This document shows, piece by piece, positions 1 through 64,000 of a stretch of 64,000 nucleotides of DNA. This stretch comes from Microbispora hainanensis. Its GTDB lineage: Bacteria > Actinomycetota > Actinomycetes > Streptosporangiales > Streptosporangiaceae. Below the pieces are notes generated by a model. That model had not been told where the DNA came from. It worked only from the letters and a program-made list of their open reading frames with translations, and made no database searches. Position numbers and translations under genes: made by a program. The DNA is taken from NCBI RefSeq assembly GCF_036186745.1, contig NZ_CP108086.1, positions 992,001-1,056,000 of the forward strand. Direction: 5' to 3'. Position 1 is the stretch's first letter. Each line of letters starts with the position of its first letter.

Positions 1-1104
1 GACCTGGACGACCAGACCTGGATGGTGGCGCAGAACCGGGTCTTCGCCGACGAGCCGTCCGACCCCGACCAACTGGCCAGGCTGCTCGCCGTCCATCCCA
101 CCGTCATCCACGACCTCGAAGCGGCCCTGCGCGACCGGCTGTCCCGCTGGCTCGCGCTGCCGGAGGCGAAGCCGTACAACGAGCATCTGACCCGGCTCAC
201 CGAGACCTTCGGCACCGCGGTCCCGAAGGACCGCTTCGTCGCGGCGGCCGAGTGGCACGAACGCGAACTGCGCTCGCTGGAGGTGCCCGCCTGGCGGTTC
301 GTGCTCGCCACGCTCCCCGGATATCGCCTCTCCGGCGACTGGCTCGTGGACGGCGACATCGAGGACCTGCGGGAGCGGACGCGCAGCCTGATCGCCTCGG
401 CCGAGCGCCCCCCGACCGTCCCCCGGGCGCTGGAGATGATCGGCTCTCTCGGCATCCGTCCCGACGTCGCCAGGCAGTGGCTGGAGAGCGTGCCGCAACT
501 GCGCGCCCAGAAGGCGTCCCAGATCGACCCCGACCGGCAGCCGGGCGGGCAGCACGGTGGTCAACAGGGTGGTCAGCAGGGCGGTCAGCAGGGCGGGCTG
601 AAGGACGTCGCGCTGACCCGGCGGTGCTTCCGGCAGCCGGACGGCAGGTGGTGGCTCAGGGTCGACGTCACCGCCGACCACCTCCAGGGCGCCGAGGTGC
701 CGCTGCCGAGCGGGTTCGCGGCGTACGTCGGTCTCGCGCCGGGCGAGGACCGCATGGTGCGCAGCGCGGCCGGGGAGGTCGGCCTCTCCTGGCACGCCCG
801 GCCGGTCCTGGGCTCCCTCCGGCGGATTCTCGGCGAGGTCGCGGCCGAGGAGGGCAGCCACATCTTCCTGACCCTGTCCGAGGAGGGCATGCTGCGCGTA
901 CGGCACCTGCCGGCGGCCGAGGGCGGCGACGAGACGAGCCGCGCGCTGCGCCTGGTGGGCTACACCGCGCCGAGCGGCACGCCCGACCAGGCGGCGCGGG
1001 TGATCGCCACCCGCGTCGGCCTCTCCGCGCCCGTCGGGCGGCCCGAGCTCCTCGCGCGGCTGCGCGAACGCGGGGACCGCGACCTGCTGTCCCTGCTGGG
1101 ATAG
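1..1104 (+). CDS. Sigma-region-4-like HTH protein, 5'-truncated by window edge
   Basis: The frame is open from base 1, so the start lies outside the window; an internal ATG at 22 is only the first visible one. Just after it, a stretch with DPDQLARLLAVHPTVIHDLE looks like a sigma-70 region 4 type HTH. It aligns with the HTH of the protein encoded at 3224-5089, as do the following 130 residues and the last 165 (FRQPDGRWW, LPSGFAAYVG, RGDRDLLSLL). The two are therefore paralogs. Unlike that paralog, this protein lacks the central winged-helix pair and has a Gly/Gln linker there. The stop lies 3 nt before the helicase ATG, so the two genes are probably cotranscribed. No catalytic motif is visible; I infer a DNA-binding or regulatory role. 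Confidence 0.8.
   Translation, partial: DLDDQTWMVAQNRVFADEPSDPDQLARLLAVHPTVIHDLEAALRDRLSRWLALPEAKPYNEHLTRLTETFGTAVPKDRFVAAAEWHERELRSLEVPAWRFVLATLPGYRLSGDWLVDGDIEDLRERTRSLIASAERPPTVPRALEMIGSLGIRPDVARQWLESVPQLRAQKASQIDPDRQPGGQHGGQQGGQQGGQQGGLKDVALTRRCFRQPDGRWWLRVDVTADHLQGAEVPLPSGFAAYVGLAPGEDRMVRSAAGEVGLSWHARPVLGSLRRILGEVAAEEGSHIFLTLSEEGMLRVRHLPAAEGGDETSRALRLVGYTAPSGTPDQAARVIATRVGLSAPVGRPELLARLRERGDRDLLSLLG
544..596 (+). repeat. 12-bp in-frame tandem repeat encoding a GGQQ linker
   Basis: About four imperfect copies of a 12-bp unit (consensus GGTGGTCAGCAG) encode a Gly-Gly-Gln-Gln run. It sits exactly where the paralog at 3224-5089 carries its winged-helix region, so it probably acts as a flexible linker between the N- and C-terminal domains. 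Confidence 0.85.
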
Positions 1105-1107
1105 CCG

Positions 1108-3168
1108 ATGCCCCGGCTCGCCATCTCCCCGGAGTTCCTGCGCGGGCTCGGCGCGCTCACCCGGCCGGTCCGCCAGGACGTCGCCGTCGCGATGCGCCGG
1201 TTCCTGCTGAACGCGTCCGCCGCGCCGCACCCCGAGAAGGTGCGCAACAGCCGTGATCCCCGCGTCGCCACGCTGCGGCTCGCCGACCGCCACCGGGGGG
1301 TGGTGGTGCGGCAGGACGACGTCTACTGGCTGCTCACCGTGCTGCCGGACGCCGAGGCGTGGTCGTACGCGCAGCGCTACAGGTTCGGGGTCAACACGGC
1401 CATCGGGATCGTGGAGACCTGGGACGCCGAGGCCCTGGAGCGGATCGAGCCGGCCCTGCGCCGCGCGTCGGCGAGCGGCGGCCGGCCGCTGTTCGAGAAC
1501 TGGTGCGACGCCGACCTGCTCAACATCGGCGTCGACGCCCACCTGCTGCCGCTGCTGCGGCTGATGACGTCGGAGTCGCATCTCGCGGCCGTGGAGCCCC
1601 TGCTTCCGTACAGCCAGTACGCGCCGCTCGCGGCGCTCGCCCGCGGCGACTCGCTCGCGGCGGCCTGGCGCGAGCTGGACGCCTGCCGTTCCCGCGCCGC
1701 CGACGAGATCGACCCCGAGGATCTCCTCGCGGCGCTGCGGCGCAGCCCCGACCGGGCCGTGTTCGTCGCCGACGCGGCCGAGCTCGAACGCGTCCTCACG
1801 CTGCCCGGCTGGTGCACGTTCCTTTATCCGCCGCAGCACACGTACGCCAACTGGCCGGCGTACGAGCAGCCGGTGCTGATCACCGGAGGCGCGGGCACCG
1901 GGAAGACGGTCATCGCGCTGCACCGGGCGGCCCTGCTCGCCCGGGCGGCCACCGGCCCGGTGCTGCTGGTGACGTTCTCCCAGAGCCTCGCGACCGAGCT
2001 GTCCGCGCGGCTCGACATGATCATCGACGACGAGGTGGTCCGCAAGCGCGTCGAGGTGGGCAACGTCGACAGGCTCGCGCACCGCATCGTCGCCGAGGCG
2101 GAGGGCCGCGCCCCCGCCCTCGTCTCCTCCGACGATCTGTCCGAGCTGTGGCAGGAGGCGGCCGCCGGACGCTTCGGCAGCGCGTTCCTGCTGCGCGAGT
2201 GGGAGCAGGTGATCCTCGCGCAGGACCTGCGGACGCTGGAGGAGTATCAGGCCGCGCGCAGGCCGGGCCGTGGCGTGCGGCTCGACCCCGAGGCCAGGAC
2301 GCTGGTGTGGGAGGCCGTCCAGCACGTCGTACGGCGCCTGCGCGAGTCCGGGCGGCGGACCCTTCTCCAGCTCGCCTCGGAGGCGGCGGGCCTGCTCGGG
2401 CGGGCCGTGGGCGACCTGCTCGGCGACGAGGCGCCGGGGCGGGAGCCGTACCGGCACATCGTGGTGGACGAGGCGCAGGACCTGCACCCGGCCCAGTGGC
2501 GGCTGCTGCGGGCGGCGGTCCCCGTCGCCCCGAACGACCTGTTCATCGTGGGAGATCCGCACCAGCGCATGTTCGACACGCGGGTGGCGCTGACGGACCT
2601 CGGCATCCCCGCCCGCCACTTCCGTCTGAAGATCTCCCACCGGCTGCCGGCCGAGATCCTGTCGTGGGGAGTGCGCCTGCGCGGCGGTGGCCCCGCCGAC
2701 GGGCTCGTCGCGGGCAATGCCGCGATGTACGGCTATCGCGCGCTGGACAACGGCCTGCGCCCGATGGTGCGCGGATACGTGGACGCGGAGGCGGAGATCG
2801 CCGGGCTCGTCTCCACCGTGGCCGAATGGCTGGAAGAGGGTGTGCCGACCGCCCAGATAGCGGTGGCCGCGCGTACCTCGGACCTCGTGCGTACCGCGCG
2901 CACCGCACTACGCGAAGCGGGCATCACGGTCAAGGTCACCTCTCTCCATGGAATGAAAGGGCTGGAATTCCGTCGGGTGGCCGTGATAGGCGTGGCTGAC
3001 GGAATCGTGCCGGCGCCGGACGCGCTGACCCCGGCCGACGAGGACCCGACGGCCCGGGCGCACGATCTGCAACGCGAACGGGGGCTGCTCTACGTGGCAT
3101 GTACGCGGGCGGGGGAAGTCCTCTACGTGTCCTATTCGGGGCGCGCCAGTCCATTCATCCCGGCCTGA
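1108..3168 (+). CDS. UvrD/Rep-type SF1 helicase with possible RelE-like N-terminal region
   Basis: 686 aa. The first ~100 residues (SPEFLRGLGALTRPVRQDV, then WLLTVLPDAEAWSYAQRY) resemble the RelE/ParE-like region found in front of a family of actinobacterial UvrD helicases. About 130 residues of unassigned sequence follow. The helicase core has a Q-motif-like LYPPQ, Walker A GGAGTGKT (~residue 260), Walker B DEAQD (~453), the HGMKGLEF motif (~612) and a C-terminal LLYVACTRA. A 3'-5' DNA translocase/helicase is therefore likely. No nuclease motif was recognised, and whether the RelE-like part is an active RNase cannot be told. The ATG lies 3 nt after the stop of the upstream HTH gene, and a paralog of that gene follows at 3224, so helicase and HTH proteins probably work together. 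Confidence 0.85.
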   Translation: MPRLAISPEFLRGLGALTRPVRQDVAVAMRRFLLNASAAPHPEKVRNSRDPRVATLRLADRHRGVVVRQDDVYWLLTVLPDAEAWSYAQRYRFGVNTAIGIVETWDAEALERIEPALRRASASGGRPLFENWCDADLLNIGVDAHLLPLLRLMTSESHLAAVEPLLPYSQYAPLAALARGDSLAAAWRELDACRSRAADEIDPEDLLAALRRSPDRAVFVADAAELERVLTLPGWCTFLYPPQHTYANWPAYEQPVLITGGAGTGKTVIALHRAALLARAATGPVLLVTFSQSLATELSARLDMIIDDEVVRKRVEVGNVDRLAHRIVAEAEGRAPALVSSDDLSELWQEAAAGRFGSAFLLREWEQVILAQDLRTLEEYQAARRPGRGVRLDPEARTLVWEAVQHVVRRLRESGRRTLLQLASEAAGLLGRAVGDLLGDEAPGREPYRHIVVDEAQDLHPAQWRLLRAAVPVAPNDLFIVGDPHQRMFDTRVALTDLGIPARHFRLKISHRLPAEILSWGVRLRGGGPADGLVAGNAAMYGYRALDNGLRPMVRGYVDAEAEIAGLVSTVAEWLEEGVPTAQIAVAARTSDLVRTARTALREAGITVKVTSLHGMKGLEFRRVAVIGVADGIVPAPDALTPADEDPTARAHDLQRERGLLYVACTRAGEVLYVSYSGRASPFIPA

Positions 3169-3180
3169 CGTCCGATCCCC

Positions 3181-3202
3181 TAGTCTGAACTGCGGATATA
3201 TT
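3181..3202 (+). promoter_or_regulatory. Possible promoter -10 upstream of the 3224 gene
   Basis: The 55-nt gap between helicase and HTH gene holds two -10-like hexamers, TAGTCT at 3181 and a GATATATT stretch at 3195-3202, in an AT-richer pocket. No good -35 was found at standard spacing, so read-through from the helicase gene is also possible. Confidence 0.35.
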
Positions 3203-3223
3203 CCCCTTGCCGGTTGGACCTGC

Positions 3224-5089
3224 ATGAACCTCAGCCTTAGCGACATCGTGCCTCCGCTGCGCTGGACCGCGCCCAGCCAGGTAGAGCCGATCGCGAGCGA
3301 CCCCGGTCTTCCCGACGCGTGGTGGCAGGCGCTCCCTCTCGACCGGGCCTGCGCGGCGGTGGGAACCGGCCAGGTCGCCTCCCGGCTCGCCGACCTCACC
3401 ACCGCGTGCTGGGCGCACCTGGTTCTCGGCGACATCCTCCCGCTGCTCAGGTTCACGCACCCCGAGGAGAGCCTGCAGACGCCCGGCCCCCGGGAGAACG
3501 TCCACGAGCTGTACGTCGACGTGATCGACAAGCTGCTCGCCACGGAGCCCGCGAGCGAACCGGCCGGGGCGGCCGTTCCGCCGGCCCTCCCCGAGCGGCC
3601 GATGCCCGAGATCATCGACGGGATCTTCGCCCGGCTGGACGACCGCCAGCGGGCCATCGCCCGCGACCGGCTCTACTTCGACGCCTCGCAGCACCCGGGC
3701 CAGGCCCAGCGGGCCACGCTGGACGAGCTGGCCCAGCGCTTCTCGGTCACCCGCGAGCGCATCCGGCAGATCGAGCGCGACCTGCGCGACCACGTGATGG
3801 AGTGGCTGAACGGCCCGTCCGCCGCGCCGCTGAACGCCCACCTCGCCTGGCTGCGGACCCGGCTGGGCTCGGCCGTACCCGCCGACGACCTCGCCGCCGC
3901 CGTGCCGTGGCACCGCACCGAGCTGATCACGCTCGCCATCCCCGCCTGGCGGTTCGTCCGTACGCTCCTGACCGGCTATGAGCAGGTGGACGGCTGGATG
4001 ATCGCGGGCGGCGCCGACGAGCTCAGGGAGAAGACCCGGCAGCTGTTCGCCGACGGCCCCCGGCCGCTGGAGGAGGCGGTCACCCTCGTCGCCCAGCTCG
4101 GCATCCGGGAGGACGTCGCCGAGCGCTGGCTGGCGTCGGTGCCGCAGCTTCGGGTCATGGACGGCCACGTCGTCCTCTGGCCGCGCAGCATGGGCGACAA
4201 GGCGGAGGCCGTGCTGGCCGTCGCCCACGCCCCGCTCACCCCCGAGGACATCCAGTCGCGCATCGGCGAGGACTACAGCCTCGTCGGCATCCGCAACCAG
4301 CTCGCCTCCGACGAGCGGTTCATCCGGCTCGACCGCAGCAAGTACGGCCTGCGGCGCTGGGGCGGCGACGAATACCTCGGCATCCGGGAGATGATCATCC
4401 GGGAGATCGAGCGCGCGGGCGGCGAGGCGTCCGTGAGCACGGTCGTGGACAACCTGACCTCCCGCTACGACGTCAGCGAGAGCTCCATCAGGGCGTACGC
4501 CGGAGGGCCCGGGTTCGAGCGGACCCAGCGCGGCTACATCAGGGTGGCCGTCCCCGAGCAGGCCGAGGCCTACCAGCCGCGCCGGGACGTGTCGATGACC
4601 CGCCGCTGCTTCCGCAGCAGGGACGGCCGCTGGTGGCACCGCGTCGACGTGAACGCCGAGCACCTGCGCGGCTCGGGCTCCCCGCTGCCGACCGGCTTCG
4701 CCGCCCACCTCGGCATGGCGCCCGGGGGGCAGCTCACCGCCTCCACCGCGTCCGGCGAGGTGGTGATCAGCTGGCACAACCAGCCGACCATCGGCTCGAT
4801 CAGGAACGTTCTCGCCGAATACAACGCCTCCGAGGGCGACCACGTCTTCCTCACCGTCTCCGACGGCGGCGAGCTGCTGACGCGCTTCCTGCCCGCGGCG
4901 GTGGCCGGGCTGCCCGCCATCAACCATGCGCTGCACCTGATCGGCTACACCGCCCCGGTGGCGTCGGAAGCCGAGGGCCTGCGGCTCATCGGCGCCCGCA
5001 TCGGCCTGCCCGAGGGGGCAGGTCGCGAGGAGGTCCTCGACCGCCTGCGCGACCGCGGCGACCGCGACATCCTGACCTTCCTCACCTGA
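3224..5089 (+). CDS. Sigma-region-4-like HTH protein with winged-helix middle
   Basis: 621 aa, full-length paralog of the truncated gene at 1-1104. The N-terminal ~120 residues are not recognised. A sigma-70 region 4 type HTH lies near residues 150-190 (LDELAQRFSVTRERIRQIE, the classic RERIRQIE recognition helix). Residues ~318-445 look like two tandem winged-helix units, possibly HARE-like: KAEAVLAVAHAPLTPEDI..., then IREIERAGGEASVSTVVDNL. The last ~165 residues are the C-terminal domain shared with the paralog (FRSRDGRWW...RGDRDILTFL). There is no sigma region 2, so it is not a complete sigma factor. Position beside the RelE-like/UvrD helicase suggests a common pathway in DNA metabolism, stress or defence; that is inference. 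Confidence 0.8.
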   Translation: MNLSLSDIVPPLRWTAPSQVEPIASDPGLPDAWWQALPLDRACAAVGTGQVASRLADLTTACWAHLVLGDILPLLRFTHPEESLQTPGPRENVHELYVDVIDKLLATEPASEPAGAAVPPALPERPMPEIIDGIFARLDDRQRAIARDRLYFDASQHPGQAQRATLDELAQRFSVTRERIRQIERDLRDHVMEWLNGPSAAPLNAHLAWLRTRLGSAVPADDLAAAVPWHRTELITLAIPAWRFVRTLLTGYEQVDGWMIAGGADELREKTRQLFADGPRPLEEAVTLVAQLGIREDVAERWLASVPQLRVMDGHVVLWPRSMGDKAEAVLAVAHAPLTPEDIQSRIGEDYSLVGIRNQLASDERFIRLDRSKYGLRRWGGDEYLGIREMIIREIERAGGEASVSTVVDNLTSRYDVSESSIRAYAGGPGFERTQRGYIRVAVPEQAEAYQPRRDVSMTRRCFRSRDGRWWHRVDVNAEHLRGSGSPLPTGFAAHLGMAPGGQLTASTASGEVVISWHNQPTIGSIRNVLAEYNASEGDHVFLTVSDGGELLTRFLPAAVAGLPAINHALHLIGYTAPVASEAEGLRLIGARIGLPEGAGREEVLDRLRDRGDRDILTFLT

Positions 5090-5140
5090 TTCCGGCTCCC
5101 GTCGGGGTCCGAGACCGGAGCGGGTGCTCAGGGCCGGACC

Positions 5141-5232
5141 GGTTCAGGGGCGGTTCAGCGGTTCAAGGGCCGGGCCGGTTCAAGGGCCGGGGCGGTTCAA
5201 GGGCAGGCGGCCGGTTCAGGGGCCGGGCGGGG
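5141..5232. repeat. Short GGTTCA tandem repeats, intergenic
   Basis: GGTTCA recurs at 5141, 5152, 5160, 5177, 5194 and 5213. The middle copies are spaced 17 bp apart within a unit like GGTTCAAGGGCCGGGCC. The array fills most of the gap before the CysRS-like gene and has no coding potential I trust. Confidence 0.8.
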
Positions 5233-5249
5233 ATGTCGGTGGCAGCACG

Positions 5250-5262
5250 TAGGCTCGGAGCA
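5250..5262 (+). promoter_or_regulatory. -10 element for leaderless transcription of the 5262 gene
   Basis: TAGGCT at 5250-5255 ends 6 nt before the ATG at 5262. The only SD-like GGAG is 1 nt from the ATG, too close to work, so the mRNA probably starts at or next to the start codon. This supports ATG 5262. Confidence 0.55.
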
Positions 5263-6401
5263 TGTTGCGGCTCCACGACACCCTGACCCGGCAGGTCGTG
5301 CCCGTCGCCCCGGCCGGTTCGCGAATCCTGCGGATGTACACCTGCACCGCACACGAGCCCTCCGGCCTCGCCGACCTGCGCCCCGCCCTGCTCGCCGACC
5401 TCGTCCGCCGCGTCGCCGAACGCGCCGGGTTGCGGGTGCTCGCCTGCCGCAGCGTCTCCGACCTCGCCCGCAGGAACGGCGGTCGCGGTGTCAACGGCGA
5501 CCGTGACAGCGAGAGCGCGTCCTTCGACGCCGACGCGCTCGCGCTCAACATGCGCGCTCCCGAGCACTCCCCCAGGACCAGCGAGACCATGGGCCTGGTG
5601 ATCGAGCTCATCGGGCGGCTCATCGAGCGCGGCCACGCGTACGCCACCCCGGAGGGGGCCGTGTTCTTCGACGCGGCGTCCTTCCCCACGTACGGCGAGA
5701 TCTCCGGAAAGCCGGGCTCGGCGTCCGACTGGCCTCTCTGGGAGCCGGCGCAGGAACCGCCGCAGGGTTCGGCCGGCGACGACGCCGGACCGGTCTGGAA
5801 CGGGCCCTGGGGCCGTGGGCTCCCCGGCCACGACCTGGAGTGCTCGGCCACGCCCCTGCGGTTCCTCGGCCCTCGCTTCGACCTGTACGTGGGCCGCGCC
5901 GACCTGTGCTTCCCCCACCACGAGAGGGCACGGGCCCAGTCGAACGCCGCCACAGGCCAGGAGGCCGCCGTCCACTGGGCGCACTCCGGACACCTGCTGT
6001 TCGAGGGCCGCCCAGCCGGCACCGGCGACGTCGTGCCGCTCTCCGGGGTCATCGCCGCAGGTCTCGATCCCCTCGCCGTACGGCTGGCCCTGCTGGAGCA
6101 CCACTATCGGCGGCCGGTCGACCTCACCTGGGACGCCCTGCGCGCCGCCGACGAGGAGCTGCGGCGGCTTCGGCGTCGGGTGGCCGAATGGGCGGAGTCA
6201 CCGAGCCGCCCGATCAACGGCGCCCACGCCGAGCGCGTCCAGCAGGCATTGGACGACGACCTCGACACTCCTGCGGCGCTACGCCTCCTGCGCGAACTGG
6301 AGGCCGACGAGTCGATCGAGCCCGGGTCCAAGTTCGAGACCTTCCTCCATTTCGACCACGTGCTCGCCCTCGACCTGCCCGCCGACATCGGCCGCATCTG
6401 A
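5262..6401 (+). CDS. Cysteinyl-tRNA-synthetase-like protein lacking catalytic motifs
   Basis: 379 aa, shorter than CysRS (~460). The family is clear from MYTC at C28, the SFPTYGEISG region, LECSAT at C194 and a FPHHE motif at 217-221. Class I catalytic signatures are gone: where CysRS has a HIGH-type motif after the first Cys, this protein reads AHEPSGLADL, and where KMSKS should lie it reads GDVVPLSGVI. Of the zinc ligands known from E. coli CysRS (C28, C209, H234, E238), the first three have counterparts here (C28, C194, H219), but the fourth falls on Ala223. A helical C-terminal part remains. It is unlikely to charge tRNA in the usual way. It may be a CysRS/MshC paralog with a new role, or a decaying copy; the intact frame argues for selection. 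Confidence 0.75.
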   Translation: MLRLHDTLTRQVVPVAPAGSRILRMYTCTAHEPSGLADLRPALLADLVRRVAERAGLRVLACRSVSDLARRNGGRGVNGDRDSESASFDADALALNMRAPEHSPRTSETMGLVIELIGRLIERGHAYATPEGAVFFDAASFPTYGEISGKPGSASDWPLWEPAQEPPQGSAGDDAGPVWNGPWGRGLPGHDLECSATPLRFLGPRFDLYVGRADLCFPHHERARAQSNAATGQEAAVHWAHSGHLLFEGRPAGTGDVVPLSGVIAAGLDPLAVRLALLEHHYRRPVDLTWDALRAADEELRRLRRRVAEWAESPSRPINGAHAERVQQALDDDLDTPAALRLLRELEADESIEPGSKFETFLHFDHVLALDLPADIGRI

Positions 6402-6404
6402 CGA

Positions 6405-6690
6405 GCGTTCTCCTGTGCGAACGGGCCCTGTTCCGCGGTCGCGCCCTGGCGTTCGCCATGGACGGCGTTTCTCCTCGTGAACGGGCCCCCTTCCACCAGC
6501 ACCACCCCAACACCCGCCAGGACCAGCGCCTCCCCACACGAACAGCCCCCCTTCCACCGGCACCGCCCTGACGTTCGCCATGGACGGCGTTTCTCCTCGT
6601 GAACGGGCCCCCTTCCAGCACCACCCCAACGCCCGCCATGACCAGCGCCTCCCCACGTGAACGGGCCCCGTTCCGGAAAACTGACGGCCG
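6405..6690. repeat. ~60-bp period repeat array with small hairpins
   Basis: Five copies of a core around GAACGGGCCC start at 6419, 6479, 6540, 6601 and 6659, i.e. every 58-61 bp. A larger 122-bp unit is also duplicated (GTTCGCCATGGACGG at 6451 and 6573). The last core, GAACGGGCCCCGTTC, is a perfect 6-bp stem with a 3-nt loop. The first (GAACGGGCCCTGTTC) keeps pairing through G-U, and the others carry one mismatch. The array begins straight after the CysRS-like stop codon. The rest of the 6402-7283 gap has no credible gene. Confidence 0.8.
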
Positions 6691-7054
6691 ACTGACAGCC
6701 AGCGCGCGTCAGGCTGTCGGCGGGTCCTGAAGCCTTGTTCTGGCACAGATTTCGCGCGTTACAGGCCAGTCCACATCCGGCTGGGCCGCATCGGTTGAGC
6801 CTCAGGCCGTCGGCTGCTTGCCCGCGAGTTCGCCCGCCACGCCACCGGCCATTGCGCCACCGTGCTCCGCACCAACACACTGCGCTGCCACACCCCGCCG
6901 CCCCCGCCGCCACACCTCGGCTCCTGCGCCTCGGTTCCTGCGCCGCGTACGTCGCCGGCACCGACAGGATCCGCGCCGGTGATCCCATTCAGGGCGTGAT
7001 CGCCGACCATGCCGTCCAGCTCGGCCGCGTCCTGCGCGCCGATGCCGCCTTGTG

Positions 7055-7146
7055 GAGCAGCCCTGTCGCCGCTTTCCGAGCAGCCCCATCGCCACTTTCC
7101 CGGCAGCGCCTTTCGCGCTTTCCGAACGGCCCCCTTCGCTGCCTTC
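7055..7146. repeat. 23-bp tandem repeat, four copies
   Basis: Four adjacent 23-bp units (7055, 7078, 7101, 7124), each beginning GAGCAGCCC-like and ending CTTTCC-like, with a degenerate fifth after them. It lies ~75 bp upstream of the promoter of the DUF222/HNH gene. Function unknown. Confidence 0.75.
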
Positions 7147-7218
7147 TGGGCAACCCCTCCAGCGACTGGCACGCCCTTCTGGGGTTTACCTGAGGCTCCA
7201 ACCACTCGCTTCGCACAG

Positions 7219-7248
7219 TTGTCACTCGCTCACAGAGTGTGAGAGAAT
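7219..7248 (+). promoter_or_regulatory. Promoter with internal palindrome for the DUF222/HNH gene
   Basis: -35 TTGTCA (7219-7224) and -10 GAGAAT (7243-7248) are separated by 18 bp. The spacer is largely filled by a perfect palindrome, CTCACAGAGTGTGAG (7229-7243), ideally placed for a repressor. A strong AGGAGG follows at 7273-7278. Confidence 0.5.
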
Positions 7249-7283
7249 CCATACATCAGTTCGAATCAAGTGAGGAGGGTGTG

Positions 7284-10200
7284 ATGGATCTGTTCGACTT
7301 CGATCCTGAGCGCCCTCACCACTCGAATGGCCCTGACGACGGCTGGTGGGATCGTCTGATCGCCAATTCGCCGCTGTGGTCGTCCGACGGCTCGTCCGCC
7401 CGCGAGCCCTTCCCGATCATCAACTTCGGGCCCCGGCAGCGCGCCGACGCACCCGTTGTCGAGAGCGTGGACGCCCCGGGCGCGGACGCCCCAGGCACGC
7501 ATACCGACAGGGCAGATAGCGACGGCGCGGATGCCACGCGTGGAGCTGCCGTCGATGCGAATGCCGCCGGCACGAACGGCGCTGGCGCAAATGCCGCGAG
7601 TGGAGCTGCCGATCGTGCGGCTGCTGCTGGCGTGGACGGCGCTGGAGCGGATGCCGCTGGCACGAATGCCGCGCGTTGCGCCGCCGACAGCGCGGGATCT
7701 GACGCGGGTGCCGCCCGTGAGGCTGCCGATGGCGCGGCTGCCGCCGGTGCGAATGGCTCTGGCGCGAATGGCGCGCAGGGGGCTGCCGACGGCGCGGACG
7801 CTGCTGGCACAAACGGCACTGGCGCGAATGACCCTGGCGCGGCCGGCCCGAGTGCTGGTGCGGGTGCGGGTGGGGGTGCTTCCGATGGTGTGGGTGGGCG
7901 TGATCGTGGTCGGGGTCGTGGTCGGGGTGGTGTGCGGTCGTCGTGGGTGGTGGTGGGGTCGGTTCGTGAGGTGGCCCAAGAGCTGGCGCTGACGCCGCTT
8001 CCCGACGACGTGGACATGTGCCTGGCCGAGGCGGAGGAGTTGCTGTTCGCCCGCGACCGGATCACCAGCGCCCTGGCCGACCGCGTCGGCCGGGTCCACC
8101 GAGCAGGTCAGGCCAGGCAGCACGGGCATGCCTCCACCCGCTGCTGGTTGCGCACCAGTGGGGGGATGACCGTGGGCGGTGCGGGCCGCCTGCTCACCCT
8201 CGGCGCGGAACTGCCCCGCCTCCCCGTCGTGCGGGAGAAGTTCGCCACGGGTGAGCTGGCGGCGGGGGTGGTGGAGGCCATCTGCGCCGCCGTGGCCGGA
8301 CTGACCGACGAGCAGGCCACCCTGGCGGAGCCGATCCTGGTGGACCTGGCCGGCAAGGCCGGGGCGGCGGAGGTCGCCAAGGCCGGCCGCCACCTGCGGG
8401 CGGTGCTGGACCCCGATGGGGAAGAGCGGGATGAGCGGGCCGATTACGGGCGGCGGTTCCTGCGGGTCCGCCCGGGCAAGGGCGGCGGCGTGGAAGGGGA
8501 GTTCTACCTGCCGCGTGAGGCCGGCGCCCGGTTGATGGCCTTGTTGCAGGCGTACGCCAAGCTGAGGGCACAGGGTGATGACCGCCCGCTGACGGTACGC
8601 CAGGCGGACGCGCTGATCGCCCTGCTGGAGCAGAAGATCGCCGCCGAGCTCCTCGTCGTGGTCAGCGCCGAATCCCTCCCCACCGACCCCGAAACCACCG
8701 ACCCCACCGACGACAACCCACACCCCGCCGACGACACCAGCGACCCGGCCACCCAAGACCCCGCTGCCCCGGCCACCCAAGACACCGACCCGGCCACCCA
8801 AGACACCGCCGACGACGACGTCAGCGACCACTTCGTGGACCTCGGCGACAGCGCCCCCAGCGACTACGTCCCCGACCCTGCCGGATGCACTGACGAGCCA
8901 AGCCAGGCCGACCCGGCCACCGAAGACCCTGCTGACCCTGCCGCCGACGACGACGTCAGCGACCACTTCGCGGACCTCGGCGACAGCGCCCCCAGCGACT
9001 ACGCCCTCGACATCGCCGGGACCACTGACGAGCCGGGCCAGGCCGACGACACCACCGACCACGCCGAAGACACGCGGGATGCCGGGGGCTTCGAGGAAGG
9101 CCGGGACGACACGGGCGACCCTGCACCCGGCCAGGCCGACGACTTCGACAATGCCGAGGCTGAGGCAGATGCCGGTGCGGAGAGCGCCGACGACACCAAC
9201 GCCTACGCCCCCGACGCCACCGGAAGCGCCGACGACCTGAGCCGGGCCGATGACACCGTTTCCGGCGCGTTGGGCGACCCCGGCGCTGCGGGCGGCGCTG
9301 ACGACCCCGACATCCCGGAGGAGTTCGACACCGGCGAGGCTGAGGCGGATGCCGGTGCGGGGAGTGATGCAGGTGAGTGCGAGCTGCGCGACACCGCAAG
9401 CACCGCCTCTGCTGAGGGCGACCACACCGTGAACGCCGCCGCCGCCGAGGGCGGCGAGACCGTGCCCGCCAAGGTCGGAGACGGCGACCGCGTTGCGGCC
9501 AAGTCTGGAACACCGCACACCGCGCGGCGCGCGTCAGCATGCCCTGCCGACGGTGACGGGCATGCGCACACAGCCCCTTCGGACACAGCCCCTTCGGGCG
9601 CGACGGCTTCGGGTGCGACGGTTTCGGGCGCGACGGCTTCGGACGCGCCGCTATCACAGGCAGCGTGCTCGGAGGCTGCTCCATCGCACACAACGCCTTC
9701 GGAGGCAGCGCCTTCGGAGGCGGTGTGGACGGATCCTCCTCCCGAGGATGTCTCCGCACGTCACACCCACGCCGGGCCTGGGCCTGCGGGGGACTGCCGG
9801 CGTGGCCAGAGCACGTGCCGGTGCGACGGCCAGGGCGCGTGGCGGTGCAGTGGCGAGGTGCGCTGCTCGCGTGCGACGCAGGCGTCGGGGACATCGGGAC
9901 CGTCGGGAGCGACGCCCGGCGGGCCCGGACCGGAGCGGGAGACACCACCCGGATGGGCACCGGGAGCCGGGCGTGGGACGCCGGGGACGGCGCAAGCAGC
10001 ATCGCAAGGAGCGGCACAGGGGGCATCGCGGGGTGCATCACCGGGAGCAGCTCCCGGGGCGTCACCCGGAGCAGCGCCAGGTGCGTCGGCGGGCACGACG
10101 CCCGGGGCGTCGGCGGGCACGATGCCCGGGGCGTCGCTGGGTGCGGCGTTGGGAGCGTCGGCAGGCACGCTGCCCGGGTCGCTGCTGGGGACGGCACTGG

Positions 10201-10643
10201 GTGCCTCGCTGGGAGGGCCGCTGGGGATGGTGCCGCCGGGGTTGTTGCTGGCGACGGGGCAGGTGCTGCCCGTCTCCAGCGTGCACCGGCTCGCCCGCAC
10301 CTCGACTCTGGTGCGGATCGTCATGAACGCCGACGGGCAGGTGCTCGACATGGGGCGCAAGGTCCGTCTGGCGACTCCTGCCCAGCGGCGGGCCATCTTC
10401 GCCCGGTATGCCACGTGCTGGGTCGACGGCTGCCCCCTGCCCGCGACCATGTGCCAGATCGACCACGCCGACAACTGGAGCACCGGCGGCCTCACGGACC
10501 TGAAACTCCTCGGTCCGGCCTGCCAGTTCCACAACCGCGACCGCTACCAGCACCCCGACCGCTACACCCGCCGCCAAGTAGGCGAAGACCGCTGGGCCTT
10601 CACCTACCACCGCCTCGGAAGAACCCCACGACTACACGAGTAA
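7284..10643 (+). CDS. DUF222 / HNH endonuclease (13E12 family), greatly expanded
   Basis: 1,119 aa from ATG 7284, chosen because AGGAGG ends 5 nt before it; an in-frame GTG at 7281 is the alternative. Order: short N-terminus; Ala/Gly/Asp-rich tract (~65-220); DUF222-like domain (~230-470: VAQELALTPLPDDVDMCLAEAEELL... to ALIALLEQKIAAELLVV); a ~500-residue low-complexity insert; and a C-terminal HNH domain (CWVDGCPLPATMCQIDHADNW...CQFHN). The insert holds a duplicated Asp-rich block (DDDVSDHF.DLGDSAPSDY twice), a Ser/Ala/Thr tract and a Gly/Ala/Ser tract of ~4-residue repeats. Family members are usually ~400-500 aa. They are multicopy actinobacterial genes of unknown role with a predicted HNH nuclease; in mycobacteria 13E12 genes host phiRv1 integration. 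The HNH Cys/His residues look intact. Confidence 0.85.
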   Translation: MDLFDFDPERPHHSNGPDDGWWDRLIANSPLWSSDGSSAREPFPIINFGPRQRADAPVVESVDAPGADAPGTHTDRADSDGADATRGAAVDANAAGTNGAGANAASGAADRAAAAGVDGAGADAAGTNAARCAADSAGSDAGAAREAADGAAAAGANGSGANGAQGAADGADAAGTNGTGANDPGAAGPSAGAGAGGGASDGVGGRDRGRGRGRGGVRSSWVVVGSVREVAQELALTPLPDDVDMCLAEAEELLFARDRITSALADRVGRVHRAGQARQHGHASTRCWLRTSGGMTVGGAGRLLTLGAELPRLPVVREKFATGELAAGVVEAICAAVAGLTDEQATLAEPILVDLAGKAGAAEVAKAGRHLRAVLDPDGEERDERADYGRRFLRVRPGKGGGVEGEFYLPREAGARLMALLQAYAKLRAQGDDRPLTVRQADALIALLEQKIAAELLVVVSAESLPTDPETTDPTDDNPHPADDTSDPATQDPAAPATQDTDPATQDTADDDVSDHFVDLGDSAPSDYVPDPAGCTDEPSQADPATEDPADPAADDDVSDHFADLGDSAPSDYALDIAGTTDEPGQADDTTDHAEDTRDAGGFEEGRDDTGDPAPGQADDFDNAEAEADAGAESADDTNAYAPDATGSADDLSRADDTVSGALGDPGAAGGADDPDIPEEFDTGEAEADAGAGSDAGECELRDTASTASAEGDHTVNAAAAEGGETVPAKVGDGDRVAAKSGTPHTARRASACPADGDGHAHTAPSDTAPSGATASGATVSGATASDAPLSQAACSEAAPSHTTPSEAAPSEAVWTDPPPEDVSARHTHAGPGPAGDCRRGQSTCRCDGQGAWRCSGEVRCSRATQASGTSGPSGATPGGPGPERETPPGWAPGAGRGTPGTAQAASQGAAQGASRGASPGAAPGASPGAAPGASAGTTPGASAGTMPGASLGAALGASAGTLPGSLLGTALGASLGGPLGMVPPGLLLATGQVLPVSSVHRLARTSTLVRIVMNADGQVLDMGRKVRLATPAQRRAIFARYATCWVDGCPLPATMCQIDHADNWSTGGLTDLKLLGPACQFHNRDRYQHPDRYTRRQVGEDRWAFTYHRLGRTPRLHE

Positions 10644-10649
10644 GGCCGA

Positions 10650-11340
10650 AGGCACGGGGGTGAGCGATGCGCAGGGCAGGCCCGGGCTGACGCGCGGACA
10701 GGCCCGCACGGCTGCCGGAGTGAGGCGGGAGACAGGAGGGTGGGCGACGCACAGGCCGGCCCGGGCGACGCACGGACAGGCACCGGAGGCTGCGGGCGTG
10801 AGGCGAGAGGCACAGCGGACGACGCACAGTGCAGGGCCGCGCGGCTGCGGGAAGGAGACGGCAGGCACAGAGGAACCGGGCGCGGCAGGCAGGCCCAGGC
10901 AACGCGCGGGCAGGCCAGGGCGCCGCCCAGGCAGGTCCGGGCGGACGCGCGGGCAGGCCCGGGAGGCTGAGGGCGTGAGGGCGGAGGCGCGGAGGCACAG
11001 TGGGCAACGCACAGGCAAGCCCAGGCAACGCGCGGACAGGCCGGGCGGCTGCGTGCGTGACCACCCGAGCCGAGGACCGAGGACCGAGGACCGAGGACCG
11101 ACATGAGGATCGACGGGAGGCACGAGGCGAGGGCCGCCGGTGCGCTGTGCTCACGTCATAGTCCTCCGCGCACTGGGCTCTGCGGTTCTCACAGGGGCTT
11201 CACGGTGCTCGCAAGGTTTCACAGTGCGACCCGGCGGCACAGTGCGGCACAGCCCGGCGGTGCGGTGCGGCACAGCCCGGCGGCACAGTGCGGCCCGGCG
11301 GCACAGTGCGGCCTTGCGGCACAACGCGGCGCGGCGGCAT
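10650..11340. repeat. Gene-free low-complexity region with several repeat types
   Basis: This gap between the HNH gene and the RraA-like gene holds loosely repeated ~90-bp blocks (GCGCGGACAGGC / GACGCACGGACAGGC themes, 10680-11045), a 7-bp tandem CGAGGAC x4 (11071-11102) and an ~18-bp tandem of the CGGCACAGTGCGGCCCGG type (11219-11340). An open frame through 10660-11106 reads as Arg/Gly/Gln-rich nonsense, so I call no gene. Confidence 0.75.
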
Positions 11341-11357
11341 GGGCAGCCGCCGGGGAG

Positions 11358-11840
11358 TCAGACGTCGAGGCGGTGGTCGCTGACCAGGATGCCGTCCTCG
11401 TCGCTGTAGAGCCATGCGCCCGGGGCGAAGGTCACATCACCGAAGCTGACGGGGACGTCGATCTGCCCCTGGCCGGCCTTGGCGCTCTTGCGCGGGTTGG
11501 CCCCGAGCGCCTTGATACCGAGATCGAGCCCGGCCAGGGCAACCGTGTCCCGCACCGCACCGTTGATCACCACGCCCGCCCAGCCGTTCGCCACCGCCGA
11601 AGTCGCGATCACGTCACCGAGCAGCGCCGTACGCAGCGATCCGCCGCCGTCGACCACCAGCACCCGGCCCTCAGCCGGTGTCGCGAGCACCTGTTTGACG
11701 AGCGCGTTGTCCTCCAGGCAGCGGATGGTGGAGATCCGGCCGGAGAACCGCGCGCGTGAGCCGTACGAACGGAACTGGGTGACACAACTGCGCAGCGCGT
11801 CACCATGGGCGTCGTAGAGATCGGCGGTCGCGAAGCTCAT
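11358..11840 (-). CDS. RraA-family protein (aldolase/regulator-like fold)
   Basis: 160 aa, the normal length for bacterial RraA-like proteins. It has the central glycine-rich [21 protein letters not shown]-type strand/loop and the following VRD, i.e. the G-D...N-G-x-V-R-D pattern whose Asp and Arg bind metal and substrate in HMG/CHA aldolases. Family members are either 4-hydroxy-4-methyl-2-oxoglutarate aldolase/oxaloacetate decarboxylases or, in E. coli, inhibitors of RNase E; sequence alone cannot decide here. The gene lies 30 nt downstream of the MBL-fold hydrolase gene on the same strand and may share its transcript. Confidence 0.85.
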
Positions 11841-11870
11841 GGCCGCATTGTTCCCCAGGCAACCGTCGCG

Positions 11871-12884
11871 TCAGGGCAGCGTACGGCTCTCGCCTACGGC
11901 GAGGTCCCACAGGTCGGCGGGATCGAGGCCGCGTGACTCCCATACGGCGCGGGCCTCGCGCAGGGGCTCCAGCAGCGGCTCGCCCGACAGGACGAACGTG
12001 CCCCAGTGCATGGTGGCCATCCGCCGCGCGCCGACGTCGAGGCAGCCCTGCACGGCCTCGGCGGGATCGACGTGGGAGACCTTCATGAACCACCGCGGCT
12101 CGTAGGCGCCGACCGGCATCAGGGCGAGGTCGATGCCCGGGTAACGCTCGCCGATCTGGGCGAACCGCTCCCCGTAGGCCGTGTCACCGGCGAAGTAGAC
12201 CCGATGCTCGGGGGAGGTGAGCACCCATCCGCCCCACAGTGTGCGGCAGGTGTCCCAGAGCGTACGGCGGCTCCAGTGGTGCGCCGGGACGAAGTCGAAG
12301 GTCACATCGCCGATGCGGGCCGACTCCCACCAGTCCAGTTCGGTCACGTTGCGGAAGCCGCGCCGCCGGAACCAGCCGCCGAGTCTGGCGGGCGCGAAGA
12401 CGGCCGTGTCCCGTGGGAGGCGGCGGATCGTCGGCGCGTCCAGGTGGTCGTAGTGGTTGTGGCTGATCACGACCGCGTCGATCGTGGGCAGGTCGGACCA
12501 GGCGACGCCGGGAGGGGTGAGCCGCTGGCGTACGCCGGGGATCTTGCGGGACCACACCGGGTCGGTCAGCACGGTGAGCCCGCCGATCTGGAGAACGAAC
12601 GTCGCATGGCCGACCCAGGTCGCCACGGTCTCGGTGGCGGCGGCGCGGGGCAGGCCGACGCGGTGGACGGGAATCTGGTCGCTGTCACCGATGTCGGGCC
12701 GGAGCTGGCCGTGCCACATGACACTGGTGACCTCGCGGAAGTCCGGAAGAGGGGCGGTCAGCCTGTCGGCGAAACCGGACGGCCACCGGCGGGGCCCGGC
12801 CGGCCGGACGACCGGCACCTTTGGAACGGGAGAAACGGGGATTTCTGGGGCCTCAGCACTTTCCGAGTGAATCGTCTGCGACAT
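11871..12884 (-). CDS. MBL-fold metallo-hydrolase (NAPE-PLD/UlaG-like)
   Basis: 337 aa from the ATG at 12884, which follows GGAAGGGAG at a good distance; the open frame extends further upstream but with unconvincing sequence. Metal ligands are visible: SHNHYDHLD (HxHxDH type), a later GAYEPRWFM.VSHVDP region and FAGDTAY. The WVGHATFVLQIGGLTVLTDPVW segment is typical of the NAPE-phospholipase D-like branch. Expected to be a cytosolic Zn-dependent hydrolase of a phosphodiester or lactone; substrate unknown. Confidence 0.85.
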   Translation of the reverse strand: MSQTIHSESAEAPEIPVSPVPKVPVVRPAGPRRWPSGFADRLTAPLPDFREVTSVMWHGQLRPDIGDSDQIPVHRVGLPRAAATETVATWVGHATFVLQIGGLTVLTDPVWSRKIPGVRQRLTPPGVAWSDLPTIDAVVISHNHYDHLDAPTIRRLPRDTAVFAPARLGGWFRRRGFRNVTELDWWESARIGDVTFDFVPAHHWSRRTLWDTCRTLWGGWVLTSPEHRVYFAGDTAYGERFAQIGERYPGIDLALMPVGAYEPRWFMKVSHVDPAEAVQGCLDVGARRMATMHWGTFVLSGEPLLEPLREARAVWESRGLDPADLWDLAVGESRTLP

Positions 12885-12973
12885 GGGGAACTCCCTTCCG
12901 TTCTCCATGATCCCCGCAGGGCCGAAAGTATTCCTCCTACGACCGGTCGATAACGGCCGGCTTCGCTCCGTCC

Positions 12974-13408
12974 TCAGGAGGAACGGGACCTCCGCCGCCT
13001 CGTCCACCAGGGACGCACCCGGGGATAGCCGCCGTCGTCCAGGCCTGCCATCCGCTCGAAGAGGTTCCACGAGGCCGGATGACCGCAGACGGCGTACGAG
13101 ACGGCCGAGGCGAGCACGTACAGCACGAGCATGGGCAGGCCGACGCAGAACGCGTACTGGGTGGCATGGCGGGACTCGTGGTCGAGCAGGCAGCCGGTGA
13201 GATAGCCCTCGCCGTGCTTCGTCAGGACGACGTTTCCCACCGTGAACGCCCCGGCGACGGGGAACGGGATGCGGTAGCCGTGCGCGTAGACGAGGCCCCG
13301 CTGTCCCCTGCGGGTGCGGGCTCCGCCGATCCGCGCGATCAGCAGCCCGAGGGGCGTGGAGAGGTTGACGTAGTTGATGACCTGCCGGAACCGGTGCGAC
13401 CGCCGCAT
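12974..13408 (-). CDS. Small protein with HExxH-like motif, unknown function
   Basis: 144 aa. It contains LLDHESRHATQYA, an HExxH pattern typical of zinc peptidases, followed by a hydrophobic stretch (CVGLPMLVLYVLASAVSYAV) that is probably one membrane span or a buried helix, and a basic C-terminus (RRRRSR). No other peptidase domain is visible, so activity is uncertain. Start ATG 13408 has a short GAGGA just before it. I do not recognise a named family. Confidence 0.6.
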   Translation of the reverse strand: MRRSHRFRQVINYVNLSTPLGLLIARIGGARTRRGQRGLVYAHGYRIPFPVAGAFTVGNVVLTKHGEGYLTGCLLDHESRHATQYAFCVGLPMLVLYVLASAVSYAVCGHPASWNLFERMAGLDDGGYPRVRPWWTRRRRSRSS

Positions 13409-13456
13409 GTCCTCAGCATCCGCGACCGGTCCCGCCCGGACAAGCTACTCGGCAAG

Positions 13457-13891
13457 CTACGGGCGGCCGTACGCCTTGAGCAGCCACGAGCCGGTGGAGC
13501 GGGTGACGACCACGGCCGCCGCGACGGCGACGGCGCCGCCGTAGAGGTACCAGTAGCCGGCCGAGTTGCCGGCGATGGCGAGGTCGCCGGCCCGCTGCGG
13601 CGTGGCCAGCAGGAACGACGCGAGGAGCCAGCCGACGGCGGGGACGAGCGCGCCCAGCTTGCCGCCCATCAGCCTGCCCATCGCGTACGGCACGGCGAAC
13701 AGGGCGGCCAGCCAGCCGATCGCGGCGACGGGCACCTCCCCGGCGTACCACGCGTGCTGGAAGCCCCCGATGACACCGAGCACCACACCCAGCAGGAAGA
13801 GCACGCCGTAGGCCGCACCCGTCACGACCCCGGCCAGCGGGCCGGGGACGTTCTCGGCGGGTTCGACGCCGATGTGCGTCTCCTGGGTCAT
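13457..13891 (-). CDS. DUF6113-like four-helix membrane protein
   Basis: 144 aa from ATG 13891; a TTG three codons upstream is an alternative. Four hydrophobic segments are visible (GVVTGAAYGVLFLLGVVLGVIGG; AAIGWLAALFAVPYAM; LVPAVGWLLASFLL; GYWYLYGGAVAVAAAVVV). It starts 22 nt after the mshB stop, an arrangement I believe is common for DUF6113 proteins in actinobacteria, so a shared transcript with mshB is likely. No biochemical role is known to me. Confidence 0.7.
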   Translation of the reverse strand: MTQETHIGVEPAENVPGPLAGVVTGAAYGVLFLLGVVLGVIGGFQHAWYAGEVPVAAIGWLAALFAVPYAMGRLMGGKLGALVPAVGWLLASFLLATPQRAGDLAIAGNSAGYWYLYGGAVAVAAAVVVTRSTGSWLLKAYGRP

Positions 13892-13913
13892 ACCGCCCAA
13901 CTTATCCGATATC

Positions 13914-14819
13914 TCAACCGATGCCGGCGAACAGGTCGGTCTCGCGGTTGTACGGCTCGCCGAGGCCGCCGACCTCGGGCGGCGCGCCGATGCCGGGCTT
14001 GCCGGGGACCCCGGCCCGCAGGATGTAGTGCTCGACCCCGAGGACCTCCTGGCCGACGTTGTTCGACAGCGCGAACCACGGCGCGTCCACGGCGATCTGC
14101 GTCGCGTGCGCCCGCATCGCGTCGATCTTGGCCTCCACGTAGGGCCGGGCGTCGATCTCCGTCGTCACGAGGTCGTCGGCGCACCCCGGCATGTCGTCGA
14201 TCGACTCCGGCACCCAGAAGTCGACGTCGGCCTCGCGCATGGTCTCGATGGTCCGCCGCAGCACCGATCTCGGCATGGCGGTGAGGTAGAACTTGGCGAT
14301 CCGCCACGGCTCCCCGCCGGGGAACTCGGGGTCGGCGGCCAGTTCGAAGGCCCGCCAGGAGACACGGTGCGCCTGGATGTGGTCGGGATGGCCGTAGAAG
14401 CCGTTCTCGTCGTAGGTGACGAGGACCTGGGGCCTGACCTCGCGGATCACCTTGACCAGCTCGCCCGCGGCCTCGTCGATGTCGGCCCGCCAGAAGCAGC
14501 CGGGGCGGTCGTTGGTCGCCGCGCCCATCATGCCCGAGTCGCGCCAGCGGCCGGCACCGCCGAGGAACCGGTGATCGGTTACGCCGAGCGCCTTGCACGC
14601 GGCGGCCAGCTCGCCGATGCGGTGCTGACCGAGGGTGTCGTCCCTGTCCGCCGCGAGGTGCGCGAGCTCCGGGGGGATGACCTCGCCTTCCTCGCCCAGC
14701 GTGCAGGTCACGAGCGTCACGTGCGCGCCCTCGGCGACGTACTTGGCCATGGTCGCGCCGGTGCCGATCGTCTCGTCGTCGGGGTGGGCGTGCACGAGCA
14801 GCAAGCGACGGTCAGTCAT
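13914..14819 (-). CDS. mshB: Mycothiol biosynthesis deacetylase MshB
   Basis: 301 aa. A LmbE/PIG-L fold deacetylase that removes acetate from GlcNAc-Ins to give GlcN-Ins, the second enzymatic step of mycothiol synthesis. Zn-binding AHPDDE lies near residues 11-16, with the second metal motif GHPDHIQAH around 145-153. The tail [14 protein letters not shown] is typical of MshB. ATG 14819 is preceded by GGAGG 4-5 nt away. The gene is divergent from the S9 peptidase across 42 nt and leads the DUF6113 gene. The open frame continues far upstream antisense to the peptidase, but that extension is a shadow. Confidence 0.92.
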
Positions 14820-14861
14820 GCCTCCGAGGGTAGTGCCCTCGTACTGGCAGTATGAGGAGCT

Positions 14862-16910
14862 ATGACGGAGAGCTTCCCACGCCTGCATGCCAGGACCAGG
14901 CGTTTCACCCTCGGGGTGCCGCGCAACTTCACGATCTCTCCCGACGGAGGTCGGGTGATCTTCCTCAGGACGAGGTCGGGCACCGATCCGGTGACCTGCC
15001 TGTGGGAGCTGGACGTCGCGTCCGGAGCCGAGCGGCTCGTCGTCGATCCCCTCGCCCTCGGCGCGGCCGACGAGGACCTCCCGCCGGAGGAGCGCGCCCG
15101 CCGCGAGCGGTCGCGGGAGTCGGCGGGCGGCGTGGTGGCGTACGCCACGGACCGGGAGGTCCGGCGGGCCGTCTTCGCGCTGTCTGGCGACCTCTACCTC
15201 GCCGACCTCGCCTCGGGCGAGGCGCGGCGGCTCCCGGCGGCCGGGCCGGTCATCGACCCCCGCATCGACCCCACCGGCGCGCGGGTGGCCTACGTCACGG
15301 GCGGCGCCCTGCACGTGCTGGACGTCGGCACCGGCGCCGACACCTCGCTCGCCGAGCCGGAGAACGACCTGATCACCTACGGCCTGGCGGAGTTCATCGC
15401 GGCCGAGGAGATGGACCGGATGCGCGGCTACTGGTGGTCGCCCTCCGGCGACCGCCTGCTCGTGGCCCGCGTGGACGAGTCGCCGGTGGCCCTGTGGCAC
15501 ATCGCCGACCCGGCCAACCCCGACCGGCAGCCCGTCCAGCAGCGCTACCCCGCCGCCGGCACGGCCAACGCCGAGGTCACGCTGCACGTCATCGGCCTGG
15601 ACGGCGCGCGTACGGCGGTGCCGTTCGAGCAGGAGTATCTGGTGACGGCGGCCTGGGACGGGCACGGCCTCGCGATCGTCACGCTCTCGCGGGACCAGCG
15701 GACCATGCGCCTGCTGTCGGCCGACCCGGACACGGGCGAGACGACGCTCCTGCGCGAGGACACCGATCCGGCCTGGGTGGACATCGTCCCCGGCGTCCCG
15801 GCCCGCCTGTCGGACGGCACGCTCGTCTGGGTGGCCGACTCGGACGGCGGCCACCGCCTGGTGGTCGGCGACAAGCCGGTCACGCCGCCGTCCCTGCAGG
15901 TCCGCGCGGTGCTGGACGTGGACGGCGACACCGTGCTCTTCTCCGCGAGCGGCGAGCCCACCGAGATCCACCTGTGGACCTACACGGCGGGCACGCTCAG
16001 CCCGGTGACCACCGAGCCGGGCGTCCACTCCGGCCGCCGGGCGGGCGGCGTGACGCTCGTCGCGCGGCAGAGCCTCGACACCGAGGGCATGACGGTGACC
16101 GTGGGCGCGAGTGCTGTCAGATCTTTGGCCGAGCGCCCCGGCCTGGAGCCGCGTGTGTCGCTCGTACGGGCGGGCGAGCGCGAGCTGTCCACGGCGGTCC
16201 TGCTGCCCTCGTGGCACGTGCCCGGCTCGGGCCCGCTGCCCGTCCTCATGGACCCGTACGGCGGCCCGCACGCCCAGCGGGTGCTGTCGGCCCGGCGGAT
16301 GTTCCTGGAGTCCCAGTGGTGGGCCGAGCAGGGCTTCGCGGTGATCGTGGCCGACGGGCGGGGCACGCCGGGACGCGGCCCTGCCTTCGAGCGGGAGATG
16401 CTGCACGACTTCACGATGTCGCTGCAGGACCAGGTGGACGCCCTCCAGGGCGTGGCGGCCCTGCACCCGGGCGACCTCGACCTGTCGCGGGTGGCGATCC
16501 GGGGCTGGTCGTTCGGCGGCTATCTCTCCGCCCTGGCCGTGCTGCGCCGCCCCGACGTGTTCCACGCCGCCGTCGCGGGGGCGCCGGTCACCGACTGGCG
16601 GCTGTACGACACCTGCTACACCGAGCGCTACCTGGGCCACCCTGACGAGGGGCACTACGAGAGGTCGTCCCTCCTCGGCGATGCCGAGAAGCTGGAGCGC
16701 CCGCTGCTGCTGATCCACGGCCTGGCCGACGACAACGTGGTCGCCGCGCACACGCTGCGGCTGTCGTCGGCTCTGCTCGCGGCAGGCCGCCCGCACACCG
16801 TGCTCCCGCTGTCGGGCGTCACCCACATGACGCCGCAGGAGGTCGTCGCGGAGAACCTGCTGCTCCTGCAGCTCGACTTCCTGAAGAAGTCGCTGAACAT
16901 CACCGGCTGA
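14862..16910 (+). CDS. S9 family prolyl oligopeptidase / DPP IV-like peptidase
   Basis: 682 aa. The N-terminal ~430 residues form a WD/beta-propeller-like DPP IV domain ([28 protein letters not shown]). The C-terminal alpha/beta hydrolase has nucleophile Ser in GWSFGGY (~residue 550), Asp in the HGLADDNVV segment (~623) and His in SGVTHM (~655). No signal peptide, so cytosolic. Expected to cleave short peptides, perhaps after Pro. GAGGAG lies 2 nt before ATG 14862. It converges with the ABC exporter, its stop 5 nt from theirs. Confidence 0.92.
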
Positions 16911-16915
16911 CGGGT

Positions 16916-18664
16916 CTACCGGGCGGTGCCGTGCCAGCTGTCCCACAGCGCGGCATAGGCGCCGCCCGCCGCCACCAGCTCGTCATGGGAGCCCAGCTCG
17001 CTGACCCGGCCGTCCTCCACCACGGCCACCCGGTCGGCGTCGTGCGCCGTGTAGAGCCGGTGCGCGATGGCGATCACCGTACGGCCGTCGAGCACGGCCG
17101 CGAGCGACCGCTCCAGGTGGCGGGCGGCCCGCGGGTCGATCAGCGAGGTGGCCTCGTCCAGCACGAGCGTGTGCGGGTCGGCCAGCACCAGCCGGGCGAG
17201 CGCGAGCTGCTGCGCCTGCGCCGGGGAGATCGCCGTGCCGCCGGAGCCGACGGCCGAGTCCAGGCCCTCCGGCAGCGCGGCCACCCAATCCCAGGCGTCC
17301 ACGGCCTCCAGCGCTCGGCGCATCTCGGCGTCCGAGGCGCCGGGCCTGGCGATCAGGAGGTTGTCGCGGAGCGTCCCCCGGAACACGTGGTGCTCCTGGG
17401 TGACCAGGGCGACGTGCCCGCGCAGCTCGTCGAGCGGCAGCTCGACCAGCGGCACCCCGCCGACCGTGACCGACCCGCTCCCCGGCGCGTGCACCCCGGC
17501 GATGAGGCGGCCCAGCGTCGACTTGCCCGCCCCCGAGGGCCCGACCATGGCCAGGCGCTCCCCCGGGCGTACGTCGAGGTCGATGCCGTGCAGCACGTCG
17601 TGGCCCTCGCGGTAGGCGTACCGCACGCCGCTGACCTTCAGCTCCTCCCCCACCGGCCGGGCGTCGCCCGCGACGCGGTCGTCGGGCACGTTGGCCACGC
17701 CCAGCAGCCGGGCCATCGAGGCCCCGCCGACCTGGAGCTCGTCCACCCACGACAGCAGCCGGTCGAGCGGGTCGATGAGCTGCTGCACGTAGAGCGTGGC
17801 GGTGGTCACCTGGGCCACCGTCACCCAGCCCTCGATGGACAGCAGCCCGCCGACGAGCAGGGTCGCCACGACCGGGATGACATAGCCGAACTCGACCGCG
17901 GGGAACCACACCATGCGCAGGCCCAGGGTGTAGCGCTCGGCGGCGAACGACCGGGCGATGTCCCGGTCCGTACGGGCCCGGCGGCGGGCCTCCAGCCCGA
18001 GCGCCTCGATCGTGCGCGCGCCCTCGACGGTCTCGGCCAGGCCCTCGGTCATGTCGGCGTACGCCGCGTTCTCCCGCAGGTAGCCGTCCCTGGCGCGGTT
18101 GAGGTACCACCGGGTGGCGCCCCACAGCAGCGGCACGGCGACCAGCGACGGCACCGCCATCACGGGCCCGACGAGGATCACCGCGCCGACGACGAAGGCG
18201 CCGGTCACGACCGCGATCAGGGTCTCGGGCACGGCCTGCCGCACGCTGCGCGACAGCGCGTCCACGTCCCTGGACGTACGGGTGATGAGGTCGCCGGACC
18301 CGGCCCGCTCGACGGTCGACAGCGGCAGCGCGAGCACCCGGCCGACGAAGTCCTCCCTCAGCTCGGCCAGCACCTTCTCGCCCAGCCGCGACGAGGCGTA
18401 CACCGCGAACCTGGTCAGCACGGCCTGCGCGGCCACGAAGGCGGCGATGGCCAGGGCGACGGTGTCCACGTGCAGGTCGGCGCGGCCCTTGGCCAGGCCG
18501 TCCACCAGGTCGCCGAGCATGCGGGGCGCGACGAGCCCGGCGATCGCCGCGAGCGCGTGCAGGGCGAGCGCGAGACCGAGCTCGCGCGGGTATTTCAGCG
18601 TCAGCCGCCGCGCGTAGGCGCGCACCTGCGCCCGGTCGGCGACCGGCAGGATCTCGCGGGCCAT
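16916..18664 (-). CDS. ABC exporter half-transporter, catalytic Walker A/B partner
   Basis: 582 aa: six-helix membrane domain (~1-310), then the nucleotide-binding domain. Walker [10 protein letters not shown] (~375), Q-loop VTQEHH, Walker B TLVLDEAT and H-loop IAHRL are all intact. The signature is degenerate: [14 protein letters not shown] replaces LSGGQ. The preceding gene encodes the complementary half with an intact signature but no Walker A, so together they would form one competent ATP site. It starts 2 nt after the partner's stop. Substrate unknown; drug, lipid or peptide export are all possible. Confidence 0.9.
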
Positions 18665-18666
18665 GC

Positions 18667-20361
18667 TCAGCCTTCCCCTCTGGTGACGGTCGCGCGATAG
18701 CCGGGCGCGCCGTCGAGCAGCTCCCGGTGGGTGCCCTCGGCCCGCACCACGCCGCCCTCGACGTACAGCACGTGGTCGGCCCGGTCGAGCACGAGCGGGC
18801 TGGTCGTGCAGACCAGGGTCGTCCGGCCCGCCCGCGCCTTGCCCAGCCGTCCGGCGACGCGCGCCTCCGTGTGCGCGTCGACGGCGCTGGTGGGCTCGAC
18901 CAGGATCAGGATCTCCGCGTCGGCGAGCAGCGCCCGGGTCAGCCGCAGCCGCTGCTGCTGGCCACCGGAGAACTCGCGGCCCGACTCGGCCACGTGCGCG
19001 TCCAGGCCCTCGGGCAGCGCCGCCACGATGTCCTCGGCGCACGAGGCGTACAGCGCCTGGCGGACGTCCTCGTCGGTGGCCGTGCCCCGCACGTCGAGCT
19101 CGTCGCGCAACCGTCCGGTGAACACCCGCGCGCCGTTGTCGGCCACCAGGATGTGCCGCCTGACCTCGGTGAGCGGCAGCTCCGCCAGCGGCGTGCCGCC
19201 GAGCGTGACGTCGCCGGGGGCGAACCTGCCCAGGCGGTCGGCGATGGCGATGGCGTCCTCCGGCGCGGCCGCCGCGAGCGCGGTGAGCCGGCCGGGGCGG
19301 ACCTCGACGCCCGACTCGCCGTCGCGGAGCACCCCGTCGCCCACACGGAAGCGGCCGTCGCCACCGGTGACGTCGGGCTCCAGCGACAGGATGCGGCAGA
19401 CGCGGCGCGCCGCCACGTGCCCCTTGGTCAGCTTGTCGGCGGCCTCGGTCAGCGTGCGCAGCGGCGCGATCAGGAAGACCGCGTAGCCGTAGAACGCGAC
19501 GAGCTGACCGGGGGTGATGCGGCCCTCCAGCGCGAAGTGCGCGCCGAGCCAGGTCACGCACGCGATCAGCACGCCGGGCAGCAGGACCTGGGCGCCCTCC
19601 AGCAGGGACTCCACCGAGGCCACCCGCACGCCCGCCTGCCGTACGCGCTGCGACTCCTCGCGGTAGCGGGCGGCGAAGACCTGCTCGCCGCCGATGCCGC
19701 GCAGCACCCGCAGGCCGGCCACGATGTCGGCGGCCCGGGTGGCCAGGTCGCCCTGCAGGTCGCGCTGGGCGTGCTGGCGCCGGTGCAGCGGCTTGAGCAG
19801 GGGACCCACCGCGGCCGCCATCAGCGGCACCCCGATCAGCACGACCAGGCCGAGCGGCGCCGAGGTGGCGATGAGGATCACGGTCACCGCGACGACGGCG
19901 ACGGCCGCGCCGATGCCCCGCAGGAGGATGTCCATGGCGTTGCCGATATGCGCGATGTCGGAGTTGCCCACGCTGACGACCTCGCCCGTCGAGAGGCGTT
20001 TCGGCAGCGTCGCCCCGAGCCGGGTCGCCTGCCGTACGGTCACCTGCACGGTGCGGTAGGCCGCCGACAGCCAGGTGACGACGGCGAAGCGGTGACGCAG
20101 GACCCCGGTGACCGCCTGGAGCACGCCGAGACCGAGGACCACCGCCGACCACCTGATCAGCGTGTCCGCGTCCCGCTGGGCCATCGCGTCGATCGCCTTG
20201 CCCAGGGCCGCAGGCACGAGTGCCTGCCCCAGCCACCACAGCACCGCCAGGCCGACTCCGGCCAGCATCGTAGAGCCCTGGCCGCGTGCCACCCACCACA
20301 GGTAGCGCAGCGGCCCGCGGGCGTCGGGAGTGCCGGGATCGGCCACAGGAAGAGTGCGCAT
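18667..20361 (-). CDS. ABC exporter half-transporter with degenerate Walker A/B
   Basis: 564 aa from ATG 20361; the frame extends 13 codons further without better signals. Six-helix membrane domain, then an NBD in which Walker A is unrecognisable (LAAAAPEDAIAIADRLG, no GKS/T), Walker B reads ILILVEPTSAVD with Asp replaced by Val, and the H-loop His is lost (LVCTTSPLVL). The signature FSGGQQQRLRL is perfect. This is the mirror image of the downstream partner and marks an obligate heterodimer. Its promoter appears to share an operator with the divergent HTH/Clp-N operon. Confidence 0.9.
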   Translation of the reverse strand: MRTLPVADPGTPDARGPLRYLWWVARGQGSTMLAGVGLAVLWWLGQALVPAALGKAIDAMAQRDADTLIRWSAVVLGLGVLQAVTGVLRHRFAVVTWLSAAYRTVQVTVRQATRLGATLPKRLSTGEVVSVGNSDIAHIGNAMDILLRGIGAAVAVVAVTVILIATSAPLGLVVLIGVPLMAAAVGPLLKPLHRRQHAQRDLQGDLATRAADIVAGLRVLRGIGGEQVFAARYREESQRVRQAGVRVASVESLLEGAQVLLPGVLIACVTWLGAHFALEGRITPGQLVAFYGYAVFLIAPLRTLTEAADKLTKGHVAARRVCRILSLEPDVTGGDGRFRVGDGVLRDGESGVEVRPGRLTALAAAAPEDAIAIADRLGRFAPGDVTLGGTPLAELPLTEVRRHILVADNGARVFTGRLRDELDVRGTATDEDVRQALYASCAEDIVAALPEGLDAHVAESGREFSGGQQQRLRLTRALLADAEILILVEPTSAVDAHTEARVAGRLGKARAGRTTLVCTTSPLVLDRADHVLYVEGGVVRAEGTHRELLDGAPGYRATVTRGEG

Positions 20362-20403
20362 GGTCGTTCCAGGCTCGCAAACACGCAGGTCGCGGGGCAA
20401 ACC

Positions 20404-20431
20404 GTTTTACCTGCACGAACCAGTGCGTCAA
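20404..20431 (-). promoter_or_regulatory. Putative minus-strand promoter of the ABC exporter operon
   Basis: Read on the minus strand, TTGACG (20431-20426) and TAAAAC (20409-20404) are 16 bp apart, giving a ~36-nt leader to ATG 20361. The -35 lies inside the left arm of the palindrome at 20427-20442. Confidence 0.45.
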
Positions 20432-20470
20432 CCAAGGTTGACAGATCGGCGGCTGTCAACCTATGTTGAC
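20427..20470 (+). promoter_or_regulatory. Two palindromic operators over the HTH/Clp-N promoter
   Basis: GTCAACCAAGGTTGAC (20427-20442) is a perfect 16-bp palindrome. GTCAACCTATGTTGAC (20455-20470) has perfect 6-bp arms and is centred 28 bp away. Between and within them lies a near-consensus promoter: -35 TTGACA (20438-20443), 18-bp spacer, -10 TATGTT (20462-20467). Transcription would begin at the ATG (20474). The arrangement is textbook for autorepression. Confidence 0.75.
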
Positions 20471-20473
20471 GGC

Positions 20474-20707
20474 ATGAGCGATACGGCACAACTGGCGAGC
20501 GACGCCGGCAGCCGCGATCCGGCCGTCGGTCTGCGGGCCGTACGGGCCCTGCGGCTCCTGGTGGAACGGCTCGAAGCGCTGCAGGTGGAGAACGCCCGCA
20601 ACGCCGGGTGGTCCTGGCAGGACATCGCACTCCTGCTCGGGGTGTCCCGGCAGGCGGTGCACAAGAAGTACGCCGGCGGGCGAGGACTGCTGAGACGGGA
20701 GAAGTAG
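20474..20707 (+). CDS. Small HTH regulator encoded before a Clp-N protein
   Basis: 77 aa. The C-terminal half is a clear HTH (WSWQDIALLLGVSRQAVHKKYAG); the N-terminal half is helical (VGLRAVRALRLLVERLEALQ) and probably dimerises. ATG 20474 lies 7 nt after the -10, so the mRNA is probably leaderless. Its stop TAG abuts the ATG of the Clp-N gene, so the two are coupled. The twin palindromes over its promoter are the obvious binding sites; that this protein binds them is inference. Confidence 0.8.
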   Translation: MSDTAQLASDAGSRDPAVGLRAVRALRLLVERLEALQVENARNAGWSWQDIALLLGVSRQAVHKKYAGGRGLLRREK

Positions 20708-21265
20708 ATGCTGGAAAGGTTCACCAACGACGCCCGGCAGATCGTCGTACACGCCGAGGAGCAGGCCAGGGAGCTCCGGCACGGACAGGTGGGCACAGAA
20801 CACCTGCTGCTCGGCCTGCTGAGCCGCCCCGAGACGCTGTCGGCCCGGCTCCTCACGGCCCGCGGGATCACCTACGAACGGGCGAGAGCGGAGATCGTGC
20901 GGATCCTCGGCGACGCCACGGGCGGGGACATCGACGCCGAGGCCCTGGAGTCGATCGGAATCGACCTGTCGGCCGTCCGGGAGAAGATCGAGGAGGTGTT
21001 CGGCGTCGGGGCCCTCGACCGGGAGCCGCGCCGCGACCGCCGGGGGGCTCTCCTCAGCGGGCGCCGGGCCCCGTTCAGCCCACGGGCCAAGAAGACGCTC
21101 GAACTCGCGCTGCGCGAGGCCATCGCGCTCAAGAGCAAGGACATCCGCGACGGCCACGTCCTCCTCGGCATCATCCGGGAGGGCGAGGGCCTGGGCGTAC
21201 GGATCCTGGCCGGCGCCGGGATCGACCTGTCCGAGCTGCGGACGGAGGTCAGGAGCGCGCTCTGA
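20708..21265 (+). CDS. Stand-alone double Clp N-domain protein
   Basis: 185 aa with two Clp repeat (R) domains and no AAA+ ATPase. The first has LERFTNDARQIVVHAEEQAREL...GTEHLLLGLL, the second FSPRAKKTLELALREAIALKSKDIRDGHVLLGIIREGEG. These resemble the N-domain of ClpC, which binds adaptors and phospho-arginine substrates. Without an ATPase it could be an adaptor or decoy that modulates Clp proteolysis. It follows directly on the HTH gene with which it is presumably cotranscribed. The linker between the domains is acidic and then basic. Confidence 0.85.
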   Translation: MLERFTNDARQIVVHAEEQARELRHGQVGTEHLLLGLLSRPETLSARLLTARGITYERARAEIVRILGDATGGDIDAEALESIGIDLSAVREKIEEVFGVGALDREPRRDRRGALLSGRRAPFSPRAKKTLELALREAIALKSKDIRDGHVLLGIIREGEGLGVRILAGAGIDLSELRTEVRSAL

Positions 21266-21307
21266 CCCGCTTCAGCCGCGCCCGTCGGCCCGTGCCCGAG
21301 AGCATTG

Positions 21308-21682
21308 TCAGTCGTCCAGCGACGCCAGGGCGTCCTCGACGGTCTCGTGGACGGGGAACGCGGCGTGCAGCCCGGTCACCGTGAGGATCCGCAGGAGAAC
21401 GCCCCGGACCCCGGCGAGCTTCAGGAACCCGCCCGCCTCCACGGCGTGGTCGTGCGTCTCCAGCAACAGCCGCAGGCCCATGGAGTCGCAGAAGGTCAGC
21501 CCGGAGGCGTCCACGACCAGCCGGGCGGCGCCCTCGTCCGGCAGCGCGCCGGGCAACTCACCGAACACCTTGCCGAAGACGGTGCGCAGCCGCTCGCCGG
21601 AGATCACGTCGAGCTCGCCGGTCAGGGTGACGAGCGTGTGCGTCGCCTCGTGGCTCACCGTGACGCCAAGTCTCGTCGTCAT
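21308..21682 (-). CDS. STAS-domain anti-sigma factor antagonist
   Basis: 124 aa from ATG 21682, preceded by AAGGCAGG. A single STAS domain with the phosphorylatable serine in LTFCDSMGLRLLL. Such proteins release sigma factors or other partners by binding an anti-sigma kinase and are switched off by Ser phosphorylation. The C-terminal helix (VRGVLLRILTVTGLHAAFPVHETVEDAL) closely matches the next STAS gene, so the two are paralogs. PP2C-type phosphatases such as the one at 27042 act on STAS proteins; a link here is inference. Confidence 0.85.
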   Translation of the reverse strand: MTTRLGVTVSHEATHTLVTLTGELDVISGERLRTVFGKVFGELPGALPDEGAARLVVDASGLTFCDSMGLRLLLETHDHAVEAGGFLKLAGVRGVLLRILTVTGLHAAFPVHETVEDALASLDD

Positions 21683-21787
21683 CGCCTGCCTTCGTCCCGG
21701 AAGATCCTCCGCCCGGAAGATCTGCACAGAAGATCTACACAGAAGTTACACCTCCGGCCCCCCTCGCAGGCAGAGGGAGGCAGGCGC

Positions 21788-22207
21788 TCAACGGCCGCCG
21801 GCGGTCTCGAACAACCCGCCGGAATCGGAGTCCGAACCTCCGTCCGTGGCTTGGACGAGCGCCTCCGCGACCGTCGGGTGCTGCTCGAACACGTTGCGCA
21901 GGCCGGTGATCGTCAGCACCCGGCGCAGCACGCCCTGCACGCCGCTCAGCATGAACCGGACGTTCAGGGCCTGGCCGCGCTGCAACGCGGAGATCAGCTC
22001 GCTGAGCCCGCGCGAGTCGCAGAACCCCAGCTCGGCGACGTCGAGCACGATGACGGACGTCCCAGGCGACTTCCAGAGCCCGTCCAGCTCGTCATGGAGC
22101 AGGTGAACCGTGCCGGCGTCGAGGTCGCCTTCCACCCGCACGACGACGGCCGCGCCGTGGACTGTGGACGCGACCTTCAAGGTGGAACGTGGACCGGTCA
22201 CGGACAT
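21788..22207 (-). CDS. STAS-domain anti-sigma factor antagonist (paralog)
   Basis: 139 aa from ATG 22207, chosen because GGGAG is well spaced; GTG 22213 is the alternative. STAS fold with conserved CDSRGLSELI serine. The GVQGVLRRVLTITGL segment is nearly the same as in the downstream paralog, 105 nt away on the same strand. It has a Gly/Ser/Asp-rich C-terminal tail (GGSDSDSGG). No kinase partner gene is adjacent. Confidence 0.85.
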   Translation of the reverse strand: MSVTGPRSTLKVASTVHGAAVVVRVEGDLDAGTVHLLHDELDGLWKSPGTSVIVLDVAELGFCDSRGLSELISALQRGQALNVRFMLSGVQGVLRRVLTITGLRNVFEQHPTVAEALVQATDGGSDSDSGGLFETAGGR

Positions 22208-22320
22208 GCTCACTCCCTCGCCTGCGCAGACACGGCAGGCGTGTTACGCCAACACAAAGCACACGTTACCCAGGAGGTGAGGTCATTATGTTCCGGCCGA
22301 CCGGCCCACATCCCCTTCCG

Positions 22321-23057
22321 CTACTTGGAAGCCGCCTTGAGGTAGTCGGCGTTCATCCGGGCGATGGTGTCGAACGGGATGCCCTTCGGGCACACCGCCG
22401 TGCACTCGCCGGTGTTGGTGCAGCCGCCGAAGCCCTCGGCGTCCATCTGCTCGACCATCGCCCGGGCACGCGACTCGCGCTCCGGCTGGCCCTGCGGCAG
22501 CAGGCTCAGGTGCGTGATCTTCGCCGCGGTGAACAGCGACGCCGAGCCGTTCGGGCAGGCCGCGACGCAGGCGCCGCAGCCGATGCAGGTCGCGGCGTCG
22601 AAGGCGGCGTCGGCGTCGGCCTTGGGCACCGGCACGGAGTGCGCCTCCGGGGCGGACCCGGTGGGCACGGAGACGAAGCCGCCCGCCTGGATGATCCGGT
22701 CGAACGCCGACCTGTCCACGACGAGGTCCTTGACCACCGGGAACGCCGCGGCCCGCCACGGCTCGATCGTGATGGTGTCGCCGTCCTTGAAGTGCCGCAT
22801 GTGCAGCTGGCAGGTCGTGGTGAGCTTCTGCTCGCCGTGCGCGACGCCGTTGATGACCATGCCGCACATGCCGCAGATGCCCTCGCGGCAGTCGTGGTCG
22901 AAGGCGACCGGGTCGTCGCCCTCCAGGATCAGCCGCTCGTTGAGGACGTCGAGCATCTCCAGGAACGACATGTCAGGCGAGACGTCGTCGACCCGGTAGG
23001 TCACCATCCGTCCCTTGTCCGACGCGCCGTTCTGCCGCCAGATCTTCAGGGTCAGGT

Positions 23058-23061
<4 letters not shown>
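22321..23061 (-). CDS. sdhB: Succinate dehydrogenase iron-sulfur subunit (b558-type set)
   Basis: 246 aa. Ligands for all three clusters are visible: [2Fe-2S] [10 protein letters not shown]...C, then [16 protein letters not shown] and [15 protein letters not shown] for the [4Fe-4S] and [3Fe-4S] clusters. The GTG start overlaps the sdhA stop by 4 nt (GTGA), so it is translationally coupled. It passes electrons from the SdhA flavin to the quinone site at the SdhC interface. Last gene of the sdhCAB operon. Confidence 0.93.
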
Positions 23062-24995
<1,934 letters not shown>

Positions 24996-25033
24996 GTTCT
25001 CCTCCTCCTGCTGCTGCGCGCGGCGACGGAACT

Positions 25034-25813
25034 TCACTTGACCACTCCGATCAGAATGCAGACGGGCGCCGAGATGAACCCGATCACCAGCACGGCGGAG
25101 ACCGCGACGGCGGTCTTCTGCAGCATGCTGCGGACGCGGGGACGGCGGGTCAGGCCGAGCGTCTGGAACGCGCTCCACAGGCCGTGGCGCAGATGGAAGC
25201 CGACCATCACCATGGCGACGAGGTAGAACACCGCCACCCACCAGCGGTCGGGCTGGAAGCCGGCGATCATGCGGGCGTACGGCGTGGCGTCGCCGCCCTC
25301 GGGGTTCACCGTGCCGAAGGTCATGTCCAGCAGGTGCCAGATCACGAACAGCACGATGATCACGCCGCCCCACCGCATGGTGTGCGTGGCATACCCGTTG
25401 GCCTGCGACTTCCGCTTGGCCGCGTACTTCACGGGCCGTGCCTTGGCCGCCCGGCGGGCGAGCGACACCGCCGCCCACATGTGCAGCACGACGCAGACCA
25501 CGAGCACGATCTCGGTGATCGTCAGCAGCGTCCGGTTCGGCAGCGCGGGCGAGCCCACGGTGCGCAACCATTCGGCATAGTGGTTGAAGGAGTCGGCGCC
25601 CAAGAAGATCTTGAGGTTGCCCAGCATGTGGGCGATCAGGAAGAGCACGAGAACGGCGCCCGTGACGGCCATGACGGCCTTCCTGCCGGCCGAGGTGCCG
25701 AGCAGGCCACGACGGGCGGGTGTGCGGGGGGAACTATGCGTTGGGACCGGCGCGGTCGCCGAACCGCGATCCGCGGAACCGGAGTCCACAGAGTGGTCAA
25801 CAGTGGCAGTCAC
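25034..25813 (-). CDS. sdhC: Succinate dehydrogenase cytochrome b558 subunit
   Basis: 259 aa. A polar N-terminal extension (~45 aa) precedes five hydrophobic segments. Heme-ligand-type histidines sit in the helices ([34 protein letters not shown]). This is the single-subunit diheme anchor of b558-type Sdh, which binds menaquinone. GTG 25813 has GGAG 4 nt upstream. It heads the operon and diverges from a LysR gene across a 198-bp control region. Confidence 0.92.
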
Positions 25814-25821
25814 GGCTCCAC

Positions 25822-25851
25822 ACGCTAGGTTTGCACTGTTTAGACGTCCAA
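25822..25851 (-). promoter_or_regulatory. Promoter of the b558-type sdh operon
   Basis: On the minus strand, TTGGAC (25851-25846), 18-bp spacer and TAGCGT (25827-25822) form a good sigma-70-type promoter; transcription would start within a few bases of the GTG start at 25813. Confidence 0.55.
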
Positions 25852-25872
25852 GTCATGAGAGGTCTGGTTTCG

Positions 25873-25887
25873 ATAGCCCCCGGCTAT
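25873..25887. promoter_or_regulatory. LysR-type operator 1, ATAGCC-N3-GGCTAT
   Basis: ATAGCCCCCGGCTAT is a perfect 6-bp-arm palindrome containing T-N11-A. It lies 22 bp upstream of the sdhC -35, the usual distance for LysR activation, and repeats the arms of operator 2. Confidence 0.8.
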
Positions 25888-25990
25888 GCGCTCTGCCCCA
25901 CCGCCATCCCAGAGGCGAAGGTCCCGAGGATGTGCGACGAAATTCACACCCGACGGCCACAGGTGGGGGCGCATGAAGTCGTCTTCGGCG

Positions 25991-26005
25991 ATAGCCCTAG
26001 GCTAT
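25991..26005. promoter_or_regulatory. LysR-type operator 2 overlapping the lysR promoter
   Basis: ATAGCCCTAGGCTAT carries the same arms as operator 1 and ends 6 nt before the LysR GTG. It includes the -10-like TAGGCT (25998-26003), so binding there should repress the regulator's own leaderless transcript. Confidence 0.8.
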
Positions 26006-26011
26006 TGAGGT

Positions 26012-26938
26012 GTGCAGCTCCAGCAACTGGCCTACTTCACGGCCGTGGCCGAGACGCGGCACTTCACCCAGGCCGCGGAGCGGATGCGGGTCGCCCAGCC
26101 GTCGCTGAGCAAACAGATCAAGAGCCTTGAGACCGAGCTGGGCGCGCCTCTGTTCAGCCGGGCCCGGGGCAACGTCACGCTCACCGCGGCGGGTGAGGCG
26201 CTGCTCCCGCTCGCGCGCCGCATGCTCGCCGACGCCGAGACCGCGCGGCGCGAGGTCGCCGAGCTGGCCGGGCTGCGACGTGGACGGGTGCGTCTCGGCG
26301 CGACCCCGTCGCTGTGCGCCGGGCTGCTGGCCGACGTGCTGGCCCGCTTCCACCGCGACTATCCCGGCGTGGAGCTGAAAGTCGAGGAGGGCGGGTCGCG
26401 CGACCTCGTCCGCGACCTCGCCCGCGGCCAGCTCGACCTGGCGCTGATCATCCTGCCGCTGCAGAGCAGCGACCCCTCCCTGGTGACCCAGGAGATCCTG
26501 AGCGAGAACCTCGTCGTGGCCTCCGCCTCGCCCCGGGGGCGCAGGCCGTACATGCGGATCGAGGACCTGCGCGGACGGCCCATGGTCATGTTCCGCCGGG
26601 GCTACGACGTGCGCGAGGCGACGCTGGCGGCCTGCCGGCAGGCGGGGTTCGAGCCGCGCTTCGCGGTCGAGGGCGGGGAGATGGACGCGGTGCTGCGGTT
26701 CGTCGAGGCGGGGCTGGGCATCGCGGTGGTGCCCTCGATGGTGCTGGAGAACCGGCCGAGGCTGACGGGCACCCCGCTGCTGCCCGGGCTGCGCCGTACG
26801 GTCGCCCTCGCGCACCGCAAGGATGTGGAGCCGACCCGGGCCGCGCAGGCCTTCCGCGCCGCGCTGTTGTCGTTCCTCCGCGAGGCCGCACGTGATGGAA
26901 CGCTTCCTCAGGGAATAGAGGCGCTCGTTGACGTTTGA
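26012..26938 (+). CDS. LysR-family regulator of the divergent sdh operon
   Basis: 308 aa. N-terminal winged HTH (LQQLAYFTAVAETRHFTQAAERMRVAQPSLSKQIKSLE) and a C-terminal periplasmic-binding-like effector domain (VRLGATPSLCAGLLADVL, GLGIAVVPSMV). GTG 26012 follows a -10 by 8 nt, so the mRNA is probably leaderless. Two ATAGCC-N3-GGCTAT palindromes in the shared intergenic region fit autoregulation plus control of sdhCAB. The effector is unknown; a TCA-cycle acid would fit. Confidence 0.88.
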   Translation: MQLQQLAYFTAVAETRHFTQAAERMRVAQPSLSKQIKSLETELGAPLFSRARGNVTLTAAGEALLPLARRMLADAETARREVAELAGLRRGRVRLGATPSLCAGLLADVLARFHRDYPGVELKVEEGGSRDLVRDLARGQLDLALIILPLQSSDPSLVTQEILSENLVVASASPRGRRPYMRIEDLRGRPMVMFRRGYDVREATLAACRQAGFEPRFAVEGGEMDAVLRFVEAGLGIAVVPSMVLENRPRLTGTPLLPGLRRTVALAHRKDVEPTRAAQAFRAALLSFLREAARDGTLPQGIEALVDV

Positions 26939-27041
26939 GCCCTGACGTTGACGTGTGAGCCCTGCCCGAGCGGTTTCCAGACGATAGGTTTGTGCGAACG
27001 ATGCTGCACGACGCTGCTGCCGATGCTGACGAGAGGCGTTC

Positions 27042-28208
27042 GTGACCCCCCTCTCCCCTGATCTGCCCGATCCGCTCACCCTCCTGCTCATCGAGGACGA
27101 CGCCGGCGACGCGTTTCTCGTCGAGGAGCTGCTGGCGAGCGCCGACAGGCCGCCGAAGATCACCTGGGCGCGGACCCTCGCCGAGGGGCGGGCGCGGCTC
27201 ACCGACGACGTGCAGTGCGTGCTCGTCGATCTCTCCCTTCCCGACGCGTCGGGGCTGGAGGCATTGCAGCAGGTCCTCGCCATGGCCACGGACACGGCGG
27301 TGCTCGTCCTCACCGGGCTCGGGGACGCGCACGTCGGCATCGAGGCGGTCGCCGCCGGAGCGCAGGACTTCCTCGTCAAGCAGGACGTGGACGCCCGGCT
27401 GCTGATCCGCGCCATCCGCTACGCCATCGAGCGCAAGCGCGCCGACCTCGCCATGCGTGAGCTTCTGCAGGAACGCATCGTCAGCAAGGAGAACTCCCGG
27501 CTCGAACGCGGCCTGCTGCCCGTCCCGCTGCTCGACCCCGCGCTCCTGCACCACCAGGCCCGCTATCTTCCCGGGCGTGCGGGCGGGCTGCTCGCGGGCG
27601 ACTTCTGGGACACGGTGCAGACACCCGACGGCGCGGTGCACGTGCTGATCGGCGACGTGTGCGGGCACGGTCCCGACGAGGCCGCCCTCGGCACGGCGCT
27701 GCGCATCGCCTGGCGCACGCTGGTCCTGGCCGGGCAGACCGGCAACGACGTGCTGCGCACGCTCGACACGCTGCTGCGGCACGAGCGCAAGTCGCCGGAG
27801 ATCTTCACCACGATGTGCACCGCGGCCATCGCCCCCGACCTGACCACCGCCCGCCTGCACGTGATCGGACACCCGCCGCCGCTGCTGCTGCGCGACGGCG
27901 AGCTCGGCGTGGTCACCGAGACGCCGTCGGGCCCGCCGCTCGGGATCTTCCCGGGCATCGAGTGGACGTCCATCGACGTCACCCTGGGCGACCGGTGGTC
28001 TCTGCTGCTCTACACCGACGGCCTGATCGAGGCCACGGTCGGGGAGAACCGCGACCTGCTCGGCACCGAGGGGCTCGCCAACCTGATCCGCGCCGCGGAC
28101 GGAATCGACCTCGACCGCATCATCGCCAGCCTCGACGGCGCCATGCACGACGACGTCGCGGCCGTCCTCGTGTCCCGGGGTGACGGCTCGCGGGGTGACG
28201 GCGCGTGA
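27042..28208 (+). CDS. Response regulator fused to PP2C-type (RsbU-like) phosphatase
   Basis: 388 aa. A receiver domain (~13-135; LLIEDDAGDAFLVEEL, phospho-acceptor in VLVDLSLPD, K in FLVKQDVD) is followed by a short helical linker and a SpoIIE/RsbU PP2C domain with metal-binding Asp residues in LLAGDFWD, IGDVCGHG, YTDGLIE and DDVAAVL. Phosphorylation probably gates dephosphorylation of a STAS antagonist. GTG 27042 has GAGAGG upstream and its stop overlaps the kinase GTG by 4 nt. The two STAS genes at 21.3-22.2 kb are candidate substrates. Confidence 0.9.
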   Translation: MTPLSPDLPDPLTLLLIEDDAGDAFLVEELLASADRPPKITWARTLAEGRARLTDDVQCVLVDLSLPDASGLEALQQVLAMATDTAVLVLTGLGDAHVGIEAVAAGAQDFLVKQDVDARLLIRAIRYAIERKRADLAMRELLQERIVSKENSRLERGLLPVPLLDPALLHHQARYLPGRAGGLLAGDFWDTVQTPDGAVHVLIGDVCGHGPDEAALGTALRIAWRTLVLAGQTGNDVLRTLDTLLRHERKSPEIFTTMCTAAIAPDLTTARLHVIGHPPPLLLRDGELGVVTETPSGPPLGIFPGIEWTSIDVTLGDRWSLLLYTDGLIEATVGENRDLLGTEGLANLIRAADGIDLDRIIASLDGAMHDDVAAVLVSRGDGSRGDGA

Positions 28209-29776
28209 GCTCGCCGGCCCCCCTGCCTCCGCTCACGCCGTCCGCCCGGGGCTCGCGCCTGCCGGTCGGCCGATGGTTCGTGCTCGCCGGAGCCGGCGTC
28301 CTGACCATATTCATGATCGCGGTCGCCGCCATCCTGCTCGCGCTATCCACGACGCACGAGGCCCGGGAGACCCTCGTCGACGCGGTGGACCCCGCCGCCC
28401 TGCAGACGCTGCGCATCGCCCGTGCGGTGCAGGCGCAGGAGGGCGCGATCCGCGGATACGGGCTCACCGGCGAGCAGCAGTATCTCGACGCCTACCGCCA
28501 GGGGGTCGCCGAGGAGCGCGCCGCGACCGGCGAGATCGCCAGGCTCGCCCCCCGGCTGCCCGAGGGGTACGGCGTGCGCCGCCAGATCCGCGCGATCGAC
28601 GACGCCACGACCGCCTGGCGGCGCGACTACGCCGAGCCCGTGGTCACGCGGACCCTCAAGAGCGGCCCCGGCTCGCTCACCGACCTGGCCAGGAACAACC
28701 TCCAGCGCTTCTCCGCGGTCAGGAGCGCGCTCGACACGCAGCAGGCCCTGCTCGGGCGGCTGCACGACGTCGCCAGAGACCGGCTCTACTCCGGCTGGAA
28801 CACCATCTATACAGCGGTCGCGGCGCTGGCCGGCGCGATGGTGCTGGCGATCGTGTTCTGCGCGCTGATCGTGCGCCGCACGGTCACGGGCCCGATCGCG
28901 CGGCTGACCCGGCAGGTCCGGGCGGTGGCGGCGGGCGACTTCGACCACGAGCTCGGGGTCGAGCGCCCGGCCGAGCTGTGGGAGCTGTCGGGTCACGTCG
29001 ACGGCATGCGCCGCCGGATCATGACCGAGTGGCGGTCGGCAGCCGAGGCCCGCCAGCAGCTCGCCGAGCAGGCCGAGGAGCTCAGGCGCTCCAACCGCGA
29101 GCTGGAGCAGTTCGCCTACGTGGCCAGCCACGACCTCCAGGAGCCGCTGCGCAAGGTGGCGAGCTTCACCCAGATGCTTGAGCAGCGTTACGCCGACCGG
29201 CTCGACGACCGTGCCCGGCAGTACATCGCCTTCGCCGTGGACGGCGCCCGCCGCATGCAGTTGCTGATCAACGACCTGCTCGACTTCTCGCGGGTGGGCC
29301 GGGTCGGCGGCGAACGCGCGGAGATGGACACGGGCGACGCCCTGGCCGCCGCCCTGCGCAACCTCGACGCCCGGCTCTCGGAGACCGGCGCGACGGTCAC
29401 CCACGACGACCTGCCGACGGTCGTCGGCAACCGCACGCTGCTGACCCAGCTCTTCCAGAACCTCGTCAGCAACGCGCTCAAGTTCCGCTCCGAGGAGCCT
29501 CCCCGCGTCCACATCGGCGTACGGCGGGACGGCGACATGTGGGAGTTCGCCTGCTCGGACAACGGGATCGGCGTCGAGGCGAAATACGCCGACCGCATCT
29601 TCCTGATCTTCCAGCGGCTGCACCCGAGGGACGTCTATCCCGGGACGGGCATCGGACTGGCCCTGTGCCGAAAAATCGTCGAATATCATGGCGGCCGGAT
29701 CTGGCTGGACACGAGCGAAGGCGCCGGAGCCACGTTCCGCTGGACCCTGCCGGCCATAGGAGATCCCGATGACTGA
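28205..29776 (+). CDS. CHASE3-HAMP sensor histidine kinase
   Basis: 523 aa. TM1 (~25-50), an extracytoplasmic helical CHASE3-like sensor (~50-205), TM2 (~208-230), HAMP, a coiled coil, HisKA with [16 protein letters not shown] (His phospho-site) and HATPase_c with [15 protein letters not shown] and GTGIGLALC. The ASHDLQEPL form is typical of phytochrome-like kinases paired with single-domain regulators. The overlaps with both flanking genes (4 and 8 nt) mark a three-gene signalling operon. The signal is unknown. Confidence 0.9.
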
Positions 29777-30206
29777 ATTCCGCCCGATCGAGGTTCTCCT
29801 GGTCGAGGACGACCCGGGCGACGTCCTGCTCTGCCAGGAGGCGTTCTCCTACAACAAGGTCGGCAACACCCTCCACGTGGTCAACGACGGCGAGCAGGCG
29901 CTGGCCTTCCTGCGCGGCGAGGGGACGTACGGCTCGGCGCCCCGGCCCGATCTCGTGCTGCTCGACCTCAACCTGCCTCGCGTGAACGGCTTCGAGGTGC
30001 TGGAGGAGGTCAAGAGGGACCCCGCGTTGCACACCATCCCCGTTGTGATCCTCACCACATCGGAGGCCGAGCAGGATATCCTGCGGGGATACAACTTGCA
30101 CGCAAACGCGTACATCACCAAACCAGTGGATTTCGACCAGTTCACCCGGGTAGTACGGCAGATCGATGAATTCTTCGTGACCGTGGTCAAACTGCCGGGG
30201 AAGTGA
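29769..30206 (+). CDS. Single-domain response regulator (Rcp1-type)
   Basis: 145 aa, a receiver only. Acidic pair EDDPGD, phospho-acceptor in [15 protein letters not shown], conserved T in ILTTSE and K in [10 protein letters not shown]. It lacks an output domain, like Rcp1/CheY proteins that work by protein contact. Its start overlaps the end of the kinase gene by 8 nt. The GTGA-N6-TCAC site for the next operon overlaps its stop codon. Confidence 0.88.
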
Positions 30207-30216
30207 CCGAGATCAC
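30203..30216. promoter_or_regulatory. CRP/GlxR-type site upstream of Sdh1-type operon
   Basis: GTGACCGAGATCAC matches the core GTGA-N6-TCAC exactly. It lies ~138 bp before the sdhC ATG, just after the response-regulator stop. sdh operons in Corynebacterium are known to be controlled by the CRP homolog GlxR. A small hairpin (GAGGAG/CTCCTC, 30223-30239) follows. Confidence 0.55.
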
Positions 30217-30353
30217 ATGGAGGAGGAGTGACGCTCCTCACACTTCATGATGTGCTCGTCGTAATGTGTGCCCCACCAAATACGCGCACGGCCTGAGCAG
30301 TACGGCGCGGTCGCTCCGGCGTGCGCGGAGTCAGTGAGGGTGGAAGGTCTCCG

Positions 30354-31157
30354 ATGACCCAGACAACGGCCGAGAGCGCGACAAGGAAACAACGCGCGCA
30401 GATCAGGGTGCGCACTCTTCGCACCGACCGATGGTGGCTGGCTCCGGCGCTCACGTTCGCCGGACTCTTCTTGTTCTTGATTTATGGCTTCTGGGCGATG
30501 TTCGACCTGAGCGTGCTGGCCGGATCGTACATCGCCCCCTTCTCGTCGCCCTGTCTGGCGGCGGCGACCTGCCCGGAGGGGGCCCGGTTGTTCGGGTTCG
30601 CTCCGTTCGGCGACTGGTACACCCTGCCGCCGGGACTGCTGATCCTCGCCTTCCCCGGCGGGTTCCGGTTCACGTGCTACTACTACCGCAAGTCGTACTA
30701 CCGCTCGTGGTGGCTGTCGCCGCCGGCCTGCGCCGTGGCCGAGCCGCACAGCAAGTACACCGGCGAGACGCGCCTGCCGCTGATCCTGCAGAACGTCCAC
30801 CGCTACTTCTTCTACGTGGCCGTGGTCATCGGTCTGATCCTGACGTACGACGCGGTGCTGTCGTTCCGCGACGAGAACGGCAACTGGGGACACGTCGGTC
30901 TCGGCTCGATCATCCTCGTCGTGAACGCCGTGCTGGTCCTTTGCTACACGTTCGGCTGCCACTCGTGCCGGCACATCACCGCCGGGCGCCTGAACCACTT
31001 CTCGAAGCACCCGCTGCGCTACAAGATGTGGACCCTGATCTCCAAGCTCAACGCCAGGCACCAGCAGTTCGCCTGGGCGTCCATGGCCTCGATCGTGATC
31101 GCCGACCTGTACGTCCGGCTCGTGGCCAAGGGCGTCATCAACTTCCCGTTCGCATAA
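30354..31157 (+). CDS. sdhC: Succinate dehydrogenase membrane subunit, mycobacterial Sdh1 type
   Basis: 267 aa, five or so membrane spans, resembling M. tuberculosis Rv0249c rather than b558 anchors. Notable is CYTFGCHSCRH (C197-H207), plus CYYYRKSYYRSWW (C108 onward) and NVHRYFFY. Mycobacterial Sdh1 has been reported to carry a membrane-embedded Rieske-type [2Fe-2S] cluster; these Cys/His residues are the natural ligand candidates. ATG 30354 was chosen for GGAAGG upstream. First gene of the operon with sdhA (10 nt downstream) and sdhB. Confidence 0.9.
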   Translation: MTQTTAESATRKQRAQIRVRTLRTDRWWLAPALTFAGLFLFLIYGFWAMFDLSVLAGSYIAPFSSPCLAAATCPEGARLFGFAPFGDWYTLPPGLLILAFPGGFRFTCYYYRKSYYRSWWLSPPACAVAEPHSKYTGETRLPLILQNVHRYFFYVAVVIGLILTYDAVLSFRDENGNWGHVGLGSIILVVNAVLVLCYTFGCHSCRHITAGRLNHFSKHPLRYKMWTLISKLNARHQQFAWASMASIVIADLYVRLVAKGVINFPFA

Positions 31158-31166
31158 GGATTTCAA

Positions 31167-33053
31167 GTGGAGCGTCACGAATACGACGTCGTCGTCATCG
31201 GAGCCGGTGGAGCGGGCCTCCGCGCGGCGATCGAGGCGCGGCAGCAGGGCAAGCGGACGGCGATCGTCTGCAAGTCGTTGTTCGGCAAGGCCCACACGGT
31301 CATGGCCGAGGGCGGCGCCGCGGCCGCGATGGGCAACGTCAACCCGAGCGACAACTGGATGGTGCACTTCCGCGACACCATGCGCGGAGGCAAGTTCCTC
31401 AACAACTGGCGCATGGCGGAGCTGCACGCCAAGGAGGCCCCGGACCGCGTCTGGGAGCTGGAGGCCTGGGGCGCGCTGTTCGACCGCACCAAGGACGGGA
31501 AGATCAGCCAGCGCAACTTCGGCGGCCACGAATACCCGCGCCTCGCCCACGTCGGCGACCGCACCGGCCTGGAGCTGATCCGCACCCTCCAGCAGCGCGT
31601 CGTCGCCCTGCAGCAGGAGGACGAGAAGCTGCACGGCGACCCCGAGGCGTACATCAAGGTCTTCGCCGAGTGCACGATCACCCGGCTGCTGAAGGACGGA
31701 GACGCCATCTCGGGGGCCTTCGGCTACTGGCGCGAGACGGGCGACTTCATCGTCTTCGACGCCCCCGCCGTGGTGCTGGCCACCGGCGGCATCGGCAAGT
31801 CGTACGTCGTCACGTCGAACTCCTGGGAGTACACCGGTGACGGTCACGCGCTGGCCCTGCTCGCCGGCGCGAAGCTCATCAACATGGAGTTCATCCAGTT
31901 CCACCCGACGGGCATGGTCTGGCCCCCGTCGGTGCGCGGCATCCTGGTGACCGAGTCGGTGCGCGGCGACGGCGGCGTCCTGCGCAACTCCGAGGGCCGC
32001 CGCTTCATGTTCGACTACATCCCGGACGTGTTCAAGGACAAGTACGCCACGACCGAGGAGGAGGCGGACCGCTGGTACAACGACCAGGCCAACAACCGGC
32101 GTCCGCCGGAGCTGCTGCCCCGTGACGAGGTGGCCAGGGCGATTAACGCCGAGGTGAAGGCCGGGCGCGGCTCACCGCAGGGCGGCGTGTTCCTCGACGT
32201 GTCCACCCGCCTGCCCGCCGCCGAGATCATCAGGCGGCTGCCGTCGATGCACCACCAGTTCAAGGAGCTGGCGGACGTCGACATCACCAAGGAGCCCATG
32301 CAGGTCGGCCCGACCTGCCACTACATCATGGGCGGCGTCGAGGTGGACGCCGACACCGGCGCGGCGTCGGTTCCCGGCCTGTTCGCGGCCGGCGAGGTCT
32401 CCGGCGGCATGCACGGCTCCAACCGGCTCGGCGGCAACTCGCTGTCCGACCTGCTGGTGTTCGGCCGCCGCGCCGGCGCGGGAGCCGCGGCGTACGTGGA
32501 CGGGCTGGCCAGGCGGCCGGCCGTGACCGGGATCGACGAGGCCAAGGCCGAGGCCCTGGCACCCCTGGAGCGGACCGGCGGGGAGAACCCGTACGAGGTC
32601 CACCACGAACTGCAGCGCACGATGAACGACCTGGTCGGCATCATCCGCAAGTCCGAGGAGATCAGCGAGGCCCTCCAGGTCATCGAGAAGCTCAAGGAGC
32701 GGGCCAAGAACACCGCCTCCTCGGGCAGCCGCATCTACAACCCCGGCTGGCACCTCGCGATCGACCTGCGCAACATGCTGCTGGTCAGCGAGTGCGTGGC
32801 GAAGGCCGCGCTGCTGCGGGAGGAGAGCCGCGGCGGTCACACCCGCGACGACTACCCCGGCATGTCGGCCGAGTGGCGGCGCAAGCTGCTGGTCTGCTCC
32901 GCGAATCCGGACGGCACGTCCATCACGGTCGAGGAGAAGATCCAGCCGTCCATGCGGGGCGACCTCATCAGCCTGTTCGAGCGCTCCGAGCTGGAGAAGT
33001 ACCTCACCGAGGAAGAGCTGGCGGAATACGACGCCGCGGTCAAGGAGTCGTGA
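31167..33053 (+). CDS. sdhA: Succinate dehydrogenase flavoprotein subunit, Sdh1 type
   Basis: 628 aa, very similar in layout to M. tuberculosis Rv0248c. FAD motif VVVIGAGGAGLRAAIEA, flavin attachment region KAHTVMAEGGAAAAMGN, substrate residues in IQFHPTGM and PTCHYIMGG, and GGMHGSNRLGGNSLSDLLVFGRR. GTG 31167 is preceded by AAGGA. The stop overlaps the sdhB ATG by one base (TGATG). It oxidises succinate and feeds electrons to SdhB. Confidence 0.93.
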   Translation: MERHEYDVVVIGAGGAGLRAAIEARQQGKRTAIVCKSLFGKAHTVMAEGGAAAAMGNVNPSDNWMVHFRDTMRGGKFLNNWRMAELHAKEAPDRVWELEAWGALFDRTKDGKISQRNFGGHEYPRLAHVGDRTGLELIRTLQQRVVALQQEDEKLHGDPEAYIKVFAECTITRLLKDGDAISGAFGYWRETGDFIVFDAPAVVLATGGIGKSYVVTSNSWEYTGDGHALALLAGAKLINMEFIQFHPTGMVWPPSVRGILVTESVRGDGGVLRNSEGRRFMFDYIPDVFKDKYATTEEEADRWYNDQANNRRPPELLPRDEVARAINAEVKAGRGSPQGGVFLDVSTRLPAAEIIRRLPSMHHQFKELADVDITKEPMQVGPTCHYIMGGVEVDADTGAASVPGLFAAGEVSGGMHGSNRLGGNSLSDLLVFGRRAGAGAAAYVDGLARRPAVTGIDEAKAEALAPLERTGGENPYEVHHELQRTMNDLVGIIRKSEEISEALQVIEKLKERAKNTASSGSRIYNPGWHLAIDLRNMLLVSECVAKAALLREESRGGHTRDDYPGMSAEWRRKLLVCSANPDGTSITVEEKIQPSMRGDLISLFERSELEKYLTEEELAEYDAAVKES

Positions 33054-33805
33054 TGGGATACAAGGCGAAGTTCCGCATCTGGCGCGGTGAGGGCGGCGAG
33101 GGCCGTCTGGAGGACTTCACGGTCGAGGTGAACGAGGGCGAGGTCGTCCTCGACATCATCCACCGGCTCCAGGCCACGCAGGCCCCCGACCTCGCGGTCC
33201 GCTGGAACTGCAAGGCCGGCAAGTGCGGCTCGTGCTCGATGGAGATCAACGGCAAGCCGCGCCTGGGATGCATGACCCGGATGTCCACCTTCGAGGAGAA
33301 CGAGACCATCACGGTCACGCCACTGCGGACGTTCCCCGTCATCAAGGACCTGGTGACGGACGTGTCGTTCAACTACCAGAAGGCCCGCGAGATCCCGTCG
33401 TTCACGCCGCCCGCCGACGTGAAGCCGGGCGAGTATCGCATGCAGCAGATCGACGTCGAGCGCTCGCAGGAGTTCCGCAAGTGCATCGAGTGCTTCATGT
33501 GCCAGAACGTCTGCCACGTGATCCGCGACCATGAGGAGAACAAGGCGAACTTCGCCGGTCCGCGCTACCTCATGCGGATCGCCGAGCTCGACATGCACCC
33601 GTACGACGTGGCGGACCGCAAGGAGTCGGCGCAGGATGAGCACGGCCTGGGCTACTGCAACATCACCAAGTGCTGCACCGAGGTCTGCCCCGAGCACATC
33701 AAAATCACCGACAACGCGCTGATCCCGATGAAGGAGCGCGTGGTCGACCGGAAGTACGACCCGCTGGTCTGGCTGGGCTCGAAGATCTTCAAGCGGCAGC
33801 GCTGA
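33053..33805 (+). CDS. sdhB: Succinate dehydrogenase iron-sulfur subunit, Sdh1 type
   Basis: 250 aa. Cluster motifs: WNCKAGKCGSCSM...C for [2Fe-2S], CIECFMCQNVCHV and CCTEVCPEHIKITD for the other two centres. It resembles Rv0247c. ATG overlaps the sdhA stop, so it is coupled. The operon ends with a strong intrinsic terminator 11 nt downstream. Confidence 0.93.
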   Translation: MGYKAKFRIWRGEGGEGRLEDFTVEVNEGEVVLDIIHRLQATQAPDLAVRWNCKAGKCGSCSMEINGKPRLGCMTRMSTFEENETITVTPLRTFPVIKDLVTDVSFNYQKAREIPSFTPPADVKPGEYRMQQIDVERSQEFRKCIECFMCQNVCHVIRDHEENKANFAGPRYLMRIAELDMHPYDVADRKESAQDEHGLGYCNITKCCTEVCPEHIKITDNALIPMKERVVDRKYDPLVWLGSKIFKRQR

Positions 33806-33816
33806 GATCCTGCAGG

Positions 33817-33857
33817 AAAGGCGCCGATCGGTCCCTCCGATCGGCGCCTTTCGTTTT
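33817..33857 (+). terminator. Intrinsic terminator of the Sdh1-type operon
   Basis: A perfect 15-bp stem (33817-33831 with 33837-33851), 5-nt loop TCCCT, then CGTTTT. One of the clearest Rho-independent terminators in the window. Confidence 0.92.
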
Positions 33858-33859
33858 AC

Positions 33860-33888
33860 TTACAGGTCATCGAGATGCGGACTAGCGT
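33860..33888 (+). promoter_or_regulatory. Promoter of the truncated ATPase gene
   Basis: TTACAG (33860-33865), 17-bp spacer, TAGCGT (33883-33888). The predicted start point falls at ~33895, on the ATA codon that begins the ATPase-like reading frame, which suggests a leaderless message. Confidence 0.45.
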
Positions 33889-33894
33889 TGGCTC

Positions 33895-34455
33895 ATACCG
33901 CTGATCAGCTTTACCGTCGAAAACTACCGATGTTTTGCGAAGCCACAGAAAGTGGAGCTGCGACCGATCACCGTGGTGCTCGGAAGAAACAATTCCGGAA
34001 AGAGTGCACTTGTCCGGACACCGCTCCTCTTGCAGGCGGGCATCCGTACGACGTCCCGCTCGCCCTTCGACCTCGATCAGCTGGGCGACGAGGCACCTGA
34101 CTTCCGCCACTTGGTGTACGGCAGTCGGCCTCACGGCAGCATCCGGCTCGGACTGGAGTGCGCCAGCGGGCCAGCCGACGACGCACGGAGCGTCGACGTC
34201 ACCGTGCAGAACATCGACGAGTGGCAGGACCAGGTCGTCAGGCAATTGACCGTCACATCGGGTTCCGCCACAACGACATTGACCTGGTTGGACGAGTACG
34301 AGCTCGAAGTCAACCTCGCCGACGCGGGCACCGGAGAGCTGATGGAACGCGCTGCGGCAGACGGCCGGCTGACGCAGTCCGACTTCGAGAAGCTCGGCGA
34401 GGGCATCGCCACTGAACTACGCCAGCTTCTCACCATGCTTCAACGAATCATCTAG
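33895..34455 (+). pseudogene. Truncated AAA ATPase (SMC/DUF3696-like N-terminus)
   Basis: ~186 aa. The frame reads (ATA)PLISFTVENYRCFAKPQKVELRPITVVLGRNNSGKSAL, i.e. the normal N-terminus of ABC/OLD-like AAA ATPases with Walker A GRNNSGKS. The in-frame stop at 33883 rules out a further upstream start, and the first conventional start codon (GTG 33952) would delete the N-terminal strand. The start is therefore ATA 33895 or CTG 33901, or has been lost. The protein stops before the signature and Walker B motifs, so it cannot form an ATPase site. GC is visibly lower than in neighbouring genes. A DUF262 gene follows 8 nt later. Probably a decayed, horizontally acquired cassette. Confidence 0.65.
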
Positions 34456-34463
34456 GGGATGCC

Positions 34464-35204
34464 GTGCCAGACCGTGACGGGAAGCTCAGATCCGTCCCGC
34501 AGAGATGGGAACTGGAGGCGTTGATCGAGAAAGTCGCGAGCGGTGCTATCCGTGTGCCGTTGTTCAGCCGCCCCTTCGTCTGGCGTCCACGGCAGATGAC
34601 CGCTCTCTTCGAGAGCATTGAGGACGGCTATCCCATCGGCAGCCTGGTCCTGTGGGAGCCTGCCGATGAGGTGGAGAGCATGAATGAGATTGGCGGGATT
34701 CCGATACCGCCGCCACCACCCGGCCTGCCGATCTGCTACGTGCTCGACGGACACCAGCGCCTGGCGACCCTTTTCGGCTGTCTGCGTGCTCCCGCGTCCG
34801 CACAGGCTTCCGCCGATGCCTGGATGTGGCGGATATACCGTGTTCTTGGCCTTCGACTATCCCGTGAAAGCCGCTATAGGCACTCGGGCCCGGTCGAGGC
34901 TCCTCCGCATTGGCTGCCACTCAGATCGGTGCTCAGGACGAAGGATTTCCTCTCCTACCAGCGCGTCCTTACCGGCATTGCGCGGGGGGAGGAACTTGAG
35001 GAGCTTCTCCACGAGGCGTACGACGTGAGTCACCGGATCAAGGATTATCGCATTCCCGTCGTCCGGGTGATCGGAGGATCCCCCTCCCAGGCGACCACCG
35101 TCTTCTCCCGGCTCAACAGCGCCGGCCTGTCACTGACCGTGGACGAACAGGCCACAGCGCACGAGTACACCGACGGCTCGGAAAGCGCTCAAGACAGCGG
35201 GTGA
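34464..35204 (+). CDS. DUF262 (GmrSD N-terminal-like) protein, probably truncated
   Basis: 246 aa. The DUF262 signatures are clear: QRWELEALIEKVASGAIRVPLFSRPFVW near the start, DGHQRLATLFG (the DGQQR motif) and VFSRLNSAGLSLTVDE near the end. Full-length family members continue with a long helical or HNH-bearing part; here the frame ends ~20 residues later with unrelated-looking sequence. DUF262 proteins use an NTP-dependent ParB/Srx-type fold and many act in phage defence (GmrSD cleaves modified DNA). Next to the ATPase fragment it looks like a disabled defence cassette. GC is lower than in flanking genes. Confidence 0.75.
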   Translation: MPDRDGKLRSVPQRWELEALIEKVASGAIRVPLFSRPFVWRPRQMTALFESIEDGYPIGSLVLWEPADEVESMNEIGGIPIPPPPPGLPICYVLDGHQRLATLFGCLRAPASAQASADAWMWRIYRVLGLRLSRESRYRHSGPVEAPPHWLPLRSVLRTKDFLSYQRVLTGIARGEELEELLHEAYDVSHRIKDYRIPVVRVIGGSPSQATTVFSRLNSAGLSLTVDEQATAHEYTDGSESAQDSG

Positions 35205-35205
35205 C

Positions 35206-36225
35206 TCAGCGGCGGGTCGTGGGGTCCTCGTCCTCAGGGCCGTGAGGCTGCTGCGGAAGGTTACCCGACCGGGTGGCCTCGGCCCAGGGGTCCGGCTGGG
35301 CATGCATCTGGGCCTGCTGCTGCGCCTGCATCTGGGCCTGCATCTGGGCGGGGTCGGCCACCGGATATCCGTACGGCTGGGGGTAGCCGTACTGCACCGG
35401 GTAGCCGTAGGGCTGCTGCGCATAGCCCACGGTGTAGGGCTGGACGGGCACGAAGCCCACCATCGGCGCGTAGCCGGGGGCGGCCGCCGCGGGGTAGGCC
35501 GCTGCCGCCGCCTCGGGTGCCGGCGTCCGCGCCGCGGCCGGGCCGCCCCGCCGTACGGCGGCGGCGTGCGCCATCCGGCGCAGCCGGCCCTCGAAGATCA
35601 GCCAGGCGATCAGCGCGATGCCCACGAGCACCCCGGCGGGGATGGCGAGCCGGTGGGCCAGCGTGGGCTTGTCATACTCGGGCGTCGCGTTGCGGATCTC
35701 GATCGGCACCGTCTGGGGATCGGGCTGCTCGAACGTCACACCGCTCGGGGTGGGGCTCTGCTGCGCCGCGTCCGGCGTCGGCCCGGTCGACGCCGGGGCC
35801 AGGCTCACCTCCCCGTCGTCCTCCGGGGTCGGGCTGGGGGGATCCGTGACGGGGGTGTCGGTCAGCGTCGGGATCGACTGCCCAGTGTTCTGCCCGGTGT
35901 TCTGTTCCGTCGTGGACGCGGGGGGAGCGGTCGTGGTCGTGACCGGCTTGGGCGACTTGCTCGGCGACGGCGTCGGCGTGATGGTGATGGTCTTGGTCAC
36001 CACGGGCTCGGCCGTGGGGCTCGCGCTCGGCGACGACCCGACCGGCGGCGTCTGGGTGACGGTCACCGTGACGACGGCGCACTGGGGGTCCGTGGTGGGG
36101 TCGCACGGCTCCACCGGCTCGGCGTTCGCGCCGATCATCGGGCCCACGGCCAGGACCGCCAGCGTGGCGATGGCCACGGACGCGGCAGCCGAGGACGCGG
36201 CTCTCAGGTACACGCGTCCGATCAC
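35206..36225 (-). CDS. Surface-type protein with Pro/Thr-rich stalk and Tyr/Gln-rich tail
   Basis: 339 aa from GTG 36225, 7 nt after AGGAGG. Signal-like N-terminus (SSAAASVAIATLAVLAVGPMIGANA), then a ~130-residue Pro/Thr/Ser-rich region containing EQNTGQNTGQS, one TM (IPAGVLVGIALIAWLIFEG) and a cytoplasmic tail rich in Ala, then PYGYP-type repeats and QAQMQAQQQAQM. I recognise no domain. It has its own promoter but sits at the end of the secretion cluster and shares the QNTGQNTG motif with the TrbL-like protein at 38526-41072, which suggests a role at the same machine. Confidence 0.75.
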   Translation of the reverse strand: MIGRVYLRAASSAAASVAIATLAVLAVGPMIGANAEPVEPCDPTTDPQCAVVTVTVTQTPPVGSSPSASPTAEPVVTKTITITPTPSPSKSPKPVTTTTAPPASTTEQNTGQNTGQSIPTLTDTPVTDPPSPTPEDDGEVSLAPASTGPTPDAAQQSPTPSGVTFEQPDPQTVPIEIRNATPEYDKPTLAHRLAIPAGVLVGIALIAWLIFEGRLRRMAHAAAVRRGGPAAARTPAPEAAAAAYPAAAAPGYAPMVGFVPVQPYTVGYAQQPYGYPVQYGYPQPYGYPVADPAQMQAQMQAQQQAQMHAQPDPWAEATRSGNLPQQPHGPEDEDPTTRR

Positions 36226-36264
36226 CGCTCGCCTCCTGTCGGCCCTGCTACGAGGTCAGAACCG

Positions 36265-36292
36265 ATTGTAGATTGGTAAAAGCACGAGCAAA
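36265..36292 (-). promoter_or_regulatory. Promoter of the 35206-36225 gene
   Basis: On the minus strand TTTGCT (36292-36287), 16 bp, TACAAT (36270-36265). The strong -10 implies a leader of about 33 nt and shows that this gene need not depend on the long upstream operon. Confidence 0.55.
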
Positions 36293-36318
36293 GCCCGATC
36301 TTGCGAACGATTCGGCGA

Positions 36319-36720
36319 CTATCCGCCGTGATTCGGCAGCATTTTCTCGATCGCGGCGACGACCGGCAGATCCGCGGGAAGCCAGGGGACGTCGTAGAGC
36401 TCGTGCGGCTCCAGCCAGCGCAGCGCGAGGTGCTCCAGCGGGCGGGGCACACCCGTGACGACGGTCGCGAGCCACACACGCATCACCCAGTCGCCGTGCA
36501 GGGGCCAGTCGCCGCCGACCCGGCGTCCGAGGGCGACCTCGACCCCGAGCTCCTCGACGCACTCGCGCACCAACGCCGCGTGCTCGTCCTCCCCCGGGTC
36601 GACCTTGCCTCCGGGGAACTCCCAGCCCCCGCGCAGCGCCGGGGGCTCGGCCCGCTGGGCGGCGAGGAGACGGCCGCCCTCGACGATCGCGGCGCCGACG
36701 ACGAGACGCGGGCCCGTCAC
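36319..36720 (-). CDS. Nudix hydrolase (MutT/8-oxo-dGTPase-like)
   Basis: 133 aa. A complete Nudix box, GGKVDPGEDEHAALVRECVEELGV, fits GX5EX7REUXEEXGU. N-terminal VVGAAIVEGGRLLAAQRAEPPALRGGWEFPGG is typical of MutT-like pyrophosphohydrolases that clean oxidised nucleotides. The GTG start overlaps the stop of the wall-hydrolase gene (GTGA), so it is translated as part of the secretion operon. Why a sanitising enzyme should be coupled there is unclear; it may be chance operon capture. Confidence 0.88.
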   Translation of the reverse strand: MTGPRLVVGAAIVEGGRLLAAQRAEPPALRGGWEFPGGKVDPGEDEHAALVRECVEELGVEVALGRRVGGDWPLHGDWVMRVWLATVVTGVPRPLEHLALRWLEPHELYDVPWLPADLPVVAAIEKMLPNHGG

Positions 36721-37862
36721 GTCTGGGCCCTCTTGAGCTGCTCGATGACGGTCTCGTTCTCCAGCGGCCGGGTGAACCCCACGATGTTGGGCCGGTCACG
36801 GTACGTCGTGACCTTGATGGGCCCGCACAGCGTGCACCGCGCCTCGATCATCTTGCCGGGCGACACGACCATCCCGACATGCCCGGGATTGTCCTTAGAG
36901 GTGCCGGGGCCGGCGTTGAAGAAGACGAGGTCGCCGGGCTGCTCCTCGCCCGCCTCGATCTTCACGCCGAAGGGCCACTGGCCGAAGGTCGTGCGGGGAA
37001 TGGTCAGACCCGCGTTGCGGTAGGCCATGTAGATGATTCCCGAGCAGTCGAAGGCGTCCGGGCCCGTGCCGCCCCACCGGTACGGCTTGCCCCGCTGCGC
37101 CAGAGCGTACTCGAGGATCTTGCGGACGACGTCGTCGGGGGCGCTGTCGACGAAGCCGGAGTCGCAGGCCGGGTCGGCGTCGGGCGGCAGGCCGATCTCC
37201 CCGGTCGCCGCGTAGCGCTTGGCGATCTCCAGCACCTGGTCGACGTACCAGGTGGCCCGGTTGTAGACGAAGATCGCCCTTCTGAGGTCGTCGGGCGCGC
37301 CGTTGCGCTTGAGCATCTTGGCCGCGCCGAGGATCGCGTCCGCCGGGTCGTAGACGTCGCCGTAACCGTCCCCGTCGCCGTCGGAGGCGTAGCCGTTGAT
37401 CCCCGGCTCGATCTTGATCCTCGGCTGGCCGCCCCAGGTGCTGATGAGGAACTGCATCGGCCCCGCGGCCCCCGCGTAGTTGGTGCCGCTGCGCACCCCC
37501 GGCAGCGTCGAGCGGCCGTGGTTCGTCTCCCGCTTGCCGATGGCGGCCAGGACGTTCCACTGCACACCGATCTGCTTGCCGAACTTCTTGTAGAGCTCCA
37601 GGTAGTCGGCCGGGATGTCGCCCTGGGCGGTCTGCGAGACGTCGGCGGCGCCCTCCCCCGTGGCCGCCTGCGCGCAGTTCTCCGCCGCGCCGCCGCCGAA
37701 GAGGATCGACGGGCTGGGCGTCATCAGGATGATCGAGCCGAACAACGTGGCCGGGACGATCACGATGAGGGCCACGGCGATCATCCGCCAGTCCCGCCCC
37801 GCCGACGCGAGCCTGCGTACGACGCGCGTCGAGGCGGGAGTCATGCGCGGCGGAGCGGTCAC
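36717..37862 (-). CDS. Bifunctional peptidoglycan hydrolase (lytic transglycosylase + NlpC/P60)
   Basis: 381 aa. An N-terminal TM (~27-49) anchors it outside. The SLT-like domain follows (~85-225; catalytic Glu in GKRETNHGRS, then AGAAGPMQF), and then the NlpC/P60 domain (~243-370; Cys in FDCSGIIYMAY, His in PGHVGMV). This is the architecture of CwlT/VirB1-like enzymes that open the wall for Gram-positive type IV secretion. GTG 37862 overlaps the upstream gene by 4 nt and its own stop overlaps the Nudix start. Confidence 0.9.
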   Translation of the reverse strand: MTAPPRMTPASTRVVRRLASAGRDWRMIAVALIVIVPATLFGSIILMTPSPSILFGGGAAENCAQAATGEGAADVSQTAQGDIPADYLELYKKFGKQIGVQWNVLAAIGKRETNHGRSTLPGVRSGTNYAGAAGPMQFLISTWGGQPRIKIEPGINGYASDGDGDGYGDVYDPADAILGAAKMLKRNGAPDDLRRAIFVYNRATWYVDQVLEIAKRYAATGEIGLPPDADPACDSGFVDSAPDDVVRKILEYALAQRGKPYRWGGTGPDAFDCSGIIYMAYRNAGLTIPRTTFGQWPFGVKIEAGEEQPGDLVFFNAGPGTSKDNPGHVGMVVSPGKMIEARCTLCGPIKVTTYRDRPNIVGFTRPLENETVIEQLKRAQT

Positions 37863-38506
37863 GGCGTGCTGTCCCCGTCCTGACCGGCGTCGGCCAGTTG
37901 CAGGTCGTACACCCGCCAGTCGGTCCCTGCCTTGATCACGGTCACGGCGAAGCGCTCGGGCACGTCCTTCTGGCCGTTCTTGTCCGTGACGTGACGGACC
38001 GAGTCGACGACGAACACCACCTGGTCGGCCGTCATGTCGCGGATCGTCGTCACCTTCGCCGACCCCTTGGAGGTCACCTGGTCGGCCTCGTTCTGCTCCA
38101 CCACGGCGGGATCGGTGACGGTCCTGGTGATCTGCCCGCCGAACTCGTCGGTCGCGAACCGCTTCAGCCGGTCGGCGCGCGCCGCCGGCTCATCTCCGGG
38201 CGAGAAGGTGCCGTACGCCTCGGTGAAGCGGCGCGCGAGGTCGGCCGCGGCACCGATCTCCTGCCTCGACAGCGGCAGGTACGCGTACACGTCGAAGGCG
38301 CCCGGAGTCGTCGCCACCGGGCTGGGCTCGCGGGCCGCGGCCGTCGCCCGCGAGGTGGCGACGACCGACTGCTCCCTCGTCTGCTCGTCTCCCGAGGAGG
38401 AGTCCGACGGCCCGCTCATCGTGAGGTAGACGCCGACGGCGGCGAGCACCACAACGGCCGCCGCGAAGGCGAGCCCCTTCCCCCGATCACTGTTTCGGCT
38501 TCTCAT
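37859..38506 (-). CDS. Membrane-anchored secretion-cluster protein, unknown fold
   Basis: 215 aa from ATG 38506, 19 nt after the TrbL-like stop. One N-terminal TM (GLAFAAAVVVLAAVGVYLTM), a Ser/Thr/Ala-rich spacer, then a ~150-residue globular part (ADLARRFTEAYGTFSPGDEP... to RFAVTVIKAGTDWRVYDLQLADAG) with the alternating pattern of an NTF2/VirB8-like domain. Similar anchored NTF2-like proteins serve as periplasmic scaffold subunits. That assignment is inference. Confidence 0.7.
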   Translation of the reverse strand: MRSRNSDRGKGLAFAAAVVVLAAVGVYLTMSGPSDSSSGDEQTREQSVVATSRATAAAREPSPVATTPGAFDVYAYLPLSRQEIGAAADLARRFTEAYGTFSPGDEPAARADRLKRFATDEFGGQITRTVTDPAVVEQNEADQVTSKGSAKVTTIRDMTADQVVFVVDSVRHVTDKNGQKDVPERFAVTVIKAGTDWRVYDLQLADAGQDGDSTP

Positions 38507-38525
38507 GACGGCGCGGAGGTTCCCG

Positions 38526-41072
38526 TCAGTCGCCGGAGTCGCGGTCGGCGGGCTTGGCCCAGAACGGAGTGGGCGCGTCGCCGTCGCGGCGCGTGCTCTC
38601 TCCCCTGCTCGGCAGCCAGAGCGGCGGCGGCTCGGCCGAACGGGGACGGCTGGACGACCCGCCGAAGATGCCGCCGGACGAACCCGACTCGCGCGGGGCG
38701 GGCCGGGACCGGCCGCCGTCGCTGCGGCGGGACGATCCGCCGAAGATCCCACCGGACGAACCACCCGACGAACCACCGGACGACCGGTTCGAGGACCTGC
38801 CCGACGAGCCGCGCGAGCCGCCGCCGAAGAACCCGCCCGAGCCGCCGCCGGACGACCGGGTGGACGACGGCCGGGAGGCCCAGCCGCCACCGGACCTGCC
38901 GCCGAACCAGCCGCCACCACCGGATCCGCCGCTCGATCCACCGGACGACCCGCCGCTCGACCCGCCGCTCAGACGGCCGCGGGACGGCGCGGGCTGTGCT
39001 GTGGCTGACGCGGCAGACGGCGCGGGCACGGGGGACACGCCGGTGACCCGCTGCGGCGGGCTACCCGCCGACGCCGCAGACGCCGCGGACGCCGCGGACG
39101 CCGCGGACGCCGCCGACACGGCCTGTGCCGCCTGTGCCGCGGGGCGCTTGCCCGGGCCCGACGGCATGGACGCTCGTACGGCCCCGGCGGGGCGCACGCC
39201 CGAGAGGTTGAGCGGCGGGGCCGTACCCGGACGCGAGGCGGTGACCCCGGCCTTGCGGCGGCCGGCCCCCTGCGCGTCGGCGTCGAGCGGCGCGGGTTGC
39301 GCCCCCGCACGCGCTCCCGCCTGGGCGGGGACGTTGCTTGCGCCCTCCTCGCCGCGCACGCGGCCCTGCGCCACGCCCGTCGCGGCGGCCGCCGCCGTGC
39401 CCGCACCGGTCGCCATCGCGACCGCGCCCATGACCGGCTCGGCCTTGCGCAGCCCCCACCGGGCCGCCCGGGCCGCCGCCACCGGCGGCAGCGCGTTGGC
39501 CGCCCGCGAGAGGGTCGGCGCGGTCGCGGCCTCGCCGAGCATCCGGGTGGTGATCGTGTGCCCGTCCATCGAGGCGAACAGGTGCTGGAACGGCCGTCTG
39601 TAGAAGAAGACCGCGATCGTCAGCAGCGCCATGAACAGGATCTGCATGCCCCAGGGCAGGCTGGTCGAGATGATCAGCGCGTAGCCGTACACGAGGACGC
39701 CCAGCACCAGGGCCAGCACCGCCTGACGCAGCAGGGTGCCGACCAGCATCTCCACCCAGCGCATGGCGATGATGCGGCCGGAGCCCGGATGCACGCCGAT
39801 CAACAGGAAGACCGGTCCGAGCATCAGCAGCAGCAGGAAGCCGACCTTCAGCACGAGCAGCGACACCGCGACGAGGAAGATCAGCAGACCGGCGACCATC
39901 GCGGCGATGAACGCGCCGATCGCGATGCCCAGGCGGCTGGTCCAGTCCTTGCCCTGGAACAGGAAGTACGCCGGGGTGCTCTGCATCGGCTTGGCGATCT
40001 CCTCCTCGAACCGCTGCTGGTGCGAGTCGGAGGCCGGCGTCTGGTCGGCGGCCTGCTCGGCGGCGTCGATCGCCTGGAGGTTGAGCAGCTTGGCGCCCAG
40101 ACCCTTCACGAGACCGGAGTTGGGGTCGGCCGTGCCGAACTCGCCCATCAGCCACGGCTTGCAGACCAGGACCGACCACAGCGCGTCGGCGTTCTGCGCC
40201 ACACCGGGCGTGCCCTGGCGGCCGTACCCGCCCGCCGTCGGGGCGCTCGGCACCTCGCCCGGCGCGGTCTCCTTCATCGGCAGGCACGACGCGCCGCCCG
40301 CCCCGGGCAGCCCGGAGAACGCCGAGTTCACGATCTCGCCGGTCTTGTCGGTGACGGTCTTGCCGAGGCTGGTGAAGTCACCCGGACGGCTGAAGAACCA
40401 GATGGCGACCGTGACCGCGAGGACCATCCAGATGACGCCCTCGGTGGTCGTCGTCGCGCGCTTGCGGATCAGGCCGTACCACGCCAGCCAGATCGCGCCG
40501 AGGATGACGATCGGCCGCAGGTAGGGCCAGTACATCGCGTTGGCCAGGTTGGTGACGATCTCGTCGGCGACGTCCTTGATGGGCTGCAGCGGGCCCTCGG
40601 TCGCCGCCGCCTGGTAGGTGCTGATCGTCAGCCGGTCGACGGCCTTGGCCCACGAGAAGACCGTGTTGGCCCACGCGTTGCCGAGCACGGCCGTGACGTC
40701 GGAGCACCCGAGGTCATAGGTGTGCCAGAACTGGCCGGCCATGCCGTACCGCTCATAGTTGGTCTGCGGCTCCTTCGGCGCCTGCGCCGTGTTCTGGCCG
40801 GTGTTCTGACCTGTGTTCTGGCCGGCCACCGCGTCGTCGGTCGCCGGTGGCTGGACCAGCCCGTCGACGCCGCCGCCGACGATCTCGGGGGCGAGGTTGG
40901 GCGACAGGTCACAGGGCCCGACCGCGCTCGCCGTACTGGTGGGAAAAACCAGGGGAAGCGTCACGAACGCCGCGAAGGCGACGAGAAGCAGGGCCAGGGT
41001 CCGGCGGACCCGCCTGCCACGTCTGCCGCCCTCCCGGGTGCGACCCCTGGGACCGTTCCTGCGCACGCTCAC
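38526..41072 (-). CDS. TrbL/VirB6-like polytopic channel protein with Gly/Ser-rich tail
   Basis: 848 aa. A positively charged start and TM (LALLLVAFAAFVTLPLVF) are followed by an extracytoplasmic part containing AGQNTGQNTGQNTAQ, then about seven TM segments between ~160 and ~510 (YLRPIVILGAIWLAWYGLI, WMVLAVTVAIWFF, MVAGLLIFLVAVSLLVL, LLLLMLGPVFLLIG, MQILFMALLTIAVFFY). The long cytosolic tail is low complexity: AAS repeats, GGSSGGSSGG runs and GIFGGSS motifs. The arrangement fits the VirB6/TrbL family (TcpH-like) that forms the inner-membrane channel. GTG 41072 follows AGGAGG and overlaps the VirB4-like stop by 4 nt. Confidence 0.82.
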   Translation of the reverse strand: MSVRRNGPRGRTREGGRRGRRVRRTLALLLVAFAAFVTLPLVFPTSTASAVGPCDLSPNLAPEIVGGGVDGLVQPPATDDAVAGQNTGQNTGQNTAQAPKEPQTNYERYGMAGQFWHTYDLGCSDVTAVLGNAWANTVFSWAKAVDRLTISTYQAAATEGPLQPIKDVADEIVTNLANAMYWPYLRPIVILGAIWLAWYGLIRKRATTTTEGVIWMVLAVTVAIWFFSRPGDFTSLGKTVTDKTGEIVNSAFSGLPGAGGASCLPMKETAPGEVPSAPTAGGYGRQGTPGVAQNADALWSVLVCKPWLMGEFGTADPNSGLVKGLGAKLLNLQAIDAAEQAADQTPASDSHQQRFEEEIAKPMQSTPAYFLFQGKDWTSRLGIAIGAFIAAMVAGLLIFLVAVSLLVLKVGFLLLLMLGPVFLLIGVHPGSGRIIAMRWVEMLVGTLLRQAVLALVLGVLVYGYALIISTSLPWGMQILFMALLTIAVFFYRRPFQHLFASMDGHTITTRMLGEAATAPTLSRAANALPPVAAARAARWGLRKAEPVMGAVAMATGAGTAAAAATGVAQGRVRGEEGASNVPAQAGARAGAQPAPLDADAQGAGRRKAGVTASRPGTAPPLNLSGVRPAGAVRASMPSGPGKRPAAQAAQAVSAASAASAASAASAASAGSPPQRVTGVSPVPAPSAASATAQPAPSRGRLSGGSSGGSSGGSSGGSGGGGWFGGRSGGGWASRPSSTRSSGGGSGGFFGGGSRGSSGRSSNRSSGGSSGGSSGGIFGGSSRRSDGGRSRPAPRESGSSGGIFGGSSSRPRSAEPPPLWLPSRGESTRRDGDAPTPFWAKPADRDSGD

Positions 41073-43546
41073 GATCGCACCTCCTGCGCGACCCCCGACC
41101 GACCGGAGCCCCCGTCAAGAAGATCATGCACGTTCTCGTTGGGTTTGTCGTGTGTCGGATTGGTGTCAAGCCAGCGCAGCAGCTCTTCCGAGATAAGGTC
41201 CACCCCGATACGGCCGGCCCGGCCGTCCAGATCCCGGAAGACGCACTCCCCGTTGCCCAGGGAACGCAGCACCGCCTTGTGCTCCTCCGACGGGTCGACG
41301 CCCAGGAGCTCCATCACGTGCTCGACCTCCACGCGTTCCGTCGAACGGAACGCGAAGACCGACGACAGACAGTTGGTCACCTGCTCGTTGAGCAGGTCAC
41401 CGGCGTTCTGTGAGACCAGGACGAGCGCCGTGTTGCGCGAGCGGCCCATCCGGGAGACCTCCGGCACGAGCTTGGCGCCCTCGGGGGTGGACGTGATCGC
41501 CCACGCCTCGTCGAGGAAGATCGCCTTCGGCGTGCGCCGGTCGAGCCCGTTCATCAGGCGGCGCGCGAACTGCGACACCAGATAGAGCAGCGCGACCGAC
41601 AGCCGCTGCTCGTAGGAGTAGTCGTCCCTGGCCGTCATCACGTCGGGCAGCGTGAGGCCGCCGAGCGTGAACACGGTCGTCCAGCCCTCGGTGTCGATCT
41701 GCTCGCCGCCCGAGGCGTCGAAGCACAGCCGGGCGAGGTGCATCTCCGACATCGACCGCAGCACGGCGCCGAGGTTCTTCGACGCCGGGTCGGTCGACTG
41801 CTCCAGGTGATCCACGACCTTGCCCAGCGAGGGGTCGGGCTCGTTGGAGACCGCGGCGACCGCCTGGATCATGGCGGACTCGCGCTCCTCCGACATCCTC
41901 GGCAGCAGCAGCCGCAGGGTCTCGGTCGCCATCGTCTTCTTCGTCGCGATGTCGTCGCCGAACGAGAACGGGTCGAGCAGGCCCGGCGAGGCCGATCCCA
42001 GCGGGATGACCCTGGCTCTGCGGCCCCGGTCGCGCAGCAGCCGTACGAGCGACTCGGCGTCGCCCTTGGGGTCGATGACCGCGATCGTGACGCCGCGCAG
42101 CGCCATCTGGTAGATCAGCAGCAGCGCGAGCGTGGTCTTGCCACCGCCCGGCTCACCGGTGATCGCGATGGCGGTCGGGCGGTTGCGCGCCGCCGCGACG
42201 AGCGGATCGAAGTGCACGATGCTGCGCGCCCGCCCCAGCGTCTCCCCCACGTACGGCCCGATCCAGCCGGCGTTCGACTCGTCCACCCGGTCGCCGAGCT
42301 CGACGGTCGCCGTGGCCATGCCGCCCGCGATCGTGCGCAGCGGCTGCCGCTGGGCGTACGCGTTGACCCGCAGCCGCTCGCCGGGAAGGGCCTCGCAGAA
42401 CAGCGAGAACTGGTCGCCGGTGGAGTTGACGACGTCGATGCCGATGTCGCGGTAGTGCTCCACGACGGCCTCGACCCGCTGGACGCACATCTCCTCGGTC
42501 GGCGCGCTCACGCTCAGGCGGTGCCAGCCGTACACGAACGGCAGGCGTTCCTTGGTGATGCCGTGCTCCAGCATGCGGGCGGCGTCGATCTGCTCGGCCA
42601 GCGCGAGCGGCGCCTCCGCGCCCGCCTCGCGGATGTGGATGTCCATGTCGCGGGCGTGGGCCAGCTTGCGCGCCACGTCCTTGCTCGCCCTGACCGGGGG
42701 GATCAGCCGCATCCGGCTGGAGATCTCCACGGGGAACGGCAACTGGTCGGCGAAGTGCAGCCACGGCTCGCCGTCGGGGAACGGCATGAGGTCGGGGAAC
42801 CGGGCGAACGACAGGTGCGCGGTGTAGGAGTCTCCGGCCGGCTGCTCGATCCGCAGCAGCGACCTGCCGTTGTGGATCTGCCCCTCGACCAGCGCCTCGA
42901 TCTCGCCCTTGCCCCACCTGCGGCGCGGCGTGGCCGAAGGGGACGGCTCGCCGAGGCCGCCCGCCGCCGCGTGCTGGAACAGCCAGGCGATCTCCGTCGA
43001 GGTGGCGTGGCGGGCGTAGAGCGCGCTGGAGGCCAGGGCCCGGCCGAGCCGCTCGGCGGCCTCGGTCCACCGGGTGATCTCCTTGTCCGGCACGTGATCG
43101 TCCTCGATGCCGAGCGCCTTCTCGCTGCGCTGGTAGAAGCCGAAGAGCTGGGCCAGCACGCCGGTGCCGAGCTGCGCGCCACGCGGCCCGAGCCGTACGC
43201 CGAGATAGACCTCCTTGCTCCAGAAGTCCTTGGCCCAGACGTGGCGGTACATCTCCTCCAGGTACTCCCGCCAGCCCGGGCCCTCGTCGGAGGTCGAGTT
43301 GAGCGCCATCGCCCACTCCGCCGCCGGGTAGGCCCGGTGCGCGATGCGCAGGTGCACCTCGGCGTCGGACATCCTGATCGCGGCCAGCGCGATCGTGATG
43401 TTGGTGGCCAGCGCCTCGCGCTCCTCGGGGGTGAGGAACTCGTAGCTCACCGTCGGCAGCCGGAAGTAGGCCCAGGCCGCCGAGTCGGTGAGAAGAACCC
43501 GGTCGTCGAAGTAACGCACCGCGAGGCGACTGCGCGCCCTGCTCAT
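41069..43546 (-). CDS. VirB4-like conjugation/secretion ATPase
   Basis: 825 aa. The N-terminal ~460 residues are the VirB4-type non-ATPase part. The RecA-like domain has Walker A AITGEPGGGKTTLALLL (~475), Walker B KAIFLDEAWAIT (~700) and LVLVSQNAGDLLNEQ downstream, a motif typical of VirB4/TraC. It powers assembly and substrate transfer at the inner membrane. Length matches Gram-positive homologs (TcpF, ConE). The start lies 30 nt after the TcpE-MinD stop. Confidence 0.9.
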   Translation of the reverse strand: MSRARSRLAVRYFDDRVLLTDSAAWAYFRLPTVSYEFLTPEEREALATNITIALAAIRMSDAEVHLRIAHRAYPAAEWAMALNSTSDEGPGWREYLEEMYRHVWAKDFWSKEVYLGVRLGPRGAQLGTGVLAQLFGFYQRSEKALGIEDDHVPDKEITRWTEAAERLGRALASSALYARHATSTEIAWLFQHAAAGGLGEPSPSATPRRRWGKGEIEALVEGQIHNGRSLLRIEQPAGDSYTAHLSFARFPDLMPFPDGEPWLHFADQLPFPVEISSRMRLIPPVRASKDVARKLAHARDMDIHIREAGAEAPLALAEQIDAARMLEHGITKERLPFVYGWHRLSVSAPTEEMCVQRVEAVVEHYRDIGIDVVNSTGDQFSLFCEALPGERLRVNAYAQRQPLRTIAGGMATATVELGDRVDESNAGWIGPYVGETLGRARSIVHFDPLVAAARNRPTAIAITGEPGGGKTTLALLLIYQMALRGVTIAVIDPKGDAESLVRLLRDRGRRARVIPLGSASPGLLDPFSFGDDIATKKTMATETLRLLLPRMSEERESAMIQAVAAVSNEPDPSLGKVVDHLEQSTDPASKNLGAVLRSMSEMHLARLCFDASGGEQIDTEGWTTVFTLGGLTLPDVMTARDDYSYEQRLSVALLYLVSQFARRLMNGLDRRTPKAIFLDEAWAITSTPEGAKLVPEVSRMGRSRNTALVLVSQNAGDLLNEQVTNCLSSVFAFRSTERVEVEHVMELLGVDPSEEHKAVLRSLGNGECVFRDLDGRAGRIGVDLISEELLRWLDTNPTHDKPNENVHDLLDGGSGRSGVAQEVRS

Positions 43547-43576
43547 CGACCTCTCACCAGCTTCCTCGCTCGCCCC

Positions 43577-46576
43577 TCATCTGGCCACCTCCTGCTTGGC
43601 CTGGACAGCCGCCAGGCCGCTCACGATCACACCCGCAAGCGCAACGTACGCCCTGCGGCCGCCCATTCGGAGGTGATTGACGTCGACCGGTCCCGGCCGC
43701 CCAGGAGCCAGCTCGTCCTCCCAGGGCACCCGGACGATCGCCCGGCAGCGGCCGCTGGCCACCGCCTCGGCCTGCTCCACGTCGGGGAGGCTGCGGCGGC
43801 TCACGCCGTTGATCACCATTACGGCGCGTCGCCGCAGGTCGGAGCAGCCGTGCCCGTCGAGCCACTCGTAGGTCATCGCCACCGCCTCGGAGGCGTCCTC
43901 GCTCGCGGGGGCGACCAGCACGAGCTGGTCGGCGTACGGCAGGAGCCGGGCCGCCAGCGCGGCCGCGGGGTCGATCACGGTAAGCCGGTAGTGCCGGTCG
44001 AGCGCGGCGAGCGTCCTGCGCCAGTCGGCCAGGAACGCGCGTTCGGCCAGGCGCTGCGTCACCCGGTCGTCGGTGTCCGCCCCGACGACCTCAAGCCCCG
44101 ATTCACAGCGCGTCGTGTACGCCCGCATGCCGAGGTAGCCGTTCACCTCTTCCGAGCTCTCGATGAGCGAGCTCAGCGTTTCGGGGGACTCGGCGGCGAT
44201 CCTCGTCGTGAGCGTGTCTTCTCCGGTGTTCGCGTCGAGCGCGAGCACACGGTCATCGCGATAGCGGGCCAATGTGTGGCCCAGCATTAACGCCGTGGTC
44301 GTCTGCCCGGCGCCGCCGGTGCAGCCGAGCACCATGATCCGCCTGCTCGTGGTGAGCGGGATGCGGGTCCTGGCCTCGTCGACCTCCATGCCGTCCGTAC
44401 GGCTGCCGCCCACGACGACCTGCGCCAGGCGGCGCCAGCCTCCGGAGGTGTCACGTCCGACGACGGCCTCGACGCGGCGCAGGCGCGGCGGCTCCTCGTG
44501 CGCCGGCCTGCCGGGGGTGGGCGTCCCCGGGGTGGGCAGCGACGGCCGGGCGGGACCGGCCGGGCCCGCGGCGCGCGGCCCCACAGGCACGGCGCGGATC
44601 GACACTCCCGCCGTGCCCGCCGAACCCGCAGCGCCCGCTGAACGAGGGGTGCCCACAGTGCCCGCAGCGCTCTCGTACGGCCTGGCCCCCGTGTGGTGCG
44701 CCGCCTCCCGGGCGGGCGTGTCCCGCGTCTCAGGTTGGGAAGCAGGTCGGGAAGCAGTGGAGACGTCGGCCGCCGGCTCCAGGGGCTCCGGGAGCGCTGG
44801 GGGTGCCTGAGGCGCTAGCGGCTGCGGGGGGGCTGGGGGCGCCGCCTCCGTGGCCGCGTGAACCACGGGCGCCTCGCCCGCCGGCTCCAGGGTCTCAATG
44901 GGCGCCATGGACGCGGGGGATGCCGCTTCTGTGGCCGCGTGAACCACGGGCACCTCGCCCGCCGGCTCGCCCGCTGCGTCGCTCTCCGTGCCGACCGGCA
45001 CCCGGGGCCGCACGAGCCGCGGCGGACGGCCCTTCCGATGCTGCGCGAGTGCCTCGGCGGCGTGCTGTGCCGTCGTTTCCCGCGCCGTCGTTTCCCGCGC
45101 CGTCGTTTCCCGGGCCGTGGTTTCCCGGGCCATGGGTGCCCGACCCGCGTCCTCGGCGGGCCTCCGGGGCGCGTCCGCGGCGTCAGCGGCGTGCGCGCGC
45201 TCCACCGCAGCCGACTCCGGCTCGGGTTCCGGCAACGGCCCGGGCTCCAGCTCCAGCTCCGGCTCAGTGAAGGACGCCGCACCGGACGACCGTACGGCGT
45301 GAGGCTCGGGAGTCTGCTCGGGCCGGGGTTCGGGAGCCTGTTCGAGGCGGGGCTGGGGACCGGGCTCGGGACCGGGCTGGGGACGGGGCTCGGCCGAGGC
45401 GGCGAGCCTGCGGAGGCGGCGCAGCGTCTCGGTGCCGATGGGAGGGACGGCGTGCGGAGCAGCGGGTGCCTCCGACGCCTCGGCGGGCGCGGCGGACTCA
45501 GCGGCGGCCAGGGGCGCGTGCTCCACAGGTGCCGGCGCAGCGCCCTGCCCAGAGTCCTGCACGGCGCCATGCGCAGAGTCCTGCACAGCGTCCAGCACAG
45601 TGCCCTGCACAGCGTCCAGCACAGTGCCCTGCACAGCGTCCAGCACAGTGCCCTGCACAGTGCCCTGCACAGTGCCCTGCGTAGAGTCCTGCATGGGGTC
45701 CTGCACGGCGGCATGCACAGGGCCCGGCTCGTGGCTCTCTTCGCGGCTCTCGTGAAGCTCCTGGGGCTCGCGTTCCCGCTCCAACTCCGTCGGCGACGGC
45801 GGCGGCGGCGGGGGCACTGACGACACAGACGACGCGGCCGGCAGGGGCGGCGCAGGTGACGCAGACGGCAGGGGCGGCGCGGAGGACACAGGCGACGCGG
45901 ACGGCGCGGGCGGCGCGGGCGGCTGCGTGAGGTAGACGACGCGCTCGCCGGTGGCGCCCGCCCGGGAGGCGGCACCGCTTCGGGACAGAGGTGCGGGAGG
46001 CGCGTCGGCGACCGGGGCGGCGGCGGCAGCGGCGGCCGCCACGGCCGGGCGTACGACACGTGACGGATCCACCTGATGCGCGCCTGCTCGCGCGGCGGCC
46101 CGCGAGGCCGGCCGCGCGCCGCTCCTGGAGACCTTCGGAACGGGCACCTTGACCGAGACCGCGCGGCGCGCCTTGCGTTCCGCCCTGGCCTGCGGCGCCG
46201 CGACCGGCGGCGTGGTCCGCCAGACACGCGCCGTCAGCGTGACCTCATCCGGCTCGTCGAACGGGGCCATACGGCACCACGTGCGGGGCTCGCTCATGTA
46301 GCGGAGCTGCGACTGGAGCAGCTCGGTGAGGCGCTTGCTCTCGATGACAGGGCGGGTGGACAACCAGGTGAGCACACCCGGCGGAACGAGGTAGATGACG
46401 TGCCAGGGAGCCTCGAACGGCAGTCCGATCAGGTAGAGGAAGACCCACCACGGCACGGAGACACCCACGAACACACCGATCCAGACGACCGGAAGCGGCA
46501 TCGGCAGCCGTAGGTCGTACAGCTTGTACAGCCGCTTCTCAATACGCCAGATATTGGTATACGTGGGCAGATCCAC
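43577..46576 (-). CDS. TcpE-like membrane domain fused to MinD/ParA-like ATPase
   Basis: 999 aa from GTG 46576, chosen because AGGAGG lies 6-7 nt upstream. Residues ~1-115 (PTYTNIWRIEKRLYKLYDL, two TMs, RLTELLQSQLRYM) match the TcpE/PrgI-like subunit of Gram-positive conjugation systems. A ~600-residue Pro/Ala/Glu linker follows with in-frame repeats (QGTVLDAV x3, ARETT x4, duplicated VVHAATEAA). The last ~255 residues are a MinD/ParA-like domain (IMVLGCTGGAGQTTTALMLGHTLA, LALDANTGEDTL, LTVIDPAAALAARLLPYADQLVLVAPAS). The P-loop reads CTGGAGQTTT: both lysines of the deviant Walker A are replaced, so ATP hydrolysis is doubtful. EspI of ESX-1 also joins a Pro-rich region to such a domain. Confidence 0.8.
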   Translation of the reverse strand: MDLPTYTNIWRIEKRLYKLYDLRLPMPLPVVWIGVFVGVSVPWWVFLYLIGLPFEAPWHVIYLVPPGVLTWLSTRPVIESKRLTELLQSQLRYMSEPRTWCRMAPFDEPDEVTLTARVWRTTPPVAAPQARAERKARRAVSVKVPVPKVSRSGARPASRAAARAGAHQVDPSRVVRPAVAAAAAAAAPVADAPPAPLSRSGAASRAGATGERVVYLTQPPAPPAPSASPVSSAPPLPSASPAPPLPAASSVSSVPPPPPPSPTELEREREPQELHESREESHEPGPVHAAVQDPMQDSTQGTVQGTVQGTVLDAVQGTVLDAVQGTVLDAVQDSAHGAVQDSGQGAAPAPVEHAPLAAAESAAPAEASEAPAAPHAVPPIGTETLRRLRRLAASAEPRPQPGPEPGPQPRLEQAPEPRPEQTPEPHAVRSSGAASFTEPELELEPGPLPEPEPESAAVERAHAADAADAPRRPAEDAGRAPMARETTARETTARETTARETTAQHAAEALAQHRKGRPPRLVRPRVPVGTESDAAGEPAGEVPVVHAATEAASPASMAPIETLEPAGEAPVVHAATEAAPPAPPQPLAPQAPPALPEPLEPAADVSTASRPASQPETRDTPAREAAHHTGARPYESAAGTVGTPRSAGAAGSAGTAGVSIRAVPVGPRAAGPAGPARPSLPTPGTPTPGRPAHEEPPRLRRVEAVVGRDTSGGWRRLAQVVVGGSRTDGMEVDEARTRIPLTTSRRIMVLGCTGGAGQTTTALMLGHTLARYRDDRVLALDANTGEDTLTTRIAAESPETLSSLIESSEEVNGYLGMRAYTTRCESGLEVVGADTDDRVTQRLAERAFLADWRRTLAALDRHYRLTVIDPAAALAARLLPYADQLVLVAPASEDASEAVAMTYEWLDGHGCSDLRRRAVMVINGVSRRSLPDVEQAEAVASGRCRAIVRVPWEDELAPGRPGPVDVNHLRMGGRRAYVALAGVIVSGLAAVQAKQEVAR
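45070..45135 (-). repeat. 15-bp in-frame tandem repeat (ARETT)
   Basis: Four copies of a 15-bp unit (plus-strand GCCGTCGTTTCCCGC) encode ARETT in the linker of the TcpE-MinD fusion. They are good sites for slippage-driven length change. Confidence 0.8.
45560..45690 (-). repeat. 24-bp in-frame tandem repeat (QGTVLDAV)
   Basis: Three near-identical 24-bp units, flanked by shorter QGTV copies, encode the heptad-like QGTVLDAV run in the linker of the TcpE-MinD fusion. Confidence 0.8.
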
Positions 46577-46598
46577 CCCGAACCTCCTCTCCGCCCGA

Positions 46599-46886
46599 TC
46601 ACTTGATGCCAAGTGCGCCCGCGATCGCCTTCGCCGTCACCTCGATGATGTTGGGAACGTAAAAGATCACGCCGATCGCGATCGCCAGGATGATGAACTG
46701 GACGAACCTGGTGATCTCGCGGGTGAAGAGGAAGAAGATCGCCACGACGGAGACGACCGCGAGGAAGAGCGGAGCGAAGAACCTCCGGAGGAAGTCGGCG
46801 AGCCCTTCGGTGTTGATGCCCGCCGTCGGCGCCGGTGAGGGCGCGGCGAGATCAAGGAAGTGGTCCGCGATGGTCTTCAGTATCAA
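46599..46886 (-). CDS. TcpD/VirB2-like small membrane protein
   Basis: 95 aa from TTG 46886. Short N-terminal helix (ILKTIADHFLDLAAP), then two TMs (FFAPLFLAVVSVVAIFFLF; FVQFIILAIAIGVIFYV) and a short amphipathic end (NIIEVTAKAIAGALGIK). Size, position between TcpC- and TcpE-like genes and topology fit TcpD or a VirB2-like pilin/ring subunit. There is no signal peptidase site I would trust. Confidence 0.75.
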   Translation of the reverse strand: MILKTIADHFLDLAAPSPAPTAGINTEGLADFLRRFFAPLFLAVVSVVAIFFLFTREITRFVQFIILAIAIGVIFYVPNIIEVTAKAIAGALGIK

Positions 46887-46936
46887 CTCTCGCCCTCCCG
46901 GGGGGATGGATCAGCGATGTCTTTGCCGGGCATGCG

Positions 46937-47947
46937 CTACCCCACGGACCGGTTCGCACCCTGGATGTCCCTGACGAACCACTTGCCGCCCTGCTTTTCC
47001 ATGGTCAGCTGATAGGCCTGTTCGAGACCGGCCGGCTGTGCCGCCGGGTCCTGCGACGGGCTCGCCACCCCCGCCGACTGTCCTGACGCGACCGCCCACA
47101 CGACCACGGCCGTGACCTTCCTGCTGTCGGAACTGCCCGGCGGGACCACCACGTCCTTCAGCTCGGCGAGGCTGAACTCGCCGTTGAACCCGTTCACGGT
47201 CACCCCGCTCGCGACGTAGCGCTGGAGGTCGACCTGGTTGCCCGCGGCGTACGCCTTGAAGAAGCCTTCGAGCTGGGGACGCAGTTCGGCCTCGGTGGCG
47301 GAGTCGCGGTCGGGGTCCGGGAGCTGCGGCAGCCCTGCCGGGCCGGGCGCGGGAAGCAGGGCCGGCTGGGCCGAAACCACGAACCTGCCGTTGTCGTAGT
47401 AGACCGGCACGGACAGCAGCCCGCGGGTGCCCCCCGACTGGTAGGTCACGGTCACTCGGGCGTTGTGGTCGTCGATCACGTCGATGCCGGTGAACTGGAA
47501 GGCCCCCGCGGACATGCGTCCGTAGCCGTTCCAGCCGAACTGCTCGTCGGCGCCCTCCGGCAGGAAGGTCCTCAGCCGCTCCGCGCGCTGCTGGGGATTG
47601 GCCGCGTCGTAGTTGAGGTAGACCGCCGCGAACTGGTTGGCGAAGGCCGCCGCCTGCGTCACCGGGAATCCGGAGGTGGCCGAGCCGGTGGGGGCCACGC
47701 CGGCCGGGTCGTCCTGCGTCAGCCGATCAAGCGGGGCGCGGATGCCGTTGACCACGATGACGATGATCAGCGCCCAGAGGATGACCCGCCCGGTCCAGAC
47801 GAGCCAGCGGCCTCCACCACCGCTCCAGCCTCTGCGGCGGGGGACCGTGCCGTGCGCCGCGCTCGCCGCCTCGAAACCTTCCAGTGGGTACGGGTCAGGG
47901 TCGCCAGCGATCCGCGGATCCTGCTGGACGTCTGACCTGCGAGCCAT
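46937..47947 (-). CDS. TcpC-like conjugation scaffold protein (VirB8-like)
   Basis: 336 aa from ATG 47947 (GGAGG 4 nt upstream; GTG 47950 also possible). Cytosolic N-terminus (~55 aa), one TM (VWTGRVILWALIIVIVVNGI), then two NTF2-like domains (AAAFANQFAAVYLNYDAANPQQRAERLRTFL...; ELRPQLEGFFKAYAAGNQVDLQRYV...). That is the TcpC architecture, which recruits other subunits in Clostridium pCW3 conjugation and is the VirB8 counterpart. First gene of the minus-strand operon that runs to the Nudix gene. Confidence 0.85.
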   Translation of the reverse strand: MARRSDVQQDPRIAGDPDPYPLEGFEAASAAHGTVPRRRGWSGGGGRWLVWTGRVILWALIIVIVVNGIRAPLDRLTQDDPAGVAPTGSATSGFPVTQAAAFANQFAAVYLNYDAANPQQRAERLRTFLPEGADEQFGWNGYGRMSAGAFQFTGIDVIDDHNARVTVTYQSGGTRGLLSVPVYYDNGRFVVSAQPALLPAPGPAGLPQLPDPDRDSATEAELRPQLEGFFKAYAAGNQVDLQRYVASGVTVNGFNGEFSLAELKDVVVPPGSSDSRKVTAVVVWAVASGQSAGVASPSQDPAAQPAGLEQAYQLTMEKQGGKWFVRDIQGANRSVG

Positions 47948-48027
47948 CACGCCTCCGCTCGCGCCGATCCCTCCGGCTGGCGCGGTTTCCTCTTGCTCTC
48001 GATCCGGTTAACCGCATTGAAGTATTC

Positions 48028-48033
48028 ACCCTA
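48028..48033 (-). promoter_or_regulatory. -10-like element upstream of the secretion operon
   Basis: TAGGGT on the minus strand, ~80 nt before the TcpC start, within a local AT-rich patch; no convincing -35. It is the best promoter candidate for the whole operon. Confidence 0.3.
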
Positions 48034-48246
48034 GCGGCCTCGCCAATTCTTCCAGGTAAGCCACGCCCATGGTGCAAGCATCGCCGCGACCGAGCAAACC
48101 GGGTCCACATCCCCAGAGAGACGCCCCACACCTATCCACTCCGCGAAAAAGCACGTTACGCCTGGCCAGCGGGGGCATCGATTACCTAACCGCCACCTAT
48201 TGCTGTCTTCGCAGCTCGCAGGCATAACGAAACCGTCCGTACGCGC
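48034..48246. other. Gene-free stretch between secretion operon and secreted-protein gene
   Basis: Noticeably lower GC than its surroundings. I see no credible gene or repeat; it probably holds promoter and leader sequence for the operon to its left. Confidence 0.5.
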
Positions 48247-48278
48247 CACGACGGCCCCGCCGGAGCAGGGCCGTCGTG
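48247..48278 (-). terminator. Hairpin after the secreted coiled-coil protein gene
   Basis: CACGACGGCCC (48247-48257) pairs perfectly with GGGCCGTCGTG (48268-48278) across a 10-nt loop, 22 nt after the stop of the minus-strand gene. No U-tract follows, which is common for actinobacterial terminators. Confidence 0.6.
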
Positions 48279-48300
48279 CCTCTGAGCTACGCCCGCACCG

Positions 48301-49005
48301 TCACTGGCACGCCTCGGAGGAGGACGCGGAGGACGACTGCGACTCGGTCGACGCCGGTGGGATGGCCGCCGGCGGGACGTTCTCCGGCGCACTGCCCATG
48401 GCGCTGCCCGTCACGCTCTCCGGGGCGCTCTCCGGGGCGCTCTCCGGCAGCGAGGAGGTCTGCGACTCGCTCGCGGACGACTGCTCCGGAGATTGGGCCT
48501 GGGATTCGGCCAGCGACTGGGCCTGGTCCGACAGCTGCTGCTGCGCGCGCTGGGACATCTCCTCGATGCGCTGCTGTGCGCTCGCCGCCTCCTGCATGAT
48601 CTGCTGCTTGGCGCTGCTCGCCTCGTCCCTGATGCTCTGGCGGGCCTGCTCCGCCATCTCCTCTATCGACGCCGCGGTCATGCCCGGGAGCGCCTGGCTC
48701 CGCAGGCTCGCACCGCCGTACCAGCCGGTGGACCACTGCGCCGGGAGCTCCGCGACCGTCATCATCGGCATGCCGAGCTGCATCGTCTCGGGCATGGCCT
48801 CGGCCATCATCATCGGCTCGCCGAGGGTGGTGGTGTACGACGTCGCCCGCACCGATCCGCCGGGCTCGCTCGCCTGCGGCGCCCACGCCGACTCCGGGGC
48901 ACCCGTCGCGGCGGAGGCGGTGCCGCCGAGCAGCGCGACTCCGGCGGCCGTGAGCGTCGAGGCGAAAATCACCGCGAGAGCCGGCTGTCTGGATTTCCGA
49001 TGCAT
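48301..49005 (-). CDS. Secreted coiled-coil protein, unknown function
   Basis: 234 aa. Signal peptide (basic MHRKSRQ, hydrophobic core, ASAA cleavage region at ~33). The mature part begins with Met-rich PMMMAEAMPETMQLGMPMM. A ~60-residue coiled coil follows (IEEMAEQARQSIRDEASSAKQQIMQEAASAQQRIEEMSQRAQQQL), and a Ser/Glu/Pro tail with PESAPESAPESV repeats. Start ATG 49005 has AAGGAGG upstream. No enzymatic motif. Confidence 0.7.
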   Translation of the reverse strand: MHRKSRQPALAVIFASTLTAAGVALLGGTASAATGAPESAWAPQASEPGGSVRATSYTTTLGEPMMMAEAMPETMQLGMPMMTVAELPAQWSTGWYGGASLRSQALPGMTAASIEEMAEQARQSIRDEASSAKQQIMQEAASAQQRIEEMSQRAQQQLSDQAQSLAESQAQSPEQSSASESQTSSLPESAPESAPESVTGSAMGSAPENVPPAAIPPASTESQSSSASSSEACQ

Positions 49006-49317
49006 GGTCCCCTCCTTGGGTCCGATCGGGCCTCGCCAGGTCAGGCCACCTGGGCTTTTCCCGGTGCCCGAAATCGGCCGGCATCCCCTTCCGCTGTGCC
49101 GGATTGCGGCGGCGAAGAGATTTGTGGCGAAAAGGGATTCAAACGGCGACTACGCGCCAAACGGCCTCATCTCGATGCTTCAACGAAGCTCACGAATGCG
49201 TCTAGGGCAGTTGGCCCAAGCGTTTCCGCTGGCCATGGAGGATCTGACCAGAGGGAGAGGTGTGGCGGGTGATGCCGCTCACCACCATGACCACCGCTTT
49301 TGCCCGACCGGGCCATC
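49006..49317. other. 312-bp intergenic stretch
   Basis: It lies upstream of the secreted-protein gene and downstream of the sigma-factor operon, both on the minus strand. Apart from the ribosome binding site next to 49005, I see no gene, repeat or clear promoter. Confidence 0.5.
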
Positions 49318-50241
49318 TCAAGGCCGTTCGAGATCGTAGGCGACGTCCGCCACGCGAACCGTCCGTACCAGCGGATCCTCGATGATCTTCCGCAGCTCTC
49401 CGATGGTCACCAACGAGTCCACGTAGGCGTAGGCCAGGCCGTCGTTCACGGCCTTGCGCAGCCGCGCCAGGCTGAGATCGAAGTCGCGCAGGTTGTCGTC
49501 GTCGTAGTCCTTGAGGATGCCGACCCAGCGGCGGAAGTTCGCCAGGTCGGATTTGAGTGGTTCATCGTCCTCCCCCGGCATCGGGGCCCGGTCCCATGTC
49601 GTCGTCCCTCCCCAGGTGATGGGGATCGACCTGGGACGCCGTTCGAAAACCACCTTGTCGGCGTACGACTTGTACCTGCCGGTGAATGAGGTCAGCTCAT
49701 CGATGGTGAGCGGCGTGGCGAACTCGACCACCGCCAGCGCGTTGAGCCCCTCGGGGAGCCGGGCCAGAACCTTGCGGCTGTCCTCCTTGGGCTGGTTGCC
49801 CGTCCCCACGTTCATCAGGGCGAGGTTGAGCGTGGTGCCGGCGCTCGCGCCGAGCGGCAGCCTGCCCACATGGCCGAAGAAGTCCTGGGTGACCACGTGC
49901 TCGGCGCCGCCGTACCCCTCGACGAAACCTCCGACGGCCCGCACCGGCCTCGCGGCCACGGTGAACGACATCGACAGCGGCGTGGTGGCACCCCAGTTTC
50001 TGACCTCGATGTCGTAGCTCGGGTTGTAGATTTTGAAGGCGGTGCCCAGCACGTCGGTCATGCGCTGCTCCCTGTCGCCGCGCCGCTGGATCATGCCGGA
50101 GCCCACCGTCGCCGCCAGGACCGAAACCAGCAGCCCCGCCAGCACTGTGATCGCGGTGCGGGCGACACCCCGCCGTACGGCCCGGCGGGTCGCCCGGGGA
50201 TCGAAGTCGGGCATGGGCGGCAGCAGAGCGTCGTCAGTCAT
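49318..50241 (-). CDS. Single-TM protein coupled to ECF sigma factor (putative anti-sigma)
   Basis: 307 aa from ATG 50241, which overlaps the sigma stop by 8 nt. A cytosolic N-terminus of ~30 residues (LLPPMPDFDPRATRRAVRRGVAR), one TM (TAITVLAGLLVSVLAATVGSGMI) and a large extracytoplasmic part of unknown fold. Coupling to an ECF gene and this topology fit a membrane anti-sigma or sensor protein. The short N-terminus lacks a visible zinc anti-sigma HxxxCxxC motif, so the role is inferred from context. Confidence 0.65.
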   Translation of the reverse strand: MTDDALLPPMPDFDPRATRRAVRRGVARTAITVLAGLLVSVLAATVGSGMIQRRGDREQRMTDVLGTAFKIYNPSYDIEVRNWGATTPLSMSFTVAARPVRAVGGFVEGYGGAEHVVTQDFFGHVGRLPLGASAGTTLNLALMNVGTGNQPKEDSRKVLARLPEGLNALAVVEFATPLTIDELTSFTGRYKSYADKVVFERRPRSIPITWGGTTTWDRAPMPGEDDEPLKSDLANFRRWVGILKDYDDDNLRDFDLSLARLRKAVNDGLAYAYVDSLVTIGELRKIIEDPLVRTVRVADVAYDLERP

Positions 50242-50721
50242 GAGGGCCTCCGTAGAGATCGGCGAAGGCCGCCCTGGCACGCCACACGGCCGTCTTGACG
50301 GCGGTGTGCTTCCTGCCGGTCATCGCGGCCACCTCGACCAGCGAGAAGCCTTCGAAGTAGACCAGGGTGAGCAGCCTGCGGTGCTCCTCGGGCAGGCGGT
50401 CCAGGGCGTCGCGTACGGCCAGCGACTCGACGTGCAACGGAGGCACGCCGAGCTCGTCAGGGTGGGGCAGGTCCAGCTCGCGGCGGTGCCGCCGCACCTG
50501 GTCGACGAGAACGTTGCGGGCGATGACGAGCAGCCATGCCGCCGGGTTTCCGCCGCGCCAGCCGAGCAGGGCCCTGGTCGCCTTGACGAACGTCTCCTGG
50601 GCGAGGTCCTCGGCGAGGTGGGGATCGCGGGTGCGGCGCAACAGGAACCCGCACACGAGCGCCCAGTGCTCGCGGTACAGCTCCTCGATGATGATGCCCC
50701 CCGCGTCTTCGTGTCTGTCAC
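50234..50721 (-). CDS. ECF-type sigma factor with apparent 1-nt frameshift at its start
   Basis: Region 2 (ELYREHWALVCGFLLRRTRDPHLAEDLAQETFVKATRALL...AWLLVIARNVLVDQVRRHRR) and region 4 (LDRLPEEHRRLLTLVYFEGFSLVEVAAMTGRKHTAVKTAVWRARAAF) are intact. In that frame the first normal start is GTG 50656, inside region 2. The GTG at 50721 starts MTDTKTRG in another frame; adding one G to the 6-G run (50702-50697) would join it to GIIIEELYREHWAL. So either the assembly misses a G, the gene is phase-variable or mutated, or a CTG start is used. The coordinates cover the presumed full gene. Confidence 0.7.
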
Positions 50722-50804
50722 AACAGACCAGACGCGAACGGGCCGGAAATGGTCACCCGCAAAATGTCTTGCGGTCCGCCGAGCCGGGCAGGGAGGGTGC
50801 GAAG

Positions 50805-51281
50805 GTGGCCATATCGCAGCAGGAGCACCCGGCGCGGCAGGCGAGGCCGTCCGACGCCGCTGTCGTCGCCGAGTTGCTGGACGCCTTCAACCGCGAGTTC
50901 GACACGCCGACACCGGGCACCGACGTGCTCACGGCGCGCCTCCGCCGGCTGCTCGCCGGGGATGACCTCGTCGCCCTTCTCACCGGCGAACCGGCCGTCG
51001 GCGTCGCCGTTCTGACCTTCCGGCCCGACGTCTGGCATGACGGCCCGTCCGTCGTCCTCGACGAGCTGTACGTACGGCCCGGCCTGCGCGGGCAGCGGTT
51101 CGGGCACGCCCTGCTCGAGGAGGCGTGCCGCCTGTCACGGGAGCGCGGCGCGGCGATCCTCGCGATCAACGTCGACGGCGAGGACACCGACACGCGCCGC
51201 TTCTACGAGGCGCACGGCTTCGCCAACGTCGAGCCCGGAGCGCCCGAGCCGATGTTCCACTACTACCGCGCTCTCGCCTGA
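50805..51281 (+). CDS. GNAT-family N-acetyltransferase
   Basis: 158 aa from GTG 50805, preceded by GGGAGGG with 7-nt spacing. Acetyl-CoA motif A is ELYVRPGLRGQRFGHALLEEA (R/Q-x-x-G-x-G/A form), with the C-terminal DTRRFYEAHGFANVEP typical of GNATs. The substrate cannot be told. It is divergent from the ECF sigma gene. Confidence 0.85.
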   Translation: MAISQQEHPARQARPSDAAVVAELLDAFNREFDTPTPGTDVLTARLRRLLAGDDLVALLTGEPAVGVAVLTFRPDVWHDGPSVVLDELYVRPGLRGQRFGHALLEEACRLSRERGAAILAINVDGEDTDTRRFYEAHGFANVEPGAPEPMFHYYRALA

Positions 51282-51290
51282 GCACGGCCT

Positions 51291-51355
51291 GGGCCCGTCT
51301 GAGCCCGTCTGGGCCCGTCTGAGCCCGTCTGAGCGCGTCTGAGCACGTCTGAGCA
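51291..51355. repeat. 10-bp tandem repeat after the GNAT gene
   Basis: Six consecutive 10-bp units of the type GAGCCCGTCT (51291-51350) plus a partial copy, starting 9 nt after the acetyltransferase stop. Function unknown. Confidence 0.85.
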
Positions 51356-51522
51356 GCACGAACGTCGAGGGCTCGCGTTCCAACATTCTCTGCCATAACC
51401 GAGCGCGACCGAACGTACGCGGACGCCTGAAACGTTCATCACGGGCGACGGCCGTCAGCCGCGTTTCCGCTGCATGCCTGTTCAGCCAGGTTCACACGCC
51501 ATCTTTCCCGCCTGACCACGCC

Positions 51523-51551
51523 TTGACATGCCCCAACCGCTCTGACAATTT
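51523..51551 (+). promoter_or_regulatory. Candidate promoter of the GH59 gene
   Basis: TTGACA at 51523-51528 with an AT-rich -10 candidate (ACAATT 51545-51550 or CAATTT 51546-51551) at 16-17 bp. The leader would be about 80 nt. The rest of the 51282-51637 gap holds only the tandem repeat. Confidence 0.5.
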
Positions 51552-51637
51552 CAAACGGCTTCCAACAGAAAGCGATCCGGCAGGGTCGGTGGACCGCCCG
51601 TCACCCATCCCCCACACGGACACCCCGGAGGTCCGGC

Positions 51638-54055
51638 ATGCGCAAACGTCGACCAGTCGGCGACAGGAAATGGATCCGCATCATCATGGCGGCGGTCACA
51701 GCGGCCGTGACCGGCGCCGGCGCGGTGGTGGTGACCGCGCCGGCGGCCCAGGCGGCCACGACGACCATCACGCTGAACGGCGGCTCGACGGGTCGCACGT
51801 TCGACGGGGTGGGGGCGATCAGCGGCGGCGGCGGCAACTCCCGGCTGCTCATCGACTACCCGGAGACGCAGCGCTCCCAGATCCTGGACTACCTGTTCAA
51901 GCCCGGGTACGGCGCGGCGGTGCAGTTGCTGAAACTGGAGATCGGCGGTGACGCCAACTCCACCGACGGCTCCGAACCCAGCATCGAGCACACCCGCGGT
52001 GACATCAACTGCAACGTCGGCTACGAGTTCTGGCTGGGCGAGCAGGCGGTGGCGCGCAACCCGAACATCAAGCTGATCGCGCTGCCGTGGACCGCGCCCG
52101 GCTGGATCGGCGGCGGGAACTTCTGGTCCCAAGACATGATCGACTACGACATCTCCTGGCTCAACTGCGCCAAGCAGCACGGCCTGACGATCAGCTACAT
52201 CGGCGGATGGAACGAGCGCGGGCACAACAAGACCTGGTACAAGAACCTCCGGTCGGCCCTCGACTCCAACGGCTACGGCAACGTGCAGATCGTCGGCGAC
52301 GACAGCTTCGGCCTGTCCACCGCGGACGACATGCTGAGCGACTCCGCGTTCAAGAACGCGGTCGGCGTGGTCGGGGCGCACTACCTGTGCGGCTACCTGA
52401 GCGACGCCACCTCGTGTCCGTCCAGCGCGAACGCCGTGGCCACCGGCAAGCCGATCTGGAACAGCGAGTTCGGGTCGCAGGACTACATCAGCGGCTCGGC
52501 CCCCTATATCCGCAGCATCACCCGCGGATATCTCGACGGCCAGATGACGGGCTTCGTCAACTGGCCGCTGGTGGCCGCGCTCTACCCGAACCTGCCCTTC
52601 AACACCACCGCCCTGGCGGTCGCCAACTCGCCGTGGTCGGGCGCCTATCGGGTGGGCCGCAGTCTGTGGGCGAACGCCCAGGTCGCCCAGTTCACCCAGC
52701 CGGGCTGGCGCTTCCTCACCGGCTCCGCGAGCGGATACCTCGGCGGGAACCGGAGCAACGGCAGCTACATCTCCCTGAAGTCCACGAACAACACCGACTA
52801 CTCGACCATCTACGAGACCAGCACGTCGACGACCACGCAGACCGTGAACGTCAACGTGACAGGCGGGCTGAGCACCGGGACCGTGCACGTGTGGTCCACC
52901 GACCTGGGGTCGAACAACCCGGCCGACTGGTTCGTCAGGCAGCCGGACATCACCCCCAGCAACGGCTCCTACTCGCTCACCATGCAGCCGAACCGGATCT
53001 ACTCGGTGACCACGACCACCGGCCAGGGCAAGGGCACGGCGACCGGACCGGCGAGCGCGCCGCTGGCTCTGCCGTATTCCGACGACTTCGACGCCTACGC
53101 CTCCCGCACCGAGGCCAAGTACTTCTCCGACATGCAGGGATCCTTCGAGGTCCGGCCCTGCGCAGGCGGCCGGGCCGGTCAGTGCCTGCAGCAGGTGACC
53201 CCCATGCGTCCGATCGAATGGCAGGACGACAGTGACGCCTTCGGCCTGGTCGGAGACCCGTCCTGGAGCAACTACAAGGTCAGCGTGGACGTCAACTTCC
53301 AGCAGGCCGGCACCATCACGCTGCTCGGGCGGGCGAACACGCAGTCACGCCCGCAGAGCCACCAGGCGGCCTACCAGTTGCGGCTGAACAACTCCGGCGC
53401 CTGGTCGATCGCCAAGAGCACCACGTCCGGCACGGTGAGCACCCTCACCTCGGGCTCCCTGGGCTCGCTCGGGACCAACACCTGGCACACGATCTCGCTC
53501 AGCTTCACGGGCAACCAGATCAGCGCCACCCTCGACGGCACCGCGCTCGGCTCGGTGACGGACAACTCCTACTTCACCGGACAGGTCGGGCTCGGAGTGG
53601 TCGGATACCAGACCGACATGTTCGACAACCTCTCCGTCACCGAGACCAGCGGCGGAAACGGCAACAGCGGCGTCGGTCCCATCAGGGGCCAGGCCTCCGG
53701 CCGCTGCGTCGACGTCCCCAACCAGTCGCAGGCCAACGGCACCCAGGTCGCGCTCTGGGACTGCAACAGCGGCGCCAACCAGACCTGGACCCTCACGCCG
53801 TCCAAGCAGCTGATGGTCTACGGCACCAAGTGCCTGGACGCCTACGGACAGGGCACGGCGGACGGGACCCGGGTCGACATCTACGACTGCAACGGCGGCA
53901 CCAACCAGCAGTGGACGCTCAACCCCGACGGCACGATCGTCGGAGTCGGCTCGAACAAGTGCCTGGACGCCTACGGCGGCGGCACCGCCAACGGCACGCA
54001 GCTGGTGATCTGGACGTGCAACGGCGGCGGGAACCAGAAGTGGTCCCGCAGCTGA
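51638..54055 (+). CDS. Secreted GH59 galactocerebrosidase-like enzyme with ricin-type lectin domain
   Basis: 805 aa. Signal peptide to ~AQA39. The GH59 barrel closely follows animal GALC (FDGVGAISGGGGNSRLLIDYPE, LKLEIGGDANSTDGSEPS, PWTAPGWIGGG). Acid/base Glu lies in YIGGWNERG (~190) and the nucleophile in PIWNSEFGSQD (~280). A beta-sandwich region (~485-670) is followed by a C-terminal beta-trefoil CBM13/ricin B domain (~680-805; repeated CLDAYGxGTADGT and QxW). It should release beta-galactose from galactosylated glycans or lipids outside the cell. GGAGG 6 nt before ATG 51638. Confidence 0.9.
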   Translation: MRKRRPVGDRKWIRIIMAAVTAAVTGAGAVVVTAPAAQAATTTITLNGGSTGRTFDGVGAISGGGGNSRLLIDYPETQRSQILDYLFKPGYGAAVQLLKLEIGGDANSTDGSEPSIEHTRGDINCNVGYEFWLGEQAVARNPNIKLIALPWTAPGWIGGGNFWSQDMIDYDISWLNCAKQHGLTISYIGGWNERGHNKTWYKNLRSALDSNGYGNVQIVGDDSFGLSTADDMLSDSAFKNAVGVVGAHYLCGYLSDATSCPSSANAVATGKPIWNSEFGSQDYISGSAPYIRSITRGYLDGQMTGFVNWPLVAALYPNLPFNTTALAVANSPWSGAYRVGRSLWANAQVAQFTQPGWRFLTGSASGYLGGNRSNGSYISLKSTNNTDYSTIYETSTSTTTQTVNVNVTGGLSTGTVHVWSTDLGSNNPADWFVRQPDITPSNGSYSLTMQPNRIYSVTTTTGQGKGTATGPASAPLALPYSDDFDAYASRTEAKYFSDMQGSFEVRPCAGGRAGQCLQQVTPMRPIEWQDDSDAFGLVGDPSWSNYKVSVDVNFQQAGTITLLGRANTQSRPQSHQAAYQLRLNNSGAWSIAKSTTSGTVSTLTSGSLGSLGTNTWHTISLSFTGNQISATLDGTALGSVTDNSYFTGQVGLGVVGYQTDMFDNLSVTETSGGNGNSGVGPIRGQASGRCVDVPNQSQANGTQVALWDCNSGANQTWTLTPSKQLMVYGTKCLDAYGQGTADGTRVDIYDCNGGTNQQWTLNPDGTIVGVGSNKCLDAYGGGTANGTQLVIWTCNGGGNQKWSRS

Positions 54056-54084
54056 GCCGACGGTGACACCGGCCGGCCGGGTTC

Positions 54085-54130
54085 GCATCGCAAACCCCCG
54101 CATCGCGAACCCCCGCATCGCAACCCTGCG
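54085..54130. repeat. 15-bp tandem repeat between GH59 and ychF
   Basis: Three copies of GCATCGCAAACCCCC-like units starting at 54085, 54100 and 54115, in the gap between the two convergent genes. Confidence 0.85.
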
Positions 54131-54179
54131 ACGCGGACCCGGCCGGCCACTCGCGGCGAGCACGGCGGACAGCGCCGGT

Positions 54180-55268
<1,089 letters not shown>

Positions 55269-55276
55269 GTACCACG

Positions 55277-55282
55277 AGTTTA
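55277..55282 (-). promoter_or_regulatory. -10 element for leaderless ychF
   Basis: TAAACT on the minus strand ends 8 nt before the GTG at 55268; absence of an SD supports leaderless transcription. Confidence 0.5.
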
Positions 55283-55368
55283 GGGGTCTCGGGGGGTGCG
55301 CCTGACATCGACGGCCTCGTGGTCCGGCTCGGCCCGCCCGCAGGCGCGCCTCCCTGTTTGGGACGCCA

Positions 55369-56670
55369 ATGCCTGAAATCATCCAGACCGTGGATGTCGT
55401 GGCGCTCGCACTGGGACTGGTGATCGGGGTGGTGGTCGGCGCGGCCCTGGCCGGGATGCGGGCCGCGGGCCGGACCGCCCAGGCGGCCGCAAGGGTGGCC
55501 GAGGCCGAGGCCCGGACGCGGGCGGCCGAGGACAAGGTGTCCTACATGGAGAACCAGCTCACCGAGCGGTTCCAGGCCCTCTCCGCGCACGCCCTCGACG
55601 TGGCCAACCTGCGTTTCCTCGAACTCGCCGAGAACCGGCTCAACACCACCAGGGCCGAGGCGGCCGGGGATCTCGACCAGCGCAGGCAGGCGGTCGAGAA
55701 CCTGGTCGCGCCGCTGCGGGAGACGCTCGCCAAGGTGGAGAGCCAGCTCAGGGAGAGCGAGTCGGGCGCCCGCGCCGCCCGCGCCGAGCTGAGCAAGCAG
55801 ATGGAGTTCGTACGGGAGAGCTCCGATCGGCTCAAGGCCCAGACGGACGCGCTGGTGCGGGCGCTCCAGCGGCCGGAGGCCCGGGGGCGGTGGGGAGAGC
55901 TCCAACTGCGCCGGGTCGCGGAGATCGCCGGGATGGCCCGCTTCTGCGACTTCGACGAGCAGGTGAGCGCCGTCACCCGTGACGGCGTGGTCCGGCCCGA
56001 CATGGTCGTACGGCTCAGCGGCGGCAAGAACATCGTCGTGGACGCGAAGGTCTCGCTCGCCGCCTACCTGGAGGCGGCCGAGGCCGCCGATCCCGCGTTC
56101 GCCTCGGCCCGGCTGGACGCCCACGCGCGGCACGTACGCGAGCACGTCGACCGGTTAGCGGCCAAGTCCTACTGGCAGGCGTTCAACCCGTCGCCGGAGT
56201 TCGTGGTCCTGTTCATCCCCGGCGAGGCGTTCCTCGCGCCGGCTCTGGAGCGCGACCCGGGGTTGCTTGAGTATGCGATGCGCCGGCGCGTCCACATCGC
56301 CACGCCCACGACGCTCGTCACGATGCTCCGCACCGCGCAGTACGCCTGGCAGCAGACGGCGGTCAGCGAGAACGCCAAGGCCGTCTTCGATTTGGGCAAG
56401 GAACTGTACGAGCGGCTCGGCGGCCTCGGACGGCACGTGGACAACCTCGGCAAGGCGCTCACGCGAGCGGTCACCGCGTACAACCAGACGGTCGGCTCGC
56501 TGGAGAGCCGCGTGCTGGTCAGCGCGCGGAGGATGAACGACCTCGGTCTCGTGGACTACGCGCTCGACGCCCCGTCGGCGGTCGAGGAGGTCCCCCGGCC
56601 GGTCGCCATCCCCGAACTCGAAGGTGAAGAGCGGGTAAGCCCCCCTCCCCCGCATCGTTCAGAACGGTAA
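55369..56670 (+). CDS. rmuC: DNA recombination protein RmuC
   Basis: 433 aa. N-terminal TM (VVALALGLVIGVVVGAALAG), long coiled coil (~35-165), then the RmuC nuclease-like domain with GRWGELQLRRVAEIAGM, NIVVDAKVSLAAYLEA (PD-(D/E)xK-like D..DxK) and PTTLVTMLRTAQYAWQQ. It limits inversion recombination at short repeats in E. coli. Start ATG 55369. Divergent from ychF. Confidence 0.92.
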   Translation: MPEIIQTVDVVALALGLVIGVVVGAALAGMRAAGRTAQAAARVAEAEARTRAAEDKVSYMENQLTERFQALSAHALDVANLRFLELAENRLNTTRAEAAGDLDQRRQAVENLVAPLRETLAKVESQLRESESGARAARAELSKQMEFVRESSDRLKAQTDALVRALQRPEARGRWGELQLRRVAEIAGMARFCDFDEQVSAVTRDGVVRPDMVVRLSGGKNIVVDAKVSLAAYLEAAEAADPAFASARLDAHARHVREHVDRLAAKSYWQAFNPSPEFVVLFIPGEAFLAPALERDPGLLEYAMRRRVHIATPTTLVTMLRTAQYAWQQTAVSENAKAVFDLGKELYERLGGLGRHVDNLGKALTRAVTAYNQTVGSLESRVLVSARRMNDLGLVDYALDAPSAVEEVPRPVAIPELEGEERVSPPPPHRSER

Positions 56671-56702
56671 ATTGACGCGAGACTTGTCGTAAGGGGGGCC
56701 CG

Positions 56703-57203
56703 ATGACAGGCACCGGTCGAGCGGGGCTGCGGCTGACCGCTCGGGGGGCGATCGTCATGCTCTTCGTGATCACTTTGGTGGGCATGCCGTTCCTGCCCGG
56801 ACCCGCGTTCGTGGCCGGGTGCCTGGCGGCGGTCCTGTTGGTGCGTCCCCGCGATCTGCTGCCGCTGGTGGTGACGCCTCCGCTGGTCTTCTTCGCCGCG
56901 GCGCTGCTGGTGGAGCTCATGCGGGCGCTCGGCTCCGCGTCGACGCTTCCGACGTTCGGGCTCGGGATGTTCACCGCGCTGTCGTCCGGCGCGCCGTGGC
57001 TGTTCCTCGGGTCCGCGCTGGCGCTGGGCATCGCGTGGGTGCGCGGCCTGCCCGACAATGTGCGGGAGTTGCGCGGCGCACCGGCGCCCGAACCGACGTC
57101 GGCGTCCCGCTTCCGTTCACGCCGTGGCCGGGCCCACACGTTCGACCCGGAGCCTGAGGGTTACTTCGAGCCCCGGGTGTACGGCAGGGCCGCCGACGAG
57201 TGA
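56703..57203 (+). CDS. DUF6542-like membrane protein
   Basis: 166 aa with four hydrophobic segments (AIVMLFVITLVGMPFL; FVAGCLAAVLLV; LLPLVVTPPLVFFAAALLVELM; PWLFLGSALALGIAWV) and a charged cytosolic tail. It matches the position of Rv1111c between ychF and ispH in mycobacteria. Function unknown. Confidence 0.75.
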   Translation: MTGTGRAGLRLTARGAIVMLFVITLVGMPFLPGPAFVAGCLAAVLLVRPRDLLPLVVTPPLVFFAAALLVELMRALGSASTLPTFGLGMFTALSSGAPWLFLGSALALGIAWVRGLPDNVRELRGAPAPEPTSASRFRSRRGRAHTFDPEPEGYFEPRVYGRAADE

Positions 57204-57227
57204 ACGCGGATCGTTGCTGAACCGCTG

Positions 57228-58193
57228 CTAGACCGCGCGAAGATCCCTGCGCAGCTCGTGGGGCAGGGCGAACCGCATGCTCTCCTGCACCGACTCGACC
57301 TCCTCTACGTCGGTGAAGCCGTGGTCGGCCAGCTTGGCGAGCACGCCCTGCACAAGGTCCTCCGGGACGGAGGCGCCGCTGGTCAGGCCGACCGTACGCA
57401 CGCCCTCCAGCCACTCGTCCCGTACGAACGAGGCGTCGTCGACCAGGTAGGACGCGGCGGCGCCGTAGTCCTTGGCGACCTCGACCAGCCGCTTGGAGTT
57501 GGAGGAGTTGGCCGAGCCGACGACGATGACCAGGTCCGACTCGGCGGCGATCTGCTTGACCGCGGTCTGCCTGTTGGAGGTGGCGTAGCAGATGTCGTCG
57601 CTCGGCGGGTCGATGAGGTTGGGGAACCGTGTCCGCAGCCGCGCGACAGTCTCGGTGGTCTCGTCCACCGAGAGGGTCGTCTGGGAGAGCCAGACCACCT
57701 TCTCCGGGTCGCGTACGGACACGCTCTCGACGCCGTCGAGCCCGTCGACGAGCTGGACGTGCTCGGGCGCCTCGCCGGCGGTGCCCTCGACCTCCTCGTG
57801 CCCCTCGTGCCCGATGAGCAGGATGTCGTAGTCCTTGGCCGCGAACCTCTTGGCCTCGTTGTGCACCTTGGTCACCAGAGGGCACGTCGCGTCGATGGTC
57901 CGCAGCCGGCGGCTCGCGGCCTCCTCGTGCACGGCGGGCGCGACGCCGTGGGCGGAGAAGACGACGATGGCCCCCTCGGGGACCTCCTCGGTCTCCTCCA
58001 CGAAGACGGCGCCGCGCTTCTCCAGCGTCTTCACGACGTGGGTGTTGTGCACGATCTGCTTGCGTACGTAGATGGGCGCGCCATACTGCTCCAGCGCCCG
58101 CTCGACCGCTTGCACCGCTCGGTCGACGCCCGCGCAGTAACCGCGGGGCTTGGCGACCAGGACACGGCGGGTCGCTGAGGTCTGCACGTCCAT
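57228..58193 (-). CDS. ispH: 4-hydroxy-3-methylbut-2-enyl diphosphate reductase IspH
   Basis: 321 aa. The [4Fe-4S] ligands are C20 ([10 protein letters not shown]), ~C104 ([10 protein letters not shown]) and ~C202 (ICYATSNRQ). HNTHVV and SAHGVAP carry the substrate-binding His residues. Last enzyme of the MEP isoprenoid pathway, giving IPP and DMAPP. ATG 58193 lies 6 nt after a -10 TAGCAT, so the mRNA is probably leaderless. Confidence 0.95.
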
Positions 58194-58199
58194 GTTCCT

Positions 58200-58205
58200 A
58201 TGCTA
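58200..58205 (-). promoter_or_regulatory. -10 element for ispH
   Basis: TAGCAT on the minus strand ends 6 nt before the ispH ATG; the only SD-like sequence is a weak AGGAA. Confidence 0.45.
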
Positions 58206-58282
58206 TGTGGAACGCGAGCCACCTCTTGACCCTGGTCTTGCAAGACTGGGTGTACCAGATACGCATCTCCCCGGGAGCCGAA

Positions 58283-59689
58283 ATGTCCGTCCTTAGAGCA
58301 ATAACGACCGTTCTTCAGACCGCTCTGAATGGGGTCGGACAGGCGTTGCTGGCCGGCGACAAGATCAAGTCCACTCTCAAGGAGCGCTTCGCCGGTGGCG
58401 AGGCGCAGGACGGCGAGCGCCGCGAGACCGCAGAGACGCCCGAGGGGGCACGCGCCGAGGCAGCGCGAAACGGAGCAGTAAGGACCGAGGAGAGCACCGA
58501 GCAGGCCGCCGGGGAACGGCCCGCGCGCCGGGAGCCCGTCATCTTCGCGCCCCGCCCGAGCAAGACCGAGAAGGCCGAGAAGACCGAAAAGGTTGCGGAG
58601 GCCGAGAAGGCCGAGGCCGGCAAGACCGACGCGGTGACGGCCGAGGCACCGGCCACACCGGCCAGGGAGACGGCCCCCGCCCAGGCATCTGCCGCAGGGA
58701 GCGCCCCCACTGAGGCTCCTGCCGGGGCTCCTGCCGCGGAGACCGCCCCTGCCGAGGCACCTGCCGGGGCTCCTGCCGAGACGCCGGTCGCGGAGACCGC
58801 CCCCGTCGAGGCACCTGCCGGGACCCCTGCCACGGACGCCGCCCCTGCCGAGTCTCCCGCTGCGGCGTCCGCTGCGACCGAGGCGGCGCCCGCCGAGACG
58901 CAGGCCGCCACGACCACCCCTGCCCAGGCGCCGGTCGCGGAGAGCGCCCCCGTCGAGGCACCCGCCGCTACCGGGGCACCTGCCGCCGAGACCACCCAGG
59001 CTGTTGAGGCCGGGGAGGCCGGGGAGGCCGGGGAGGCCGTCAAGCCTGCAGAGCCCGTCGCGACCGAGCCGGAGGCCGAGGCCGCCCCGGCCGCGCCCGC
59101 CGCGCCGAAGAAGCCGCGCACTCGTCGCAAGGCCGCCGCCGAAACGGCGGAAACCCCCGCAACCGCCGAAACCACTGAGGCCACCGCGACCTCGGCGACG
59201 GCGGGAACCCAGGAGGAGGCCGCGCCCGCCGCCGCTGCCGCCCCGAAGAAGCCGCGCACCCGCCGCAAGGCCACCGCCGCCGAAACCCCCGAAGCCACCG
59301 GAGCCGCAGAGGCCGCCGAGAGCAGCGCCGAGAGCGGCACCAAGAGCGCCAAGAGCGCGGCCGCCGCGCCGAAGGCCACCAGGACGCGCAAGAAGCCCGC
59401 CGCCGCAGCGGCCGAGCCGGCTGCGCAGCCCGCGCAGTCCACCGAGCAGCCCGCGCAGCCCGTGGAGCAGCCGGCGGCAGTGAAGACGACCGTCGAGACG
59501 ACCGCCGAGGCGGCGGAGCCGCTGCCGGGCTACGCGAACCTCTCCGTGGCGTCGCTGCGGGCCCGGATGCGCGGCAGGTCGGCCGAGCAGGTGCAGGCGC
59601 TGCTGGACTACGAGCAGGCGCACCTGAACCGCCCCGAGGTGGTCCGGATGTTCCAGAACCGGCTGGCCAAGCTCCAGTCCGAGTCCTGA
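58283..59689 (+). CDS. Lipid-droplet-type protein with long histone-H1-like Ala/Pro/Lys region
   Basis: 468 aa from ATG 58283, chosen for GGGAG 5 nt upstream. A short N-terminal helix (VLRAITTVLQTALNGVGQALLAGDK) is followed by ~350 residues of Ala/Pro/Glu/Thr repeats (ETAPxEAPAGAPA type) and three basic blocks (KKPRTRRKA twice, then TRTRKKPAAAA). The C-terminus is a compact ~55-residue helical domain (LPGYANLSVASLRARMRGRSAEQVQALLDYEQAHLNRPEVVRMFQNRLAKL). That domain and the place between ispH and xseA fit Rv1109c / the small actinobacterial lipid-droplet protein (MLDS). The basic blocks could bind DNA, as reported for MLDS-type proteins and H1-like tails; inferred. Confidence 0.75.
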   Translation: MSVLRAITTVLQTALNGVGQALLAGDKIKSTLKERFAGGEAQDGERRETAETPEGARAEAARNGAVRTEESTEQAAGERPARREPVIFAPRPSKTEKAEKTEKVAEAEKAEAGKTDAVTAEAPATPARETAPAQASAAGSAPTEAPAGAPAAETAPAEAPAGAPAETPVAETAPVEAPAGTPATDAAPAESPAAASAATEAAPAETQAATTTPAQAPVAESAPVEAPAATGAPAAETTQAVEAGEAGEAGEAVKPAEPVATEPEAEAAPAAPAAPKKPRTRRKAAAETAETPATAETTEATATSATAGTQEEAAPAAAAAPKKPRTRRKATAAETPEATGAAEAAESSAESGTKSAKSAAAAPKATRTRKKPAAAAAEPAAQPAQSTEQPAQPVEQPAAVKTTVETTAEAAEPLPGYANLSVASLRARMRGRSAEQVQALLDYEQAHLNRPEVVRMFQNRLAKLQSES

Positions 59690-59700
59690 TCCCGGACCGC

Positions 59701-59728
59701 GCCCGCCCGGCCCCACACCCGGGCGGGC
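59701..59728 (+). terminator. Terminator-type hairpin before xseA
   Basis: GCCCGCCCGG (59701-59710) pairs perfectly with CCGGGCGGGC (59719-59728) over an 8-nt loop, 11 nt after the preceding stop. No U-tract. Confidence 0.65.
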
Positions 59729-59911
59729 TCATGCGCGGCTCTATGCGCATGGCCTTATGGCGAGCGCCCTCCAGTACCCGCCCGACCGGCCCACGCCCCC
59801 GGCCCATGCCCGGACGGTCCACGCCGTACGGCGCCATCCGCCGGTCGCCCGGGAAATGTCGGCGGGTGCGGCTAGCCTGCAGGTGCGAGCCGGTCCAGGC
59901 GAGGAGGGCAC

Positions 59912-61117
59912 TTGAGCGCGAAGACGTCTCCTGAGGCGCCGCTGCCGATCAGGTCGGTGCTGCAGATGGTCGCCCAGTGGATCGGCAAGCTGGGCACCGT
60001 CTGGGTCGAAGGGCAGATCACCGAGCTGACCGCCCGGGGCGGCACCGTCTTCATGACGCTGCGCGATCCCGTGGCCAACGTCTCGGCGCGGATCACCTGC
60101 GCCCGGGGCGTGTACGAGGCCAGCGTGCCGCGTCCCGTCGACGGCGCACGCGTCGTGATGCACGTCAAGCCGGACTTCTGGGTCAACAAGGGCTCGTTCG
60201 CGTTCACGGCCCTGGAGATCCGCCCGGTCGGCATCGGCGAGCTGCTGGCCCGGCTCGAACGGCTCCGCCAGGTGCTGGCGGGCGAGGGCCTGTTCAACGT
60301 CGACAGGAAGAGGCGGCTGCCGTTCCTGCCGGGCACCGTCGGGCTCATCTGCGGGCGCGACTCGGCCGCCGAGCGTGACGTGCTGGAGAACGCCCGCCGC
60401 CGCTGGCCCGCCGTCCGGTTCAAGGTCGAGCAGGTCGCCGTCCAGGGGTCGTACGCCGTGGGCGAGGTGACCGAGGCGCTGCGCAGGCTCGACGCCGACC
60501 ACGAGGTCGATGTGATCATCATCGCCAGAGGCGGCGGCTCCCTGGAAGACCTGCTGCCGTTCTCCGACGAGTCGCTGGTGCGGGCCGTCGCGGCCTGCCG
60601 TACGCCGGTGGTGAGCGCGATCGGACACGAGCAGGACAGCCCGCTGCTCGATCTGGTCGCCGACGTGCGCGCCTCGACCCCGACGGACGCGGCCAAGAAG
60701 GTCGTGCCCGACGTGGGCGAGCAGCTCACGCTCGTCCACCAGCTCAGAGACCGGGGCCGCCGGGTGCTGCGGGGCTGGGTCGAGCGCGAGATCTCCTGGC
60801 TCGAGTCCGTGCGGTCGCGGCCGTCGCTCGCCGATCCCGTCCGCGAGCTCGACCGGCGTGCCGAGCAGGTCGACGCGCTGCGCGAGCGGTCACGGCGCTG
60901 CCTTTCCTCGTCCCTGGACCGCTCGGCCGACTCGCTGGAACATCTCAGGGCCAGGCTGGTGGCTCTGTCCCCCGCCGCCACTCTGGAACGGGGTTATGCC
61001 ATCGCGCAGCGTCCTTCCGGAGAGGTCGTCCGCCTGGCCTCGGACGTGAAGCCCGGCGACGAGCTCACGATCCGCTTCTCGGACGACCGGGTGACGGTGA
61101 CCGCCCAGGACGCGTGA
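59912..61117 (+). CDS. xseA: Exonuclease VII large subunit
   Basis: 401 aa. N-terminal OB fold ([37 protein letters not shown]), catalytic core with [37 protein letters not shown] and [31 protein letters not shown], then coiled coil and the RGYAI region. Degrades single-stranded DNA with XseB. Start TTG 59912 is supported by GAGGAGG 4 nt upstream. Its partner xseB lies 2.1 kb away, beyond asnB. Confidence 0.94.
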
Positions 61118-61150
61118 TCCGGGGACGCGCAGCCGGAGCCCCGGGCGCTC

Positions 61151-61220
61151 GGGCCGGATCGCGCCAGGTCGGGCCGGATCGGGCCGGATCGGGCCGGATC
61201 GCGTCAGGTCGGGCCATCAG
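61151..61220. repeat. 10-bp tandem repeat between xseA and asnB
   Basis: Repeated GGGCCGGATC units (with GCGCCAGGTC-type variants) at exact 10-bp steps fill the gap between the convergent xseA and asnB genes. Confidence 0.85.
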
Positions 61221-61231
61221 GCCAGGTCTCG

Positions 61232-63073
61232 TCAGATCATGAGACGCACGTTGTATGCCTCGAGCCAGGCGTTGATCTGCAGGATGCCCTCCAGCGAGGT
61301 CCGGGCGCCCTGCAGGCTGACCGCGCCCACGGGCTGGTCGAGGATCCTGCGCACCTTCGCCGCGTCCACCAGGCCCTTGATCGGCGGGTCGCCGTCGAGC
61401 ACGCGGGCCACCTCGGCACGCAGCGCGCGCTCGTACGCCGGGTCCTGCGTGGAAGGGTAGGGCACCTTGCGGCGCTCGACCACCGAGCGGGGCAGCAGGT
61501 CGGCCGTCGCGGCGCGCAGGAGGCTCTTCTCATGCCCGTCGAAGGTCTTCATGGACCAGGGGGCGTTGAAGACGTACTCGACCAGGCGGTGGTCGCAGAA
61601 CGGCACCCGGACCTCCAGGCCGACGGCCATGCTCATGCGGTCCTTGCGGTCGAGCAGGATCTGCACGAACCGGGTCAGGTGCAGATAGCTGACCTCGCGC
61701 ATCCGCTTCTGCAGCCCGGTCTCCCCCGGCACCCGGGGCACCTCGGCCAGCGCCCGCTGGTAGCTGTCGGCGCGGTAGGCCGGGAGGTCGAGCTTGCCGA
61801 GCAGGTCCTCGTTCAGGAACTCGCCCAGGGTGGCCAGCCCCGTCGGGCCCTGCATGGCGAGCCACGGGAAGGTGCCGGAGTCGACCGCCTCGGGATCGTG
61901 GAACCACCGGTAGCCGCCGAACACCTCGTCGGCGGACTCCCCCGACAGCGCCACCGTCGAGTGCTTCCTGATCGCCTTGAAGAGCAGGTAGAGCGAGGTG
62001 TCCATGTCGCCGATGCCCAGCGGGAGGTCCCGTGCCCGCAGGACGGCCGCGCGTACGGCGGGGTCCATGAGGTCGGCCGAGTCGAGCACGATGTCGGTGT
62101 GATCGGAGCCGACGTGCCGCACGACGTCGTGGACGTACGGAGTGTCCGGGGTGTCGCGCATGTCGTCGGCCTGGAAGTTCTCGCTGTAGCCGGCGAAGTC
62201 GACGGAGAACGACCGCACCGCGCCCTTCCCGGCCAGCGCGCGGGCCGCGAGCGCGGTGACCGCGCTCGAGTCGAGCCCGCCGGACAGCAGCGTGCACAGC
62301 GGCACGTCGGAGATGAGCTGCCGCTCGATGATGTCTTCGAGCAGCTCCCGCACGGTCCTGATGGTCGTCTGCAGGTCGTCGGTGTGCTCACGCCCCTCCA
62401 GCCGCCAGTAGCGGCGCTTGCTCAGGCCCTCGCGGCGCACCTTCACCACCTGGCCGGGCCGCACCTCGTACATCCCCCGGAAGACGGCGCACTCGGGCGT
62501 CTTGACGAAGGACAGGATCTCGCGCAGGCCGTCGGCGTCGACCACTCGTTCGGCGAGCGGGTTGGCCAGGATGGCCTTGGGCTCGGAGCCGAACAGCACC
62601 CCGTGAGGCGTCGGGTAGTAGTACAGGGGCTTGATCCCCATGCGGTCGCGCACGAGCAGCAGTTCCTCGCTGCGGACGTCCCAGATGGCGAAGGCGTACA
62701 TGCCGTTGAGCCGGGAGGCGAAGTCCTCGCCCCATTCGAGGTACGCCTCCAGGACAACCTCGGTGTCGCTCTGGGTGCGGAAGCGGTGCCCACGCTGGAT
62801 GAGCTCGGCCCGCAGCTCCCTGAAGTTGTAGGCCTCGCCGCTGTAGGTGAGCGCGGCCACGACCTCGCCGCCGGCGTCGGCGATCATGGGCTGGCGCCCG
62901 CCCTCGATGTCGATGATGGCCAGCCGCCGGTGGCCGAACGCGGCATGCGGAGCGAGCCACATCCCTTCGGCGTCGGGCCCCCGGCACGCCATCGTGTCCG
63001 TCATGGCCTGCACGGTCTCCCGCTCGCGACGAAGGTCGCGTCCGAAGTCCACCCAGCCGCTGATTCCACACAT
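61232..63073 (-). CDS. asnB: Asparagine synthetase, glutamine-hydrolysing
   Basis: 613 aa. Cys2 nucleophile (MCGISGW) of the class II glutaminase domain (to ~220), then the synthetase domain with PP-loop LLSGGLDSSAVTALAAR, ALSGESADEVFGGYRW and RMSMAVGLEVRVPFCDHRLVEYV. It converts aspartate and glutamine to asparagine with ATP. It sits on the opposite strand between xseA and xseB, genes that are normally neighbours. Two palindromes lie upstream of the start. Confidence 0.94.
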   Translation of the reverse strand: MCGISGWVDFGRDLRRERETVQAMTDTMACRGPDAEGMWLAPHAAFGHRRLAIIDIEGGRQPMIADAGGEVVAALTYSGEAYNFRELRAELIQRGHRFRTQSDTEVVLEAYLEWGEDFASRLNGMYAFAIWDVRSEELLLVRDRMGIKPLYYYPTPHGVLFGSEPKAILANPLAERVVDADGLREILSFVKTPECAVFRGMYEVRPGQVVKVRREGLSKRRYWRLEGREHTDDLQTTIRTVRELLEDIIERQLISDVPLCTLLSGGLDSSAVTALAARALAGKGAVRSFSVDFAGYSENFQADDMRDTPDTPYVHDVVRHVGSDHTDIVLDSADLMDPAVRAAVLRARDLPLGIGDMDTSLYLLFKAIRKHSTVALSGESADEVFGGYRWFHDPEAVDSGTFPWLAMQGPTGLATLGEFLNEDLLGKLDLPAYRADSYQRALAEVPRVPGETGLQKRMREVSYLHLTRFVQILLDRKDRMSMAVGLEVRVPFCDHRLVEYVFNAPWSMKTFDGHEKSLLRAATADLLPRSVVERRKVPYPSTQDPAYERALRAEVARVLDGDPPIKGLVDAAKVRRILDQPVGAVSLQGARTSLEGILQINAWLEAYNVRLMI

Positions 63074-63107
63074 GAGGATGACCCCCCGATCATCGCCCTC
63101 GAAAGTG

Positions 63108-63137
63108 GTTAGTCCTTCTAACTAACAGACAATGTCT
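63108..63137 (-). promoter_or_regulatory. Paired palindromes upstream of asnB
   Basis: GTTAGT-N7-ACTAAC (63108-63126) is directly followed by AGACAATGTCT (63127-63137), both perfect. They lie 35-64 nt before the asnB ATG in an AT-rich patch with -10/-35-like elements (TAGACA, TTGTCT on the minus strand). Probable operator region; regulator unknown. Confidence 0.55.
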
Positions 63138-63207
63138 ATGTTTTATGCCCAAAACGGACAGACCTAAGAGGCCGCGGAGTGTCGGTGCCGGCCTCTAAGG
63201 TGGGGAC

Positions 63208-63501
63208 GTGGCTGAGGACAAGCAGACCCCGCCGGACAAGCGGACCGCGTCGGGCAAGGCGACCGCGTCTGACAATGCGACCCCGTCGTACGAGCAGGCC
63301 CGCGAGGAGCTGACCGAGGTGGTGCGCCGCCTGGAGACCGGGGGGCTCACGCTGGAGCAGTCGATCGAGCTGTGGGAGCGGGGAGAGCGGCTGGCGGCGA
63401 TCTGCGAGGAGTGGCTGCAGGGCGCCCGCGCCAAACTGGCCGCCGCGATGGCCCAGCGCCAGGAGCCCCAGCCGAACGGCCCCGAGGAGGCCCCCTTCTG
63501 A
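63208..63501 (+). CDS. xseB: Exonuclease VII small subunit
   Basis: 97 aa. The XseB helical pair is clear (SYEQAREELTEVVRRLETGGLTLEQSIELWERGERLAAICEEWLQGARAKL). The N-terminus is extended by ~25 Lys/Thr/Ala-rich residues. GTG 63208 lies 6 nt after TAAGGT (63196-63201), so the mRNA may be leaderless with its own promoter, needed because asnB separates it from xseA. Confidence 0.92.
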   Translation: MAEDKQTPPDKRTASGKATASDNATPSYEQAREELTEVVRRLETGGLTLEQSIELWERGERLAAICEEWLQGARAKLAAAMAQRQEPQPNGPEEAPF

Positions 63502-63623
63502 CCGTCCCAGACCTCCCAGAGGGCGGCGAGCCGCCGAGTGGCCGGCGGAGACGGCCGTCGGGCACGCCGAGGTCATCGTGCACGGCTGCACTCCCCCGGC
63601 GTGACGGCAGAAGAGACCCGGGC

Positions 63624-64000
63624 TCAGCCCGACGACGGCACGGGAGAGGGCTTGGGCTGCGGGGCGAGGGTCCGGGCGAGGGCGGTCAGCTCGTCCCAAT
63701 CGGCCGTCCCGGTGACGACCACGGCGTGATCGGGGAAGACCCGCACCAGCGACCGCTGGTTCTTGTCCTGGCGGAACCGCTCCTCCCAGGTCGCGCCGTC
63801 GATCTGCCGGCTCCCGCCGGACTTGTCGGTGTTGGCCATGCGGTTCACGAAGTCCGCGGACGGCCTCTCGTCGCTCTGGGCGAGCATGGCGTGCTGCCGC
63901 TTGGCGGTCGCGAACCCCAGCCGCCACGTCACGACGCCGTTCTTCTCGGTCAGCGACGTGCTGTTGGGCACCCAGTCGGGCAGCACCTGGCTCGGGGCGA
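63624..64000 (-). CDS. DUF4245-like protein, 5' end beyond the window
   Basis: C-terminal ~125 residues only; the frame is open to the last base. The segment LPDWVPNSTSLTEKNGVVTWRLGFAT...KSGGSRQIDGATWEERFRQDKNQRSLVRVFPDHAVVVTGTADWDELTALARTL resembles DUF4245, a group of small anchored actinobacterial proteins of unknown function. It converges with xseB across 122 nt that hold nothing obvious. Confidence 0.7.
   Translation of the reverse strand, partial: APSQVLPDWVPNSTSLTEKNGVVTWRLGFATAKRQHAMLAQSDERPSADFVNRMANTDKSGGSRQIDGATWEERFRQDKNQRSLVRVFPDHAVVVTGTADWDELTALARTLAPQPKPSPVPSSG

Follow-up and report, generated by a model that had tools for sequence, protein, structure and literature searches.

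Among described type IV secretion systems (T4SSs), the closest to the locus reported here are those of the MPF-FA type in Gram-positive conjugative elements (TcpC/D/E/F of pCW3, ICEBs1 and Tn916), and to our knowledge nearly all known functions of Gram-positive T4SSs are DNA transfer. Other functions have been described: the cited part of an earlier survey, which found few T4SSs in actinobacteria, notes that T4SSs without a relaxase frequently export proteins (PMC3158045), and the cited part of a 2025 review gives the 89K island of S. suis as a Gram-positive protein-export case and calls effector-type Gram-positive T4SSs a long-standing question that needs more attention (PMC12857230). Chromosomal, mostly relaxase-less and probably co-opted “MOBless” T4SSs, including those of Patescibacteria, are also described in the excerpt cited (PMC12102498); these are mostly related to the FATA class and include VirB2-like pilins, whereas the present locus is of the FA type and carries a MinD fusion.

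A functional parallel comes from Streptomyces, where cmdABCDEF and tgdA (SCO4126-4132) form a chromosomal operon; it resembles the present locus in combining membrane proteins with a VirB4-like ATPase and a transglycosylase nearby, and in belonging to a mycelial actinobacterium. According to the part of the report cited, cmd deletion caused sporulation and chromosome-segregation defects (8% anucleate spores upon deletion of cmdB and 6% upon that of cmdA-F, versus 0.1%), a plasmid-transfer defect was not reported there, and mutants in a second T4SS-like cluster (SCO6878, SCO6881) showed no such phenotype (PMC2782261). Mutants of tgdA/SCO4132 behave alike in antibiotic production, as far as the cited excerpt goes (PMC6585502).

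Layout and subunits of the operon

The window (64,000 nucleotides, 0.992-1.056 Mb of the Microbispora hainanensis genome) contains a nine-ORF operon, all on the minus strand, running from 47950 (GTG) down to 35206. Its first gene (46937..47950) encodes a TcpC/VirB8-like anchored protein of 337 aa counted from the GTG, although the ATG at 47947 is the likelier start (Pfam TpcC, 65 bits, E 9.7e-18); of 23 chromosomal loci, 22 have TcpC and the other is interrupted by a contig end. Then follow a 95-aa membrane protein in the TcpD position (46599..46886; median identity 72% among 21 relatives), a 1011-aa protein that begins with TcpE (43577..46612; Pfam TcpE, 76 bits), a VirB4 ATPase of 825 aa (41069..43546; AAA_10, 232 bits) and a TrbL/VirB6-like membrane protein of the CD3337/EF1877 type (38526..41072; Pfam TrbL, 36 bits; NCBIfam CD3337_EF1877, 84.6 bits, below the cut-off of 120). 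Upstream, the 5' leader or promoter region (47951..48190, minus strand) has strongly conserved stretches in an alignment of ten genomes of the near subclade; it could not be aligned with the distant clade, and we draw no function from its conservation.

The next ORF (37859..38506) encodes an anchored protein of 215 aa with a single NTF2-like domain, a putative second VirB8/TcpC-like subunit: its match to Pfam TpcC was weak (E 0.0093, under the cut-off), while a five-sequence profile reached a solved chain of OmamC (which we take to be NTF2-like) at 3.3e-6 and the TcpC-like 3ub1 at E 0.083. A CwlT/VirB1-like wall hydrolase with SLT and NlpC/P60 domains comes next (36717..37862; Pfam NLPC_P60, 73.5 bits; SLT_2, 24.7 bits against a cut-off of 24.3). 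By pattern search its NlpC motif DCS was present in 21 of 22 ORFs (the exception being G313, whose first match fell in another place) and GHVG in 20 of 22, while an SLT pattern made for this analysis matched only the nine nearest of the 22.

Two further genes close the operon: a Nudix hydrolase gene (36319..36720; Pfam NUDIX, 65 bits) overlapping CwlT by 4 nt, and, after a 93-nt gap, a gene for a Pro/Thr-rich anchored secreted protein without a Pfam match (35206..36225). From TcpC through Nudix the intergenic distances ranged from -14 to +50 nt, and three of the gene pairs overlap by 4 nt. Both genes were rejected as core parts because they have moved or were not found in relatives: this holds for Nudix in several of them, and the Pro-rich gene was matched only in the window and nine near relatives. 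Variable Pro-rich anchored proteins lie downstream of the locus in part of the family.

TcpE, TcpC, TrbL and CwlT, all above Pfam cut-offs, stand together in one operon that is colinear in relatives, and the VirB4 is of the TcpF/ConE type (NCBIfam TcpF, 244.5 bits, versus VirB4_CagE, 53 bits), its score lying below the TcpF cut-off of 1100, which places it with the type and not as TcpF itself. With VirB1/CwlT, VirB3/TcpE, VirB4, VirB6/TrbL, VirB8/TcpC and the second NTF2-like subunit, the monoderm core is complete, and the composition proposed by the sequence-only reading (TcpC, TcpE, VirB4, TrbL, anchored NTF2-like protein, CwlT) was borne out by Pfam, by the profile match of the NTF2-like protein and by ORF layout. 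Three of its gene calls need qualification: the TcpD name rests on size, position and hydrophobicity, although the ORF is there; TcpE is present as the first ~115 residues of a much larger protein with a MinD-like domain at its C-terminus; and Nudix belongs to the operon here but not to its conserved core. Compared with the MPF-FA conjugative elements, with which it shares TcpC, TcpE, a TcpF-type VirB4, a CD3337/EF1877-type TrbL and a CwlT-like hydrolase, the locus differs in its fixed chromosomal site, the absence of an integrase and of any linked relaxase found, the absence of a VirD4-type ATPase save in one relative (G234), the TcpE-MinD fusion and the second NTF2-like subunit.

Distribution, constraint and DNA-transfer genes

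A search of 334 genomes of the order found the VirB4 of the locus in 332, covering 68 of 69 genera. Of the 23 chromosomal loci read, 22 carry the full set of parts, colinear and downstream of ychF, and the remaining one is cut by a contig end, so that the synteny check called for by the sequence-only reading gave a single site and not the patchy distribution or variable site of an integrative and conjugative element (ICE). No tRNA was found at the locus, and its flanking direct repeats were only short and 71-80% alike, with no convincing att-like repeat among them.

The VirB4 gene is under purifying selection (median omega 0.091, range 0.048-0.130; 105 pairs from 15 same-genus genes) and conserved at the level of housekeeping proteins (median identity 81.7%, compared with 81.2% for IspH and 80.2% for YchF). 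Its Walker A motif GEPGGGKTT and DEAW were intact in 25 of 25 sequences, including two plasmid copies; it also matched HerA-type helicase models, and it aligns with homologues from Bacillus plasmids over 96-97% of its length, at ~30% identity. The VirB4 tree mostly follows the housekeeping tree, sharing 11 of 14 splits with that of YchF+RmuC (17 genomes), and the copies on two Nocardiopsis plasmids fall within the chromosomal sequences (support 87).

As had been claimed, a Pfam scan of the window (44 of 51 called ORFs, the other seven looking spurious) found no coupling ATPase, relaxase or integrase. Elsewhere in the same genome, a region at 1.90 Mb resembles an ICE and carries a VirB4 of its own, and a gene of the TraG type lies at 5.51 Mb, a place in which the VirB4 search found nothing; both places match TraG-D_C. 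The genome-wide relaxase search covered three families: Replic_Relax occurred only at 1.903 Mb, TrwC was not found in the genome, and Rep_trans was found neither in it nor in any of the 46 family genomes. Some MPF-FA systems use FtsK-type coupling proteins; a search by family, in this genome only, located FtsK-type genes at 1.28 Mb (1.278 Mb, the nearest) and, next to an integrase, at 2.30 Mb. No relative of that integrase turned up in the window from its 20-kb point onwards, in the 40-kb flanks on either side or in the syntenic stretches. Searched with the genome's own FtsK- and VirD4-type proteins, the syntenic stretches yielded a relative only in G234, whose VirD4-like gene lies 4.5 kb downstream of CwlT. 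DNA-transfer genes exist in the genome but unlinked to the locus, and the pairing of a coupling protein with a relaxase nearby, which the sequence-only reading had said would speak against it, was found by half in one of 23 loci: G234 has the VirD4-like gene, and no relaxase was recognised there. Among the family genomes, 24 of 46 have a TraG-D_C gene, compatible with coupling in trans, while 22 lack both VirD4-type families (PF12696, PF02534).

The view that this is a fixed, repurposed machine and not an integrative element is therefore strongly supported by its near-universality, synteny and purifying selection, together with the lack, in the searches made, of a linked relaxase, coupling ATPase, integrase or tRNA and of a convincing att-like repeat. 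An intact or decaying ICE was rejected on distribution, synteny and omega.

The TcpE-MinD fusion and the cmd operon

The 1011-aa protein consists of a TcpE (VirB3-like) domain (residues ~17-115), a Pro-rich linker of ~600 aa and a MinD-like domain (~736-1011), and is a single ORF in 21 of the 22 chromosomal loci that show its two ends; the exception, G173, has a frameshift. Where MinD/ParA proteins carry the deviant Walker A motif KGGxGK[ST], the fused domain reads GCTGGAGQ in all 23 loci (pattern GCTGGAGQ[TS]), without the P-loop lysines, whereas its free-standing relatives keep KGGVGKT in all 20 read. The fused domains form one group in a quick tree (support 100). They apparently represent a switched-off pseudo-ATPase, although missing lysines need not by themselves mean that ATPase activity is gone. 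A model of the fused domain matched the SCO5717 family and related actinobacterial MinD-like proteins over almost the whole of the model, many at 170-215 bits, and one Streptomyces-like member matched the SCO5717 N-terminal model. An EspI-like identity was not adopted: the literature searched offered no support for it, and some free-standing members adjoin cytochrome-assembly or ribF genes, outside a recognised ESX locus. The fusion of TcpE to a lysine-less MinD-like domain is new here; neither it nor the order-wide locus was reported in the open-access literature searched.

Orthology with cmd was not supported. CmdB (~470 aa) lacks the N-terminal half of VirB4, and it scored closer to another T4SS class (45 bits against the VirB4 of the 1.90-Mb element, 9 bits on the profile of the window VirB4). 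By hhalign, CmdB and the window VirB4 aligned over the ATPase half with a probability of 18.6% and E 0.0013 (two narrow alignments), which suggests that the two are likely distant homologues. Ten 8-kb cmd loci, fetched with a motif derived from a primer in the paper on CmdB, contained nothing that matched TcpE and gave a MinD match no better than E 7.3, and a VirB4 alignment search (E <= 1e-8) gave nothing in 12 of 13 genomes of the genus taken for Streptomyces. The cmd operon appears to be a separate T4SS lineage; it is the nearest functional parallel, which would then be one of analogy.

Possible roles of the machine

A machine so conserved yet without DNA-transfer parts probably does another job for the cell. 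We favour, at a probability of about 0.58, a domesticated MPF-FA-type channel that works in export or at the envelope and carries a pseudo-ATPase docking module. Such a channel would have stood next to ychF in an ancestor shared by most of the order and have been passed on vertically ever since; VirB4 would power it and CwlT would open the wall, while the fused MinD-like domain, no longer cycling with ATP, would act as a fixed docking arm that sets the channel at a particular place in the cell (tip or septum) or delivers substrate to it; such an arm would account for a machine that operates in the absence of VirD4. A protein or envelope component, and not conjugative DNA, is the most likely substrate, and the role is most likely one in mycelial envelope or development, as for cmd.

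Two other working machines are improbable to a similar degree. The channel may serve conjugation in trans, for plasmids, AICEs or mobilizable elements that lack VirB4 and bring a coupling protein and relaxase: the TraG-D_C genes across the family, the TraG-type gene at 5.51 Mb, the VirD4-like neighbour in G234 and the nested plasmid copies all agree with this, but the 22 genomes without either VirD4-type family and the own VirB4 of the 1.90-Mb element do not, and benefit to passing elements poorly explains conservation at the housekeeping level. Or it may export effectors, secreted or contact-dependent, against other microbes or hosts, as the habits of relaxase-less T4SSs, the 89K precedent and the variable Pro-rich proteins would allow; yet Pfam recognised no effector or immunity gene in the 44 window ORFs, near-universality across an order is unusual for an antagonism system, and the VirD4 required in the S. 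suis case is missing.

We think it very unlikely that the machine handles the cell's own chromosome (e.g., DNA trapped at sporulation septa) with VirB4 as motor. MinD-family proteins do position DNA and division machinery, and the anucleate spores of the cmd mutants and the HerA-type matches of VirB4 point the same way, but cmd does not look orthologous, the genome has an FtsK-type protein of its own, and besides the VirB4 motor Pfam recognised no DNA-binding domain in the operon. Conjugation-type parts without a linked relaxase, coupling ATPase or integrase might also be read as a decaying or dormant ICE remnant; with omega at 0.09, intact VirB4 motifs, presence in nearly every genome, one conserved site in the complete loci read, and neither tRNA nor convincing repeat, this has next to no likelihood.

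More tentatively, the domesticated export channel may be an order-wide core machine that dispenses with a coupling ATPase, the pseudo-MinD arm on VirB3 both positioning the channel in the hypha and presenting substrates to it, and Streptomyces cmd may have made a like change independently with a different T4SS class. The lysine-less MinD fusion offers a specific, testable way into the question of how a T4SS might do without VirD4. Here, then, is a T4SS nearly universal across an order, its ATPase constrained like housekeeping genes; taken with cmd, it suggests that conjugation channels have been domesticated more than once among mycelial actinobacteria.

Organization and neighborhood of the operon

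The window covers positions 992,001-1,056,000 of a chromosome assembled as a single contig (8.80 Mb). Its T4SS operon comprises nine packed ORFs on the minus strand, from 47950 down to 35206, encoding in 5' to 3' order TcpC, a 95-aa membrane protein, a 1011-aa TcpE protein, VirB4, TrbL, an anchored NTF2-like protein, CwlT, a Nudix protein and an anchored Pro-rich protein. This is the component set of a monoderm conjugation channel, and the intergenic gaps from TcpC to Nudix are between -14 and +50 nt. The G+C content of the operon (0.72) is close to that of the window (0.71), so nothing in the base composition hints at recent arrival, and no tRNA was found in the 64-kb window. Upstream are two secreted-looking ORFs and a GH59 enzyme (51638-54055; galactocerebrosidase-like, carrying a ricin-type lectin domain), then the ychF, rmuC, ispH and exonuclease VII genes.

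Immediately upstream of tcpC (47951-48190), strongly conserved stretches were seen in 10 of 10 aligned genomes of the near subclade, along with a TAGGGT box; judged by eye, a hairpin may precede the ribosome-binding site. Downstream, a GmrSD-type gene (N-terminal domain) and a short P-loop-bearing ORF (by eye) separate the operon from a fumarate-reductase-type flavoprotein gene; this pair (33952-35204) is perhaps a degraded defence system. A possible sigma-factor control module lies near the locus (21308-30206): it would consist of a sensor kinase, two STAS-domain proteins and two response regulators, one of them a SpoIIE-type phosphatase.

Distribution, synteny and descent

VirB4 was present in 332 of 334 Streptosporangiales genomes and 68 of 69 genera (E <= 1e-50; genomes filtered at 80% completeness), with a single match in all but eight (two candidates scored per genome). 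The two negative genomes were the sole members of one family (f3) in this search; a third, less complete f3 genome gave weak matches only. Among 393 genomes sampled across the class, 75 matched at 1e-12; identity was 78-100% in the 45 from Streptosporangiaceae and no more than 34% in the remaining 30. We compared 23 chromosomal loci (20-40 kb around VirB4 in 21 genomes, 32 kb in Nonomuraea gerenzanensis of the same order, whose VirB4 is 89% identical to that of the window, and the window itself). The arrangement ychF-TcpC-TcpD-TcpE-MinD-VirB4-TrbL-NTF2-CwlT was complete and colinear in 22, with ychF-TcpC distances of 0.4-9.7 kb, while the 23rd (G120) is cut off at its start by a contig end, its remaining parts keeping the same order. 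The sequence-only reading had proposed a fixed apparatus, and both distribution and synteny bear this out. Members of genus g26 (G374 and G225; loci L066-L071) have extra genes between VirB4 and TrbL, some of them kinase-like by eye.

By sequence comparison, VirB4 is under selection. Its dN/dS was low (median 0.091, range 0.048-0.130; 105 pairs among 15 same-genus genes), and the Walker A and DEAW motifs were unchanged in 25 of 25 sequences, two plasmid copies included. Median identity to the window was 81.7% for VirB4 (22 loci), 81.2% for IspH (17), 80.2% for YchF (21) and 67.9% for RmuC (20); other parts of the channel drift faster (TcpD 72%, CwlT 49%, TcpC 45%, TrbL 43%). Since 11 of 14 splits were common to quick trees of VirB4 and of YchF plus RmuC from the same 17 genomes, the comparison points to mainly vertical descent of VirB4.

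DNA-transfer genes and plasmid copies

The window had been read as lacking integrase, relaxase and VirD4 coupling ATPase, and a Pfam scan of 44 of its 51 called ORFs (the other seven being spurious-looking) found none. Elsewhere in the genome such genes do occur: TraG-D_C was located twice (1.90 and 5.51 Mb), Replic_Relax once (1.90 Mb) and FtsK-type ATPases from 1.28 Mb onward, while family searches found neither TrwC nor Rep_trans. The 1.90-Mb region (L104; 1894000-1905200 of the contig) encodes an SCO6880/PrgI-type protein, a CD1110-type VirB4, a VirD4-like ATPase, a Replic_Relax relaxase and a CwlT-like hydrolase. It is a separate ICE-like element with its own VirB4, of a different type from that of the window (301 bits on the CD1110 model, under its 325 cut-off). 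Two FtsK/SpoIIIE-type ATPases (L287 and L288, at 1278000 and 2302000), the second beside a phage-type integrase, look like parts of actinomycete ICEs; two FtsK-type proteins of this genome had no relative in the syntenic stretches.

All 46 Streptosporangiaceae genomes carry the VirB4. The number with a hit over the cut-off was 24 for TraG-D_C, 19 for T4SS-DNA_transf, 21 for Replic_Relax and zero for Rep_trans, and 22 were without either VirD4-type family. A VirD4-like gene does occur near the operon in one relative (G234; L077:11450-13207), 4.5 kb downstream of CwlT and adjoining an M48 peptidase and a zinc-ribbon protein; no relaxase was found among five ORFs scanned there, and the protein had no relative in other syntenic stretches. 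Close relatives of this gene are present in genomes G416 and G020.

Two Nocardiopsis plasmids (L045 and L046) carry VirB4 at 71-75% identity. These VirB4s are nested among chromosomal ones (support 87), TcpE is encoded apart from a canonical MinD, and the T4SS copy is split and rearranged. The comparison suggests capture of the chromosomal channel by plasmids, not the reverse. Both plasmids are typed non-mobilizable in PLSDB, and nine plasmid ORFs scanned showed no relaxase. We regard the locus as fixed and, as it stands, not self-transmissible (probability about 0.93).

The TcpE-MinD fusion and possible function

At its C terminus, beyond a Pro-rich linker (~370-1410 aa among relatives), the TcpE protein carries a MinD-like domain. 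A single ORF spans the two parts in 21 of the 22 chromosomal loci in which both were visible; G173 has a frameshift inside the linker. In the window, the linker (45497-45728) holds 14 overlapping repeat copies, mostly at 12-nt spacing. The P-loop of MinD proteins is KGGVGKT, whereas the fused domains of all 23 loci read GCTGGAGQ with T or S next, so both P-loop lysines are gone, and we infer that the domain would be ATPase-dead. Many actinobacterial proteins encoded elsewhere also score on a model of this domain: of 246 class genomes, 137 have one or more matches at E <= 1e-8, fused or free-standing. KGGVGKT was present in all 20 free-standing relatives picked from the match list, and one free-standing relative matches the SCO5717 N-terminal model. 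As the 23 fused domains form one group in a quick 45-domain tree (SH-aLRT 100) with GCTGGAGQ throughout, the pattern fits a single fusion and a single lysine loss before the spread of the order.

The nearest functional parallel is Streptomyces cmdABCDEF. According to PMC2782261, its deletion delayed sporulation and raised anucleate spores to 6-8% (versus 0.1%), with plasmid transfer unchanged (stated as data not shown); sporulation was not visibly affected by deleting cmdA, and a second Streptomyces T4SS-like cluster gave no cmd-type phenotype when mutated. The locus number following cmd, SCO4132, is tgdA, whose mutants show antibiotic production increased to the same level (PMC6585502). At least 80 CmdB loci were present in the genomes scanned. 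CmdB is ~470 aa long; one CmdB scored 9 bits against the profile of the window VirB4 versus 45 bits against the 1.90-Mb VirB4, and hhalign with the window VirB4 family gave 18.6% probability (E 0.0013) through narrow alignments in the ATPase half. Thus cmd is used as an analogy, being most likely a distant relative and a separate domestication. One contig titled Microtetraspora glauca (L176) matches a Streptomyces cmd locus with 86% identity over 7.4 kb; misnaming or contamination of that assembly is possible.

With no VirD4, the choice of substrate must be made elsewhere, and the strongest candidate for a docking or positioning role is the fused MinD domain. We lean toward a cell-serving role (export or envelope) over DNA transfer; by analogy with cmd, a link to mycelial development is possible but less likely than not. 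No earlier report of the order-wide locus or of the TcpE-MinD fusion was found in searches of open-access literature. Relaxase-less T4SSs as such are already known (PMC3158045).
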